DNA from: Strigamia acuminata
Lineage: Eukaryota; Arthropoda; Chilopoda; Geophilomorpha; Linotaeniidae
NCBI GenBank assembly: GCA_949358305.1
Contig: OX442322.1
Coordinates: 7,316,001 to 7,380,000 of the forward strand
Length of the DNA stretch: 64,000 nt
Direction of reading: 5' to 3'
Below are positions 1 through 64,000 of the stretch, one piece after another; positions within the stretch are counted from its first letter, which is position 1, and every line of letters starts with the position of its first letter. The notes under the pieces were generated by a model. It was not told the origin of the DNA. It did no database searches and saw only the letters and a list, made by a program, of their open reading frames with translations. Made by a program: the position numbers and the translations under genes.

Positions 1-437
1 GCAATAGTCCGAAGTATTGGCTACATATTGGAGAACTTGCAGAAGGGCACGAATGTGGGTGTTATCGTAGCATGTGTTGAACTGCGAAAGCGAGATGACG
101 GAGAATAAGATGTCGGGGCGCGTTTGTGATGCCAGAAAAAGCAGTGACCCGATAAGCGAGCGGTAGGGAAAATCGATCAGGTCCTCTGTCGATGCTCGAA
201 CTAATGTTGTTCCGGGTGTGACTGGCACTTTCACGAGTCGATTGGTCGATGTTCCATATTTCTGCACGAGTTTAGCGATGTACGCACGTTGAGAAATGTA
301 AGTGCGTCCCATCTCGCGGATAAACTCGACTCCTAGCAGTTTGGTGATTGGACCGAGGTTGACGATGTCGAATTTCGAAGTTATAAGTCGAATAATTCGG
401 TCCAAAACACTGTCGGCTGCGTAGAAAAGTACAATAT
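1..437 (-). pseudogene. gag-pol: C1 RT C-terminal part, continuing beyond the window
   Basis: Minus strand from 433: open with no stop, reading copia RT thumb text (SKFDIVNLGPITKLLGVEF; VTPGTTLV; PYRSLIGSLLFLAS; TRPDILFSVISLSQ), collinear with C3/C4. Positions 434-437 (ATAT) are the G1 target duplication. Joining 8980 to 433 restores the frame around the YVDD motif. RNase H and the 3' LTR would lie left of position 1. Confidence 0.85.
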
Positions 438-1014
438 TGTCACGTGTACGAACCGTGCCAATTGATGCGCGATTCGTAGCACGTAATTCGAATCATTATT
501 AGGTTAAATGTTGCTAAATTTCGGCCACAGATGGCGCTGACGGTTGGACTCCGTCATCGCCATGTGATGGACCGATCAATTCAATTATGGTGTTTATGGC
601 AGATTTGCTATAAATAAGGAGCCCGCACTAAGACAGGTCTCTAATCACTTTTGCTTTTCAGGAACTAGAGAGTCTGATGTCGCCTCAATAAAGAGCGCGG
701 CTGATGACTATAAAACCAATTTGATTGCATTACATTTAGATTATCACACAGCTGTTTTATAACCCAATTAATAAAGGTTGTACATTTGATAAATGTGAAA
801 TGATAGTTTATCCAAATAACATTCTGACCTGTTTGAGAATAAATGTAACTGAATTTAAAAGGGATCGAACAAACTTTGTTTGTCCGGTCAAATAAAACTG
901 AATTGAATTTAAAGCATAAATGAACCAACTCTCATCCTTTCCTGTCACACTCACTGAAACCCCAATTAAACATAGTTGCGTGGAAACCTGATTAGGCCCG
1001 GAATCCACGTAACA
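438..1014 (+). repeat. G1 5' LTR
   Basis: 577 bp, TGTCACGTG...CGTAACA. TATAAATA at 609-616; AATAAA at 687-692 and again near 893. Confidence 0.95.
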
Positions 1015-1016
1015 AA

Positions 1017-1028
1017 TGGTGGAGATGC
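1017..1028 (+). other. G1 primer-binding site (tRNA-Ala)
   Basis: TGGTGGAGATGC, 2 bases after the LTR; complementary to the 3' end of tRNA-Ala over 12 bases. Confidence 0.65.
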
Positions 1029-1929
1029 GGTTCTTTCCCCGGGACCAAAAGTAGAATAAAAACCCCGAAAATTAGAGCTAAAATCATTAAAATTGCAAAA
1101 TTTAGAGTAAAATGAGTGAAATTAGAATTAAAAACCACATAAAATTGGCAAATTTAGCTTAAAATAGCGTTGAAAATCATATAAAATTTTGAGAAATCCC
1201 AAACTAATTTGAATATGAGTGATTCATTTGTGAAATTGATAGGAAAGTGAGAGTGAGTCATTGCTAGTGAATAAATAGGTCAATTAGATTGAAAATTGAT
1301 AAAGTCTAAAAAAATAAAATAGAATAGAATAGAAGTTTTAAGTGTTTAAATTGGATAAATTTGCATTTGAGTGTTATTTACTGTGATATTTGACTTTGAA
1401 TTGGATTGATATAGTATTATTGATTGAATTTTGATAAAATTAAATGAAAGTGTATAGTAATGAAGAATTTAATTGTGAATGTAAGATAAAATTGAATAAT
1501 AATAGAGAATATATTGTTTATATTTATTAATGAATTTATTTTCTTTCCAGAGCATTTTTGTAAAGTGTTATTAATAAGAAATTTTTCCTTGAATATTTGC
1601 TAATAATAGTTGATGAATTTTTGTAATTATGACCGTGAAAATGAATTGTTTTGATATTTTTGTAGAGAATGACCGTGAAAATATTTTTTTTTTGTCTGAA
1701 TTCTTTTGTTGAAATTTTTGAGATTTAATTGTTAAGATTGAATTGTTTAATTATTGGATTGTTCTAGTATTTTGAAATATTTCTGTAAGAATTGAAGTGT
1801 TAATCACTGATTTATTTTTCAGAAAGTGAAAAGTGTTCTGTGTGCTAAAGAGTTATAGTGTTGATTATAAATTGGAAAAGTGAATTAGAAGTGCTTCAAG
1901 TCAAAGGGTTGTGTCTTCAGATTAATTAG
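1029..1929 (+). other. G1 AT-rich leader
   Basis: About 900 very AT-rich bases without a credible gene. Acceptor-like ...TTTATTTTTCAG at about 1822 and ...GTCTTCAG at 1920 raise the possibility of leader splicing. A stop at 1927-1929 limits the gag frame. Confidence 0.5.
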
Positions 1930-3435
1930 TTAGCCATTGCGGAATCCAATCAATATAAATTTGCACAAGTAGTGACGGATTATCTGTTTTCGAAAAAGGA
2001 ACCAGGTGAACGTGATTCACCAAGGGAACCACCTGATGACAAAGTGACTGATCGGAGGACAAGATCAAAATCCAAAGGTGAACTAAAAACACAAAAAAGG
2101 GAAGATACTGAAACCCCCGATCAGCGCAATCAAAGATTAATAGATCCAGGTGTGTATAATTGGTTACTGCCTGAGGAACAATTGGAATTAGGTGATCTTT
2201 TGGAGAGTGTGCAGATAAATTTGGACGACGCATTTGAGGACGCAGCTAAGGATATTGAGGAGCACGAGGGACTAATTCAATCACAAGTGACAATTAAAAG
2301 TGAGCAATTACCAATTAAGATGGCATCATCACCAGAACTAGGAGTAATACAGACGGTGTTACAAAACTTAGTGGTCAATAGAAGGAATCCAGTTGATTTT
2401 GATCCAGCCACAGGGAATATTGACACATGGTTAATCGGATATGAAGATACAATAGCCGATGATACTGAAAGGATTAAACACCTGTCAATTGTGCTGAAAT
2501 CTTCCGCATCATCGTGGTATTTAGATCAACTTCCGTTGCATCCGAATAGAACATGGACACAATGGAAGGATGCGTTGAAGACTAAATTTAGACGACAAAT
2601 AGCAACAATTCTGTCGAAATTACAGGCAATGCAGCACAAAGATGGAACAGCTTTGGAACATATGCAGAAAATATTGAAAGAGTGTTCTTATGCAAGACCA
2701 GCATTCACTGAGGAACAAAAGATATTTCATGTGTTTCAAGGACTTAAAAAGGTGACTAGAGATAGATTAGTAGTCAATTTTCCAAAGACATTGGATCAGT
2801 TAACATCTCAACTTGGATTATTGGAAGCTCATGCATTCAGTGAGGACCCTGCAGAAGTTTTACTAACCCTACTGCAAAAAGCTGTTGATACAACAGGCGA
2901 GGTGAAACCAAGCTTGTTAGTTGAACCGAGCGACGTCAATAAAACCAAAGACGAGTTGTTAGCAGAGGTCAAAGTGCTAAGACAACAGCAGCAGTTTGGG
3001 GAAGTTCAATATGCAGAGGTAACTCCTGTCTTCTATCAAAATCAATGGTACACACCACATCCAAACCAGGCCCAGTTCTACAATAGAGGCAACTTTAGAG
3101 GACGATCTGGACAACAACGTGGATGGTGGAATAACGATAATAGGAACCAAGGAAGAGGATGGAATAATAACAAAGGTCAAAACAGAGGCAATTGGAATAA
3201 TCAGTGGAATAATTCAGGTCAAGGATTCCAACAGCAATATCCACAACAGCAGTGGAACCCACCACAACAGCGATGGAATCCACAACAAGGACAAAGACCA
3301 CAGGGGAACCCAAATAACCAAGGCCATCCATTAAATCCAAATTACAAAGGTAAAAGATATGATCCAAATTACCAAGGCCGAGGAAATCGGGGAGCCCCAC
3401 GTGGTGGACCAATTAATCCACCATCGGGAAACTAG
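1930..3435 (+). CDS. gag: G1 Gag polyprotein (start uncertain)
   Basis: The frame is open from 1930 to TAG 3433-3435, but the first ATG is at 2320 (giving 371 codons). The 130 codons before it read like protein (Asp/Glu/Lys/Arg-rich), so either initiation is non-AUG, splicing supplies an ATG, or translation starts at 2320. A retrotransposon-gag region lies after 2320 (TWLIGYEDTI; SSWYLDQLPL; TWTQWKDALKTKFRR). The last 120 residues are rich in Asn, Gln, Gly and Arg with RG repeats. No CCHC zinc knuckle is present, so RNA binding may rely on this RG/NQ tail (inference). Confidence 0.8.
   Translation, partial: LAIAESNQYKFAQVVTDYLFSKKEPGERDSPREPPDDKVTDRRTRSKSKGELKTQKREDTETPDQRNQRLIDPGVYNWLLPEEQLELGDLLESVQINLDDAFEDAAKDIEEHEGLIQSQVTIKSEQLPIKMASSPELGVIQTVLQNLVVNRRNPVDFDPATGNIDTWLIGYEDTIADDTERIKHLSIVLKSSASSWYLDQLPLHPNRTWTQWKDALKTKFRRQIATILSKLQAMQHKDGTALEHMQKILKECSYARPAFTEEQKIFHVFQGLKKVTRDRLVVNFPKTLDQLTSQLGLLEAHAFSEDPAEVLLTLLQKAVDTTGEVKPSLLVEPSDVNKTKDELLAEVKVLRQQQQFGEVQYAEVTPVFYQNQWYTPHPNQAQFYNRGNFRGRSGQQRGWWNNDNRNQGRGWNNNKGQNRGNWNNQWNNSGQGFQQQYPQQQWNPPQQRWNPQQGQRPQGNPNNQGHPLNPNYKGKRYDPNYQGRGNRGAPRGGPINPPSGN
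3426..3432 (+). promoter_or_regulatory. G1 -1 frameshift heptamer GGGAAAC
   Basis: Gag codons TCG GGA AAC TAG give G-GGA-AAC in register, directly before the gag stop. The pol frame is -1 to gag and open from 3354, so the overlap (3354-3435) contains the site. Confidence 0.85.
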
Positions 3436-6400
3436 AATGGCCACAAAGACGAAATAACAAGAAGAAAAGAAGAAAGAGAAAATTAGAAATTATCGAGTTA
3501 CACGCTATGGATGAACTTTTGCAGATTCCAGTAGTATTAAATGGTATGGAAATTACTGGTGTCTTGGATTCTGGAGGTTTTCGTAATATCATCAGTGAAG
3601 ATTTGGTGAGAACTCTGCAGCTCAAATATCAACCCTGCCCAGGTGTTCGATTGAGAGTTGTGGATGGCTCATTGATAATCCCAGAAGGAAAAACCAGGAT
3701 TACCATTGATGTTGGACAACAACAACATACCATCGAAGTGTTGATTGTCAATGGATTTGGACGACATTTACTGCTAGGAGATAATTTCTTAAGATCTGCA
3801 AAGTGCAAACTCGACTACGACCAACAGAAGATCTTTGTAGGCCCAAAAGATGAACAACAAGAAGTTTTCCCAATGTCAAAGAATTATACTGATGTAAATT
3901 ACATAGCCCGAGTTTTAAAACCAATAACAATTCCAGCATTACATGAATGTGTAGTTCCAATAAAAATTGCAAAGAAAGTAGATGATGAACTATTCATAGA
4001 ACCACTCAGTGGAGTAATTGATCGTTTTGGAGTGATTTGTTGCAAAACATTGACTAAATTCAGAAAAGGTGAAGGAGTTCTGCGAGTTGCGAATCCAACT
4101 AAAAAGACAATCTATTTAGGAAAAAACTCAGCAATAGCAAAAGCTTTTTATGTAATTGAGTCTGGCGTGCTTGATGAAAATAGAGTTGATCAATTTGACT
4201 TTAGCACGGCCATGGCAAATGATAATATGACGCCATCACAACAAGAAATGATGCGACAACTGCTAGAGCAAAATTCTGATAGATTTGCGAAAACTGACAA
4301 TGATTTAGGCAGAGCTCACGCGATTAAACATCGAATTGATACTGGAGATTCTCCTCCAATCCATTTACAACCTTATAGAAGATCAATTAAGGAGAAAGAA
4401 ATCGAGGATGCAGAAACAAAGAAGTTACTTGACCAGGGAGTCATTAGAGAATCCGAGAGCCCATGGAGTGCACCAGTACTACTCATCAAGAAGAGAGACG
4501 GCAAATGGAGATTTTGTGTAGATTGGAGACGTTTGAACGCAGTGACAAAGAAAATGGTGTATCCCTTACCGCGTATTGATGACACCCTAGATCAATTAGC
4601 GGGTGCGAAGTATTTTTCAATGATGGATCTTATTCAGGGATACCACCAAGTCGAAATAGATGAACAAGATCGTGAGAAAACAGCGTTCACTACTTCAAGC
4701 GGACACTATGAGTTTAATGTCCTAGGAATGGGATTATGTAACAGCCCAGCCGCCTTTCAACAATTGATGAACAAAGTGCTTGGTAACCTCCTGGGAAAAG
4801 TATGTATAGCATATCTTGACGATTTGATAGTGTTTTCAAAGACTTTTGACCAGCATCTTGTCGATTTGGAGGCAGTTTTCCAGAAGCTTAGAACAGCGAA
4901 TCTCAAAGTTAAGCTGAGCAAATGTACGTTTGCGACACACACCATACGATATCTCGGACATGTGGTCGATGCTGAAGGTATTTCACCGGATCCCAGGAAT
5001 CTGGATTCTGTGGCCAAGTTTCCAATTCCTGTGAACGTTAAACAACTACGTGGTTTTCTTGGATTATGCTCGTATTACCGGAAGTTTATCGCTGGTTTTG
5101 CGGACATTTCCAAACTTCTGGTGAATTTAACCAAGAAGGATGAAAAGTTTGACTGGGGGCCGCCCCATGATAAAGCATTCCACACGCTTCGAACAGCATT
5201 AATAACAGTGCCGGTGTTAGCGCATCCAGATTTCGCTCAGCCCTTCATGATTTCATGCGATGCAAGTGCCTATGGATTAGGAGCTATTTTGAAGCAAAAA
5301 GTCAACAATCAAGAGCGTGTCATCGCTTATGCAAGTCGTATGATGAGCACAGCAGAAATGAATTACACTGCAACTGATAGGGAAATGTTAGCAATCATTT
5401 TTGCAATAGAGAAATTTAGACCGTACTTATATGGACAGAAATTCCAAATTATCACCGACCATTCTGCCCTCCAATGGCTGAGAGGAGTCCGAAATCCAAA
5501 TGGACGTCTAGCCAGGTGGGCGCTGCAACTAGCTGAGTATGATTTTGAAATATTTCATAAAAGCGGCAAGAAACACACAGATGCAGATGCTTTAAGTAGG
5601 ATCCAGGAAGAATTAAGTGAAGAAGAAATAGAAAAATTACCTTCGCTTTTCTTGGAAAACTTGGACCTCCCTGTTGAACAGAGGAAGGATCCCAAACTTC
5701 TGGACCTCATAACAGCGCTAGAAAACCAAGAGCAACTTCCAAGAAAAAGAAGACGACCACTAAAGCAGTTCGTTCTTCAAAACAAAACGTTGTTCAGGAA
5801 GAAAAAACTTAACAGTTCCCTGAACATGGAAGATTTACTACTAGTAGTTCCAAAACAACTTCAAAAAGATGTATTGCATGAAATGCACGATGGATTACTA
5901 GGAGCTCATTTGGGATTGGCAAAAACGTGGAAGCGAATAAGAACACGATTCTTCTGGACAAGAATCTACAAAGATGTTAGAAATTACGTCTTGTCCTGCC
6001 AACACTGCGCAAAAGCAAAAACAATGACAACGCCAGCTAAAGGATTAATGCAGCCATGGTCAACAGTCTCAAAGCCCTTTGAGCGAATTGGAATAGATAC
6101 ACTTGGACCTTTTCCATTATCACGTCTTGGAAATAAACATGTTTTTGTTGTAACTGATTACCTTTCTAGAAATGCAATAGCTAGACCAGCAGCAGCAGCT
6201 ACAGCGTTAGAAGCAGCAAAAACATTGCTTTATGAAGTTATTCTGAAAGAAGGCAGTCCAAGAGAAATCCTAAGCGACCGTGGAACCGAATACAGGAATA
6301 AAATGGTTGAAGAAGTCTCAAATATGTTTAAAAGTTTGCATAAAACTACGTCAGGATACCATCCAAGAACAAATGGATTAACTGAGAGGTTTAATGCGAC

Positions 6401-7232
6401 ATTCGCAAAAATGTTGCAAAGTTATGTTAATGAAGAACACACTGACTGGGACGAATTTCTTCCATTTCTCCTGTTTTCATATAACACGGCCGTTCATGAA
6501 ACAACAGGATATACACCACACTATTTACTTCGTGGATATGATGTGGATTTGACAGTAGATGTTAATTTGGACCTGCCACAGAAAGAATTTACCTTAAGGA
6601 CAGCAAAATTCATTCGAGCAGCCAGGAAAATTGCAAATGAGAGACTTGAAAAACAATCTGTAAAAAGTAAGAAAAGATTTGATGAGGATAGAGTCAACAA
6701 AGAGTTTGAACCAGGTGAATTGGTTTATCTGAAAACCATCAACAGAAAAGTTGGCTTATCAGAGAAGCTTTTACCGCAATTTTCCGGCCCGTATGAAATT
6801 GTGCGAAGAACTGCACCTAATGACTATGAAATTATTAATTCTACAAGAAAGAAAAGTGATATAGTGAATGTAGAAAGGTTAAAACCATATAAGGAGCGAA
6901 TTGAAGAGGAAATAGATGAAGTTCTGAAGGATATGCCAGAAAAGAAAGTAAAATTTGCTGAAAAAGTGAAAAAAATCAGTAAAAATGGTGAAATTGTGGT
7001 TGAAAACACAGAAAAACCAGTGAAAACAACAAGAATCAAGCCAAAGGAGCGTTATATAGATGATACGGAACAAATTTCATTGAAATCGCTATTTGAATCA
7101 CAGCCCACGAACGAAAATGATAAAAACCAACTTAAAAATCCGCCACCAGATGGCGCAAACACAAAAAATGATGATTTCCGGTCGCGCAGACTCAGACCGT
7201 TGAAACGAAAAGATTATCGTCATTGCTACTAA
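3433..7232 (+). CDS. pol: G1 Pol polyprotein (protease, RT, RNase H, integrase)
   Basis: Entered by -1 slippage; the first ATG is at 3507, from which 1241 codons run. Positions from that ATG: protease DSGGFRNII at 21-29 and LLLGDNFL near 88; RT with YLDD at 436-439; RNase H from about 584 (SCDASAYGLGAIL, TDHSALQWL); integrase HHCC near 790-830 (HDGLLGAHLG...CQHCAKAK); DDE core (IGIDTLGPF near 865, SDRGTEY near 925, LTERFNAT near 960); GPYEIV module near 1098; charged tail. No breaks are seen; catalytic residues are present. Confidence 0.94.
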
Positions 7233-8387
7233 AGTTCTTTGCAACGGTGAACGCAGATAATAGCGTGACCCGAAACAAAGTCTTCTTCTGATTATTTGTT
7301 GATAAATTGTGTTAAATTGTGTGTTAAAAGGTTTGTGTGCATGTTGTGAATGTTTTTAGGTGATTTTAGAAATGAAGTGTGATGTTTTTAACGTCCTTAT
7401 GAACGAATTTCGTGAAATAAAATTCATCGCCATTTTCCTCACTTGTGTCGAATATTAATTAGGTGAAAACATTTTAGACTAAATCGTAAATAGTTGAGGA
7501 TTAAATTTAATAAAATATTGTTGTGAAATAAAATAATTTTAGAATATAAAAGGAATTAAGATAAACAAGGGTGCGAATGGCCGGGAACGTGAAAGGACCC
7601 ATCGCAACCTTCGCCATCTGCACTGAAATTAATTAGGTTTATTAAATAGGATGAAAATTAGAAATAATCAAAAATTAATAGTAATGACACGAGTGTTCGA
7701 GGGATGCGATGAAAATAAATAATTGCGAATTTTGTTGAAAATGAATAAATTTGAATTGATTTTGACAAACTGTAAATATTTTGTGATGAAATTTTTGATA
7801 AATTTAATGTAAATATTTCACGGCATAATTTTGATTGAATGTAAATAAGAGTTAATTGTAGTAAATAATTGAAATGTGTTGATGTTTTAACGGTATTGTT
7901 AATTTTAAAGAAAATTAGAGAAATAGGAAAAATATTTTTTGAATTTGTTTATTCCCACTTTGAAAATTGTTAAGAGTTGTAATTTATTATGAAAATGCTT
8001 GTTTGTAGTGTGAATGATTTTGAGTGTTGTGCAAAAATATGAATTTTGATTTTGATAATTTTAATTTTGACAAAATTTTTCTTTTGATTTATGTTTTTTT
8101 TTGTTAGACTTTTCAAATATGTAAAAATAAACAATAGAAAAGCAAAATTGTATTGGTGATATTAAGATAGTTAAGTTGAATTACTTTATGATTTGATTGG
8201 AATAGTAACATTGGAATAAAAGGGAGTAAAGTTAACTCCAGAATGATTTAAGTTTGTGTGATAATAATGAAACAACTGAGTGATAACTTATGAAGGGTAG
8301 AAGTAGCCGAACATTCCTTAAAGAATGTCCGATTTAAAAGACACCTGTCTGGTACCGAAATTTGTATTTTGGGGTCCAAAACACAGC
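7233..8387 (+). other. G1 AT-rich 3' untranslated region
   Basis: About 1.15 kb between pol stop and polypurine tract, very AT-rich, no ORF above about 60 codons and no env. Confidence 0.6.
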
Positions 8388-8399
8388 AAAAAAGGGAGT

Positions 8400-8976
8400 T
8401 GTCACGTGTACGAACCGTGCCAATTGATGCGCGATTCGTAGCACGTAATTCGAATCATTATTAGGTTAAATGTTGCTAAATTTCGGCCACAGATGGCGCT
8501 GACGGTTGGACTCCGTCATCGCCATGTGATGGACCGATCAATTCAATTATGGTGTTTATGGCAGATTTGCTATAAATAAGGAGCCCGCACTAAGACAGGT
8601 CTCTAATCACTTTTGCTTTTCAGGAACTAGAGAGTCTGATGTCGCCTCAATAAAGAGCGCGGCTGATGACTATAAAACCAATTTGATTGCATTACATTTA
8701 GATTATCACACAGCTGTTTTATAACCCAATTAATAAAGGTTGTACATTTGATAAATGTGAAATGATAGTTTATCCAAATAACATTCTGACCTGTTTGAGA
8801 ATAAATGTAACTGAATTTAAAAGGGATCGAACAAACTTTGTTTGTCCGGTCAAATAAAACTGAATTGAATTTAAAGCATAAATGAACCAACTCTCATCCT
8901 TTCCTGTCACACTCACTGAAACCCCAATTAAACATAGTTGCGTGGAAACCTGATTAGGCCCGGAATCCACGTAACA
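8400..8976 (+). repeat. G1 3' LTR
   Basis: 577 bp, appears identical to 438-1014. Confidence 0.95.
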
Positions 8977-11607
8977 ATATCATCGACGTAGACTAACATG
9001 ACCGCGCAATTGCCGTAGATGTACACGCAGTTGCATGCGGGCATTTTCCGGAATCCGAGGGCTCGAAGTGCTTCGTCCAGTTTCAAATACCATTGTCGAC
9101 CTGACTGGGGGAGTCCGTAAAGAGATTTCACGAGTAACCAAACGTTGTCGGGGTGATTACAAGTGGCACCTGCCGGGATGCGCATGTAGACCTTGTGCTC
9201 GAGGTCCCCGTACAGGTATGCACATTTGACGTCAAGGTGTGCATCTTTCCATCCTCGTAGCACTACCAAAAGGCAAAAGAATAGACGAATGAGGACGAAA
9301 TTTACTACTGGACTAAAGACTTCGTCGTAATCGATTCCGAAGGTTTGGCGAAAGCCTTGGGCGACAAGTCAAGCACGATATCGAGTAATCTTGCCGGTCG
9401 CGTCTGATTTGAGTTTAAAAATCCATTTACAACCCAAGATTGTCGTGTTAGGCGGTTTCGGCACTTCGACATAAATTTCCCGCTCCTTAAAAGTTCCTAA
9501 CTCTTCACCGATGGCTTCACGCCACTTTGGAGCGTCGTCGAATTTGGGGATTTCCGCATACGATGACGGTTCGGTGCGACAGAGGTGAGCGGCATGTCGA
9601 GCTGGAGGAATCAACGGTAGAGTATGCTCCATGTTGCCGAAAAAGAATAACTCGGGATCGTAAGGGAGATTGTTCATAACACAGAACTCTTCGACGTCTC
9701 TGCGAGATCGAAGTCGGAGGCCGGGCTCGGGAAAATAGTAGACGTCAAAATCTATCGAACCTGGCTGTTGGTCTTTGCGTAGATGAAAACTAGCACGTGT
9801 GCTCTTCGCCCTGGCGCAAGAGTCACACGTTGACAACTCCTTATTCGAGAGTTTCAGCCCAAAAACATCAGTTGACTTTTCTAAACCCGCAATTCCCTTT
9901 GCATTTAAATGCCCTAAGCGGGAGTGCCAAATGTCCATCGTTTGAGCCTTATCTTTCTTGTCAAAAGTTTTAACCCCATTAGTAGAATTATTCCCATTCT
10001 CTGCTTTGTTCTGCACAATTGAACTTGCCTGCTTAGAGGCATTGGCAGTCTTTGCCTTGATTTCATTCAAAACATTCGCTTGCGCATTGTCCGTAATGTT
10101 CGCAGGCGAGTTATTTGCAACACTCGCTTGCCCTTTAATCGCTGGTGCAGGTTTCCCTGACTCACTCGAATTTTGGGTTAATGCGTCCTTAAAACTAGGG
10201 TATGTTAGTATCGAATTTACAACTTCATCGCCCTTTATAAGCGGACTAGAAGACACTGTCGCAGCCTGTTGCGCAGGTAATGCGGCAGTGTTCACATGAG
10301 AAATACGACAATTGACCTTATACATCCGATCACTCGTACGTTCCGCAGTGATGGAGGGGTCATCAATTTTGTCGTTATAAATAACCATTTTGCCATTTTT
10401 AATCATGGTCGTCGCCCCAGCCTCATCCGTGCGACCCAACGAAATCAAGTTTTTCCTAAAGTTGGGTGCATAAAATACATTTTGCAATGTAAGTGCACGG
10501 GTGCGAGTTCCATAAACTGATGTCAATGTTATATTTCCTATTCCCTCGATCCTCGACTTTCCTTCTCCCTGTTGCACATGGCCAGTTAATGGCTTGAAGT
10601 CGGAGAACCAGTCTTTGTTGAAGGAAAAATGGTCCGTCGCCCCTGTGTCGACGTACCATTGCGAATCATAATTCGCGTGAGACACGTGGGAAGCCGGCGC
10701 AGGGGGTTGCTGCTGAAGCCAGATCGCCGCGGAGTAATAAGAAACTGGAGAGTCACTGAATATGTCAGCCTGTGTGACAGTGGCCTTTTGCTGGCCTCTT
10801 CCACGTCCCTTGCCCCGTGGATTGCCTCTAAATTGTCCAGTTTGGTTTCCTTTTGCTTGGAATTGCTGTTTCGGTGGAGTAGGGCATTCACGGGCGAAGT
10901 GACCCGTCCCACCGCAAGTAAAACAGATGCGTGGGCCGCCGGGTGCATTTCCACCACGTCCGCGTTGTCTTCCGCCTTGGTTAAAGAAGGCACCAGTGCT
11001 CTCCAATGGCGTCTTGGAAGGCACGCCAAATTCGTCGGTCGTTACGTGTAAGCGATTATATTCGCCTACCAGGCGTTCTTTGACCGCTGCTGCCGTGAAC
11101 TCTGCATCACCCCAGTGATTGGGGCGGCAGCAGGTCGAGGTATTGAAAGGCGTGAAACTCGTCCGTAATCTTTATCTTGACGTCGGCAAGTTGCACGACC
11201 TTTCGGTCAACTCGTGCGGTGAAAACAAACATCTCTTCGTTTTCATGCAACCGCATGTCCAAAAATTCCCGGCGAAGACGGGCTTTACGTGCCCGTGTCG
11301 TGGGCTGGTAGGCAGCTTTCAGTGCCTCCCACACCTCCTTCGCAGTAGCGTGGGCGACAGCCACAACCTGTTGGGCCTCGCCACACGCCAGACAAATGGT
11401 GGAGCGAGCCCTTTCCTCGCCTTTCTCAAAATCCCTTGTCTCTCGAAACGGTGATCCGGCCGGCGGCTCTTTCGTCTTGCCGGTCACGTGGCCCCAAACT
11501 CCGTACGATTGGAGAAGGAGCTGGACTTGTACGCTCCAAGTCGGGTAGTTGGTTCCGTCCAACTTTTTCACATCCTTATAATCATCATGGCGGTCGTAGG
11601 ACGCCAT
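8977..11607 (-). pseudogene. gag-pol: C1 Gag-Pol polyprotein, multiply broken
   Basis: ATG at 11607. The Gag N-terminus (LDGTNYPTWSVQVQLLLQSYGVW) reads to a TGA at 11109-11107. An extra base in the C run 11110-11113 (plus strand) explains it, as the -1 frame continues with Gag, zinc knuckle (CFTCGGTGHFAREC), protease (DTGATDHFS) and the integrase HHCC finger (WHSRLGHLN...CDSCARAK). Near 9785-9795 the text jumps straight to the pre-RT region (LRKDQ): about 1.3 kb encoding the integrase catalytic core is missing compared with C4. A TGA at 9371-9369 replaces the CGA of RYRARLVAQ. RT then runs to YVDD, where G1 sits. Confidence 0.88.
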
Positions 11608-11763
11608 TTCGGGAAAATTTTCGACGAAATCCAGTGAAAAAGCGAAGCACAAATCACACAAATCACGTAAAAATTCGTTGCACGGATGCAGAATTCCCCC
11701 AAAAGTGAAGGCGAATTATGCAAAACTTCCCGGGGGTCAATCCTTTTAAGAAGGAGAAAAAAC

Positions 11764-11848
11764 TTCAACTGGGTACTCTACCAGCTTCCGACCGAGTCAC
11801 CTAGTGCCCGCGGGACGGCTGGCTTGCCACGAGACAGCCCCAGTTGAA
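11764..11848 (-). promoter_or_regulatory. C1 leader domain, counterpart of the C2-C4 structured domain
   Basis: A 10-bp perfect outer stem TTCAACTGGG/CCCAGTTGAA (11848-11839 with 11773-11764) encloses TCCCGCGG and AGGTGA, which recall TCCCGCGG and AGGTGG of C3/C4. The AGCCAAT hairpin is absent. Confidence 0.45.
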
Positions 11849-12136
11849 AATGAGACCCTGCGTGCCCGAATGAACGAAGAGCAGGGAATATGCTATAGGC
11901 CCAATACAAAAACTTAAATTTAACAGAGTTTCACGACAAATCAAAAAATACACTTGCTCGATGTTAAGATGATAAGGTTGCGGCGAATTGCGGGTGCAAA
12001 GCGTCGCAATAACGTCCTTCGAGGACGAAACGTTGCTCTCACGTCGTCGTACGCACGGAAAATGGGCTGTCGTGCCGTCCGCGTGCACACTTCCGTGCGA
12101 TCGCGGGAAAATCAACGTTGCGCTCGTCTGCGCCTT

Positions 12137-12166
12137 CGTGAGATGAACTCCGGGGTTCAAATCACG
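12137..12166 (-). promoter_or_regulatory. C1 leader hairpin with CCCGGA loop
   Basis: Minus strand: lower stem CGTGA/TCACG, 2-base internal loop, upper stem TGAAC/GTTCA, hexaloop CCCGGA. A second perfect hairpin, CCTGCACAC/GTGTGCAGG, lies close by at about 12177-12203. Confidence 0.6.
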
Positions 12167-12711
12167 GTAATCAATGCCTGCACACACGCTTATCGTGTGC
12201 AGGACTTTTCGTTGGCTACAGACTTCTCTGTATGCTGCGAAAATCGTCGTTCGCGACGAAAATCTCAAAAAGAAAATGGCCGCCGTCGCGAAAATCTTCC
12301 GTGATGGCGTCCAAACGTGCTTATTTCGCACGAAAATCGACAAAATAATGTCCTACCGTCGTTTGTATCCTTGTTGTGTGCTTATTTGTGCACACAACAC
12401 TGATGAAAATTCCCACGAAGTGATTCTCGTCGCACACACACGTAGAAATTCTCGAAGCACAAATCTCGACCGTCGTTTATTTGCACGACGTCGAGGCGAC
12501 GAAAAACATAAATTTCCGAACCAAAAACGTATCCAAACGATCCGCTGGTGTCGAAGAATCGTCCGCACACGTTGTCACGACGATTCTGCGATGAAATCCG
12601 CACCGAAAACTCGTTTTTACGACGAGCTGGGCGGGCGCACACTCGGCGACTTCTCGTAGTCGCAAAATGGCCGTTTCTTCTCCAAAAACGTCGTTGCCAG
12701 ATCGTTTTTAC

Positions 12712-12723
12712 CCTCTGCTACCA
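12712..12723 (-). other. C1 primer-binding site (iMet-tRNA 3' end)
   Basis: Minus strand TGGTAGCAGAGG, 3 bases after the LTR. Confidence 0.85.
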
Positions 12724-12726
12724 CTT

Positions 12727-13193
12727 TGAAGAGTTGTGATGGCCTGTGCGCTGCAGAAATAACTGGAAACATTATTTTGGCTGGGCGGATAAATCGGACA
12801 CGCGTCCGCCATCTTTTATTACAAAAGTTGTAGTAAAAATCACTTGAGTTCGAGGCTAATTGTCCTCGATCTCGTACAAAACAAAAGACAGAACGAATCA
12901 TTGTCTTTACACAATGATCCATTCTTTACATTAAGAGCAGGCCAAGTTAATCAATAAACTTGATCCAAAACAAAGCAAACAATAAGTGCTCTTTAGAGCG
13001 GATGACAATGTGAGATGTGTTATCGCAAATAATGATCGGTCGCGGTACCGTAACACGCATTGAATAAAAACCAGGATTGACCGATCACATGAACAGGTCT
13101 AGAAGCAATAACACATCAAATGCACTAAGCCGTAAAGGTGCATTTAACTTCACACGCGCGCACGGGGACAAACAGCAAAACATCAACCCAACA
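12727..13193 (-). repeat. C1 5' LTR
   Basis: 467 bp; minus strand TGTTGGGT...CTCTTCA. It abuts the C2 integrase codons on one side and the primer site on the other. Inverted repeats include TCGAGG/CCTCGA (12850-12869) and ATCATTGT/ACAATGAT (12897-12918). Confidence 0.75.
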
Positions 13194-15384
13194 CGTTCGC
13201 TGCCCTTGGATCCCTTTGTCCTTCAAATAGCGCTCGAATTCATTGGACATGAATTCTCCGCCACGGTCTGTGCGAATGGCCTTGATCGTTGTATTCGCAA
13301 CCCGTTCGACTCTAGCGGCAAAGTCCTTAAAACATGCGAAAACTTGGGACTTTTGCGCCAATGGGGTAATCCAAGTATAGCGTGTAGCGTCATCAATGAT
13401 CGTTAGAACGAAACGAGCTCCACCGAAAGATGTTGCAGGAGCCGGGCCCCACACGTCCATATGCAGGAGGTCGAGTGCTTTGGTAGTACTCGGGTGAAGG
13501 TCCGGCTTGTGGGAAATTTTAATCGATTTTGCAAGACGACAATCATTGCAAGCAAGTTCCTGTTTAACTTCTCCCGGTTCCATTCCGTAAACTTGTTCGT
13601 TGTTTGCCAACAGGCGCATTGCATTTGTGTGCAAATGCCCTAATCTGCTATGCCATAGCCCCGTAGCATCCTTTATGTTTGCAGGGTTAGCAATTGCCTT
13701 CTTTGGTGACTTAGAAGGATTGCTCGGAGGAGGAGGTATGGCAGGAGGAGTATTAGGTGATGGCGTTGTCGGGATGGATTGGAGAACGTTGGAATAGGAT
13801 TGGACAGGAGGATCTGGTTGGACATTGGTGGAGTTGGGAGCAGTTTGAGACTGGATAGGATTGACGATTTGATTCGGAATTTGCTTCGGAATTGGTGGCA
13901 TTTGAATTCGAAAATCCGTAATATAGTCTTGACCCGATTTGCCCCTTTTCGGTTTCGGAATGTTCTCAAAATCCACTTCTGTGGTGACATAAGTCTGAAC
14001 TGGCGGTTGCTGAACGGGTGTCGGAATCATCGTCGACACTGGAGTCGAAACCGTCGTAGACACAGAAGGTGTTGAACATAAAACCGTCCACATAATATAA
14101 TCCTGCCTTCTCCTTTGCCCGGAGAATAGAGCTCCGAATGTCCGATTGGTAGATATTGACTTCACCGTTGTAGAAGTGTATGTGACGACGTGTTTTATCG
14201 ATTTTGGAAACCGAAATCAAATTGGCCTCGAAATTCGGTGCAAGAAGTACGTTCGTCAAATTCACAATACAATTGCAGTCGTCTATCCTCGTGAGCAGTC
14301 GGACATTCCCTTTTCCAGTCACCTTGGACTTGCCTTGTCCGAGTTCGATGTCGAATGGCACGATGTCAACAAAATCCGTAAACCAAGCTCGAACATAGGA
14401 GACGTGGTCCGTCGCGCCACAGTCGACAATCCATTCGTTGGATTGCATGAAATGTGCAACTGGGCGCGCTGGGGCTTGTGGGGCACTGGCGAAGAATGTC
14501 CCTTCTCGTGTTGGACGAGAACAACCTCGCGGACGCGTATCATCCGGTTTTGGCGCGGAGTTTTTGTTGCGCTTCTTGCTCTTGCTTCGGGAGCGTTGAA
14601 AAGAAGCCGATGCCGGGGGTTGATTACGATCCTCCCGCCGTGGACAGGGACACTTGTTCACGTAGTGGCCCATCTCATTACAGTTGAAACATTTAATTTC
14701 GGATAAAGGTCGACGAGGACGGGAATTCTTCCGGGATTGTTGGCCTTTTACAGACGAATGCACAGAAGACGAGTGTACATTGTGCAATCCCATCGGTTTT
14801 AATCGCAGGTATTCGGAAATTAATTGTTCGGCAACTTTAGCCGGTGTGAATCCCGGATCGGGCCAATGATATATGGCGAACGTTGCCTGTGCGTATTCGG
14901 GCGGTAATCGGTTGAGGTATTGATATGCATGATGATCGGGTGTCGTAACTTCGTTGATATCGGCCAATTGCCGAACAAAGTGATCCACTCGATTGATGAA
15001 ATCCTGCATTTCCTCATTGGGTTCGAGATGTAAAGTCAAGAATTCCGATCGTAATGCTGCCCGTCGCGCCCGCGAACTAGGCGCGTACGCTTTGGCCAGG
15101 ACATCCCATGCCTGTTTGGGAGTGTCACAATTGTCCAGGGCTGAACGTTTCGGTTCGCTGACATACATGTAGATATGTCCGAGAGCTTTGTCCTTCTTGA
15201 CCATGTAACGCTCCTTTTCCTTCTCAGTTAATGTCAAGAGATGGTCGGCCTCCTTCTCCTCCGTTACATGCCTCCAAAGGCCCTCGGATTTCAAAAGCAT
15301 CCGCATCGCCCTCTGCCAGGGCTCGTAATTCCCGACAGAGAGGATGGGAATTCTGCTGACCGTCGTTTCCGTTGTCTTTTGCAT
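13194..15384 (-). pseudogene. gag-pol: C2 Gag-Pol polyprotein, frameshifted and cut
   Basis: ATG at 15384. Gag (NYEPWQRAMRMLLKSEGLWRHV; zinc knuckle CFNCNEMGHYVNKC) and protease (DCGATDHVSY) are in one frame. Near 14080 a 1-base indel shifts the frame, and the text continues from there with the linker, integrase HHCC (WHSRLGHLHTNA...CNDCRLAK), first catalytic Asp (MDVWGP) and second (RTDRGGEF). It stops at 13194 where C1 is inserted, a few codons before the Glu of DDE is reached. RT and RNase H are off-window. Confidence 0.88.
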
Positions 15385-15562
15385 CGTTTCGAAGATTCGG
15401 CACACCACGCAAAGCACACGGACTCAGAGAAATGGTATAACGGCGATCGAAGCACTTCACTAAATCACAAAAGGTGTGTACGAATGTTTGTTCACACAAT
15501 GTCGTTGCACTTATCACAAATTCACCTCCCTCGTGGTTCAAAGCGGATATCACCCGAAGGGG

Positions 15563-15673
15563 AGCCAATGCTGCAATTGGCTGAGAACCTAAAGCAAGTG
15601 TCCCCTTAGCTTCCTTTATAGCCACCTGGGGCTGCGGGAGTGCTAAGTGGCGCAGGGCTCAGCCTTGCTCTAG
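15563..15673 (-). promoter_or_regulatory. C2 structured leader domain upstream of gag
   Basis: Minus strand: outer stem CTAGAGCAAG (15673-15664) with CTTGCTTTAG (15598-15589), a GCCACTT...AGGTGGC inner stem, then hairpin AGCCAAT/ATTGGCT (15582-15563). Pairing is kept although several stem bases differ from C3 and C4. Confidence 0.6.
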
Positions 15674-15958
15674 AATACGAACACCGCTTGGACAGACTTG
15701 TCCGTAGGGCAGTGTCGATGCTAAAGGATCTCTCTCCAAAATACCCACTTAAATTTAACAGAGTTTCACGAAATGAAGGAGAAATAGATGAATCGCTGTG
15801 GATTGTCACACAGCCTCGTGCAATCAGATAACACGGCACAGTTCTCTCGAAGAACTGAGAAAAACGCAATTTGGATTCGAAAATCCAAATTCTTCTCATT
15901 AAATGAGGCTCTTCGCATAAAAGCTTTGAAAATCGTCAAAATTTCGAGTTCGGCGATA

Positions 15959-15985
15959 CTGTGCACACACCGGGGTGTGACACAG
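15959..15985 (-). promoter_or_regulatory. C2 leader hairpin with CCCGGT loop
   Basis: Minus strand: lower stem CTGTG/CACAG, one T bulge, upper stem CACAC/GTGTG, hexaloop CCCGGT. Confidence 0.6.
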
Positions 15986-16310
15986 CAAGAATTCGTCTCG
16001 TTTCTCGATGGTGAACGTCTACTCGACGTCGTCGAATCGAAAATCGTCGCCGTAACGTCGAAAATCTGAAAAACACAAAATCGCCGCAAAATTCGCGAAA
16101 CCCGCGGAATTTTCGGCGATAATTAATGAAAATAACTGGTGCACAACGTCGCCAAGGCGTTGTGTGAATGCAGGGGTCGTCTCACAGCGTGAAACGTAAG
16201 GGAAATGCCGAAAATCGTCGCGGAAACCTAAAAATACAAAATTGCCGCGAAATTCGCGGAATTTTCGGCAATAGTTAGTGGAAAAATAGCGTGCAAAGGA
16301 TGAAAACCAC

Positions 16311-16322
16311 CCTCTGCTACCA
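16311..16322 (-). other. C2 primer-binding site (iMet-tRNA 3' end)
   Basis: Minus strand TGGTAGCAGAGG, 2 bases after the LTR. Confidence 0.85.
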
Positions 16323-16324
16323 AT

Positions 16325-16873
16325 TGTAGGTCGGTAGCAGAGGAAAACGACCAAAAACCACTCGAAACGGCGAGTGCAGCGTGGCGAAAACGTCGCAAAG
16401 GCGTCGCACTACTCGTGCGAACGTGTGGGCGACGTCGGAGTCGAAAAACAAATAAAACGGCCGCGATATTCGCTTATACGCCGTGACAAATGATAAACAA
16501 GTGCTTAAAAACATAAAAACAAATTTACTAAACGAAAATACTTACAAATGAAGCAATTACATAGTGAAAAACGAGAGGCGAGAGCCAAAACGATGGTCGC
16601 CGCCATCTTGGAAGGTGATAAGAACACTAACGACACCTGGTGTCGTGAATTGGCGTTACGGAATTGAGAAATTCCGTAAAGCTTAACAAAGCATTAAGGC
16701 CTGCATGATACCTCATGCAGAAATACAATAACATAATGTAAATATTTGGAAATGACATACATAATTGAATATAATAAATATCGGAATAAATAAACGAATA
16801 TAATAAAACAAAATATCATAATGTGATTCTATATCACATCGACACACACATCATTTGGTTCCTTAGACCAACA
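16325..16873 (-). repeat. C2 5' LTR
   Basis: 549 bp. It holds perfect inverted repeats ACGACACC/GGTGTCGT (16630-16646), TTACGGAATT/AATTCCGTAA (16656-16679) and CTGCATGA/TCATGCAG (16701-16720). The partner LTR is off-window. Confidence 0.7.
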
Positions 16874-17264
16874 AAAACGGCAGGGGAGGTAGATGCAGCA
16901 ATGGAAACTATCGCTTCAAGTGTAGTTTCCATCAGAACTTCTGGAGCGACTTCAGCGACCACGTCCGTGATTACCTCATCCACTATTGTGGGAAGAACTT
17001 CGGCAACCATCGTCGGAACGACTTCTGAGGCGATATTAACCCGGGTCGGAGGAATATCTACCTGAATCGGTGGGGTGGCTACATCCTGACCAGGTGGGGA
17101 TGCCATAAGAGCATCACGCACGACGATGGGTTGCTCTGAAAAGAGCAAATGGTGGTCGGGTAAACCCGAGTGCCAATTGTTGTCAATTGCCGGACATTCA
17201 GCTGAAATTTGGTTCAGGAGCCGACACCACACAAACGAGCGCATTTGAAACGACTCAACTCGAC
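16874..17264 (-). pseudogene. G0 third ORF, continuation after G2, cut by C2
   Basis: The frame of 22902-21628 continues in register here once G2 and one copy of TCGAC (17260-17264) are removed; about 128 more codons are open. The segment has a hydrophilic helical start (MRSFVWCRLLNQIS) and a Val/Pro/Thr-rich tail with repeated V(A/D)EV-type units. C2 begins at 16873, so the C-terminus is missing from the window. The last residues of the apparent ORF beyond 16874 are encoded by the C2 LTR and are not part of this protein. Confidence 0.6.
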
Positions 17265-17296
17265 TGTAATGTCGCTATGAATGTCCGGATGTCAAT
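17265..17296 (-). repeat. G2 3' LTR remnant (32 bp)
   Basis: A perfect match to 21447-21478, i.e. the U5 end only. The pol stop codon lies inside it. Confidence 0.8.
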
Positions 17297-20200
17297 GGTC
17301 TCGTCCGCTCTGGAATCACTGACTGTTGTTGTTGTTCCACGGCTTGCTGGACAATCGGTTGAACGTCATCGAGTTGTTGGGGTTCCTCTCTCGCACCCCT
17401 CTCCTCCTCCTCCTCCGACACCGACAGTTCCATCTCACCGCCTCCCGGCTCATCAAATTCCCCATCCTCCACATCCTGTTCCATCTTTTTGAAAAATGAG
17501 GAATTCCTCACTACCTGGTACTGTCCTCGTTTAGCTGTGATCCGAGAACCCTCGACCTTTACCACCGTCATCAACTCGGGATCATATGGAGTCATTAACT
17601 TATTCGTTTTCCTCCTTTTTACCAAAACCTGATCGCCGACTGTCAACCCATGCGAACACACTCTCCTTCGACCATCCGCTTCCAACTTCATCTTCTCTTT
17701 TCCTTTCTCATCTCGCTGTCGCACTCCATCGTCATTTACCTTTCCAAAATTCTGCGGCAGTCTCGTCTGCAATGCTCGCTGATATAACAATTTTGCCGGT
17801 GCCACGCCCGTTGTTGAATGTGGCGTTGCGCGGTAGTTTAATAAAAACTCATGGATCTCTTTACTCCACACCCTTCCTTCCGTTACAGCTGTAAGAATCG
17901 CCTTGTTTAGAGTCCGCATCATCCTTTCTACTTCTCCATTCGCTTCGGGCCATAACGGGGTTACTCTCCTATGTTGGATTCCAAACCCACTCATAAAGAC
18001 TCGGATCTCCTCTGATGTAAATGGAGGCCCATTGTCCGACTTAACCGACTCCGGAATACCAAGCTCCGAGAATCTCTTCTCAAGAATAGGAATTATCGTC
18101 CTCGCCGCTGTTGAATTCACCTCATCTACAAATGGGAAACGTGAATATTCATCCACCATCACCAACAACAATCGCCCGTCTGGAAATGGCCCTAGAAAAT
18201 CCATCGCCAACCGTTGCCATGGTCTTTCCGGCAACACCGACATTTGCAAAGGTTCCCTTCTCGAAACCACCAAACTGGCTTGGCACGGCACACACTGCGC
18301 AATTCTCCTCTCGACCCGTTTATCCAGGCCCGGAAACCACACCTTCTCTCTCAACAAATTCTTCGTTTTCACAACTCCCTGATGCCCTCTGTGGGCCAGT
18401 TCTACCACTCTCGATCTTAATGACTCCGGGATTAAAATTCGATCGCCTCGCAGCAAAACACCATCCCCCGTACTCGTGATTTCATCTCTTATCATCATAA
18501 ACGGTTTCAGTCGCTCCTCTTGCCACGGCTTCTCTCCTTCTCCGTGCAAAGCCTTCCTCAGCAACTGCAAAACCTCATCTGCTCTAGTCTCCCGAATCAC
18601 CTCCTCTCTCGTCATTGTTGTCGGCATCCGCGTTTCCACCACGAAATTCACGTATCGCTCTACCACTTTCTCCGTCAAACTAAGTCGTGACCCTGGATGT
18701 CGTGATAAATAATCACTCGGGTTCGTAGCTCCTGACGTGTGCTTAACCTCGAATTCGTATTGCTGTATCCGAAGACACAACCGTTCAATCCTCGCCGATG
18801 GTCTCGCTCTGCGGTTACTAAAAATGCTCACCAACGGCTTATGGTCTGTAAAAATCACAAACACAGTTCCGTATAAATATAGATAGAAATGTTCTACTGA
18901 CCAAACAACCGCAAGTGTCTCTTTTTCTATCTGTGAATATCGTGTTTCTACGTCAGTCAATGCTCTACTGGCATACGCAACAACCCGTGGTTCAGCTTCT
19001 CCTTCTCGCAGTTGAGCCAAAATCGCACCCAATCCGTGTGGACCCGCGTCGACCGTCAGATGAATTTTCGCCGTCGAATCGTAATAGGCCAAGATCTCGT
19101 TGTTGCTCAGCTCTCGTTTTACATATTCCCACGCACTTTGATGTTCTGGTTTCCATGCAAACACCGCACTCTTCCTTGTTAAATCTCTCAACGACTTGGT
19201 TTTGTCGGCCATATTACGCACAAATCGCGCGCAATACACAATCATTCCAAGAAGACTCTTTACTTCTGCCGCACTCGTCGGTGTTTCCATCTTGACTACT
19301 GCTTCCACCTTCTTTGGGTCAACGGCAATGCCTCGCTCTGAAAATACATGTCCGAAAAAAATTAACTCCTTCTTTCCAAATTCACACTTCTGTTTGTTCA
19401 ACGTGAGCCTTTTTTCTTTCAACTTTCGCAACACTCCGTGTAACGCCTCCCCATGATCCTTATCTCTTTTACCAACCACGAAAATGTCGTCCATAATATT
19501 TATGGTGTTATCCACTTCCTCAATCACCTTTTCCACGGAATCCTGGAAAATCTCAGGCGCTGAATTTACTCCAAAACCAAGCCGCTTAAAACGAAATAAA
19601 CCAACGTGCGTCGCGAAAACCATAAATTGTCGCGACACCTCGTCAAGTTCCAACTGGTGAAAACCATGATTCAAGTCCAACTTCGAAAAGATCGTCGCTC
19701 CTTCAGCCATCGATATGAGATCCTCCAGCCTCGGAGATGTGTGTCTCACCCTCTTAATTGCACGGTTCACCTCCCTAGCATCCATGCATATACGGATCGC
19801 ATCGGGGTCCGGGTCTTTTGGTTTATCAACCACGTGTATCGGTGATATCCACGATGTGGGACCCATCGATTCATCCACTCTCTCGATAATGTCCATCTCC
19901 ACCAGTCGCATCAACTCCTTTTCTACTTTTCGTCTCAAATTAAATGGTAGCGGCCTATATCGCTGGGCCACCGGAGGCACCGATTCGTCCACATGTAGAT
20001 GTACCTGGCGACCTGCCAATTTTCCTATTCCGCGGAACAGTTCCGGATACTGCTCCTCTATTTGTGTCGCCAAATTTCCTTGTTCGACGCTATTGACAGC
20101 GCCAATGACTCCCAGCCGTCGTGCTGTCGCGTAACTCAATAAAGATTCCCCTTTCCGATCAACCACAAACAAATCAGTCACAACCTCCTCCTTATCTCTA

Positions 20201-21342
20201 CCTCCCAGCGTCGTTCTCATCCATCCCAACAATGGTAGTGGCTCTGTCGCTCCGTACGGCAAAAGTCGAACATCACTCCATCTTAATTCTGGCGCCGGCG
20301 TCAATTGTTTAAACACCTCCCTGCTCAAAATGTCAACAGACGTGCCCGAATCCACCACGAACGACACCTTCACCTTCCGCTTCCCCATCAGCAGCTCCAC
20401 CCTCGGCATTTCCTTCTGCGAGCCAACCAAACCAATATTCCAAATTGGCACATCATCATCCAAGATGTCCTCTCGAGATGGCGCTTTATTCATGATATTA
20501 ACCTTCTGTTTCACTTCCTCTTTGCCGTCCTGTTTGGATTTACAAAATCGAACGAAATGCCCGACTCTCCCGCACCCGTGGCATTTAACCGTTTTCGCGG
20601 GGCAATTCTGTCCTTCCAAATGCGGCCAATTCCGACCACAATTAAAGCATCTCCTAGCTGGTCCACCTCCTCTCGATGCTGCACCTGCGCCACCACCCCT
20701 ATCTGTTCCACGTCTAGAATTGCCAAAACGTACCAAATTAATGTCTAATTCATCCGAATTACTCACGACCTCCATTTGTTTGGCCTGCCACTCGGAAGTT
20801 TCATAACCACGACCTGCATCCAATAAGTCCTTCAACACCCATGCTGTCTCTCGAAGCCCTCGACGACGTAAATGGCCCATCATCGTTCCCATGATGATTT
20901 GAGATTTAATTTCCGCACTATCGTCCGTAAAATCGCATCCGACTGACAGTTGTTTCAAACGTGTATGAAATTCGTCTATCGTCTCGCCCGCCCTCTGGCG
21001 ACTCATCCGAAAATTATATTTACAAAATTCGACGTTCTTCCTCGGTGCAAAATACGTCGCTAATGCGTCTTTGACCGTCTTATATTTAGCGTCCGCCAAC
21101 GTGAGTGTTTCGTATATCGCGTACACCTCCTCACCGGCATGATGGAGTAACATCGCCGCCCTTCTCGCATCGTCCGTTATTCCCGCGGCGACTAAATACA
21201 TCTCCAAACGTCCGACCCACCTTGTCCATCTCTGGCTCTGTGTTGTCACTTCCCCATGAATATCAAAACTCGGTAAACCCGACGCTTGCACGAAACTAGC
21301 CGGTCCCGGTGCCACGCCCACCACTGGCTTCGACTCCGCCAT
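17275..21342 (-). CDS. gag-pol: G2 Gag-Pol polyprotein in one frame
   Basis: 1355 codons from ATG 21342, with Gag and Pol fused without a frameshift. The Gag helical region spans about 35-190. Two zinc-knuckle-like clusters lie at about 232-267 (CFNCGRNWPH...; CHGCGRVGHFVRFC). The protease motif is DSGTSVDIL at 331-339. RT spans about 460-640, and its active-site box reads IMDD (616-619) rather than YxDD. RNase H follows (TVDAGPHGLGAIL; FTDHKPLV), then integrase (HRGHQGV...CVPCQ; AMDFLGPF; SDNGPPF; EANGEVERMM). The Gln/Glu-rich C-terminus runs into the LTR remnant, so the native end is probably lost. The frame is otherwise intact. Confidence 0.9.
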   Translation of the reverse strand: MAESKPVVGVAPGPASFVQASGLPSFDIHGEVTTQSQRWTRWVGRLEMYLVAAGITDDARRAAMLLHHAGEEVYAIYETLTLADAKYKTVKDALATYFAPRKNVEFCKYNFRMSRQRAGETIDEFHTRLKQLSVGCDFTDDSAEIKSQIIMGTMMGHLRRRGLRETAWVLKDLLDAGRGYETSEWQAKQMEVVSNSDELDINLVRFGNSRRGTDRGGGAGAASRGGGPARRCFNCGRNWPHLEGQNCPAKTVKCHGCGRVGHFVRFCKSKQDGKEEVKQKVNIMNKAPSREDILDDDVPIWNIGLVGSQKEMPRVELLMGKRKVKVSFVVDSGTSVDILSREVFKQLTPAPELRWSDVRLLPYGATEPLPLLGWMRTTLGGRDKEEVVTDLFVVDRKGESLLSYATARRLGVIGAVNSVEQGNLATQIEEQYPELFRGIGKLAGRQVHLHVDESVPPVAQRYRPLPFNLRRKVEKELMRLVEMDIIERVDESMGPTSWISPIHVVDKPKDPDPDAIRICMDAREVNRAIKRVRHTSPRLEDLISMAEGATIFSKLDLNHGFHQLELDEVSRQFMVFATHVGLFRFKRLGFGVNSAPEIFQDSVEKVIEEVDNTINIMDDIFVVGKRDKDHGEALHGVLRKLKEKRLTLNKQKCEFGKKELIFFGHVFSERGIAVDPKKVEAVVKMETPTSAAEVKSLLGMIVYCARFVRNMADKTKSLRDLTRKSAVFAWKPEHQSAWEYVKRELSNNEILAYYDSTAKIHLTVDAGPHGLGAILAQLREGEAEPRVVAYASRALTDVETRYSQIEKETLAVVWSVEHFYLYLYGTVFVIFTDHKPLVSIFSNRRARPSARIERLCLRIQQYEFEVKHTSGATNPSDYLSRHPGSRLSLTEKVVERYVNFVVETRMPTTMTREEVIRETRADEVLQLLRKALHGEGEKPWQEERLKPFMMIRDEITSTGDGVLLRGDRILIPESLRSRVVELAHRGHQGVVKTKNLLREKVWFPGLDKRVERRIAQCVPCQASLVVSRREPLQMSVLPERPWQRLAMDFLGPFPDGRLLLVMVDEYSRFPFVDEVNSTAARTIIPILEKRFSELGIPESVKSDNGPPFTSEEIRVFMSGFGIQHRRVTPLWPEANGEVERMMRTLNKAILTAVTEGRVWSKEIHEFLLNYRATPHSTTGVAPAKLLYQRALQTRLPQNFGKVNDDGVRQRDEKGKEKMKLEADGRRRVCSHGLTVGDQVLVKRRKTNKLMTPYDPELMTVVKVEGSRITAKRGQYQVVRNSSFFKKMEQDVEDGEFDEPGGGEMELSVSEEEEERGAREEPQQLDDVQPIVQQAVEQQQQSVIPERTRPLTSGHS

Positions 21343-21430
21343 CTTGGAAAAAATTCAAACGCACCGATGTTCACACAAAATCGTAACTCACACGTTCAAT
21401 CGTCCGTCAAACGTTCTCCACACGAAATTA

Positions 21431-21445
21431 TCCCGCTCGTCGCCA
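21431..21445 (-). other. G2 primer-binding site (probably tRNA-Ser)
   Basis: Minus strand TGGCGACGAGCGGGA one base after the LTR; the first 10 bases fit the complement of tRNA-Ser(GCU), the primer type known for mag elements. Confidence 0.55.
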
Positions 21446-21446
21446 A

Positions 21447-21627
21447 TGTAATGTCGCTATGAATGTCCGGATGTCAATAAAGCACGCACACACTTTCATT
21501 CAATACTTGATTCCTATCTGACTCTTTATTTCAGCTTCATCACCTTTATACTCTCGGTCACCTTCATCACAACCTCGCGCCCTCTAGTGGCGGTATATAC
21601 ATTTAATCGAGTCATCACTATATCACA
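21447..21627 (-). repeat. G2 5' LTR
   Basis: 181 bp; minus strand TGTGATATAG...GACATTACA. TATAAA is at 21550-21545 and AATAAA at 21530-21525 (minus strand). Confidence 0.8.
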
Positions 21628-22902
21628 TCGACTAGGATGAAAAATCCATTGCATGATTGCCAAGGGTATCGAGTAATCTGGGGTGGAGCCATTTTTTAGT
21701 GCCAGACAAACTCGTTTTGCTGATTCCAATAAACCGGGAAAATGGTGGCTAACCTCCGCCTTTGCCTTTTCGATCCCTACCAAGTTAGTTGGTGGCATGA
21801 ACGGTGATATCATAAGAATGACCGGCTCTGGCGTAGGAGTGCGGGGGCGCAGAGGCGACACATCGAAATTTGGATCATACACAATATCGGTGCTCGGGGG
21901 CTCACTGGACATGGTACAGGAATCCAAGTTCAAATTATCCCAAGTTGAAACTTGAGGTAGCGAAGAAGTCGACGACTCTTCTTTGATCAAACAGGAATCC
22001 GATAGGATTTTTACTTGGGTTGAGCTCTTCTGAGGTGCTACAACCCCTCCATGGGGTGTATTCTCCCTCGACATGGTAGCCGGATCCTCGTGTATTGCGA
22101 TTTCTGGCCCCTTATGAATTAAACCGCAATTACGACAAGTTGCCCAGTTTCGCGCAGTAGGAGTTGTGAGACCTTTAACTACATATGGTTCTATGTCTAC
22201 ATTCCATAACTTGTTTAATGCTAAACGTTTCGACCCGTGACAATTTACGCATACGACTGCATGCACACCACTCATCAATGAAGAGAGCCACCCGCAACCT
22301 GCACATAAAGGGCAGAACCCAGTTTTTGCGTTTGGGGGAATCAAAGTTCCTAAGGCGGCGGTATCCAGATCTCTAAATACAATCTCCTTACGGGCTTTCC
22401 TATACAAGGGCAAATTCATCTCACTTATGGATTGGGAACCTCCTCGTGTGAGAGCTTCAGCGGACGAGTTGATGGTGGAACCCGTTTTCTTAACAATGGC
22501 CTGACTACTCTGGTTAGGACGTTGTTGCTTGCCCTTATTCGTTTGGCGTCCTTGAGGTCGTTGAGATGTATTTCCTTGTTGGAAGTTGTCTCGACGGCCC
22601 TGGCGAGAGTTAGATCGAGATCGTTGTATTTCGTCTGACTGATCCCAGGTTTGATCGTCCGAATGAACGTACGCGACTGTTCGTTGATTACGACCAGAGT
22701 TTCTGGGTGCTGGGGTTTGCACGTCAATTGCCATGGCATCGAGGATTTCCGGGGGTACAACTCCTGGATTATCACGTGCCCAATTTGCCACAATTTCGGG
22801 ATTTGAGGAAGTGTTGACGAAACGGTAATCAGTTTCCTCCTCTTCTTCGTCAGTATCCCAGTGTACATACTGGCGTTTAGGTGCCTTTCCTTTCCGACTC
22901 AT
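21628..22902 (-). pseudogene. G0 third ORF, N-terminal part (unrecognised protein, split by G2)
   Basis: 425 codons from an ATG at 22902 up to the G2 insertion point. I do not recognise the family. Visible features: an acidic stretch near residues 16-26; a long basic, Arg/Ser/Gln/Asn-rich low-complexity region at about 90-135; then a Cys cluster with CPLC at 197-200, C203, CVNC at 218-221 and CRNC at 256-259, suggestive of a zinc-binding module; then a Ser/Thr/Pro-rich linker and a helical region near 370-420. No signal peptide or membrane segment is seen, so it does not look like an envelope protein. It lies on the same strand as G0 gag and pol, about 1.15 kb after pol once C3 is removed. 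It could instead be a host gene next to a G0 lacking its 3' LTR. Confidence 0.6.
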
Positions 22903-23475
22903 GATATCTGTTATATTAAAATTTAAAGAAATTTAATATTCACTTAAACTTTCCAAAAAAAATAAATGGTTCTAAAATAAATATCCTATCGAATATAAAA
23001 TTTAGAACCAATTCGTCAGTTGAAATTGATATGATAAAGCGGAATTTTTAATTGCTGAAATAATTTCGTTCAACAAAAGAATTTCATCAACAGAAATATA
23101 TTCAACCATGGTTATTCTCATAAAATAAACGTGGTTTCTTCGTTTTCCGCAGTTTGGGAAATAAATAACCATCCAGGCAAGTTTTCTTAACAACTTGCCA
23201 TCTGGTGGTGAAATTTGAAAGTACCACGTGTCAATATAGCACGTGTAAATTCATAATTTCGGAAAATAACTGGATTTTTTTCTTAATTAGACTCTATCAG
23301 ACAATCTTTGATTTTAATAAATCATAATATAACTTACTGACTGAAAGAATCTCGATTCGATAGTTGAAACCCTTCCTTCGTGAGGTCGAAGTTGGTTCGT
23401 AGCGAAGGTTGACTCCTTAATATCTAAAGATATATTTGGGATAAATCTTCGCTAGGTCTTTTAACATGAACATAA
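22903..23475 (-). other. G0 post-pol spacer, part 2, upstream of third ORF
   Basis: AT-rich, about 570 bases, continuous with 36754 once C3 is removed (CATAA duplication). On the minus strand an ...ACAG lies just 5 bases upstream of the third-ORF ATG (at 22910-22908) and could be a splice acceptor; a GTAAGT lies further upstream. An 8-bp inverted repeat (TAGCGAAG / CTTCGCTA) is near 23400-23455. A 63-codon ORF at 23193-23002 has no recognisable features and I do not annotate it. Confidence 0.4.
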
Positions 23476-24032
23476 TGTTGGACTTTGGAACCACTTTTGA
23501 GTTATTTAAATCATTTTTCGATGTGAAATGGCTTTGAAACGTTTATTTTATCATTTATCGGTAATTGTTTCCATTTTCCTGGGTTATTCAGTGTTTATTT
23601 AGTGTTTTCATGCTTGTTTGTCAGGAGAATGCATGATACCGGGTTAAATGTACTCAATACATTAGGTTTCATGCATCCTCTATCTTGTTCTTATGTTTTT
23701 CATTATTATTGTTTATAATATCGACCACCAGATGTCTCTGGCACATTACAAATGGCTGCTCACACGGGTAGTGTGTTTCCTTGTGTTTGTCCAGTGATTC
23801 TGGACCCATTATGTAAGTTTTCTCTTAATAAATGTTATATTTTTGGTTAACTATTGTATTTAGTTCGGCACTACACGTTTCTATAAGTGTAGTGCACGCG
23901 AATTTGATCGTAAGTCCGCTCAAACTCGCGTACGCGCATCACGCGCATTTGTCCGCACTTAGAAGTGCGTTTGACTCAGTTTTACGCTTCCTATCGCCTA
24001 TTTCGGCGATATTTTTGCGCCACACAGCTACA
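23476..24032 (+). repeat. C3 5' LTR
   Basis: 557 bp, TGTTGGAC...GCTACA. It contains a chain of short perfect inverted repeats: ATGCATGA/TCATGCAT at 23629-23676, GCACTACAC/GTGTAGTGC at 23868-23895, CGCACTT/AAGTGCG at 23954-23969 and TATCGCC/GGCGATA at 23992-24011. AATAAA occurs near 23826. Confidence 0.93.
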
Positions 24033-24034
24033 AG

Positions 24035-24046
24035 TGGTAGCAGAGG
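24035..24046 (+). other. C3 primer-binding site (iMet-tRNA 3' end)
   Basis: TGGTAGCAGAGG, 2 bases after the LTR, complementary to the 3' end of animal initiator tRNA-Met. Confidence 0.85.
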
Positions 24047-24503
24047 CCTGGAAAGCCACCAGTGCCTCGTTTTTCCATTAATTTTCCGTGAATTTTGCGA
24101 TTTTTCGCGATTTTTGCGGAAATTTTTGTTTTTTTCAGATTTTCGACAATTTCCGGCAGTCAACAACGTCTTTATGACGTTCACAACCCCGGAGTGCGGT
24201 CGTAATCGTCGATTTTTGAATTTTTTTAACCTTTTTTCGTGTTTTTCGAGTTAAAAACACTGTTTTTTTGTGTTTTTCGAGTTAAAAACACTGCTTTTTG
24301 TGCATTTATTGTGCAAGATAGCGACAATTGACCTAGGAAAGGTCTTGTTCTTTTTTTTCCCTCTAATTTTTCGTGAATTTCGCGATTTTTCGCGAATTTT
24401 GCGGAAATTTCATTTATTTTCAGATTTTTTCGCCGATTTTCATCATTTGTCACGTTCCGACAACGTCTGAGCGACGTTTTCATCCAGAAACGGGCATAAC
24501 CCG

Positions 24504-24528
24504 CTGTCTGCACCCCGGAGTGCGACAG
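24504..24528 (+). promoter_or_regulatory. C3 leader hairpin with CCCGGA loop
   Basis: Lower stem CTGTC/GACAG, single T bulge, upper stem GCAC/GTGC, hexaloop CCCGGA. Same architecture as the hairpins in C1, C2 and C4 with different stem bases. Confidence 0.6.
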
Positions 24529-24629
24529 TATCGGCGATTTTCGGGAAGTTTTTCCCGGTTTTCGAAATCGGTCGGCGATCTTTTGAAGAATTCCGCATTT
24601 TTTTATGCGCGGTGTGCACAGGGACGTCT

Positions 24630-25182
24630 TGTTGGACTTTGGAACCGCTTTTCACCTAATTAAATCGTTTTTCGATGTGAAATGACTTTGAAATGTTTAT
24701 TTTATTATCCATCGGTTATCTTTTCTTATTCGGGGTAATTTAGTATTGTTTCTTATGTTTTTCCTTAGTTTCTATGTAAAGGGAATGCATGATGCCTTTT
24801 AGATGTGTCTTATCCATCTGGCATCATGCATCCTCTATTCTGTGTGTATTTCTACTTATTGTTTCTATTTTCGGCCACCAGATGTCTCTGGCAGATTGCA
24901 AATGGCCGCGCACACAGCCAGTGTGTTTCTCTATGTTTTCCAATGGTTTTTGGATCAATTATGTAAGTTTTCTCGAATTAAAGTGTATTTTGTTAATTAT
25001 CAGTATTAGTTTATGTGCCACACGTCGTTATAAGTGTGGCACACGCGTTTTCTGGCCCAATACAGACCCGAACTCGCGTTTACGCATCACGGCAATTTTT
25101 CCAGCTCATGCATTGCCGTGAGCACGTTATTTTCACGCTTCCAGCACGATTTATCGTGCATTTATTGCGCCACAGAGCTACA
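24630..25182 (+). repeat. C4 5' LTR
   Basis: 553 bp. Perfect inverted repeats in series: ATGCATGATGCC/GGCATCATGCAT (24785-24831), TGTGCCACAC/GTGTGGCACA with a 10-base loop (25014-25043), CACGGCAAT/ATTGCCGTG (25088-25120) and GCACGAT/ATCGTGC (25144-25159). These stand where the C3 LTR hairpins stand. Confidence 0.95.
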
Positions 25183-25184
25183 AG

Positions 25185-25196
25185 TGGTAGCAGAGG
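25185..25196 (+). other. C4 primer-binding site (iMet-tRNA 3' end)
   Basis: TGGTAGCAGAGG, 2 bases after the LTR, as in C3. Confidence 0.85.
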
Positions 25197-25317
25197 CCTG
25201 GAAAGACACCAGTGCCTCGTTTTTTCACTAATTTTCCGTAAATTTCGCGATTTTTTCGCGATTTGTGCGGAAATTTTTGTTTATTTCCAGTTTTTCGCCG
25301 AATTTCCGATGTCTCGA

Positions 25318-25345
25318 CACACTTTGTACCCCGGAGTACAGTGTG
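25318..25345 (+). promoter_or_regulatory. C4 leader hairpin 1 with CCCGGA loop
   Basis: Lower stem CACAC/GTGTG, TT bulge on the 5' side, upper stem TGTAC/GTACA, hexaloop CCCGGA at 25330-25335. Confidence 0.6.
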
Positions 25346-25364
25346 GCCACATAGAACTTCATCT

Positions 25365-25388
25365 CGCTTAGTACCCCGGTGTACGGCG
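25365..25388 (+). promoter_or_regulatory. C4 leader hairpin 2 with CCCGGT loop
   Basis: Upper stem GTAC/GTAC around CCCGGT (25375-25380), weaker lower stem CGC/GCG. A second, shorter copy of the same motif. Confidence 0.5.
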
Positions 25389-25652
25389 AATTTTTTTTCA
25401 GAAGTTTTTCCCGATTTTCACAATCGGACGGCGATTTTTTTCCCGATTTTCGAAATCGGTCGGCGATCTTTTGAAGAATTCCGCATTTTTTATGCGCGGT
25501 GTGCACAGGGACGTCTGTGCATACAGATTCATCAACTTCTCCTTCCTTTTATTTCAGATTTCGAATTTATTTGTTAGTTTTAAGTTTTTTGGTGTGGGTC
25601 AATTAGAATCCTTGGCGCCCTTCGTCCAAATCTGGGCAAGCGTCACTGTATT

Positions 25653-25764
25653 CTTAGACAAGGCTGAGCCCTGCGCCACCTAACATTCCCGCGGCCCCAG
25701 GTGGTCATAAAGGACGTTAGGGGGACACTTGTCTAAGGTTTTCAAGCCAATTTTAGCATTGGCT
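25653..25764 (+). promoter_or_regulatory. C4 structured leader domain upstream of gag
   Basis: Outer stem CTTAGACAAG (25653-25662) with CTTGTCTAAG (25728-25737); inner stem CCACCT (25676-25681) with AGGTGG (25699-25704); then hairpin AGCCAAT/ATTGGCT (25745-25764), ending 140 bases before the gag ATG. Confidence 0.6.
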
Positions 25765-25904
25765 CCCCGTCGAGGTCTTTCCGCTTCGAACAACGTTTGT
25801 GTGTGCGTCGGTAGTGCTTCGAGTGCTTCGAGTGAAAAGTGCTTCAATTTCGTCAATTGTGCTTCGATTTTCGGAAATTTTTCGACGATTTTTCCTCCGC
25901 AATC

Positions 25905-28900
25905 ATGCAAAAGGCTTCCGAAGCGACGTTGGGACGTGTACCGGTCCTGACGACCGGCAACTACGAACAATGGCAACGAACAGTTAAGATGTTGCTCAAA
26001 AGTGAAGGCCTGTGGCATCACGTCACAGAAGACGGCGAGGAGGATTTTCTGAAGACGGCGGATGATAAAGAGAAACGCAAATATCAACGTCGGAAGGAAC
26101 GAGCCCTAGGAACAATTTATTGTTTGGTATCCGAAGCCAAACAGTCGGCACTCGATGGCTGCGAGACACCGAAGGAACAATGGGACATGCTCGCCAAGAT
26201 CTACGCCCCCAGTTCACTTGCCCGTCAGGCAGCTATGCGCCGACAGTTCTTGCAATTGAAACTGGAGCCGAACGAGGAGATGCCCGATTTCCTGGGGCGT
26301 GTAGACCTGATGGTTCGTCAATTGAAGGACATCGGAGAGGACATTCTCCCTCGACATCAGGCCTACCAGTACCTCGATTTTCTTCCAGCGGATTACGACC
26401 AGGCAACGTTCTCCATTTACCATTGGCCGTTGGCGAATTTTACCCCGGCCAAAGTCTCCGAACAGCTCTTGTCGGAATACCTTCGTTTGAAGTCGAAATC
26501 CGACCACGATACGAAGAAGACGACGGCATTCGCCGCGGACAATCGCAACCGCAGTCAATCTCGCAATCCTCGTCCACTATCGCAAATTTGTTGTTTCAAT
26601 TGCGATCAGATGGGCCACTACGCGAACAAATGCCCTCTTCCGCGCCGACAATCGAAGGAACAGCAACCGGCAGCTGCACTACAAGGACGATCTCGCAGCA
26701 AAAACCGACGTCGAAAGGGAACCAATTCTCAGCAACCGGGTGGTCAAAGCCGTGAAATTTCCCGCCCGCGACGTGATGCTGCGTACCTCTTGTCTGCGCC
26801 ACCAGTTGTTACAGCACCGACTGTGCATTTCCTCCAATCCCACGAATGGATCGTTGATTGCGGCGCAACCGACCACGTGTCGCACGTTAAAGCGTGGTTC
26901 ACGAACTTTGTTTCCGTTGTCCCGTTTAACATCGAGTTAGGACAAGGCAGTTCGAAGGTCACAGGCAAAGGTGACGTTCCGGTCAAGTCGCTCATCGATG
27001 GCTGCGAATGCACCGTAATGCTACGCGACGTCTTATTCGCACCTGACTTCGGCGCCAACTTAATCTCGGTTTCTCGGATTGATAAATGCGGACATCACAT
27101 CCACATTCACAACTCGGAATTGCATACGTATGAAACGGACATCAAACTAAGTGTTCTTCGGGCGAAACAGAAGTCTGGACTTTATTTCGTGGATGGGCTT
27201 ATCTCGCCATTCGCCGCTCCGACTAATGTTTCGAGTTCTCCACCCGTTTCATCGTTGCCTCCGACTCCGACACCGACCACTCTAGTGACGAAGGAAGAGG
27301 ACTTTCCCGCATTGCCCAAGTCTTCCAACAAGGCTAAGACGAAGTCGGCTGACAATATGACCGATTTCCGCTTGCCCGTCTCCTCCAACACCTTACTGGT
27401 CCCTTCATTTTTTCCTACCAGTCCTGCTCCTATTCCCGGATCCCAACCTCAACAGATCCGGATGTATTCCAATGCCCTCACATCTCCTCTTCCCGTTGCC
27501 AAGTCAAACGCAACATTACCTCCTCCTGTTGCTAAGTCAAATGCAACATCACCTCTTAAACCGGTTACTACGTCGGTCAACGTCGCGGATGCCACGGGAT
27601 TGTGGCACAGCAGACTGGGTCACCTGCACACCAAAGCCATGCGGACTTTGGCTGCTAACTCCCAGGTTTACGGACTTGATCCAGCTGCTGTTCGACAGGA
27701 ACTTTCATGCAACACGTGCCGTGTCGCCAAGTCTACGCGTGCTTCGCATAAGCCGATTTCCGCGCCTTCGACCACGAAACCGCTTGAATTGCTTCACATG
27801 GACGTCTGGGGCCCGTCGAGACTGCCTTCCATTGGTGGCGCTAATTTCGCCTTCACCATTATCGACGACGCCACCAGGTATGCCTGGCTTTTCCCGATTG
27901 CCCGTAAATCCGATGTTTTCGCTACGTTCAAAGACTTTGTTTCCCGTGTCGAACGTATAGCCGATTGCCGGATCAAAACGATTCGTACCGACCGTGGAGG
28001 AGAATTCATTTCAAGGGATTTTGACCGTTATCTCGCCGACAAGGGCATTGTTGCACAACGGACCAATCCCGCGAGCCCACAAATGAACGGAGTCGCCGAA
28101 CGCCTGAACCGGACGATGGGCGATTATCTCCGCTCCGTTAGATCCGAAACCGGATTTCCGCATACGCTTTGGGCCGAACTTGCTGTGACTTTCGTGTACA
28201 TCAAGAACCGAAGTCCGCATTCGAAGCTCAACGACGAAATCCCGTACATTTTGTGGCGCCAGCGAGCTCTCTCCGTCAGACATTTTCGTAAAATCGGTTC
28301 CAAGTGCTGGGTGCACTTCACCGCGCCTGGACGCAACAAACTGGATCCTCGAGCGTGGGAGGGATTTCTCGTCGGCTACGCTTCTGGTACTCGCGGTTAT
28401 CGAGTTTTGAATCCGGCTACGAACACTGTCACCGAAACTGTCCACGTCCAAATCGATGAACGGCAGAACTTTAAACGCTCGCCCTTTTATGTTCCGGATC
28501 CGGATGACAATGCTCCACCCATGGAGGAGCCTGCTCGTGGCCACACCCCGTCGCGTGTCACTTTTCATGATAATTTCCCAACTCAACCTTGGCCTCGACG
28601 ACGTCGCGATTCGGATAACGATTCTTCCGCCGGCAGTAGTGACGATGATGGAATTATCAGTCGTGCTCAGTCTGTCGCTTCGACCGCTCCGTCTTTCGCT
28701 TCATTTGCCCCGTCCGCCGCTGCAAGCGTGCCTCTGGATGGTGAGGCTATTCCTGATGGCTCCGTGACCGCTGCCGATGACTCCGTTACTGCAGCGACCG
28801 TTGCAGGACATGGCCAATTTTCTCCAACCATACGTTCCACGCGTTTACCCCAGCTGCGACGTTCGATCTCTTACCCAACTCTTCCATGTCTTGACGACAC

Positions 28901-30812
28901 CACGGCGATGTCTGTACAGGGTTCTGACTTTGACGACGACCTTCTTGACGAAGCGGCCGCCTTGCCTATTCCCGCTCCGGGTACGCCTAGTTTGGCCCCT
29001 TTACGTGCTCTTCATTGCCCTTGGAGTTTTATTGGCGGCGTTTCGCCCTTCAGCGGATGGAGGAGAGAGGAACATCTCCGGAAAGATCAAATCCCGGGAA
29101 AGATCAAGGTCGACGTTTATTATTATCCGGAACACGGTGTCCGCTTGCGGTCGCAGAACGATATCGCCGCTTATTGTTTCGCACATCGGCTACCGTATGA
29201 CGAGTCTATTTTCTTTTTTGGCAATTTGGAACACCACATGCCCTATGTTCCACCATCGCCTCATCGTGTCTTCATGTGTTTTCGGGAACCGGCCACATAT
29301 GCCGAAGCAGTTAAATTGCCCGAAGCACCGAAATGGACCGAAGCAATCGACGAGGAGCTTTCTACTTTCAAGAAGCGCGAGGTTTACAAAGAGGTTCCGC
29401 GTCCACCGGATAAGACAGTCCTAGGTTGCAAGTGGATTTTCAAGTTAAAATCGGACGCCACCGGGACAATTCATCGATACCGTGCCCGACTTGTCGCACA
29501 AGGTTTCCGCCAAACAATGGGCGTTGATTTCGATGAAGTTTTTAGTCCGGTAGTTAACTTCGTGCTCATCCGATTTTTCTTCTGTCTTCTAGTCGTCTTG
29601 TTGGGATGGAGGGATACTCATCTCGACGTAAAATGTGCCTACCTCTACGGCGACCTCGACCACGAAATCTACATGCGGATTCCCGCCGGTGCCACATGCT
29701 CCTCGCCCGACAACGTCTGGTTGTTGACCAAGTCGCTTTACGGTCTTCATCAGTCGGGGCGCATGTGGTACCAAAAGCTCGATGAAACGTTAACCGGACT
29801 CGGATTCCAGAAATTTCCGGCTTGTAATTGCGTTTACGCATTTGGACATTCGGCCATCATGTTAGTTTACGTTGACGACATCGTTTTATTTTACGCGTCG
29901 GAGAACATCCGAGACCGTATTCTTGCATTGATCACGAGCAAGTTCGAAATCGTCAACCTCGGCCCGATAACCAAGTTGCTCGGAGTGGAATTCGAGCGTC
30001 GTGACGGGAAAGTCTTCATGACTCAACGCAATTACATCGATAAACTCCTCAAAAAGTTTAATGTTTCGTCCGATGCACTCATTAAAGTGCCTGTTACACC
30101 GGGAACCACGCTCGTGAAAGGCTCGTTGGACAATCTCCCGGATTTCCCGTATCGGTCGCTCATCGGATCATTACTTTTTCTCGCTTCTCGCACTCGTCCC
30201 GATATCTTATACTCGGTCATCGCTCTCTCGCAGTACAACAACTGCTACGACCAAAGCCACATTAAGTGTTTGCTTCAAGTTCTTCGATATGTGGCCAATA
30301 CGAGTGATTATTCCATCGAACTTTCGAAATGCGATTCGAGTCAACTGTGGGGTTGCACAGACGCCTCTTGGGCCTCCGACATTGCTACATCGAGATCATT
30401 CGGCGGATACATTGTCTACATCGGAAGTGTGCCCATTGGCTGGAGCTGCAAGAAACAGACCAGCGTTGCCTGCTCCACTATGGAAGCCGAATTTGTGGCA
30501 TTAGTCGAAATCGTCAAAGAATTATACTGGTTGGACAGTATTTATCAAGTATTTCCGCCTTTACGTCGATTATCGAAACCGATCATATTTTCCGATGCCC
30601 TCGCCTCGATTCAGTTCACGAACAACGACATCGAGAACTCGAAAACGAAACATATTCGAGTAAAATTTCACTGGCTTCGTGAGTGGCATATTGCCGGATG
30701 TTTCGAACTCCGCAAGATTCCGGGTGAGATAAATGTATCCGACATTTTCACCAAGTGGCTCAGTTCAGAGCGCCTCCGGAATTTATTATCACGCATTTTC
30801 GTCTCGAAGTAG
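25905..30812 (+). CDS. gag-pol: C4 Gag-Pol polyprotein, complete
   Basis: 1635 codons from ATG 25905 (the frame is open further upstream but without an ATG). Residues 1-200 are a copia-type Gag (NYEQWQRTVKMLLKSEGLWHHV; LPADYDQATFSIYHW). The zinc knuckle CFNCDQMGHYANKC is near 240. The protease motif is DCGATDH near 330, with Cys where Ser/Thr is usual. Integrase HHCC (WHSRLGHLH...CNTCRVAK) and DDE core (MDVWGP, RTDRGGEF, NGVAERLNR) follow, then a Ser/Asp-rich linker, RT with YVDD (LVYVDDIVLF, about 29868) and RNase H (CTDASWAS, STMEAEFVAL, KTKHIRVKFHW). No frame damage is seen, so the copy could be active. Confidence 0.95.
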   Translation: MQKASEATLGRVPVLTTGNYEQWQRTVKMLLKSEGLWHHVTEDGEEDFLKTADDKEKRKYQRRKERALGTIYCLVSEAKQSALDGCETPKEQWDMLAKIYAPSSLARQAAMRRQFLQLKLEPNEEMPDFLGRVDLMVRQLKDIGEDILPRHQAYQYLDFLPADYDQATFSIYHWPLANFTPAKVSEQLLSEYLRLKSKSDHDTKKTTAFAADNRNRSQSRNPRPLSQICCFNCDQMGHYANKCPLPRRQSKEQQPAAALQGRSRSKNRRRKGTNSQQPGGQSREISRPRRDAAYLLSAPPVVTAPTVHFLQSHEWIVDCGATDHVSHVKAWFTNFVSVVPFNIELGQGSSKVTGKGDVPVKSLIDGCECTVMLRDVLFAPDFGANLISVSRIDKCGHHIHIHNSELHTYETDIKLSVLRAKQKSGLYFVDGLISPFAAPTNVSSSPPVSSLPPTPTPTTLVTKEEDFPALPKSSNKAKTKSADNMTDFRLPVSSNTLLVPSFFPTSPAPIPGSQPQQIRMYSNALTSPLPVAKSNATLPPPVAKSNATSPLKPVTTSVNVADATGLWHSRLGHLHTKAMRTLAANSQVYGLDPAAVRQELSCNTCRVAKSTRASHKPISAPSTTKPLELLHMDVWGPSRLPSIGGANFAFTIIDDATRYAWLFPIARKSDVFATFKDFVSRVERIADCRIKTIRTDRGGEFISRDFDRYLADKGIVAQRTNPASPQMNGVAERLNRTMGDYLRSVRSETGFPHTLWAELAVTFVYIKNRSPHSKLNDEIPYILWRQRALSVRHFRKIGSKCWVHFTAPGRNKLDPRAWEGFLVGYASGTRGYRVLNPATNTVTETVHVQIDERQNFKRSPFYVPDPDDNAPPMEEPARGHTPSRVTFHDNFPTQPWPRRRRDSDNDSSAGSSDDDGIISRAQSVASTAPSFASFAPSAAASVPLDGEAIPDGSVTAADDSVTAATVAGHGQFSPTIRSTRLPQLRRSISYPTLPCLDDTTAMSVQGSDFDDDLLDEAAALPIPAPGTPSLAPLRALHCPWSFIGGVSPFSGWRREEHLRKDQIPGKIKVDVYYYPEHGVRLRSQNDIAAYCFAHRLPYDESIFFFGNLEHHMPYVPPSPHRVFMCFREPATYAEAVKLPEAPKWTEAIDEELSTFKKREVYKEVPRPPDKTVLGCKWIFKLKSDATGTIHRYRARLVAQGFRQTMGVDFDEVFSPVVNFVLIRFFFCLLVVLLGWRDTHLDVKCAYLYGDLDHEIYMRIPAGATCSSPDNVWLLTKSLYGLHQSGRMWYQKLDETLTGLGFQKFPACNCVYAFGHSAIMLVYVDDIVLFYASENIRDRILALITSKFEIVNLGPITKLLGVEFERRDGKVFMTQRNYIDKLLKKFNVSSDALIKVPVTPGTTLVKGSLDNLPDFPYRSLIGSLLFLASRTRPDILYSVIALSQYNNCYDQSHIKCLLQVLRYVANTSDYSIELSKCDSSQLWGCTDASWASDIATSRSFGGYIVYIGSVPIGWSCKKQTSVACSTMEAEFVALVEIVKELYWLDSIYQVFPPLRRLSKPIIFSDALASIQFTNNDIENSKTKHIRVKFHWLREWHIAGCFELRKIPGEINVSDIFTKWLSSERLRNLLSRIFVSK

Positions 30813-30858
30813 CTTTTTCGATCATTCAACACCGACATTTTACATCGAAGGAGGGAAT

Positions 30859-31411
30859 TGTTGGACTTTGGAACCGCTTTTCACCTAATTAAATCGTTTT
30901 TCGATGTGAAATGACTTTGAAATGTTTATTTTATTATCCATCGGTTATCTTTTCTTATTCGGGGTAATTTAGTATTGTTTCTTATGTTTTTCCTTAGTTT
31001 CTATGTAAAGGGAATGCATGATGCCTTTTAGATGTGTCTTATCCATCTGGCATCATGCATCCTCTATTCTGTGTGTATTTCTACTTATTGTTTCTATTTT
31101 CGGCCACCAGATGTCTCTGGCAGATTGCAAATGGCCGCGCACACAGCCAGTGTGTTTCTCTATGTTTTCCAATGGTTTTTGGATCAATTATGTAAGTTTT
31201 CTCGAATTAAAGTGTATTTTGTTAATTATCAGTATTAGTTTATGTGCCACACGTCGTTATAAGTGTGGCACACGCGTTTTCTGGCCCAATACAGACCCGA
31301 ACTCGCGTTTACGCATCACGGCAATTTTTCCAGCTCATGCATTGCCGTGAGCACGTTATTTTCACGCTTCCAGCACGATTTATCGTGCATTTATTGCGCC
31401 ACAGAGCTACA
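30859..31411 (+). repeat. C4 3' LTR
   Basis: 553 bp; appears identical to 24630-25182. Confidence 0.95.
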
Positions 31412-31553
31412 CGTCTGTGCATACAGATTCACCAACTTCTCCTTCTTTTTATTTCAGATTTCGAATTTATTTGTTAATTTTAAGTTTTTGGAGTGGGTCC
31501 CGATTAGTATCGGCACAGCCCTTCGGACATTCCGTCCAAGCTGTGCTTGTATT

Positions 31554-31664
31554 CTTAGACAAGGCTGAGCCCTGCGCCACCTAACATTCCCGCGGCCCCA
31601 GGTGGTCATAAAGGACGTTAGGGGGACACTTGTCTAAGGTTCTTAGCCAATTTTAGCATTGGCT
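31554..31664 (+). promoter_or_regulatory. C3 structured leader domain upstream of gag
   Basis: Outer stem CTTAGACAAG (31554-31563) with CTTGTCTAAG (31629-31638); inner stem CCACCT/AGGTGG; then a separate hairpin AGCCAAT (31645-31651) / ATTGGCT (31658-31664). Matches C4 and, with base changes that keep pairing, C2. Confidence 0.6.
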
Positions 31665-31800
31665 CCCCGTCGAGGTTTTTCCGCTTCTAACAACGTTTAG
31701 TGAAGTGCTTCGAGTGAAAAGTGCTCCGATTACGTCTTTAGTGCCTCGAGTGTTTATGCGTGCTCATTATCGCCATTATCTCCGATTTTCCTCCGGAAAA

Positions 31801-34800
31801 ATGCAGACAGCAAGAGCCAACTTGAATTGGAATCGGTACACGAAGGAAACATCGGCTTTTGCTATGGACAATCGTGGATGCAATCAATCCCGACCTCCTC
31901 GTCCGATTTCGAAGGTTCGCTGTTTTAATTGCGGCTTTTTCGGCCACTACGTGAATAAGTGCCCCCGCCCTCGCAAACAGGGCAAGGAACCGCAACCGGT
32001 CGCGTCTCAACAAGGCCGACCCCGCAGTAAGAGCAAACGACGGCAGAATAACAGTTCGCAGCAATCCGGTGGTCAAAACCGTGATGTTTCTCGTCCCCGA
32101 AGGGACGCCGCTTACCTGTTGTCGGCTCCACCGGTGATCGAAGCTCCGGTTGTACATTTTCTCCAGTCCCACGAATGGATTGTCGATTGTGGGGCCACCG
32201 ACCACGTTTCGCACGTCAAAGCGTGGTTTACGAACTTTGTTTCCGTTGTCCCGTTCAACATCGAGTTAGGCCAGGGCAGTTCGAGGGTCACAGGCAAAGG
32301 TGACGTTCCGGTCAAGTCGCTCATCGATGGCTGCGAATGCACCGTATTGCTCCGCGACGTCTTATTCGCACCTGACTTCGGCGCAAATCTTATCTCGGTT
32401 TCTCGGATTGATAAATGCGGACATCACATCCACATTCACAACTCGGAATTGCATACGTATGAAACGGACATCAAACTAAGTGTTCTTCGGGCGAAACAGA
32501 AGTCTGGACTTTATTTCGTGGATGGGCTCATCTCGCCATTCGCCGCTCCGACTAATGTTTCGAGTTCGTCTGTTTCATCATCACTTCCGACTCCGACACC
32601 GACCACTCTAGTGACGAAGGAAGAGGACTTTCCCGCATTGCCCAAGTCTTCCAACAAGACTAAGAAGAAGTCGGCTGACAATATGACCGATTTCCGCTTG
32701 CCCGTCTCCTCCAACACCTTGCTTGTCCCTTCACTTTTCCCTACCAGTCCTGCTCCTATTCCCGGATCCCAACCTCAACAGATCCGGATGTATTCCAATG
32801 CCCTCACATCTCCTCCTCCCGTTGCCAAGTCAAACGCAGCATTACCTCCCAAACCAGTTAATCCTTTGGTTGCCAATGTCGCAGACGCCACGGGATTGTG
32901 GCACGGCAGGCTGGGTCACCTGCATACGAAGGCCATGCGGACTTTAGCGGCTAACTCCCAGGTTTATGGGCTTGATCCAGCTGCTGTTCGCCAGGAACTT
33001 TCCTGCAACACGTGCCGTGTTGCCAAGTCCACGCGTGCTCCACATAAGCCAATTTCCGCGCCTTCAACCACGAAACCGCTTGAATTGCTTCACATGGACG
33101 TCTGGGGCCCGTCGAGACTGCCTTCCATCGGCGGTGCTAATTTTGCCTTCACCATTATCGATGACGCCACCAGGTACGCCTGGCTTTTCCCGATCGCCCG
33201 TAAATCTGATGTTTTTGCTACGTTTAAAGACTTTGTTTCCCGCGTTGAACGTATTGCTGATTGCCGAATTAAAACAATTCGCACCGACCGTGGAGGAGAA
33301 TTCATTTCGAGGGATTTTGACCGTTTTCTTGCCGACAAGGGTATTGTTGCTCAACGGACCAATCCCGCATCGCCACAGATGAACGGTGTCGCCGAACGCC
33401 TGAACCGGACAATGGGCGACTATCTCCGCTCCATCAACTCCGAAACCGGATTTTCGCACACGCTTTGGGCTGAACTTGCCGTGACGTTCACATATATCAA
33501 AAACCGCAGTCCGCATTCGAAGCTCAACGACGAAATCCCATACATTTTGTGGCGCCAGCGTGCTCTTTCCGTCAGACATTTTCGTAAGATTGGTTCCAAG
33601 TGCTGGGTACACTTCACCGCACCTGGACGCAACAAACTGGATCCTCGAGCGTGGGAAGGATTTCTCGTTGGCTACGCTTCGGGAACTCGAGGGTATCGAG
33701 TGTGGAATCCGGCTACGAACACCGTCACCGAATCTGTTCACGTCCAAATCGATGAACGGCAGAACTTTAAGCGCTCGCCCTTTTATGTTCCAGATCCGGA
33801 TGACAATGCTCCACCCATGGAGGAGCCTGCTCGTGGCCACATCCCGTCACGTGTCACTTTTCGTGATAACTTTCCAACTCAGCCTTGGCCTCGTCGACGT
33901 CACGATTCGGATAACGACTCTTCTGCTGACAGCATTGACGAGGATGGTATTGCCAGTCGTGCTCCCTCCGTCGCTTCGAGTGCTCCGTCTTTCGCTTCAT
34001 TCGCACCATCTCTTCCTACAGCTGATGGTCTTATCGCCGCTGCTGACGGCTTAGCTGCTACGACTGATGGCTCTGTTACCGACGCTGATGGCTCTGTTAC
34101 CGTCGCTGATGGCTCCGATAATGTTACGACCATTGCAGGACATGGACAATTTACTCCGACCGTACGTTCCACCCGCTTGCCTCATCTACGGCGTTCGATG
34201 TCCTATCCATCTCTCCCGGGTCTTGACGACACCGCAGCGATGTCTGAACAGGGTTCAGATTTTGACGAAGACCTTCTCGACGAAGCGGCTGCCTTGCCTG
34301 TCCGACTTCCGGGTACGCCTAATTTGGCGCCTTTACGCGCTCTTCATTGCCCTTGGAGTTTTGTTGGCGGCGTTTCGCCCTTCAGCGGATGGAGGAGAGA
34401 AGAGCATCTCCGGAAAGATCAGGTTCCGGGGAGGATTAAAGTCGACGTTTATTATTATCCGGAGCACGGTGTCCGCTTGCGGTCGCACACAGATATCGCC
34501 GCTTATTGTTTCGCACACCGGATACCGTATGATGAGTCCGTTTTCTTCTTCGGCAATTTAGAACACCACATGCCATATGCTCCGCCATCGCCTCCTCGTG
34601 TCCACATGTGTTTTCGGGAACCGGCCACATACGCCGAAGCTGTGAAATTGCCCGAAGCACCGAAATGGACCGAAGCAATCGACGAGGAACTTTCGACTTT
34701 CAAGCAACGAGACGTTTATAAGGAGGTTCCGAGACCCCCTGACAAGACTGTGCTCGGTTGCAAATGGATTTTTAAGTTCAAAAGTGACATTACCGGAAAG

Positions 34801-36144
34801 ATTACCCGATATCGTGCTCGACTGGTCGCCCAAGGATTTCGGCAGACAATGGGCGTTGACTACGATGAAGTTTTTAGTCCCGTAGTCAATTTTGTCCTAA
34901 TCCGTTTCTTCTTTTGTCTGCTGGTTATTCTCCTCGGATGGAGGGACACGCACCTCGACGTGAAATGTGCCTACCTCTACGGCGACCTTGACCACGAGAT
35001 TTATATGCGGATTCCCGCTGGTGCCACATGTTCCTCGCCCGACAACGTATGGTTGTTGACCAAGTCGCTTTACGGTCTTCACCAGTCGGGGCGCATGTGG
35101 TACCAGAAACTTAATGAAACATTGACAGAACTCGGATTTCAAAAGTTTCCAGCATGTAATTGTGTGTACGCCTACGGACATTCGGCCATTATGCTGGTAT
35201 ACGTCGACGATATTGTTTTATTTTATGCTTCGGAAAACATCAGGGATCGAATACTCAAGCTGATCACGAGTAAATTCGACATCGTCGACCTGGGGCCAAT
35301 CACCAAACTGCTGCGAGTCGAGTTCGAGCGTCGTGACGGGAAAGTCTTTATGACTCAACGCAATTACATTGACAAACTCCTCAAAAAGTTTAATGTTTCA
35401 TCTGACGCGCTCATCAAGGTGCCAGTCACACCTGGGACCACGTTAGTCAAGGGACCGCTCACCGACCTTCCGGATTTTCCGTATCGATCACTCGTCGGAT
35501 CTTTATTGTTCCTGGCTTCACGTACTCGCCCCGACATTTTGTACTCGGTGATCGCATTATCGCAGTACAACAACTGCTACACCGAGAGCCATATCAAGTG
35601 TTTGCTGCAGGTCCTTCGTTACGTCGCGAACACGAGCGAGTACGCCATCGAACTTTCGAAATGCGATTCGAGTCAACTGTGGGGTTGCACAGACGCCTCT
35701 TGGGCCTCCGACATCGCTACATCGAGATCATTCGGCGGATACATTGTTTACATCGGAAGTGTGCCCATTGGCTGGAGCTGCAAGAAGCAGACCAGCGTCG
35801 CTTGCTCCACAATGGAAGCCGAATTTGTGGCACTTGTCGAAATCGTCAAAGAACTCTATTGGCTCGACAGTATTTATCAAGTGTTTCCACCTTTACATCG
35901 GTTATCGAAACCGATCATATTTTCCGATGCCCTCGCCTCGATTCAGTTCACGAACAACGACATCGAGAACTCGAAAACGAAACATATTCGAGTGAAGTTT
36001 CACTGGCTTCGTGAGTGGCACATTGCCGGATGTTTCGAACTCCGCAAAATTCCGGGTGAGATAAATGTATCCGACATTTTCACCAAGTGGCTCAGTTCAG
36101 AGCGTCTTCGAAATTTATTATCTCGGATTTTCGTCTCGAAGTAA
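31801..36144 (+). CDS. gag-pol: C3 Gag-Pol polyprotein lacking the capsid domain
   Basis: 1447 codons, open throughout. The ATG at 31801 sits where the C4 start lies. After about 12 residues it jumps to the region just before the zinc knuckle (CFNCGFFGHYVNKC), so roughly 180 residues of Gag capsid present in C4 are missing. The rest is complete: protease (DCGATDH), integrase HHCC (WHGRLGHLH...CNTCRVAK), DDE core (MDVWGP, RTDRGGEF, NGVAERLNR), RT with YVDD (LVYVDDIVLF) and RNase H (CTDASWAS, STMEAEFVAL). Unless the deletion is recent, the copy must have relied on capsid supplied by another element such as C4. Confidence 0.9.
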   Translation: MQTARANLNWNRYTKETSAFAMDNRGCNQSRPPRPISKVRCFNCGFFGHYVNKCPRPRKQGKEPQPVASQQGRPRSKSKRRQNNSSQQSGGQNRDVSRPRRDAAYLLSAPPVIEAPVVHFLQSHEWIVDCGATDHVSHVKAWFTNFVSVVPFNIELGQGSSRVTGKGDVPVKSLIDGCECTVLLRDVLFAPDFGANLISVSRIDKCGHHIHIHNSELHTYETDIKLSVLRAKQKSGLYFVDGLISPFAAPTNVSSSSVSSSLPTPTPTTLVTKEEDFPALPKSSNKTKKKSADNMTDFRLPVSSNTLLVPSLFPTSPAPIPGSQPQQIRMYSNALTSPPPVAKSNAALPPKPVNPLVANVADATGLWHGRLGHLHTKAMRTLAANSQVYGLDPAAVRQELSCNTCRVAKSTRAPHKPISAPSTTKPLELLHMDVWGPSRLPSIGGANFAFTIIDDATRYAWLFPIARKSDVFATFKDFVSRVERIADCRIKTIRTDRGGEFISRDFDRFLADKGIVAQRTNPASPQMNGVAERLNRTMGDYLRSINSETGFSHTLWAELAVTFTYIKNRSPHSKLNDEIPYILWRQRALSVRHFRKIGSKCWVHFTAPGRNKLDPRAWEGFLVGYASGTRGYRVWNPATNTVTESVHVQIDERQNFKRSPFYVPDPDDNAPPMEEPARGHIPSRVTFRDNFPTQPWPRRRHDSDNDSSADSIDEDGIASRAPSVASSAPSFASFAPSLPTADGLIAAADGLAATTDGSVTDADGSVTVADGSDNVTTIAGHGQFTPTVRSTRLPHLRRSMSYPSLPGLDDTAAMSEQGSDFDEDLLDEAAALPVRLPGTPNLAPLRALHCPWSFVGGVSPFSGWRREEHLRKDQVPGRIKVDVYYYPEHGVRLRSHTDIAAYCFAHRIPYDESVFFFGNLEHHMPYAPPSPPRVHMCFREPATYAEAVKLPEAPKWTEAIDEELSTFKQRDVYKEVPRPPDKTVLGCKWIFKFKSDITGKITRYRARLVAQGFRQTMGVDYDEVFSPVVNFVLIRFFFCLLVILLGWRDTHLDVKCAYLYGDLDHEIYMRIPAGATCSSPDNVWLLTKSLYGLHQSGRMWYQKLNETLTELGFQKFPACNCVYAYGHSAIMLVYVDDIVLFYASENIRDRILKLITSKFDIVDLGPITKLLRVEFERRDGKVFMTQRNYIDKLLKKFNVSSDALIKVPVTPGTTLVKGPLTDLPDFPYRSLVGSLLFLASRTRPDILYSVIALSQYNNCYTESHIKCLLQVLRYVANTSEYAIELSKCDSSQLWGCTDASWASDIATSRSFGGYIVYIGSVPIGWSCKKQTSVACSTMEAEFVALVEIVKELYWLDSIYQVFPPLHRLSKPIIFSDALASIQFTNNDIENSKTKHIRVKFHWLREWHIAGCFELRKIPGEINVSDIFTKWLSSERLRNLLSRIFVSK

Positions 36145-36191
36145 CTTTTTTCGATTGTTTAGCACCGACATTTTACATCGAAGGAGGGAAT

Positions 36192-36748
36192 TGTTGGACT
36201 TTGGAACCACTTTTGAGTTATTTAAATCATTTTTCGATGTGAAATGGCTTTGAAACGTTTATTTTATCATTTATTGGTAATTGTTTCCATTTTCCTGGGT
36301 TATTCAGTGTTTATTTAGTGTTTTCATGCTTGTTTGTCAGGAGAATGCATGATACCGGGTTAAATGTACTCAATACATTAGGTTTCATGCATCCTCTATC
36401 TTGTTCTTATGTTTTTCATTATTATTGTTTATAATATCGGCCACCAGATGTCTCTGGCACATTACAAATGGCTGCTCACACGGGTAGTGTGTTTCCTTGT
36501 GTTTGTCCAGTGATTCTGGACCCATTATGTAAGTTTTCTCTTAATAAATGTTATATTTTTGGTTAACTATTGTATTTAGTTCGGCACTACACGTTTCTAT
36601 AAGTGTAGTGCACGCGAATTTGATCGTAAGTCCGCTCAAACTCGCGTACGCGCATCACGCGCATTTGTCCGCACTTAGAAGTGCGTTTGACTCAGTTTTA
36701 CGCTTCCTATCGCCTATTTCGGCGATATTTTTGCGCCACACAGCTACA
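36192..36748 (+). repeat. C3 3' LTR
   Basis: 557 bp, nearly identical to 23476-24032 (changes seen near 23558/36274 and 23722/36438). Preceded by the polypurine tract GAAGGAGGGAAT at 36180-36191. Confidence 0.93.
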
Positions 36749-36753
36749 CATAA

Positions 36754-37335
36754 TTTATATAAAAATGTTTACTGTTGATATACTGGAAAACAACGAACGT
36801 TCCTTGGCGGTTGAGCGAGATACTAACTTCGGTGCGAATTGGAAAAAACACAGTCGGTGTTTTCGGTAGTGGGTCGCTCGTGGGAACTGATGATATTGAA
36901 TAAATCAAATCAATATCCACCAGGTATAATGTGTATTGCATTTTGTAACTCACCGAAAGTTGAATTTTGAGGTCAAAAACGCAGAAAATATTCCAAGTGT
37001 ATCACTCTCGGTTAACATTGAACTTAGCGGATAAGTGAGAAAATACTCTCCAACGGGGGGTTAGGGGAGTTTCGAGGGGTAATCTGATTGGCTCTTAATT
37101 ACTCATCTCGAAGTTTCTACTAACCCCAAAGGGGGACACGGATTCAAGTTAATGTTTACACGTAGACTAATTTAAATACAATCAGATCGTGCAGAAATAA
37201 CTCAAACAATTGTTAAATTTTATCCACATTCGCGAAAATGTTTTTATTTTAATAAAATTTAACAATCTTTCTGAATATATTAGAAATAAATGAATAAAGT
37301 TTTTTACTAAAATTATTCTTCTGATTTATCATGTT
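36754..37335 (-). other. G0 post-pol spacer, part 1
   Basis: About 580 bases after the pol stop, up to C3. No LTR, no polypurine tract and no credible ORF. It holds an imperfect inverted repeat around 37055-37128 (GGGGTTAG and TTCGAG on one arm, CTCGAA and CTAACCCC on the other). Confidence 0.5.
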
Positions 37336-40300
37336 TTAACCCAATTTGACATGTTTTAAACAATTTATTAATTGTACAAAATCATTCACGTATTTCGGGT
37401 TCGGTTTGGGTTTACGCTTAGACTGTCGAACGGGAGACGGAAATCTTTTCCTCTTTTTAGTTGACGTTTGAGGATTCTCGCCTTCTTTAGAAGGGATTGG
37501 AGGAGTTTCTTCCTCTTTTTCCTCATCTAAATCTTCGGATTCATCTAACACTTCGGTTTCCATGGATACAGGTTCATTTATCAATTCCGTAGAATTAATA
37601 ACTTGGCTTGTCATCCAGTCTGGAGTCGGATGCGATTCGTTAGTACCAACTTTCTGATCTAATGTCCATTCCTCAATCGGGTAACTTGGGATATAAGGCA
37701 TTAAATCCTGAATGTTGATCGCTTGGGCCTTCGTGTTATCGGAAAGCTTCCGTAACTCGTAGGAACCTCCGCCTAGAACTCTCGTAATTTCCCAAGGTCC
37801 ATCGCGTTTCTCAGCGAATCCTGCTGAAATCCCTTTATCCTTATTTGATAAAATATGTGTGGCTTTCCACACGAGATCTCCTTTAGCAAATTGGCAAATA
37901 TAATACCTGTATTTGTCTTTGTGTAACCGATCGTGCTTCTCATAATTCGACTGAATTTTTCGGTGCATCTCGCTGTGAGCACGTCTAATTACATCTAAAA
38001 TACTATATACGTAGGCTTCGGGATTTTCTTTGTCAAATTTGATGGCGTGTTTAGTAATACGCGGATCAAATGGCAAAGGAACACTTCTTCCCGTGTTTAA
38101 AATCATCGGTGAATAATTCGTTGCTTCGCTTTTGGCTGTTCGCATCGCAAAAGCAAAAGAATTCAAAAACTTTGGCCAGTGTGAGTGAATATCTGAGTAT
38201 AAAGCTAACATCATTTTCAAAGTTCTATTAGCACGCTCTGTAATGTTTGCAGCAGCGTGGTAAGGACTGATATGGGCTATATCAATGTAATTTCTTCGGC
38301 AGAACTCATTGAAAATAGTTGAGACGAATTGTTTGCCGTTGTCGGAGATTATCTTTTTGGGATATCCCCACCGGTGGAAAACTTCGCTCATTTTATTAAC
38401 GACGCATTCACTTGATGCTGTCGCCAAGGGAAAAACCTCAATCCACTTCGTACAATTATCAATGATTACTAAAATCCATTTTAATTGAGAACGACCGGCT
38501 GGTTTTGGTCCCATCAGATCAATACTCACTGTTTCCCATGGATTGGTCATGTTGTGGGGTGTGTAGTTCGCCCGATGTTTCTGGTGCTGACTAGGTTTGT
38601 ATTGTTGGCAATGAGTGCAACTGCGAACGTAGTTTCGAGTGTCTTTACTCATTTTAGGCCAAAAATACATTTGTTTGACTCTATCTAGAGTCTTGCTTAT
38701 GCCAGCGTGTCCTGTGAGAGGATGACTATGGCATGCGAATAATGCACGTCTCACGAGAGAGCGTGGAATTACCGCCTTAAAGCCGTTACCTGAGTCATTT
38801 AGCTCTTCCTCGTCGGTTGGAGCAAAATAAATTAGCATAACGCTTTTGTCCTCTCCTCTTGCATCGAGAGTATAGCCACGTATATCATTTAGCCAATGTT
38901 TATCCGTGACTTGTTTCTTTTGTTTTTCGCTTGCTTTTAGGAAAACAAGGATTTTACTGCATTCGGTGTCTTTCAACTGCGCTTCGATAATTTCTTGGCG
39001 AGTTGGTGGGACTACTTTCAGAATATCTGTTAATGCAGTGTGAATACTCTCGTGTTGGCACTTGTGAATATTTGTATGTTCACAATTTTCTCTTGTACAC
39101 CCTTTATCCTCCCCCTTTTCCTCAGAATTATGAAATCTGACAGAATGACATGATTCTGAGAAAACTTTCTGGTTAACTTCAACATTTGTTAAAAAATGTT
39201 TGCGTTCAACCGTGGTCACTTGCAGGGAAGCGCATCTATTTCCATTCCAAGTCGGATAGAAATGGGTAATTTCTTCCGGCTCGATATAGTCGTAGTCTGG
39301 GGTGTCCAATGCTGATAAGGGGGCTCGCGACAAGGCGTCGGCTACTTGATTCATTGCGCCGCGTCTAAAGTTAATTTTAAACGCGCCGCACTGGATCTTG
39401 ACGGCCCAACGTCCAAACCTTCCCGATGGTTCTGGCGTACTCATTAACCAGCTAAGGGCCTGAGCGTCGGACTCCAAAGTGAAAGTCGTGTACTCAATAT
39501 ACGGTCGAAACCGTTCAATTGCCCATACAACGGCTAAACATTCTAACTCCGGTGTGGAGTATCGTACTTCGGCCCCGTGTAGCACTCGGCTGGCGTACGC
39601 GACTGCCTTCGGGACCATTATTGATCTCTGTTTCTTTTCACAGAATAATTCTACATCTTGGCAGAGTACTGCCCCTAAACCTGTATGAGAAGCATCTGTC
39701 AAAATGACAAAAGGTTTATTCATGTCTGGCATGTGGAGGAGAGCTCGATCCTTGTCGCACAAAATATCTTTGATAGTTTCAAACGCAGCTATTTGTTGAC
39801 GATCCCATACGAAGGTGGCTTGGTCATGCATAATACTTGTCAATGGACGGGCAATGTTTGCGATGTTAGGAATAAATTTTCGGAAAAAATTTGCAAGTCC
39901 TATAAATCGCTGGATGTCTTTCGAACAAGTTCGTTTGGGGAAATTTCTTACAGCCGAGACTTTGTCGGGGTCTGGAAGAAGAGATCCTTCCGAAATTAAA
40001 TGGCCTAAAAATTGTAATGATGTTCGACCAAATTTCGATTTGTCCTTATTGATAGTTAGATTTGCGGCGTCTAACTTCTTAAGTACGTCTCTAATATGCA
40101 ATAAATGATTTTCCCATGTGTCTGAAAAAAATGATTATATCATCTAAATAGACAAGGGCGTGTTTGTATAAAGAATCACCTAACACTTTAGTCATGAGGT
40201 GTTGAAAAGAGCTAGGTGCATTACAAAGACCAAATGGCAATCTTTTGAATTGCAATTTGCCTTTTGGGGTGTAGAAAGCAGTTTTACTCTTGTCTTCCTC

Positions 40301-41613
40301 TTCCATTTCCATTTGATGATAACCTTTAGTTAAATCAATGGATGTAAAGTATTTTGCCTGATTAGTATGATGAATCAAAAGATCAATGCTAGGCATCTGG
40401 ATTGCGTCAACTTCCGTGATTGCATTCAACCAACGGTAATCTATACACAAGCGGTATTTTCCGCCGGGTTTAGCCACTATAACGGGGTGACTTATGTACG
40501 GGCCGGTTGCAGGCTCGATTAAACCATCGGCCTCCAATTCCTCGACCAATTCAGTCATTATGGCTTTCTTAGCCGGATTATACATCCTATAAGGTTGGTG
40601 TTTCCAAGTAGCACCAGGTTTAAACTTAATACTATGCTTGGCAACCTTCGTACAGCCCAATTGGTCTCGAAATACGTTTTTTAAGTCTAAAAGAACGTTT
40701 ACGAGTAGTTGTTTTTCTTCAATTGAACTGTCGCAACCTTCGACAAGTTTCTCAGCCCAGTCAGGTGAGGTGGGTACTTCTTCTCCTTGCAAATTAAAAG
40801 TCTTAATATTTGCTAAACAACAATTAAGCTCCGTGGTCTCGTATGGCGCCGTCCATCCTGGCATATCATCACAGGTGAACACCGCTCGTTTCGGATTCAG
40901 GTTAACTCCTGTTCTACGCATGAAGTTATGTCCTAAAATTAATCCACATACATTTTTCTGTAAAATGATGAAGTTAATTGGCGTAACTTTCTTCTTATTC
41001 GCCCATTTCACACAAAGTGTAACTTGGCCGAGTGGGCAATGGTCTATGCCAACGGCACAAACTCTCATTCCACGTGGACATTCTTGAATGAATTCTACGG
41101 GGATCTCTGTGTTTGAGAGGAGTTGAATTCCAATAAAGCACTGTGTAGCGCCGGAATCTACTAATGCGTTGTAGTTCAAACCTCCAATTTGAACGTTCAT
41201 ACGCGGATCGTCTTTACAACCATTCATAAGTTTGCTACTACACATTTTTCCAAGAAATTCTACTCTTTCTTTGCCATTCTATTTTTCAATTTTAAGAAGT
41301 TTTCTTAATTTGAATACTTTGGGTTTAAGAGGTTTCTTTGGTGCATTCCATTTACCGTTGAAAATACTTAAATTTTCTAACTGGTCAGTCATTGCTTGTA
41401 AATTCTCTTCGACACCACCAGTAGAACTACTGGTTCGCCGACAGACAGGTACAGCCTCATAAGATATTACTAATGAAGGTGGTTTATTTACAGTCTCATC
41501 AAGGTATGGAACTGTCAAATGTTTAGGTTTACGAAAAAATAAATTATCCGACAATTCCGAAAAAGGAAGTGGTTCATTAGACGGGGGTTGGGAAATTGGT
41601 TCAACCCCCTGAA
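37336..41613 (-). pseudogene. pol: G0 Pol polyprotein (protease, RT, RNase H, integrase), broken
   Basis: Read by -1 frameshift from gag. In order: aspartic protease (VDSGATQCFIG), RT with YLDD, RNase H (LTDASHTGLGAVL and a later DAQALSWLM), integrase HHCC zinc finger (HPLTGHAG...CTHCQQYK), DDE core (SIDLMGPKP, SDNGKQF, NITERANR) and a GPY/F-like C-terminal module (KRDGPWEITRV). Two breaks are visible. A TAG at 41281-41279 lies upstream of the protease. A 1-base gain in the A run at 40125-40131 (plus-strand view) shifts the frame just after YLDD, and all remaining domains continue in the new frame to 37336. Otherwise the domain series is complete. It resembles G3 Pol most closely (shared SIDLMGPKP, RDGP and PYLP/PYIP signatures). 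Confidence 0.85.
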
Positions 41614-43681
41614 CTAGTTTTTTGCTTCAGACTTGATGTCAGGGACCACGGAATCAACAGCTGAAGTTAAATGTCTATTTATAAGGTCAGCCATGCTCTT
41701 TTGGAACACTGTGAGTTTTGAATCCAACGCTTCGTTAAGCTTGGAGTCCAAAACTTCCGTCGTTACCCAATTTTGTTTAGGCCTTTTTGAAAAATCGGAA
41801 TTTGGAGCAGATTGATTAAACCTTTTATTCGAATCTGAATTTTCCCCTTGCTTCTTTAACCAGGCTGGACATTCTCGTTTAAAATGACCAACCTCGTGGC
41901 AATGGAAACATTTTCCGGTGGTTTTCTCGTATTGGGCCGCAAACAATCGATCAACCATTTCCTCGTTAGTTGTCGAATCATTCGTTTCTGAGTCGTTTTC
42001 GTCCTCTTCCTCATATTCATTTCGAACTGCGCGAAGTGAAGTTTTGGAAGGGAATACTTTCGACTTCTCATTAGCCTTGGGAGTGGCGCCTTTCTCAGAG
42101 TTATCACATTCTAAGTTGGCTGCTAATTGTACTGAATTTTCGAACATACAGCGGTTCAAGCCGACATATTGTAAAATATCGTCGACTGTATAATGACCAT
42201 ATAATCCTTGCGCCATCAATAACGAGAAACTTTCTTGTGTCAGGTTATTGAAAAGACTCTCAAGTCCTGCCCTGTCTCCTTGTGGTATTTCCTCTTGTTC
42301 TTGGGTGAATCGCAGAAGGAAACAATATAGTGACTCGTCAGCTCTTTGTTTTACATTGGTTAAACGTCTAGATCTGGTAAGGGGTACTAAATCGAAACGT
42401 TCAAGAAATTGTGTTTCAAACACTCGCCAATTAATAAAAGTATGACGTTGTTGATGAAACCATCGTTGTGCATGTCCTAAGAGGCGACCTGGTACAGCTT
42501 GGTGTACCATTTCGTCTAAAGAAATACCTCTCCCTGAAGCTACAGCTTTTACTATATCTAAAAAACGTGTAACTTCGGATTGTTTTCCATCGAAAATAGG
42601 GATCTCTATTCCTTTTCCAAAATTCTGGTTCGGGTTAGACCCACGGTTTTGGGCAGATAAATCCTGAACTATTTGTCGTAAATCATTATTAGACAAGTCA
42701 GCTGTTGAGTTCGAATTTGTGGAGCGATCTCGCCGATCTCTAGACGACGAATTTGGCCTGTTGAAATTCGGTTGTCTATTTGGTGGGGGAGAACGAGAAT
42801 TGTCTCGTCTTCGGCGGAAATTATTATTATAATTTCCCCCTCCACCAGCTTGAGAATCATCACCACTAGAATCTGGATCTGAGTCTCGTGGATTGCCGGG
42901 TGCTCCGGGAAATCGTTGATTTCTCGGCGGGACACGTTCTCTGCGGTTCTGAGACTGATCTCGATAATTTCGATAATCTCCATTGGATTGGGAATGAGAT
43001 TGAAAATTTTGGGTATTTTCGAATCCATTCCGTGATTGATTAGATTCGTTCGTGACATTTTCTCGGCGTGGGAGAGGTTGTGACGCAACTGGGACCCTAA
43101 ATGGTTCATTTCCAGATCCAGTATGAATAGGTAAATTGTCATTCACGACCGTTGCACTGGGTATGTTCCTCGTGGTTCGAGTAGAAAAATTTCTTTGACC
43201 AAAATTTCCCCCTCTTTCCGGGTCAGCGGTTTGCCACGAATTATCTGGAAGTGAGAGTTGAGGAGGACCAGAAAGTTGCAAAGAATTTTGCTGTCCCCCT
43301 TCATCCCGGGCAGAAGACATACGCCATCCAGGTAGCTGCTGGTAGCGGTACGTTGCTGGAGAACGAACACCAATCATATCTATTGAAACGGTCTGTTCGT
43401 TGGTTACAATTACATCGGGTGTAATAGCACGAACTCTTTCGTGTCGATTATTCGCCGTGTATTGTTGGGCTTCGTATAAAGTTGAGAATTGCGTCACTTC
43501 CAATTGGTAATGGCGACAATAAACCTCTAACTCATTTGGAATTGGTAGTGGCTCCGTTCGAGAACTATTGGAGTTGGAATTATTTCTAGGATTATTTCCA
43601 TCCCCCTGTCCTTCCGAATCGGATTCTACTATTTCCCGGCGTGGTTCACGCATACCACAACGTCTTCCACCACGTACTCCA
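41614..43681 (-). pseudogene. gag: G0 Gag polyprotein, main part
   Basis: Structural polyprotein that packages the element RNA. It has an open frame of more than 680 codons. The N-terminal half is rich in Arg, Asn, Ser and Gln; a retrotransposon-gag helical region follows (around IPIFDGKQSEVTRFLDIV and WFHQQRHTFINW); one CCHC zinc knuckle (CFHCHEVGHFKREC) lies near the C-terminus at about 41860-41910. The frame ends in TAG at 41616-41614, directly after a slippery heptamer. Apart from the C5 insertion the frame is intact. The protein would act in cytoplasmic virus-like particles. Confidence 0.8.
41617..41623 (-). promoter_or_regulatory. G0 -1 frameshift heptamer AAAAAAC
   Basis: The minus strand reads GCA AAA AAC TAG in the gag frame, giving A-AAA-AAC in the register X-XXY-YYZ immediately before the gag stop. 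A -1 slip enters the pol frame, which is open from here. The motif is the classical type used by several retroviruses. Confidence 0.8.
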
Positions 43682-43999
43682 TGTTGGTTTTAGCAATAAA
43701 ACTTGTGTAGAAATCTGCAGTGGTGTAGAAATTCATTAGTAGTTGGAATAAGAGACATAGTCATTCATGGTCAAAAGCAAAACAGTAAGTGAGAATTTAT
43801 TCTCTGCAATCACATGACCCAAAGGTATACAGTGCCACCTAGTGGGTGAAATACAAAGTATAAATGTAAACAAATGCCGTGTGCATTTACACAGCCAAGA
43901 GTCAAAGTAATACATCGAACAGAGATAATACGATATGGTTAAATATACATGGCAATTATATATACACACCAACGGATAAATACATGCAATATTCTAACA
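43682..43999 (-). repeat. C5 3' LTR
   Basis: 318 bp, nearly identical to 49250-49567. The polypurine tract GAGGGGGCCGA (minus strand, 44011-44001) precedes it. Confidence 0.9.
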
Positions 44000-44017
44000 T
44001 TCGGCCCCCTCGTATTA

Positions 44018-47000
44018 TCAGGCGCTTAAGAGACTCAAATCAATTAGGAAACGATTACAGAATTGTACAAGGTCAGCTTTGTCCACCGACTTTGTAAAAA
44101 TATCCGCGAAATTACATTTTGTCCCTACATGTACGATTTGGAGATTGTTTTTCTTTACGAGTTCACGAATAAAGTGGTATCTAATGTCTATGTGTTTGGT
44201 CTTGCGATTTTCAACGTTGGATTTGGTAAAATCGACCGCTGAAATATTATCACACATGACATGATGATAAAACTTGTCAGCCAAATCCGGGACAATTTCG
44301 TGTAAGACCCTTACAATCCAGATGTAGTCTTTTACAGTTTCCGTAAGGGCCACATATTCTGCCTCCATGGTCGACAGTGTAACGTTCCTTTGCTTGAAGG
44401 TCCTCCAGTAAATGGGTGCGCTCCCCAACGTCACAAGAGTCCCTCCAACTGAGATCCGATCGTCTCTGTTATTGGCGTAATCGGAGTCACTATATCCAAT
44501 GACTTCAATCCGATTGTTCGAAAACAACATCAATCCGTGATTCTTTGTCGTTCTCAGGTAGCTGAGTAGGTCCAGTAATGCAATCCAGTGGTCCCAACCT
44601 GGGTTTGATTGGAACTGACTTAAAATGTTGATTGCATAGGTCATGTCAGGTCTCGTCCTTGATCCGATGAACGCCAAAGAACCCAGTAAGCTGCTATATG
44701 GGATTTTCTCCATGATCCTAATGTCATCAATCGTATTCGGGCAGTCTTGTTTGGTAAGAATAGTTGACTTTATCATCGGTTGTGACCTCACTTTAACTGA
44801 GTCCAAATGATTCTTGAACCTCAACAAGACCTTGTTGATGTAAGCGCGTTGATGTAAGACCATCTGCTGTTTGTAGGAGTAAAATTCGACTCCCAATAGT
44901 TTCTTTGTTTGTCCTAAAATGACCAAGTCGAATTGCGTCTTGATCATGTTGAGCACGTTGATCGCATCCTCATGCTGTCTACCAAAAACGACAATATCGT
45001 CCACGTACACGATCAAATAGGCGACGGATCCATATTTGTAAACGCAATTGCACCAGTTCACATGCTGCAGGCCGAGCTTTAACAAAGTCTCCTCCAACTC
45101 CAAGCCCCATTCTCTACCGGATTGATGCAGTCCGTAAATCGCACGAAGGAGTCTGCACACGTAATTTTCTTTGCCTTCACAAATGAATCCCTTTGGCTGA
45201 CGCATGTAAACAACCTTGTGCAGCTTCGCGTAGAGATAAGCACACTTAACATCTGCTTGAACGTAGGACCACTTCAGCATGCAAACAAGTAGCGTGAACA
45301 TGAAGCGTACAATGGAGAAGTCCACTACAGGCGAGAAAGTCTCCTCGTATGATTCGCCATACACTTGTGAAAATCCTTGTGCGACGAGTCTCGCTTTGTA
45401 GCGTGCGATTTCTCCTTTCTCGTTTGGTTTGGTGGTAAAAATCCACTTGCATCCAACTATCTTGGTGTCGGGCGGTGGCGGAACCAACTCCCAAACTTCT
45501 CGTTCATGCATTGTATCGATTTCGTCGCACATCGCTTGGTTCCATTGTTCCTTTTCAGGTAGCTTTGCTATCTCCTCAAAACGTGTGGGTATGTGAACCT
45601 CAAGATGGTTAGCTTCAAAATCGAGTGTCAATTCATCTATGTCCAAGTCGGAATAATCTGCTGTCACATTCGATTCAGACGGTTTCTTTTTCCTCTTGTC
45701 GTCGAAAAGGTGCTCGGGAACAAGAAGATTGTGGTCGGCACAATAGCGCTTGACGTCTGGTATCGAGCGTAGCTTAGGTTTATCGTATCCAACGATTGTA
45801 TATTCAATATCCTTTTGTCCCGTCGGCCTAACTTTTTCTGTCTTTCTCCAGACGAGTGCAGGTATCGTCGCAACTGGATTCACCGGTGCTTGTCCAGGTT
45901 GCGGCAAAACATTTGGATATTTCACTCCTGGCAGGTTAGGTCGCAGTTTTTCATCTGGCAATCTAAATTTCAGTTTAAATTGCGGCAACTCTTGTTCTGC
46001 GTCTTCTCCTTTCTTAATCGGTTGCGGCGGGGGAAATGGCGGCCTGACATCCTCATCGGAGTAGTACTGGCGATCGTCGCTCTCCAGGTTGTCGCTCAAA
46101 TTGTCGATATACGTAGTGTATTTCTCCGGTAGGCCCAGCAGGCCTTCAACTCCGCGCTTGCTCTCAACAAACTTGACATCGCTTGTTTCGATGACTTTTG
46201 AAAAATCCGGGAGCCAAACTCTGTAGCCTTTTGTAATTCTTGAGTATCCGAGCATGATCCCGTGTAAACTCTTGTTATCAATCTTCCCGTCTCGGATCCT
46301 CTTCTGTACAAAGCAAAGACTTCCAAACTTTCTCAAATGTCGCAGTGACGGTTTGCGGCCATAATAAAGTTCCATTGGGGTTTTATCCGAGTTGAGTTTG
46401 GCAATTCTATTCCTGAGATAGTTAAAAGTGAGAATTGCTTCACCCCAAAAACGGTGCTCTAACTGCACGTCATAGATTAGCGCTCGCATTCCATTTGCCA
46501 AAGTCTGGTTTAATCTCTCGGAAACGCCATTCTGGGCAGGAGTGTACGCGTTGGTCCTCTCGTGGGCGATTCCTAGTCCCTCGAGGTATTCCCCAAACTT
46601 GTTGGAGCAAAACTCCATGCCATTGTCCGTTCGGATGGCTAGAACCGATTTTCCGAGTAATCGTTCTATTCGTTTCACGTGTTTCTGAAAAATCCCAAAT
46701 ACTTCATCTTTCTTCTTCATAAGATAAACCGTTGAGTAGCGCGAGTAGTCGTCGGTAATAGTGAGGAAATACTTGTTTCCCGAAAGTGTTTCCGTCGAAA
46801 AAGCTCCGCATACGTTCATATGTAGTAACTCTAACGGTTGTTTAGATCTAATATCCGGTATTGATTTGTGCGAAATCGACTTCTTCTTCGCCAAAGTGCA
46901 GATGTCGCATTGCGTGATTGGCACGTCCAGGACAGGCAGACCGATTACTGCGTCCCGCTTACTCATCTCTTGTACGCTCGGAAAATGGATGTGTCCTAAA

Positions 47001-48484
47001 CGTTCGTGCCAAAGTCTGGCTTCTTCTGGATTTGATGCAGTTTTAGTTGATCCAGTTGACGGTTGTCTTTGTTGTTGTTCGCCAACACTTGCTTTATTGT
47101 TGTGTTTTTGTCTCAACTTATCAAAATCCGGTTTCTGATCACTAGTCTTGATGTAGTAAAGTCTGTCCTTTTTTACAGCTTCCATCAATTGTCTCTTCCA
47201 TTGTGGATCATAAATTTTAACTATTCCGCTGCCAATTGCAACTTTGCATCTTGCTTCATCGATGCATGGTCCCGACATTAAATTTCTCCTCAAATCCGTT
47301 GCGTAGTAAACCTTCTTTAAGGTTATCGGAATTGTCTCTTTTCCCACGACGCACATCACGCAAACATCTCCTACTCCTTGGATTTGAATTAACGTCTTCT
47401 TGTCCGCTTGGCTAATAGTTCCAGTAGTTTGTCTAAAATTGAAAAATTGATCCCTTTCTTTACAAAAGTGTCCGGTCGCCCCGGTGTCGTAAATCCAGCA
47501 GTTTCCTGGTGTGCTGCACTGTAATGTCTCCTCTTTGCCCAGTTCTGTCAGAAAGCCGACATCCATCATGTTGGCATCCAATTCTTCCGCACTATATGTG
47601 TTTAAATTGTTGTTTGGTGGCAATTGCATCGTGCATTCACGTGCCCAATGTCCTGGTTGATTGCAGCGGAAACACGGCCCCCATCCTGATGATCCGGTCG
47701 TGTTTCCTCGAAAAATCCTCGAATTTTTGCCGCCTCAATAATTGGATCTGTCACCCTTTTGTCCGCCTTGAAATCCTCGATTGTTTTGAGTATTATTCCC
47801 TTGTTGCTGTTGTTGTTGTTGTTTCTGTGAATTGTCGCTGTTTTTCGTGTTCGTGCTGCTCATTCCCATGCTCGGCCCCTGGCCCGAATCCCTTCGTTGT
47901 TGGGCCAGTCTGCCTTCCTCGGCGACCAATTCAGCCTCGACCTTCTCCAAAGTAAAGTCTTTGTTGTCCCATCGATAAATGCTCTGGACAATTGACTGGT
48001 ATTCCAAAGGCAGATATCGAATTAGTTGAAAAGCTTGGTATAGGTTGTCCAAATCGTGTTTGACGTCAGCTAGTCGCTTCGCGGCATTACGTATCTTTGC
48101 TGCAAATACGCCGATCGTCTCCGTGGTTGGATCGTATTTCAAACTAAAAAATTCGTCGAGCAGACGTATTATCCTCGCCCTCGAGACCGGTTCGAAGTTA
48201 GTTTTCAGCGTGTCCCACGCTGTCTTCGCGTCTTCGGTCCCGCTGAGCAATTCGTGGTATTGCTCTTCTATGCTATAGTAAATCAAGCTGAAAGCTCGTC
48301 CTTTCCGTAGTTGATAGTCTGAACGGTCTCGCCAAGATGCTCCCGGTGCTAGCGCTTCTTGTGTTCCATCGGTGAATGCCCAGCATCCGTGGTGCATCAA
48401 AAGGACTTTCATTTGTTGCTTTCAGGTGTCATAGTTTGTCCTGTTCAAAAGTGTCACTTTGCGCTCTGGTTTTTCCGCATCCAT
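44018..48484 (-). pseudogene. gag-pol: C5 Gag-Pol polyprotein with two nonsense codons
   Basis: A single frame from ATG 48484 to 44018. Gag has a copia-type helical region, a Gln-rich stretch and a zinc knuckle CFRCNQPGHWAREC at about 47680-47640. The protease motif is DTGATGH. Integrase has an HHCC finger (HERLGHIHFP...CDICTLAK) and a DDE core (MNVCGAF, RTDNGMEF, NGVSERLNQ). RT has YVDD (LIVYVDDIVVFG), and RNase H has DSDYANN and STMEAEYVAL. Two in-frame TGA codons break it: 48424-48422, where a Trp (TGG) is expected, and 47737-47735, just before the zinc knuckle, where CGA is likely. From 47629 down to 44018 the frame is completely open (1203 codons). It belongs to a different lineage from C1-C4. 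Confidence 0.9.
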
Positions 48485-49235
48485 TGTGAATTCAATGTCC
48501 ACGACCCAAAAAATACCACAAACACACACAAATTCTCTCAAACAACTACTGGTAATCGCAACAAGGTGCAGTGTTGCGATGTTAGTTCGCTCTTAGTTTA
48601 AGTTAGTAATATCCTATCACACACTAAGCTAACAATTCAACAATATTGAAAATAATCAAAAATTCGAAAACAAAAACGAAAATAAAAGTTCATATGTGAT
48701 GTCTTCCTGCTGTAGACTATCCACTTATTCCGTGTCGACAGTTTTGAATCACACTTCGCGTGTGGTTGAGAAACATCGTCGTCCTTATTGTTGATTTTTC
48801 CACGTTTTTCCGTCTTGTCTCTCGAAAGAATCGTTCACAAAAGTTCCCTGGTTTTTAGCAATTGTTCTCCGTGTCCAACTCGTCCACGCTTCCCGTGTGG
48901 TCGTCGTCCCGACGTATTTCTCGAAGAAAACTCGATGACACGTTGACTAAACGTATCGCGCCTCGCGATATTCGGAAAATCGTCCGAAAATTGGAAAAAC
49001 AGACTCATTAATGACATGTTTAATAGTGTTCGAACCCATTTGGTGTTCCTGCGTCGCTTGATAATCCATAATCGCTTGTGAAACCGTAGATTCTTGGCTG
49101 AGACACAGGTTGATGACTCTCCTCATGGGCGCCGCCATTTTGGATTTTCAGGAAAAACTTCACTGCTGACCTCCTATTGGCTCCAATTCCTTGAAAAAGT
49201 CTCCAAATCGTTTTCTAATGATTTCTGTGGTTATT
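48485..49235 (-). other. C5 untranslated leader
   Basis: About 750 bases between primer site and gag ATG; no credible gene. It lacks the hairpins described for C1-C4. Confidence 0.5.
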
Positions 49236-49248
49236 TGGGCCCATAACC
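49236..49248 (-). other. C5 primer-binding site (internal iMet-tRNA half)
   Basis: Minus strand reads GGTTATGGGCCCA one base after the LTR. This is complementary to the anticodon arm, not the 3' end, of initiator tRNA-Met, the priming mode known from Drosophila copia. Confidence 0.8.
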
Positions 49249-49249
49249 T

Positions 49250-49567
49250 TGTTGGTTTTAGCAATAAAACTTGTGTAGAAATCTGCAGTGGTGTAGAAAT
49301 TCATTAGTAGTTGGAATAAGAGACATAGTCATTCATGGTCAAAAGCAAAACAGTAAGTGAGAATTTATTCTCTGCAATCACATGACCCAAAGGTATACAG
49401 TGCCACCTAGTGGGTGAAATACAAAGTATAAATGTAAACAAATGCCGTGTGCATTTACACGGCCAAGAGTCAAAGTAATACATCGAACAGAGATAATACG
49501 ATATGGTTAAATATACATGGCAATTATATATATACACCAACGGATAAATACATGCAATATTCTAACA
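49250..49567 (-). repeat. C5 5' LTR
   Basis: 318 bp, starts TGTTAGAA and ends ACCAACA on the minus strand; pairs with 43682-43999. Confidence 0.9.
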
Positions 49568-49572
49568 CTCCA

Positions 49573-49607
49573 CGTGCTCCACGTACTCTTACTGGTCTAC
49601 GGGCCAT
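49573..49607 (-). pseudogene. gag: G0 gag, first codons (split by C5)
   Basis: The in-frame ATG is at 49607-49605. The short N-terminus is Arg/Gly-rich (MARRPVRVRGA...) and rejoins the main gag frame at 43681 exactly once C5 and one copy of its CTCCA duplication are removed. This shows that the ATG-like start seen inside the main block is internal and that C5 landed about 13 codons into gag. Confidence 0.7.
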
Positions 49608-50485
49608 AATACTCGAGAAAGAAATAATACGCTAAATAAAATTAAACTTTAAACTGAAACTAGCGTCGAAATGAAATACGCCTTAACTTTAAACTAAATA
49701 AATGAATTGAAAAGATATAACCTTTGCTGCTTATAACTGAAGTGGCTTCGGTAAAACTGTCCTGTTGTTCGGTCAAGAATGGTCCAAACTGGCACTGGTC
49801 ACAAGGCACAACTGGATGGTCACGCTGTCGAAAAGCAAGTGTGGCTGAAGTATCTGTCGTCAAACTAGCTTCCGGAAAATTTCCTTTGTTTAACAGCCTG
49901 CTGTGATTGGTGGGATTGAAGAATTTCTGACGATTTTAATCCAGAATTCTTGGTAATCCTCAATCTGGGTGAACCACTCAGAACTGCATCGTGATTGGTT
50001 GTTCTGGACACATTCCTGAACATGTTTAGGGATTAAAATAAATCCTTAACATTGAACAGAATAATAGAACAGAGATAATCAAGTTTTAACCGAACAATAA
50101 AATAAAATATTTTATTAATTCTTGTTTTTTAGTCAATAAAATTGTTAATCAACTTTTTGATCACATTTCATCACTTCGAGGTTTCCAAAATATAATCGCA
50201 ATATTCTTGAAAATTTTAATAAAATCAAAATTAGATTTTCCGTGGAAAATTCAGAATTTTCAAATTATTGATTTTTTTCCGAAAATAGTTCAAAAATTCG
50301 AATTCAGACATTTCCGAAAGATAATGAGAATTTCTTTGAAAACGAATGGTTGAAATGGTTGATGCAAAGTAATTTAGGGAGAAAAATCGAAAATTTTCTA
50401 ATTATAATATCTTCATAAAATAATTAAAAATTCAATCTTCTAATTTTACACTTTGATCACTGAGTTCGCTTTAATAATGCAACCT
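49608..50485 (-). other. G0 untranslated leader
   Basis: About 880 AT-rich bases between primer site and gag start. I see no ORF of note and no RNA gene. Confidence 0.5.
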
Positions 50486-50503
50486 ATCTCGGTGGGACCT
50501 CCA
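50486..50503 (-). other. G0 primer-binding site (tRNA-Gln)
   Basis: Minus strand reads TGGAGGTCCCACCGAGAT, an 18-base perfect complement of the 3' end of an animal tRNA-Gln as I remember it. It lies 2 bases inside the LTR end, as expected for a gypsy primer site. Confidence 0.8.
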
Positions 50504-50505
50504 CG

Positions 50506-50724
50506 TGTGACGATTGACTTTGCGAGATAAAATTGCTAGAAAATTAGAGCGAGAACTTGTGTGAAAGTGTAAAATACGGAGGCTTGTGATTTCTCAAATC
50601 ATATGACATTTTATTCCGGTTTGAACTTATATAAATACTAGACCGACAAATGGTCGAAACTCTGCAAGTTAAACTATACAATTAAAGTTAAACTATACAA
50701 TTGGTCGGCGAAAGCCCTATAATA
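50506..50724 (-). repeat. G0 5' LTR, inner (U5-side) part
   Basis: This LTR part begins (plus-strand view) with TGTGACG two bases from the primer site. On the minus strand it contains a TATATAA box near 50628-50635 and an AATAAA signal at 50610-50615. G3 is inserted at its left-hand break (4-bp duplication AATA at 50721-50724 and 63592-63595). The second LTR needed to confirm the limits is outside the window. Confidence 0.6.
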
Positions 50725-51544
50725 TGTGGTGACCCAGTTGGATAAGTGTCCCCCCAGGGCGGATGCTTGTCCTCTGAGTCACTGTGATTGAAGAGTCGTT
50801 CCCCCCCGAGTTGGCTCCACCTCCCCATGGCAGGTGTGTGCCCCGAGGGGGAGGAAGCGGCTGATGGTCAGCCCCCATTGGTTGATCGCCGGCCCTTCAC
50901 CCCACTGCATAAAAGGCTGTGTTTCCCGCCTAAAGTCAGAACTTACACAAACGACACCAAGAACACAGCAACCACCTCACCGTCAGGCCAACTTCAACTA
51001 CAAGTTAGGATTGATCGAGGATCGCTGAGTAAAGTGCAAACTGTAACTCTCACGAAGTCACTTGCGAGCTATTCCTGCGAAAGCACGAGAATAGCCCTTG
51101 TGAAATCACCCAGAATAATCGCCCAGACGATTATTCGCCGAAGTAAGTGTCCGAGTGCTTTGTAGGGAACCCCAAAGTTCCTAGACGAGGCCTCTGCGAC
51201 GCTAAACAAACCCTAGACAACAGGCACGGATAGAAGACTCGAAAGAGCATTCCACCGCGTCCGTGAAGACGAATCCGTGACGAATTAACGACAACTCGAG
51301 ACGCCGCCTTTGTTCCGCCGACCACGCGGAATCGACGACGCCATCTTGAGAAATCCTTTGTTCGACGCTGACCACGTCGACTCTAGAATTATTACTGAGT
51401 GTATTTTAAAGGCATAAAGCCTGGTGAATAAATTACCTGTTTATTTACATACATTTGGTATTCATTTGGGTATTTACATAATTGATCACAGGTAAAGTAT
51501 TACACGTTAGCGCTATTTAAACCTATACCAAGTAGGACGCGACA
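50725..51544 (+). repeat. G3 5' LTR
   Basis: 820 bp, TGTGGTGACC...GCGACA. It contains a TATA-like CATAAAAGG near 50908-50916 and AATAAA at 51427-51432. A strong splice donor, GAA|GTAAGT, lies at 51143 in what should be transcribed R/U5 sequence. Confidence 0.93.
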
Positions 51545-51546
51545 CG

Positions 51547-51566
51547 TGGGGGCCTGTCCGGGATTT
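51547..51566 (+). other. G3 primer-binding site (tRNA-Pro)
   Basis: TGGGGGCCTGTCCGGGATTT, 2 bases after the LTR. It matches the complement of the tRNA-Pro 3' end except for a CT/TC swap at positions 8-9. Confidence 0.75.
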
Positions 51567-51638
51567 AGAAATAAATCTCAAATCTGAACTTGTGATCTCT
51601 CAATAAGATAACCCAAATCGTAGAATTACCGAAAGAAA

Positions 51639-54600
51639 ATGTCAGACAAAGACGAGCAATCCACGTCTGAAACCGAGCAGAGAATGCCCGAGAAGGGAAA
51701 AAGGACCTCCGACTACCACCTGAGATCGGATGGTCCCGTCCCTGAAATGTCCGCAAAGGCGAAAGCCCGAGCGAATAAAAGGAGAGCGAAGGCGCAGAAA
51801 GAGGAGCAAGCTGCATCGCTCGCGGCCCTAGACGGGCCAGAGCGAGAGCGGGTTCCCTTGAATATGCAACCCTTCGAGGATACCGATCCGGAAGCCATAG
51901 AAAATCGAGAAGAAATTCGCGACGTATCGCCAGGACGAGTATCGATATTGATGACCGAGGAGACGAATGAAGCTCCGAAAATAACGGTCACGGTCGGCAC
52001 GAACCCATCGCCACCCACGGCTCAGACGTCCGTGGAGCAAACCCCACGAAAAAACGACGGCGGGACCCCGATAACCCCCCGAGTTACGGCGAGTCCTGCG
52101 GTTGTTTCCTTCGAGGTATCTCACCTAATTCGGTTGACACGGCAAGCTGCCCAACTGAAAGCGATGATAGACATTCCAGTAGGAACGTCAGTCTGGGAAT
52201 CGATTACTCTACTCACTGACGCTATCTGCGCGGCACAAGCCCCGACGCCGGTCGCAAGACCAGCAGCGGAGACGCCCATGCCCCAGGTAACGCCCAGTGA
52301 CACCGGAGGTTTCGCGCCAGACCCCAACCGGGCGCTTCACCAATCCAGAGAGAAGGCCCGCGAAGAAGCCAGACAAGAAGCGACTAATCGCCAACGAAGA
52401 CTGAGCGCAGAGCGGCGAGAACTCTGGAAGGAAGAGGAAGAAAGGGAGCAACGCGAAAGAAGAACCACCGAGAGAACAGAAAAACTGGTCCAAAAAATGA
52501 GGGAGGAACGAGAAGCTAAAATTCGAAAAGAATGGAACGCCACGGTGGAAGGGCGACATCGAGAAGCTCAAGAGTACGAGGACCAATTTCAAGCGCTCGT
52601 AGCTCAAAGAAAAGCAGAAAAGCTACAAATGCTGCGAGAAGAAGCCATTTTACAACACCAAAAATGGGAAGAACAACATCGCGAGAGGTTGAGAGAAGAG
52701 GAAGCCAGAAAAGAAAAGGAACAGTTCCTGAAAGAGAAAGAGGAATGGGACCGAGTCAGATGGACCGAAGAGTACAAAGCAAAGAAACAAGCCATAATAG
52801 ATGAGCAAAAAAGATGGGAAGCCGAAAACTGGGAGAAAGAAACAGAAAAGTTCCAAAAAGAGTACGAACAAGGTGTCTCGGGCAGGAAGAAAAGGGAAGA
52901 AAACCCGAAACGGAAGTCAGAACCCCCAAGCGGCTCTGATACCGACACAGGAGAAGATGCAGCAAAGCCGGCAAAAACGGCAAAAAGGGGGAAATCTCAA
53001 AAGAGAGACGGATCGGTCCCAAAAACAAAGGACCGTCACCCCTCAAAAAGATCCGAGACGGGAGCAGCCATCGACGCGTTACTCGAAAAGAAAAACGCAA
53101 ATAAAAATCGGGAACGCCCCGAGAGCGAGGAAAACAGATGGCATTCTTTTTGCGAGAACAACGACGGAGGGGAGCCGCCGCCATCCGAAGGCTCGAAACA
53201 GAAGAAGGCTGGCGGAGAGACCCCACCGAGAGGGCCGAGGTTTCACCCCCAAGGAGATCCCTCCGAGCCCTCCGATTCGTCGGACGACGACCATCCGAGT
53301 CGACCGTCTACAGGAAGGAGTCAAGAAGGCAGCGATGGGCACCGGTCGAACCGGCCGAATGCTTCAGACCGCTCTTCCCGGAGCTCCAACCCTCGTTCAG
53401 AGGAAGGGAACTTTCAGGACTCATCTGGCCGACATTACACGATGTCTGAGCTAGGCCGAGCCCTGCTGAACTCTTTCAGAAGAGAAGGAATCGATCTAGG
53501 CCATCCAGGCGACGAACATAATCGCGCTGGAGAGAGGGTTAAGCGCAAATATGGCGTACGAAACGAACCAAGCAGTGAAGCCACGGGTAACATCCGCTGG
53601 CAACACTATATTCAAACGCGATTTGACGGTTCGTGGAAGGCCGGAGACCGCTTCCTGGACGAAGTAATGCGTATCAAGAAAGCGACAAAAGCCACCGTCG
53701 CCGACATGCTAACCCACGGGCTAGTGGAGCTAACTACGGGGTCAGCTCGAGAATGGTACCAGGGACTGAAAAACCCAACCTGGGACGATTTTCTCGTCCG
53801 TTTCGATCTCCGATACGGCGAGACTCCAGACGAGATCAGTAACAAATTACGGGGTCTACGACAAGCCCCAGGAGAAACATTAGCCGACTACGACGCCCGA
53901 GCGAAACTCCTGTTTGCAAGAGCGCCGTACGAAATAAACCCCGCTGGTTTTACGATGATCTTTTACGGAGGATTATCGGCCCACTCGCAAAGAATTCTGC
54001 TAGACATGCGTGCACCCCGCACTGGCGATTACCAAGATGTCAGTAACTATCTTCTAACAAACACGTTAGAAATAGAACAGCGGTATTACGCCACTCTGCC
54101 CCCGGAAGAAGCTGACGCGCACGAGAAGCGGTTGCAGACGAGCGCCGAACGCCACAAGACCTCAGAAAAATTAATGAGGCCAAGTGAATATTTGAGCGGC
54201 ATAATGAGTCTCACCGAAGCATCCTTCGGACGAATGCTGACGCCTAAAGCAGGCAGTATTCTTCCAGCCAACCCGATAGCTGCCCCAAAGAAAGCACCGG
54301 CAGCGACGGCGATGCAGGTGACCTCGACGGACTCCACCCAGATGGAGAAAGTCGAAGAGACAACACCTCTCGCCACGGCTAAAGAAGAGGAGCCAGCATC
54401 GAGCGACGAGGAAGCCCTAAATGAGCACCTCGAAAACTTATCGACGGGATGCGACGATCAAGGTCCCTATTTGCACCATGCACACCGGGCCTTGGCAATC
54501 ACACAATTCAGAGCACACCTGCAAGCAACAAAAGCGAGAGGAGCATTGGGAGGAAAAAGACGATTCCCGACGCCCTTCGTCCCGAAAAAACCGGGATTCA

Positions 54601-54779
54601 CTCCCACAGGGGATAAAAGTAACATCAAATGTTACAGCTGTGGAGAATACGGCCACTACTCAGATAAATGTGAGAAAACCGTCAAAGAAAAGGACATCAT
54701 GCAAACCATGATGAAAATGATGATGGAGTTAAGAACTGATCTGGCAAAAAACTTCCAAGCGCAGGCGTCGCCGAAATAA
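51639..54779 (+). CDS. gag: G3 Gag polyprotein
   Basis: 1046 codons from ATG 51639, long for a gypsy Gag. Residues 1-230 are a mixed Ser/Thr/Pro-rich region. About 230-420 is a very charged Glu/Arg/Lys stretch expected to form a long coiled coil. About 430-640 is a basic and acidic Ser-rich linker. About 645-800 is a retrotransposon-gag/capsid-like helical region (WYQGLKNPTWDDFLVRF). A CCHC zinc knuckle CYSCGEYGHYSDKC is at about 998-1011. The capsid region would build the particle and the knuckle would bind RNA; the coiled coil could drive assembly (inference). The frame ends 27 bases after a slippery site. Confidence 0.92.
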   Translation: MSDKDEQSTSETEQRMPEKGKRTSDYHLRSDGPVPEMSAKAKARANKRRAKAQKEEQAASLAALDGPERERVPLNMQPFEDTDPEAIENREEIRDVSPGRVSILMTEETNEAPKITVTVGTNPSPPTAQTSVEQTPRKNDGGTPITPRVTASPAVVSFEVSHLIRLTRQAAQLKAMIDIPVGTSVWESITLLTDAICAAQAPTPVARPAAETPMPQVTPSDTGGFAPDPNRALHQSREKAREEARQEATNRQRRLSAERRELWKEEEEREQRERRTTERTEKLVQKMREEREAKIRKEWNATVEGRHREAQEYEDQFQALVAQRKAEKLQMLREEAILQHQKWEEQHRERLREEEARKEKEQFLKEKEEWDRVRWTEEYKAKKQAIIDEQKRWEAENWEKETEKFQKEYEQGVSGRKKREENPKRKSEPPSGSDTDTGEDAAKPAKTAKRGKSQKRDGSVPKTKDRHPSKRSETGAAIDALLEKKNANKNRERPESEENRWHSFCENNDGGEPPPSEGSKQKKAGGETPPRGPRFHPQGDPSEPSDSSDDDHPSRPSTGRSQEGSDGHRSNRPNASDRSSRSSNPRSEEGNFQDSSGRHYTMSELGRALLNSFRREGIDLGHPGDEHNRAGERVKRKYGVRNEPSSEATGNIRWQHYIQTRFDGSWKAGDRFLDEVMRIKKATKATVADMLTHGLVELTTGSAREWYQGLKNPTWDDFLVRFDLRYGETPDEISNKLRGLRQAPGETLADYDARAKLLFARAPYEINPAGFTMIFYGGLSAHSQRILLDMRAPRTGDYQDVSNYLLTNTLEIEQRYYATLPPEEADAHEKRLQTSAERHKTSEKLMRPSEYLSGIMSLTEASFGRMLTPKAGSILPANPIAAPKKAPAATAMQVTSTDSTQMEKVEETTPLATAKEEEPASSDEEALNEHLENLSTGCDDQGPYLHHAHRALAITQFRAHLQATKARGALGGKRRFPTPFVPKKPGFTPTGDKSNIKCYSCGEYGHYSDKCEKTVKEKDIMQTMMKMMMELRTDLAKNFQAQASPK
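54746..54752 (+). promoter_or_regulatory. G3 -1 frameshift heptamer AAAAAAC
   Basis: Gag codons GCA AAA AAC give A-AAA-AAC in the correct register. The pol frame is -1 to gag and is open from 54740, so the 40-base gag/pol overlap contains exactly this site. No ATG is needed for pol. Confidence 0.85.
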
Positions 54780-57700
54780 ATTCAGCTTCGTCTGCGCCAG
54801 CCGCGGAAATTAAAAAGAAGAAATATCACACTGGACCCGCAGGTCATGCCTTGGCAGAGGCACAGATCAAAGACCGCATACAGATCGTTCCGAAGAAGGA
54901 GGAAAAAGTGACGTTAACGAGTATGCAAGTGAGAACGAAACCGGAGGTCGACATGGATTGGACGGACCTTCCGTTCAATCTGGAGGTTGAGCCCCAGACA
55001 TTACGCGTATTTCACTGCAATGTCACGAAAGCACATTGCGAAACTCTGTGTATGCTGCCAGTGGAGATAGAAAACCAAAAATTGTTCGGTCTACTGGATT
55101 CAGGAGCGGATCGTTCATTCATATCCGAAGATATAGTAAAAGACTTGGATATTGGAAAGAAGGTGGCACAAGTGAACGCGAACGTAGAATTGCTCACCGC
55201 CAACGGCTACGTCAAGCCGAAGGGCGTAGTTCGCATCATGATCGACTGGACGGGGGGGAACCTGTCCCACCCCTTCATAGTCTTGCCATCCCACGACAAA
55301 GTATTCCTCCTAGGGATGGACATCATGGCGAAACTGAAAATTCAGCCAAACCCGATAACCCGTTCATGGAACTGGATAAGTCCCGAGGGAGAACGGTCAG
55401 TCCCCGTAGTTCCCCAAAAATTACTGGACGAAGCCAAGGACAAAGAGGAATACGGAAGAGGATTGCGAAAATTCGTCCAAGATTACGATTTCGCAGCCTT
55501 CACTCTGGAATTACAGAGGAGTAACGTCGTGGACACCCTGGTCGAGGAGGCAGCACTGCGTGTTAACGAGGCATCGCTACTAAGGCGAGTGCTTCGAAAG
55601 CATGAAAGAATTCTGACCAAGACACCTGGTCGAACGACGGAAGCAACACACGAAATAGTCTTAACCACAGACAAGCCGATTCGAGTGCCTTACAAGGGGA
55701 TGAACCCCCAGAAAAGAGACATCGTGACGCAAATGTGCCAAGACATGCTCGACAAGGGCATAGTAACGCAAGCCCTGGGCGAATACGCCATGCGGATCGT
55801 CCTGGTGATGCGTCCAGGCTCGGAACCTCGACTATGCATTGATTATCGCCCCCTGAACGCGATAACGGTTATAGACCCGATTCAGATGCCGTCTATAGAC
55901 TCGATCCTCCGGGAACTGAGCCCGTTCAAGTGGGTAACCACCATGGACCTGTCAAAGGGGTATTGGCAAGTGGAGCTAAAACCCAAAGACAAACTGAAAA
56001 CGGCTTTCTACTCCCCGATAGGAAGACTAATGTTCAACGTGATGCCGTTCGGGCTTGTAAACGCCCCGAGCACGTTCCAGAAACTGATCGAAAGCGTGTT
56101 GGGAGATATGCTGCACGACTTCGTGTGGGCGTATCTCGACGACATCATAATAACGTCGGACACATTCGAAGAACATATAGACCACATCGATAGAGTGGTC
56201 TCTCGCCTAGCCAAGGCAGGACTCCACATCCATCCAGGGAAGAGCAAGTTTTGCAGGAAAGAGCTTGCCTTCCTAGGATATCGAATAGGAGTCGAGGGAA
56301 TCGCGATTGACCCCGAAAAAGTCAAAGCAATAAACGGATTCCCCGCCCCCGAAGATATAAAAGGTGTCCAGAGATTCATGGGCATGGTCAATTTCTTCGG
56401 CCGACTACTCTCTGGTCTGGCTGAAGTGGCCGCGCCTATAACGGATCTCTTACGAACGGATAAAGAGTTTGAGTGGACGGTCCAGTGCGAGGCCGCATTT
56501 AGCACTATCAAGCAAATGCTGGCTGACGTCGAAAAGATGCCATTGCCGGACCTAAACCGACCGTTCGTGTTGCACACCGACGCGAGTAAAATCGGACTGG
56601 GTGCAGCCCTTCTGCAGACCCACGTGTACAACGGAATCTCGCAAGAAGTACCCTGTATGTTTATAAGCAGAAAAATACAGGGCGCGGAGAAAAATTATAC
56701 GGCAACGGAACTAGAATGCCTAGCCGTAATTTGGGCAGTTCGGAAATTTCGCGACTATCTGGAGTACACGAACTTCGAGGTTCAGACAGATCACCAGGCA
56801 CTAAGCTGGTTGATGAAGCTCAAGGAACCCTCCGGCCGACTCGCACGATGGCAACTGGAGTTAATGGCGTGCGATATAACAATTACGTACCGCCCCGGGA
56901 AGTACAATCATGTGGCCGACGCCCTCTCGAGAGCCCCAGCCTCTGACCCCCAAGGACCAGACGACGACGGCGAGGACGACACCCACCTCTTGTACTGCCC
57001 GACTCCACGGAGAATATGGCGTTTGCGAAAGGCGAACGAGCTACCAGTGATGGAGCCTGAAGATAGAACGTTTTGTGGTTTTTGGACTCGAACATACCAG
57101 CCAGCTGGGACAAACAATTCAACATCCGAAATTCAATCTCCGCCCCCCGGAGAAACCCACAAAACACTACTACGCGCCTTCACAGCAAAAATTGAAGAAA
57201 AAACACAATACGCTCCACCCACGAGACGTGAGTTCGTCGAACACCAGGCAGCAGACACAAAATGTCAAATTATAACGCAATATTTGCTGAACGGCGAATT
57301 TCCGGAAGGGATGACAAACCCACACCGCCGGAAACAGTTCGTCAAAGAAGCAACAAGCTACCTCATAGATGATGAACTCCTGGTAAAATACCACCCGACG
57401 TTTCAAGATGACCTCAGCGGAGCGGGAAACTCGGTTAAAGTGGTCGTGCCGGCATCGCTGCACACCCGACTGTTGTGGCTGATGCACGGACACCCGCTCG
57501 CCAGCCATTCTGGCGTGGCGAGGACCCTTTATCGAGTAAAACAACTTTTCTTCTGGCCGGGCGCGCGGCAAAAGATAACGAAATTTATCCGACACTGCCC
57601 CCGGTGCCAAGCGTGCAGACCGCGAGATAAAGTGGCCAGAAACGCCATGTCTCTCGGACCCTACGCACCGTTTGACTGCTTAAGCATAGACTTGATGGGC

Positions 57701-58882
57701 CCCAAGCCCACAACGGGAAACAAGAACATGTATATTCTCGTAATTATGGACGTGGCCACCCGATGGCCGGAGCTGTACGCCCTCGCGAAGCCCTCGGCTG
57801 AAAACATAGTCGAGTGCCTTTACGACGTGGCAATGCGATTTGGGTTTCCCAGAAAACTCATTTCGGATAACGGCCCCCAATTCCGATCGAGAATATATAA
57901 GGACTTCTGTAGAAAATTTAAAATGGATGCATCAAACACCTCCACGTATAATCCTCAGACAAACCCAGTCGAGAGATTAAATAAAGACATAAAATATGCG
58001 CTGACAGTATTCACCGATATTCACAATCGATGGGACGAATACCTGCGAGAAATCGCTTTCAGCATTCGCTCAACCGTGTCAAGAACACGCGAATTCTCAC
58101 CGGCGTACCTCAACTTCGCCCGCGAATTAAGGATGCCATGGGACCCACGCGTTGCCGAAGCTGTTAACGTATTAGACCCATCGAGCCCACACGAGTACGT
58201 GTGCCGGTTGGAACAGACTATATCCGACACATACCAGCATATGATGGCGCATATTTTCAACATGAGAGAAAGAATCGCAGATAAAGAAGGCGATCTCGCT
58301 TTCGCGAACTTTAAAGTGAATGATCTAGTGTGGAAGGAGGCACACACGTTGTCCAATGCAGCGAGGGGCATCGCCGCAGGTTTAGCCGACAAGAGGGACG
58401 GTCCCTATGTAATTGTGGCCGAACACGGCGGCAACGCATACCAACTACGCCGCTTAGAGGACAACAAAAATTTTCAGTCGATACATGGCCGAGATTTAAG
58501 GCCATATCTGCCAGAGTTTCCCCAAGAAATCTGGCTGGAAGGTCAGACACACAGCGGCCAAGGGGGCACCGTGGTCGACACGTTCCAAAAAACAAATGAA
58601 GCTGAAAATATAGCGGAGGACGAGGATGAATTCTTCGACGCCGAATCTCCGGCCGACGAGGCTCCAGCACAGCCGGAGCAAGCAATTTCGGAGAGGGAGG
58701 AAGCAGAAGAAAGTACTTCTGAAATGGAAAATAAAAAAATTAGTAATGAGAAAAATGCCAACACATCGGAGATGAACGAGCAAGTAGAGTCACGATCTAC
58801 GAGCACGTCGAAAATCAACCTTCGACCACGACGAAGCAATAATCCGTTCATTCGGGACGGCAAAGTCGTGGGGAAGAACTAA
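54753..58882 (+). CDS. pol: G3 Pol polyprotein (protease, RT, RNase H, integrase)
   Basis: An intact frame entered by -1 slippage. In order: protease (LLDSGADRSFISE), RT ending in YLDD at 56132 (LDDIIITSD), RNase H (LHTDASKIGLGAAL; TDHQALSWLM), integrase HHCC finger (HGHPLASHSGV...CPRCQACR), DDE core (SIDLMGPKP; SDNGPQF; PVERLNKD) and a GPY/F module (RDGPYVIV...DLRPYLPEF). The tail is Glu/Ser-rich. Catalytic residues are present in every domain, so the protein looks active. The codon at 54851 that could be taken as a start is TTG and is not needed. Confidence 0.93.
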
Positions 58883-59262
58883 AAATAAAAGAAAATGTGA
58901 TAACATGGAGCGGAGGCCTTGTAAAATAAAAAGATTTACTTACGAGAGCTGCTGCACATGTTGAGACGCGAAAAATTAGCTAAATCCAAACTTCGCAACG
59001 AATTGTCGCAGTCACCACTAACAGACGAGAAGTTATGACGTAGCGGGCGACCACGTGACAACGAAACCACGCGGTCGACCCCGTAGCGTCATTGCCAGCA
59101 CGGCGGATCTCGCAAAATACGAGACGCGTTCGAGACCCACAATTCTCAGCGTCGATAGGCCCAGTTTCCGACTGTTTTTAACACGACGAGACGTGTTTTT
59201 GCTTCTCCCCCAAAGAGAAAGACAAAGACCTCTCAAACAAAACTTCATTTTCCTAAATTGAA
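58883..59262 (+). other. G3 spacer between pol and third-ORF exon
   Basis: 380 bases with only very short ORFs. A pyrimidine-rich tract ending ...CCCCCAAAG near 59200-59215 could be the splice acceptor of a subgenomic RNA. Confidence 0.4.
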
Positions 59263-62200
59263 ATGGCCGATCGACGCAACCCACGATTAGAGCCGAGCGC
59301 ATCGTCGAGAGACGAGAGCGACGGCCTAATCGTAAATGCAGAAGAAGATGAGAATTGGGACGAACAACCGCCGTTGCAGGTAAATTAGTGTGATTTCCCC
59401 AGAGAAATCACATAATTCTTTGAATCTGTTGCATCCAACCCAGATTGGAGCGTGACTTGTGACTGATATATTTCTTTCTGTTTTATTGTTGATTTAAGGC
59501 TGGCTAAAAACCCGAGAGTGGACCCAGATTCACCTCGGAGTCAAGGCCGCCAAAAAACTAGAACAAAGGAAGTGTTCGCGGAATGGCGTCGTGGCAAACC
59601 AAAACCAAAACTAAAGGTTTTCTTTCTTTTAAATTTAAACATCGTAATAAATTAAAATACGATTAGAGTTAAAATAAAAAAGTTTAACGTAAGAAATTAA
59701 AATTTAACGATCGGTTTTGCCTGCGACCCCTTCCAAAAAAGCGGATCACCTGAGTTCAAAAGTAGTGTTGGATCAGCGCTACGACGGCGGAGATCATCGC
59801 AGAACTGCGAAACAAGAAAATAAGACCGACGGCCGCAACAAAAGAAAGGAGTTGCTGCCACCGTCGATCTTGAGCATATTTCTGATCCCCATCGTTAACT
59901 GGGATTTATTATATTAATCTTGTGATCTAAAATTATTCAGGTCGACCCGCTAGAATCGTGGGACGCCCTGCCTCCGACGGCGTCAACCGCCAACAACATC
60001 TTTCGCGGAGCCCTGCCGATTTACCTGCGGCAGGCCTATCCTGCAGAGACCAGCGCCTGGAAAATCCGATTGATGTATTCCAGGACCCTCGAGGAAAAAT
60101 TCGAGCGATCAAAAACGCTGGTCGAGTGCATGACGAAGGAGATGAGGGAGCGAGTGGGGCCGCGGATCCCACCCGATGCGGATCCGCCGAGCCCCGTTTA
60201 CTCCGGGTACCTGGAAGAGGCTTACCCAGGCACGGTGGCCGAGCTGCACACCTCCCATAGGTGGAGCGAGGCCCCGACCTTGGCAGCCCGCCAGAGAATA
60301 GTGGACGACGAGATCAAACGCTTAAAGCGCACCGAGACTCACGGAGTAACCCGAGTTCTCGAGAGAAACGGTTTCTCCCCCGAAGAAATCCGTAGATGGC
60401 TTCGCGACATCGAAGAAGATCATCTGACACCCAGATGGATACCGCCGGCGAATTTTACGGCCACGCAGTCTGAGATGTGGCAGTTATACCACGCTGGTAT
60501 CCTGGGAAGTCGCCGCCATCACAGAAGATCGAAGCGTCCGGCGGAGTCCGCCCCACGCGGACCCGCACGAAGAAGACAGGCCGTCTCCCCAATAGAGGCC
60601 GGCCCGTCAACGAGCCGCGACTACCGCAGCCGCTCGAGCAGCTCCAGTTCCCGAACTCGAGTTGTCGTGCGCTCGGAGTGTCGCCGAGTAGTAACGCTCG
60701 AGCCTGCCTCGCCAGACGACGCGCGGGCTGAGCGAACAGTCGAATCTTCCGCCCACTGGGCTGCGAGGACCGAGACACACCAAGATCGAGGAAAGAAAAG
60801 ATCCTCGTTGTTCATGGCGATTACCACACAGTCGTCAGATCAATCCTCGTCGCGACGAACCGTCTCATCACACCAGAGACCGAATTCTCCGACGGACGTC
60901 CCCCAGAGGACGGCCCAACGAAGATCCGTCGCAGCCAGCACCCGGAGGAATCGAAAGCGCAAAGTACGTCAGAAGTTGCGAGCACAATCCCTGATAGCTA
61001 AGGGATTAGAGAAGGAGCGAGAGATGGCCGCCGCGAAACGGTCCGAACCCCAGAGTCTCGGACCCACGGCTGGACCGTCCAGGCGCCAAGCAGAGATTGA
61101 TTTGGGAGAGTTGACGGAAGAGCAAATGTCCCCAGATGAGTCGGACAAAGATGGGCCGGTTACAAAACAGGATCTGGCCGTAGCATTGAAGAACGCCTTC
61201 CGAGGATACGCGGCCAACCGGCCGTCGGGCTCAACACCGGCTGTGCCCACCGCGCTTGTGCCCCCACAAGTGCAATCGCGATGGCCGCCACTCCTCGAGG
61301 GTACAAACCCAGCCGTGACCGCTTGGACCCCTCCCCGGATGATTCCGGTGGGGGATCCAGCTCCGAAGCGGGTCAGATACGATAATCTACCCGGGCTGGG
61401 CCGTCCACCGTCACCCCCAACGCCACGAGTGTGTCGACCTTATCGCAACGCCGAATGGTACGCCCAGCGAGAGATGGACGCTCGATGCCGGCGTGAAGCG
61501 GCCTATCCCCCACTCAGCGAGCTACAAGAATATCTGGCCGAATACGAGAACCCCGCGATTGCCGAGTTGGCCATACGACAGGCCGACGCCGCCCAAACCC
61601 ACCACATCAATTGGGCGATCGAACAGATGCGGACGCTGTCACAACAATTCAGTGGCAATCCGGACCGCGCTCACCCCTGCCATCGGAGCAGTTTGAATTT
61701 GGCAGTGACGAACGTCATGGCCCAGCTGCTGTCCCTGGGCGTCTTCTTGGACAGTCGGCAGGCTATGGCGGCCTGGACAATCGTCGACCGTGAGGGAGTT
61801 CACCTTCCTCGGGCGTTGTACCAGGTATGGGCCGGATGGACTCCTGAGCCCGCCTCGCTGCGCTTCGACCTGGCCAGGAATACGGAGAACCCAGGCCTGC
61901 AGTTTTCGAAGATGCGTTCGTTGGCATTCCGCTACCGGAACCCCGGAGTCCACCCTTCCTTGTTGCGAACAATTCGGGAGGCTCCGGAGATACCGGGAAC
62001 GACAGCGAGCCTCCCACAGGCCATCGAGACCGCCCCCCCAGAGGCGGCGGTCCAACCATACATACCGACCCCAAAGCCGGTATTCCCAAAGGAGAAGCGG
62101 TATGCGAATCGACCCAAATTGATTCCGAAGCGCTCCAACCGAGGACCGCGAACTCCTCCGCTGCCCTCTCCTTCGCCACCAGCGGCAGAGCTGGCCGCTC

Positions 62201-62727
62201 TTACAACAGAGCCGGCTACGCCACCGTTGGAGAGTCCAATGGAGATTCCACTTCCTCCATCGCCTCCGCCGCCCCCAGCAGCGCAGCTTTATTTGAGGCT
62301 GGGAGTGGAATACCCCTTCCTTCAGATGTCGGAGTTCACGCGACAACGCATCATTGACTCCGATGATCACGGCGAGTCGGTCCTCAAATGGCTGAACAGA
62401 GAGGCCCGATCTACCATGGACGCCGTCTTCCATCGCCGAATCTTGCGAGCCCACCGGAAACCCGGATCGAGCGCCGAGTCGCGAAGGATCCGGCTCGTTC
62501 CCGACCGATTCCCGGCATCCACCCGGATTTGGATCCACGAACGTACGGGACTGATTGGCGAGCCGGTCGGCGGTCACCCGCAGTACTTCATCAACGAGCG
62601 ACAGAATCCTGCGGATCTGACAACCTCTCTGCCCCCGGATTTACCACCGCCGCCCCCGGCAGTGCCACCAGTGATCCTCCGCCCATGCAGAGGAGTGCTG
62701 CCGGCTCTTCGCAGAGGAGAGCGATAA
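59263..62727 (+). CDS. G3 third ORF, predicted two-exon, not env-like
   Basis: I do not recognise this protein. The main block is open from 59941 to 62727 (928 codons); its first internal ATG is at 60073. Upstream, an ATG at 59263 opens a 39-codon acidic segment ending in CAG|GTAAAT (59379/59380), and the block starts after ...TTATTCAG at 59940. Joining them (intron 59380-59940) keeps phase 0 and gives about 967 residues. From the block start: helical N-terminus; Ser/Arg-rich region near 150-350; a more structured, predicted helical region at about 480-680; Pro-rich linkers; a short C-terminal module near 780-900. There is no signal peptide, membrane segment or furin-like site. The frame shows no decay. 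Expression presumably needs splicing from the LTR donor at 51143 (inference). Confidence 0.75.
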
Positions 62728-62771
62728 AATTGAGATCGCTCCGATCCGAGATCGAAGCTGGAGGAGGGACG

Positions 62772-63591
62772 TGTGGTGACCCAGTTGGATAAGTGTCCCC
62801 CCAGGGCGGATGCTTGTCCTCTGAGTCACTGTGATTGAAGAGTCGTTCCCCCCCGAGTTGGCTCCACCTCCCCATGGCAGGTGTGTGCCCCGAGGGGGAG
62901 GAAGCGGCTGATGGTCAGCCCCCATTGGTTGATCGCCGGCCCTTCACCCCACTGCATAAAAGGCTGTGTTTCCCGCCTAAAGTCAGAACTTACACAAACG
63001 ACACCAAGAACACAGCAACCACCTCACCGTCAGGCCAACTTCAACTACAAGTTAGGATTGATCGAGGATCGCTGAGTAAAGTGCAAACTGTAACTCTCAC
63101 GAAGTCACTTGCGAGCTATTCCTGCGAAAGCACGAGAATAGCCCTTGTGAAATCACCCAGAATAATCGCCCAGACGATTATTCGCCGAAGTAAGTGTCCG
63201 AGTGCTTTGTAGGGAACCCCAAAGTTCCTAGACGAGGCCTCTGCGACGCTAAACAAACCCTAGACAACAGGCACGGATAGAAGACTCGAAAGAGCATTCC
63301 ACCGCGTCCGTGAAGACGAATCCGTGACGAATTAACGACAACTCGAGACGCCGCCTTTGTTCCGCCGACCACGCGGAATCGACGACGCCATCTTGAGAAA
63401 TCCTTTGTTCGACGCTGACCACGTCGACTCTAGAATTATTACTGAGTGTATTTTAAAGGCATAAAGCCTGGTGAATAAATTACCTGTTTATTTACATACA
63501 TTTGGTATTCATTTGGGTATTTACATAATTGATCACAGGTAAAGTATTACACGTTAGCGCTATTTAAACCTATACCAAGTAGGACGCGACA
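62772..63591 (+). repeat. G3 3' LTR
   Basis: 820 bp; the translations of three reading frames are identical to those of 50725-51544, so the insertion is recent. Confidence 0.93.
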
Positions 63592-63595
63592 AATA

Positions 63596-64000
63596 ATATC
63601 ACTTGCGGTTTTCAGTCGAACAAATAAGAATATGTAACGGTCTTATTGTTAGGACGTAAAAGATGTCATCTTAGTCTGGTTTTTCGTGGTTCCTGGGCTA
63701 GTTCTGAAAGGTGTGTAATGGTTATACGTAGAATTATATCCGAGAGGTGCGGTTGACTTTTCTGCAGTCGTCACACTTACAATTATTATTTGGATAATAA
63801 TTGCAAAGCGCGGTCATAAATATGACGAAGCAATTGGAATAAATATTCATGTAGATTCAATAGAATTTAACATGATATTATATTCGTGACGTGGAATATA
63901 TAACTGTGAAAACAAAAGATAAATTAAAATAGCGCCGAGCTATTTTTGCCCCAAGTGCAATCAACATCAAAATAATAATTAGATGTTCCATCGTCCAACA
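63596..64000 (-). repeat. G0 5' LTR, outer (U3-side) part, continued after G3
   Basis: This is the sequence to the right of G3 and, by its target duplication, continuous with 50724. It is AT-rich and has no ORF. The window ends in CCAACA, which on the minus strand reads TGTTGG, a possible LTR start, but the true edge cannot be seen. Confidence 0.45.

Follow-up and report, generated by a model that had tools for sequence, protein, structure and literature searches.

Pseudo-triloops are hexaloops in which a cross-loop pair between bases one and five leaves three bases exposed and extrudes a sixth base that is non-complementary to base one, and in some viral systems they are interchangeable with triloops (both points from the excerpted text of PMC8466369). 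One carrier is the iron-responsive element (IRE), whose sixth base is never G in the 38 classic sequences that this excerpt covers (PMC8466369). Another is the hepadnaviral encapsidation signal, epsilon, which the cited part of PMC3748129 lays out as a lower stem, a bulge, an upper stem, and a pseudo-triloop, and which is about 85 nt long (excerpt of PMC9963113). Within the copia superfamily, excerpts on yeast Ty1 link the 5′ region of its RNA to dimerization and packaging (PMC5454406, PMC4974528).

The window analyzed here is a 64,000-nt stretch of Strigamia acuminata DNA (GCA_949358305.1, contig OX442322.1, positions 7,316,001 to 7,380,000 of the forward strand), and its copia elements C1 to C4 carry five leader hairpins of similar shape (Table 1). 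To our knowledge, little has been established about how animal copia RNAs are selected for particles outside yeast Ty1, and we know of no described pseudo-triloop with a CCG triplet. Neither a CCG-tip hairpin nor a packaging hairpin of metazoan copia elements was found in the open-licence literature, a scope outside which most subscription papers lie. The sequence-only reading, which knew of no copia equivalent, needs one limit, since a kissing-loop model exists for Ty1 (PMC5454406, in excerpt).

Table 1. Hairpins, primer binding sites, and coding regions of the copia elements in the window (window coordinates).
Feature	Position	Strand	Details
C1 leader hairpin	12137..12166	(-)	loop CCCGGA; lower stem CGTGA/TCACG, upper stem TGAAC/GTTCA
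C1 candidate second hairpin (same shape)	12079..12106	(-)	loop GGAAGT; weak candidate
C1 primer binding site	12712..12723	(-)	TGGTAGCAGAGG
C1 copia coding piece	9369..11024	(-)	zinc knuckle, Pol_BBD, gag_pre-integrs
C2 leader hairpin	15959..15985	(-)	loop CCCGGT; 1-nt bulge; second register possible
C2 primer binding site	16311..16322	(-)	
C2 copia gag region	14166..15384	(-)	PF14223, zinc knuckle PF00098
C3 leader hairpin	24503..24529	(+)	loop CCCGGA; 1-nt bulge; also delimited as 24504-24528
C3 primer binding site	24035..24046	(+)	
C3 copia coding region past the nested C4 element	31705..36144	(+)	
C4 first leader hairpin (C4a)	25318..25345	(+)	loop CCCGGA; TT bulge
C4 second leader hairpin (C4b)	25363..25390	(+)	loop CCCGGT; bulge TTA opposite G
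C4 primer binding site	25185..25196	(+)	
C4 copia gag-pol	25905..30812	(+)	ORF 25839-30812; ATG chosen by eye; gag, integrase, RVT_2 domains

All five hairpins lie 3′ of a TGGTAGCAGAGG primer site, which we take to be of the initiator tRNA-Met type, and 5′ of the coding region. This is the position of a packaging signal (in the leader, downstream of the primer site and upstream of gag) and the one claimed earlier for all four elements; it holds for C2, C3, and C4, and for C1 it holds with respect to the primer site, the gag start of the C1 cluster not having been located. A 5′ bulge, also claimed for every element, is found in C2, C3, and C4, and the C1 fold has a 2/2 internal loop instead. 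The second C4 copy, which had been called weaker, is a full family member. Zinc-knuckle matches occur in the coding pieces of C1, C2, and C4, that of C4 lying just below the Pfam cut-off (20.0 against 20.8 bits).

The five hairpins stand where the sequence-only reading had placed them. A covariance model was trained on seven hairpins, namely C4a, C4b, and five found at other places in the genome; C1, C2, and C3 were left out. When both strands of the window were scanned with this model, the five window hairpins took the top ranks, at 39.7, 37.0, 25.7, 25.5, and 19.0 bits, and the next match, at 14.7 bits, is the antisense of C3. The candidate second hairpin of C1 scores 9.3 bits with a predicted pairing of at most 0.15; it is one of the 24 matches of a permissive both-strand window scan, 17 others of which are unrelated. 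When one representative leader from each of 45 clusters was scanned with loop and bulge letters free and the end pairs of the upper stem fixed as G-C and C-G, 12 sense matches were obtained against a shuffle mean of 0.7 (maximum 2 in 20 shuffles), two of the 12 (L018 and L089) resembling chance. Antisense matches numbered three, including the mirror image of C1 and one from an oppositely oriented element. Genome-wide, 430 copies match a pattern in which the TT bulge, the loop (with A or T at position six), and two pairs are the only fixed parts; the reversed pattern, used as control, matches 11. Rfam has no family at gathering score within the window, and no relatives were found among viral contigs with the C4 protein as query; a protein search returned three matches, all from Strigamia maritima, at 42-56% identity.

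What, then, is constant at the tip? The loop had been described as an invariant CCCGG(A/T), which proves too narrow, since position six can also be C and homologous hairpins carry five-base loops. With the loop letters left free (TTAGCAC-N6-GTGCG), 88 of the 100 matches listed read CCCGG followed by C (41), A (32), or T (15), and none reads CCCGGG; among these 100, loop positions 1 and 5 combine as C-G 88 times and as U-G once. The rows of our hexaloop alignment are likewise all C-G at 1-5, a pair that their search pattern itself had fixed. When C or G was allowed at position six, C was found in 73 copies and G in 3 (76 copies, against the 430 with A or T); these are copies and not independent families, most of the 73 being one word. 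That G is so rare at position six agrees with a pairing of C1 and G5 across the loop. On the homologous hairpin, with stems and bulge kept, the pentaloops ACCGT and TCCGA place A-U or U-A ends around CCG, and these ends pair in 10 of the 11 rows in which both stems are paired and in 2 of the 7 others. The counts show a CCG tip whose ends change together, with G nearly absent at the base predicted to be extruded. By analogy with IREs and epsilon, the hexaloop C-CCG-G-N carries the mark of a pseudo-triloop, with bases one and five complementary and base six almost never a partner for base one; it differs from the described class in its predicted exposed triplet, CCG, and in its carrier, the leaders of metazoan copia elements.

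The patterns differ in how well they separate from their reversed controls. Separation is poor for TTNGCAC-N6-GTGC (827 against 730 in the genome), for TTAGCAC-N6-GTGCG (156 against 131, the control perhaps matching another repeat), and for TTAGCAC-N5-GTGCG (20 against 15, TCCGA being the loop in 12 of the 20); from the last two only the loop composition of the matches listed was used. TTAGNAC-NNNGN-GTNCG gives 90 against 34, and the loops listed include ACCGT, TCCGA, and, nine times, GAAGT, which falls outside the CCG-tip account. Hairpins of the same shape with loops outside the tip rule also occur (GTACGA, ATACGC, GGACGT, GGAAGT, CTCGGA, and ACAGT).

We propose, with confidence a little short of even, that this is a pseudo-triloop recognition hairpin in the leaders of a copia clade, probably for Gag and packaging. 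It would be a cis-acting RNA recognition element whose lower stem spans some 5 bp or more with no fixed sequence. The bulge on the 5′ side is usually UU or UA, often with A opposite G, and the upper stem has 4 bp, mostly G-N-N-C/G-N-N-C. The tip would present CCG in one of two ways: in a pseudo-triloop, C-[CCG]-G, from which A, C, or U is extruded, or in a true triloop closed by A-U (A-[CCG]-U) or by U-A (U-[CCG]-A). One protein, most likely the element's own Gag/nucleocapsid, would read tip and bulge together and so select element RNA for packaging into virus-like particles. More tentatively, a metazoan copia clade may share an RNA code of UU/UA bulge and CCG tip, in which triloop and pseudo-triloop are naturally interchanged between families, serving as a Gag-read packaging signal of one or several hairpins and as an independent LTR-retrotransposon counterpart of the epsilon plan. 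Like epsilon, the hairpin belongs to a reverse-transcribing element and has a lower stem, a bulge, an upper stem, and a six-base apical pseudo-triloop as predicted. The likeness shown is one of plan; epsilon is read by the polymerase for protein priming, whereas the copia elements here have a tRNA-type primer site; because of that site, bulge-templated, epsilon-like protein priming is unlikely. One genome holds this small hairpin in many compensated forms, including natural swaps of pseudo-triloop and triloop. These form a ready-made mutational series for what Gag or a host protein would read, and they make the choice between dimerization and recognition directly testable.

Could the reader be a host protein? 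An RNA-binding protein of the host might control translation, export, or stability through the hairpin, as the IRP does on the IRE, a reading that we consider doubtful. The gag identity among hairpin-bearing loci is as low as about 31-33%, so that one could conceive of a common reader that is not part of the element, and the hairpin follows the overall IRE-class plan of two short helices, a 5′ bulge, and a pseudo-triloop within about 30 nt (PMC8466369, in excerpt). However, the AGU tip and bulged C that define the IRE are absent: the tip is CCG and the bulge UU or UA, which excludes membership in the IRE family, and the upper pairs are mostly four instead of five. The triloop form, natural in the copia hairpin, abolishes function in the IRE according to the same excerpt (PMC8466369).

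Dimerization is the function suggested by the sequence-only reading. In such a model, contact between two element RNAs would begin as a kiss at the hexaloop CCGG and then be extended. CCGG is self-complementary and constant across the hexaloop families, the predicted bare-loop self-duplex of CCCGG[C/T/A] amounts to -6.3 to -7.9 kcal/mol, and the loops GTACGA (-5.0) and GGACGT (-2.5) contain other 4-nt palindromes; the Ty1 kissing-loop model is a precedent (excerpt of PMC5454406). Yet the loops ACCGT (-0.3 kcal/mol), TCCGA (-1.3 kcal/mol), TCCAA, ACAGT, and GGAAGT form little or no self-duplex, and palindrome-free loops dominate L015, the largest cluster of the primer-site sample (ACCGT in 12 and ACAGT in 4 of 17 copies). 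The shortage of G at position six is likewise unexpected, because CCCGGG would self-pair best (-11.5). In retroviral dimerization initiation sites, the common feature is the palindrome itself (excerpt of PMC5874298), whereas here a self-complementary loop is kept across the hexaloop families only, and not in ACCGT or TCCGA. As to kissing between two different loops, the Ty1 type, by inspection only the ACCGT and CCCGGT loops of L205 share a 4-bp complement (ACCG/CGGT), and the two identical TCCGA loops of L180 have no mutual complement. We regard a dimerization hairpin as unlikely. Kissing as the sole function is set back by the palindrome-free loops, and as a general rule CCGG kissing lacks support; in the hexaloop families it may still occur. 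The mostly CCG tips, on stems that vary yet stay paired, suggest that the element RNA bears a tag for a protein rather than mainly a site of RNA–RNA kissing.

Two known systems invite comparison. The Ty1 SL1a/SL3a and PAL sequences likewise lie in the 5′ RNA region of a copia-superfamily element, but their kissing involves two different loops within a pseudoknot domain, and the cited excerpts do not establish a common hairpin shape or a CCG tip. Gammaretroviral SL-C and SL-D are two similar adjacent hairpins near the dimerization/packaging region (PMC5874298); in a comparison limited to the loops, their GACG tetraloops set them apart.

The earlier observation that the stems differ while pairing is kept has been confirmed. 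Among the 100 matches listed of the 430 copies, both free upper pairs are complementary in 94, and at least 4 of 5 lower-stem pairs form, in either of two registers, in 93. After dereplication, 12 of 16 hexaloops have a lower stem in one of the two registers (4.1 when shuffled; 0 of 10000 shuffles reach this), the other four being L103, L117, L173, and L133, and 60 of 80 lower-stem cells are paired in register (35.2 when shuffled; 0 of 10000). The covariation score is 0.540 for hexaloops, above every shuffle (0.159; 0 of 500) and every slid register, and 0.438 for pentaloops (0.168; 0 of 500). Of the five covariation measures, two are unremarkable: both-sides-changed pairs are matched in 327 of 500 shuffles (A4, hexaloops) and 325 of 500 (A5, pentaloops), and further pair types in 16 and 166 of 500, respectively. 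Within one family, upper stems are compensated in L001, L004, and L097, the latter two being members of the C1 family, and G-U pairs occur in the lower stem, one position, for example, having them in 11 and another in 6 of 30 rows. Taken together, the alignments show predicted stem pairing that survives changes on both sides. Stems are broken in the TCCGA loci L179, L183, and L184.

The core of the hairpin comes close to a palindrome, and enhancers or insulators can reside in retroelement leaders; even so, a site read in DNA by a transcription factor or as an insulator is highly improbable, as the lower stems vary freely but remain complementary, G-U pairs included, the bulge is on one strand only, and the loop is strand-specific. 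Least probable of all is chance, or common descent without selection on structure: family copies are near-identical and kinship, which the shuffle statistics ignore, can by itself beat column shuffles, and two of the covariation measures are unremarkable, but the dereplicated lower stems and the upper stems compensated within one family argue against it.

In predicted folds, the C3 hairpin has a pair probability of 0.97 in the uninterrupted leader piece; C4a and C4b reach 0.71-0.96 in some leader contexts and 0.10-0.37 in several others. Among the single-hairpin folds, those of L004 (z of -0.96), C4b (-1.35), and L006 (-1.38) are little better than their own shuffles.

Missing covariation, or loss of the hairpin in relatives, had been named in advance as evidence against the structure; neither is seen within this genome, because the hairpin covaries and is kept in most close relatives. 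In the primer-site sample, whose loop filters were picked after the loops had been seen, 7 clusters have a gag identity of 38% or more to C2; of their 42 copies, 40 have the shape, and 35 of these 40 have the CCG tip. In the same sample, none of 28 copies in 14 short-leader copia clusters has it; short-leader families manage without the hairpin. The position between primer site and coding region is seen for hexaloop and ACCGT families, and for TCCGA loops the carrier element was identified at part of the loci. Several copia families of this one genome carry the hairpin, sometimes in tandem.

In each of the copia elements C1 to C4, a scan of the window finds the primer site TGGTAGCAGAGG, presumably of the initiator tRNA-Met type, and the leader hairpins (two in C4) sit between this site and the coding region; the gag start of C1 was not located. 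At the fifth copia coding region (see table) the same scan picks up neither this site nor any hairpin with a CCG tip. The closest proteins to the C2 gag are three matches, all from the centipede Strigamia maritima (42–56% identity). A zinc knuckle is present in the C1 and C2 coding pieces, and the C4 match falls just below the cut-off. In the polyproteins of C4 and C3, Pfam gives MBD (methyl-CpG-binding) matches, only slightly over the cut-off, that are flanked by integrase and reverse transcriptase.

Features of the window, with positions and strand
Feature	Positions	Strand	Remark
Copia C1		-	
Copia C2		-	
Copia C3		+	
Copia C4		+	nested in C3 (from repeat pairs)
Fifth copia coding region	44018-47629	-	
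MBD match, C4	29055-29192	+	24.5 bits vs cut-off 21
MBD match, C3	34387-34521	+	22.9 bits vs cut-off 21
Conserved block, C2	15532-15696	-	upstream of coding region
Conserved block, C4	25647-25753	+	upstream of coding region
Conserved block, C3	31531-31695	+	upstream of coding region
Primer site beside own inverted copy	16311-16343		
Long reading frame	51639-54779	+	no Pfam match at E 0.001
Long reading frame	60070-62727	+	no Pfam match at E 0.001

The sequence-only reading had proposed a covariance-model search; with a model of seven hairpins that left out those of C1, C2 and C3, the five window hairpins take the top five ranks. Leaders were sampled as the first 100 of 538 matches to primer site GTGGTAGCAGAGG in the genome (237.5 Mb, 157 contigs), all from one contig, labelled contig C1, together with the four window leaders, and they form 45 clusters (>75% identity over >500 nt). 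Scanned by one representative each, with loop and bulge letters ignored and the end pairs of the upper stem fixed, these give 12 sense and 3 antisense matches, against a shuffle mean of 0.7 and a maximum of 2 in 20; the sense matches L018 and L089 look like chance. Genome-wide, a pattern of TT, a CCCGGW loop and two fixed pairs has 430 copies, against 11 for the backwards pattern. Stem pairing was assessed on the 100 listed copies: the two upper pairs left unfixed are both complementary in 94, and the unfixed lower stem has four or more of its five pairs in register in 76, rising to 93 when the C1-type register (two extra 3′ bases) is also permitted.

Dereplication of the pattern copies, misses kept, leaves 16 hexaloop hairpins, in which the first register pairs 60 of 80 lower-stem cells against 35.2 shuffled, and the lower stem forms in either register in 12 of 16 against 4.1 (0/10000 shuffles in both cases). 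Four rows (L103, L117, L173 and L133, the last probably a chance match) have at most two lower pairs in either register. Among 30 distinct hexaloop rows, misses again kept and kinship ignored by the statistics, 83.0% of cells are paired, compared with 61.3% after shuffling and no more than 48.9% when the register is slid; covariation scores 0.540, against 0.159 for shuffles. Of the five measures, two are weaker: pairs changed on both sides are equalled by 327 of 500 shuffles, and further pair types by 16 of 500. The paired cells and the compensated upper stems of the C1 family (TGAAC/GTTCA, CGGAC/GTTCG, CAAAC/GTTTG) uphold the earlier claim that stems vary while pairing is kept, and we read the complementarity, under statistics that ignore kinship, as RNA pairing that would be under constraint. 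Predicted pairing is at least 0.97 for C3, 0.71 for C2 and at least 0.91 for C1; for the C4 hairpins it is 0.10–0.37 in some contexts and 0.71–0.96 in others.

The loop is less uniform than the CCCGG(A/T) first described. With stems fixed and six loop bases free, CCCGG occurs in 88 of the 100 listed matches, the next base being C in 41, A in 32 and T in 15, and CCCGGG in none of them. A pattern permitting C or G at position six gives 73 and 3, counted as copies rather than families, one word making up most of the 73. Five-base loops also occur. The largest cluster of the leader sample (L015, 17 copies), seemingly without the hairpin at first, has the same architecture with a pentaloop, most commonly CGAC-TTA-GTAC-[ACCGT]-GTAC-G-GTCG (ACCGT 12/17, ACAGT 4/17, none 1/17), and by eye its flanks resemble those of some CCCGG families. 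N-CCG-N loops match 82 times in the genome against 18 for the control, with ACCGT and TCCGA predominating, and one locus (L205) carries both an ACCGT and a CCCGGT hairpin.

Twenty N-CCG-N stretches were retrieved, TCCGA and unusual loops being picked rather than drawn at random; with earlier loci they make 18 distinct rows. Many TCCGA hairpins have lower stems wholly unlike yet complementary (CACAAA/TTTGTG, CTTACA/TGTAAG, GTGTA/TACAC), and stems are broken in three TCCGA loci (L179, L183, L184). The upper stem is complete, with at least four lower pairs, in 11 of the 18 rows; loop ends pair (A-U or U-A) in 10 of these 11 and in 2 of the other 7. Covariation scores 0.438, with 0.168 for shuffles (0/500), while two-sided changes (equalled by 325/500 shuffles) and pair types (166/500) are unremarkable.

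What these loops share is CCG carried by a closing pair in which both bases vary; where that pair is C-G, a base other than G is extruded. According to PMC8466369, hexaloops of such form are pseudo-triloops, whose sixth base must not complement the first and which swap with triloops in some viral systems; the hexaloop leader hairpins resemble this class in their predicted C-G cross-loop pair and sixth base, rarely G. Loops ACAGT, CTCGGA, GTACGA, ATACGC, GGACGT and GGAAGT display no CCG and count against the CCG-tip reading, as do the four hexaloop rows with at most two lower pairs and the low predicted pairing of the C4 hairpins in some contexts. Same-shape hairpins in leaders L044, L045, L013 and L097 have loops GTACGA, ATACGC, GGACGT, GACGT and GGAAGT; the first three fit NNACGN and may make up a second tip class. 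A repeated hairpin-like word, TTAGGACGAAGTGTCCG, with loop GAAGT, accounts for 9 of 90 genome matches.

Distribution was scanned over primer-site leaders, with a loop filter chosen after the loops had been seen. In the seven clusters with gag at least 38% identical to that of C2, the shape occurs in 40 of 42 copies (CCG tip 35, ACAGT 4, CTCGGA 1); loss in most relatives, which would have spoken against the original proposal, is thus not seen in these close families. It is found in 6/6 copies of the C1 cluster, 2/2 of L044 (with other loops) and 1/4 of L012. Fourteen clusters with weaker gag matches (19–36%) starting within ~620 nt of the primer site have it in 0 of 28 copies, and the leader scan finds it in none of the other 21, which lack a gag match; one of these (L009) has a C4-like start after the primer site, yet no hairpin. 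Beyond these leaders, the genome has the core ahead of gag at L208, L209 (no clear lower stem) and L207, with 61%, 33% and 31% identity to C2; at L206 and L200 the gag match is shorter, and L201 has a copia pol match. Within 2.3–3.4 kb, L202, L203, L204, L205, L212 and L182 show no copia match, and L180 has just one, 48 residues long. Tandem hairpins are spaced 45 nt (C4), 42 nt (L180), 81 nt (L205) and 70 nt (L045). For L180 and L181, two TCCGA hairpins lie 42 nt apart with no exact primer site ahead of them, and a RING-finger-like reading frame lies, by eye, upstream in L180.

What, then, would the hairpin do? Iron-responsive elements (IREs) are recognized, according to PMC8466369, by three exposed tip bases set at a constant spacing from a bulge, and the leader hairpin would likewise have a tip of three exposed bases set off from a bulge. 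Freely varying stem sequence would fit a protein-read hairpin of this kind, and most likely the hairpin is read by a protein through tip and bulge. Given the leader location, the multi-family spread and the zinc knuckle of C1 and C2, Gag-directed packaging would be the first candidate function. Kissing of two RNAs through the CCGG palindrome, as originally suggested, may occur in the hexaloop families, whose bare-loop self-duplexes reach -6.3 to -7.9 kcal/mol; pentaloops, however, hardly self-pair (ACCGT -0.3, TCCGA -1.3 kcal/mol), and CCCGGG, which would self-pair best (-11.5), is nearly absent. The comparison is confined to one genome, and these readings rest on sequence and predicted folds.

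Published studies describe dimerization and packaging elements in Ty1, of the copia superfamily (PMC5454406, PMC4974528), report conserved signals of both kinds in BARE2 (PMC3735527), and record a pseudo-triloop encapsidation hairpin in hepadnaviruses (PMC3748129), which the leader hairpin would resemble in its tip. A search of openly licensed literature for a metazoan copia leader hairpin with a CCG tip and a UU/UA bulge found none.

A conserved block of ~100–165 nt precedes the coding region in C2, C3 and C4 (81–94%), and 88 nt of it recur at 76% in two C1-family loci. Because its inverted repeats appear compensated by eye (CTTAGACAAG/CTTGTCTAAG in C3 and C4, CTAGAGCAAG/CTTGCTTTAG in C2), the block could form a second structured domain in the RNA. 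In the L015 family, as at the tabulated site, the primer site adjoins its own inverted copy (CCTCTGCTAC...GTAGCAGAGG) and could sit in a hairpin.
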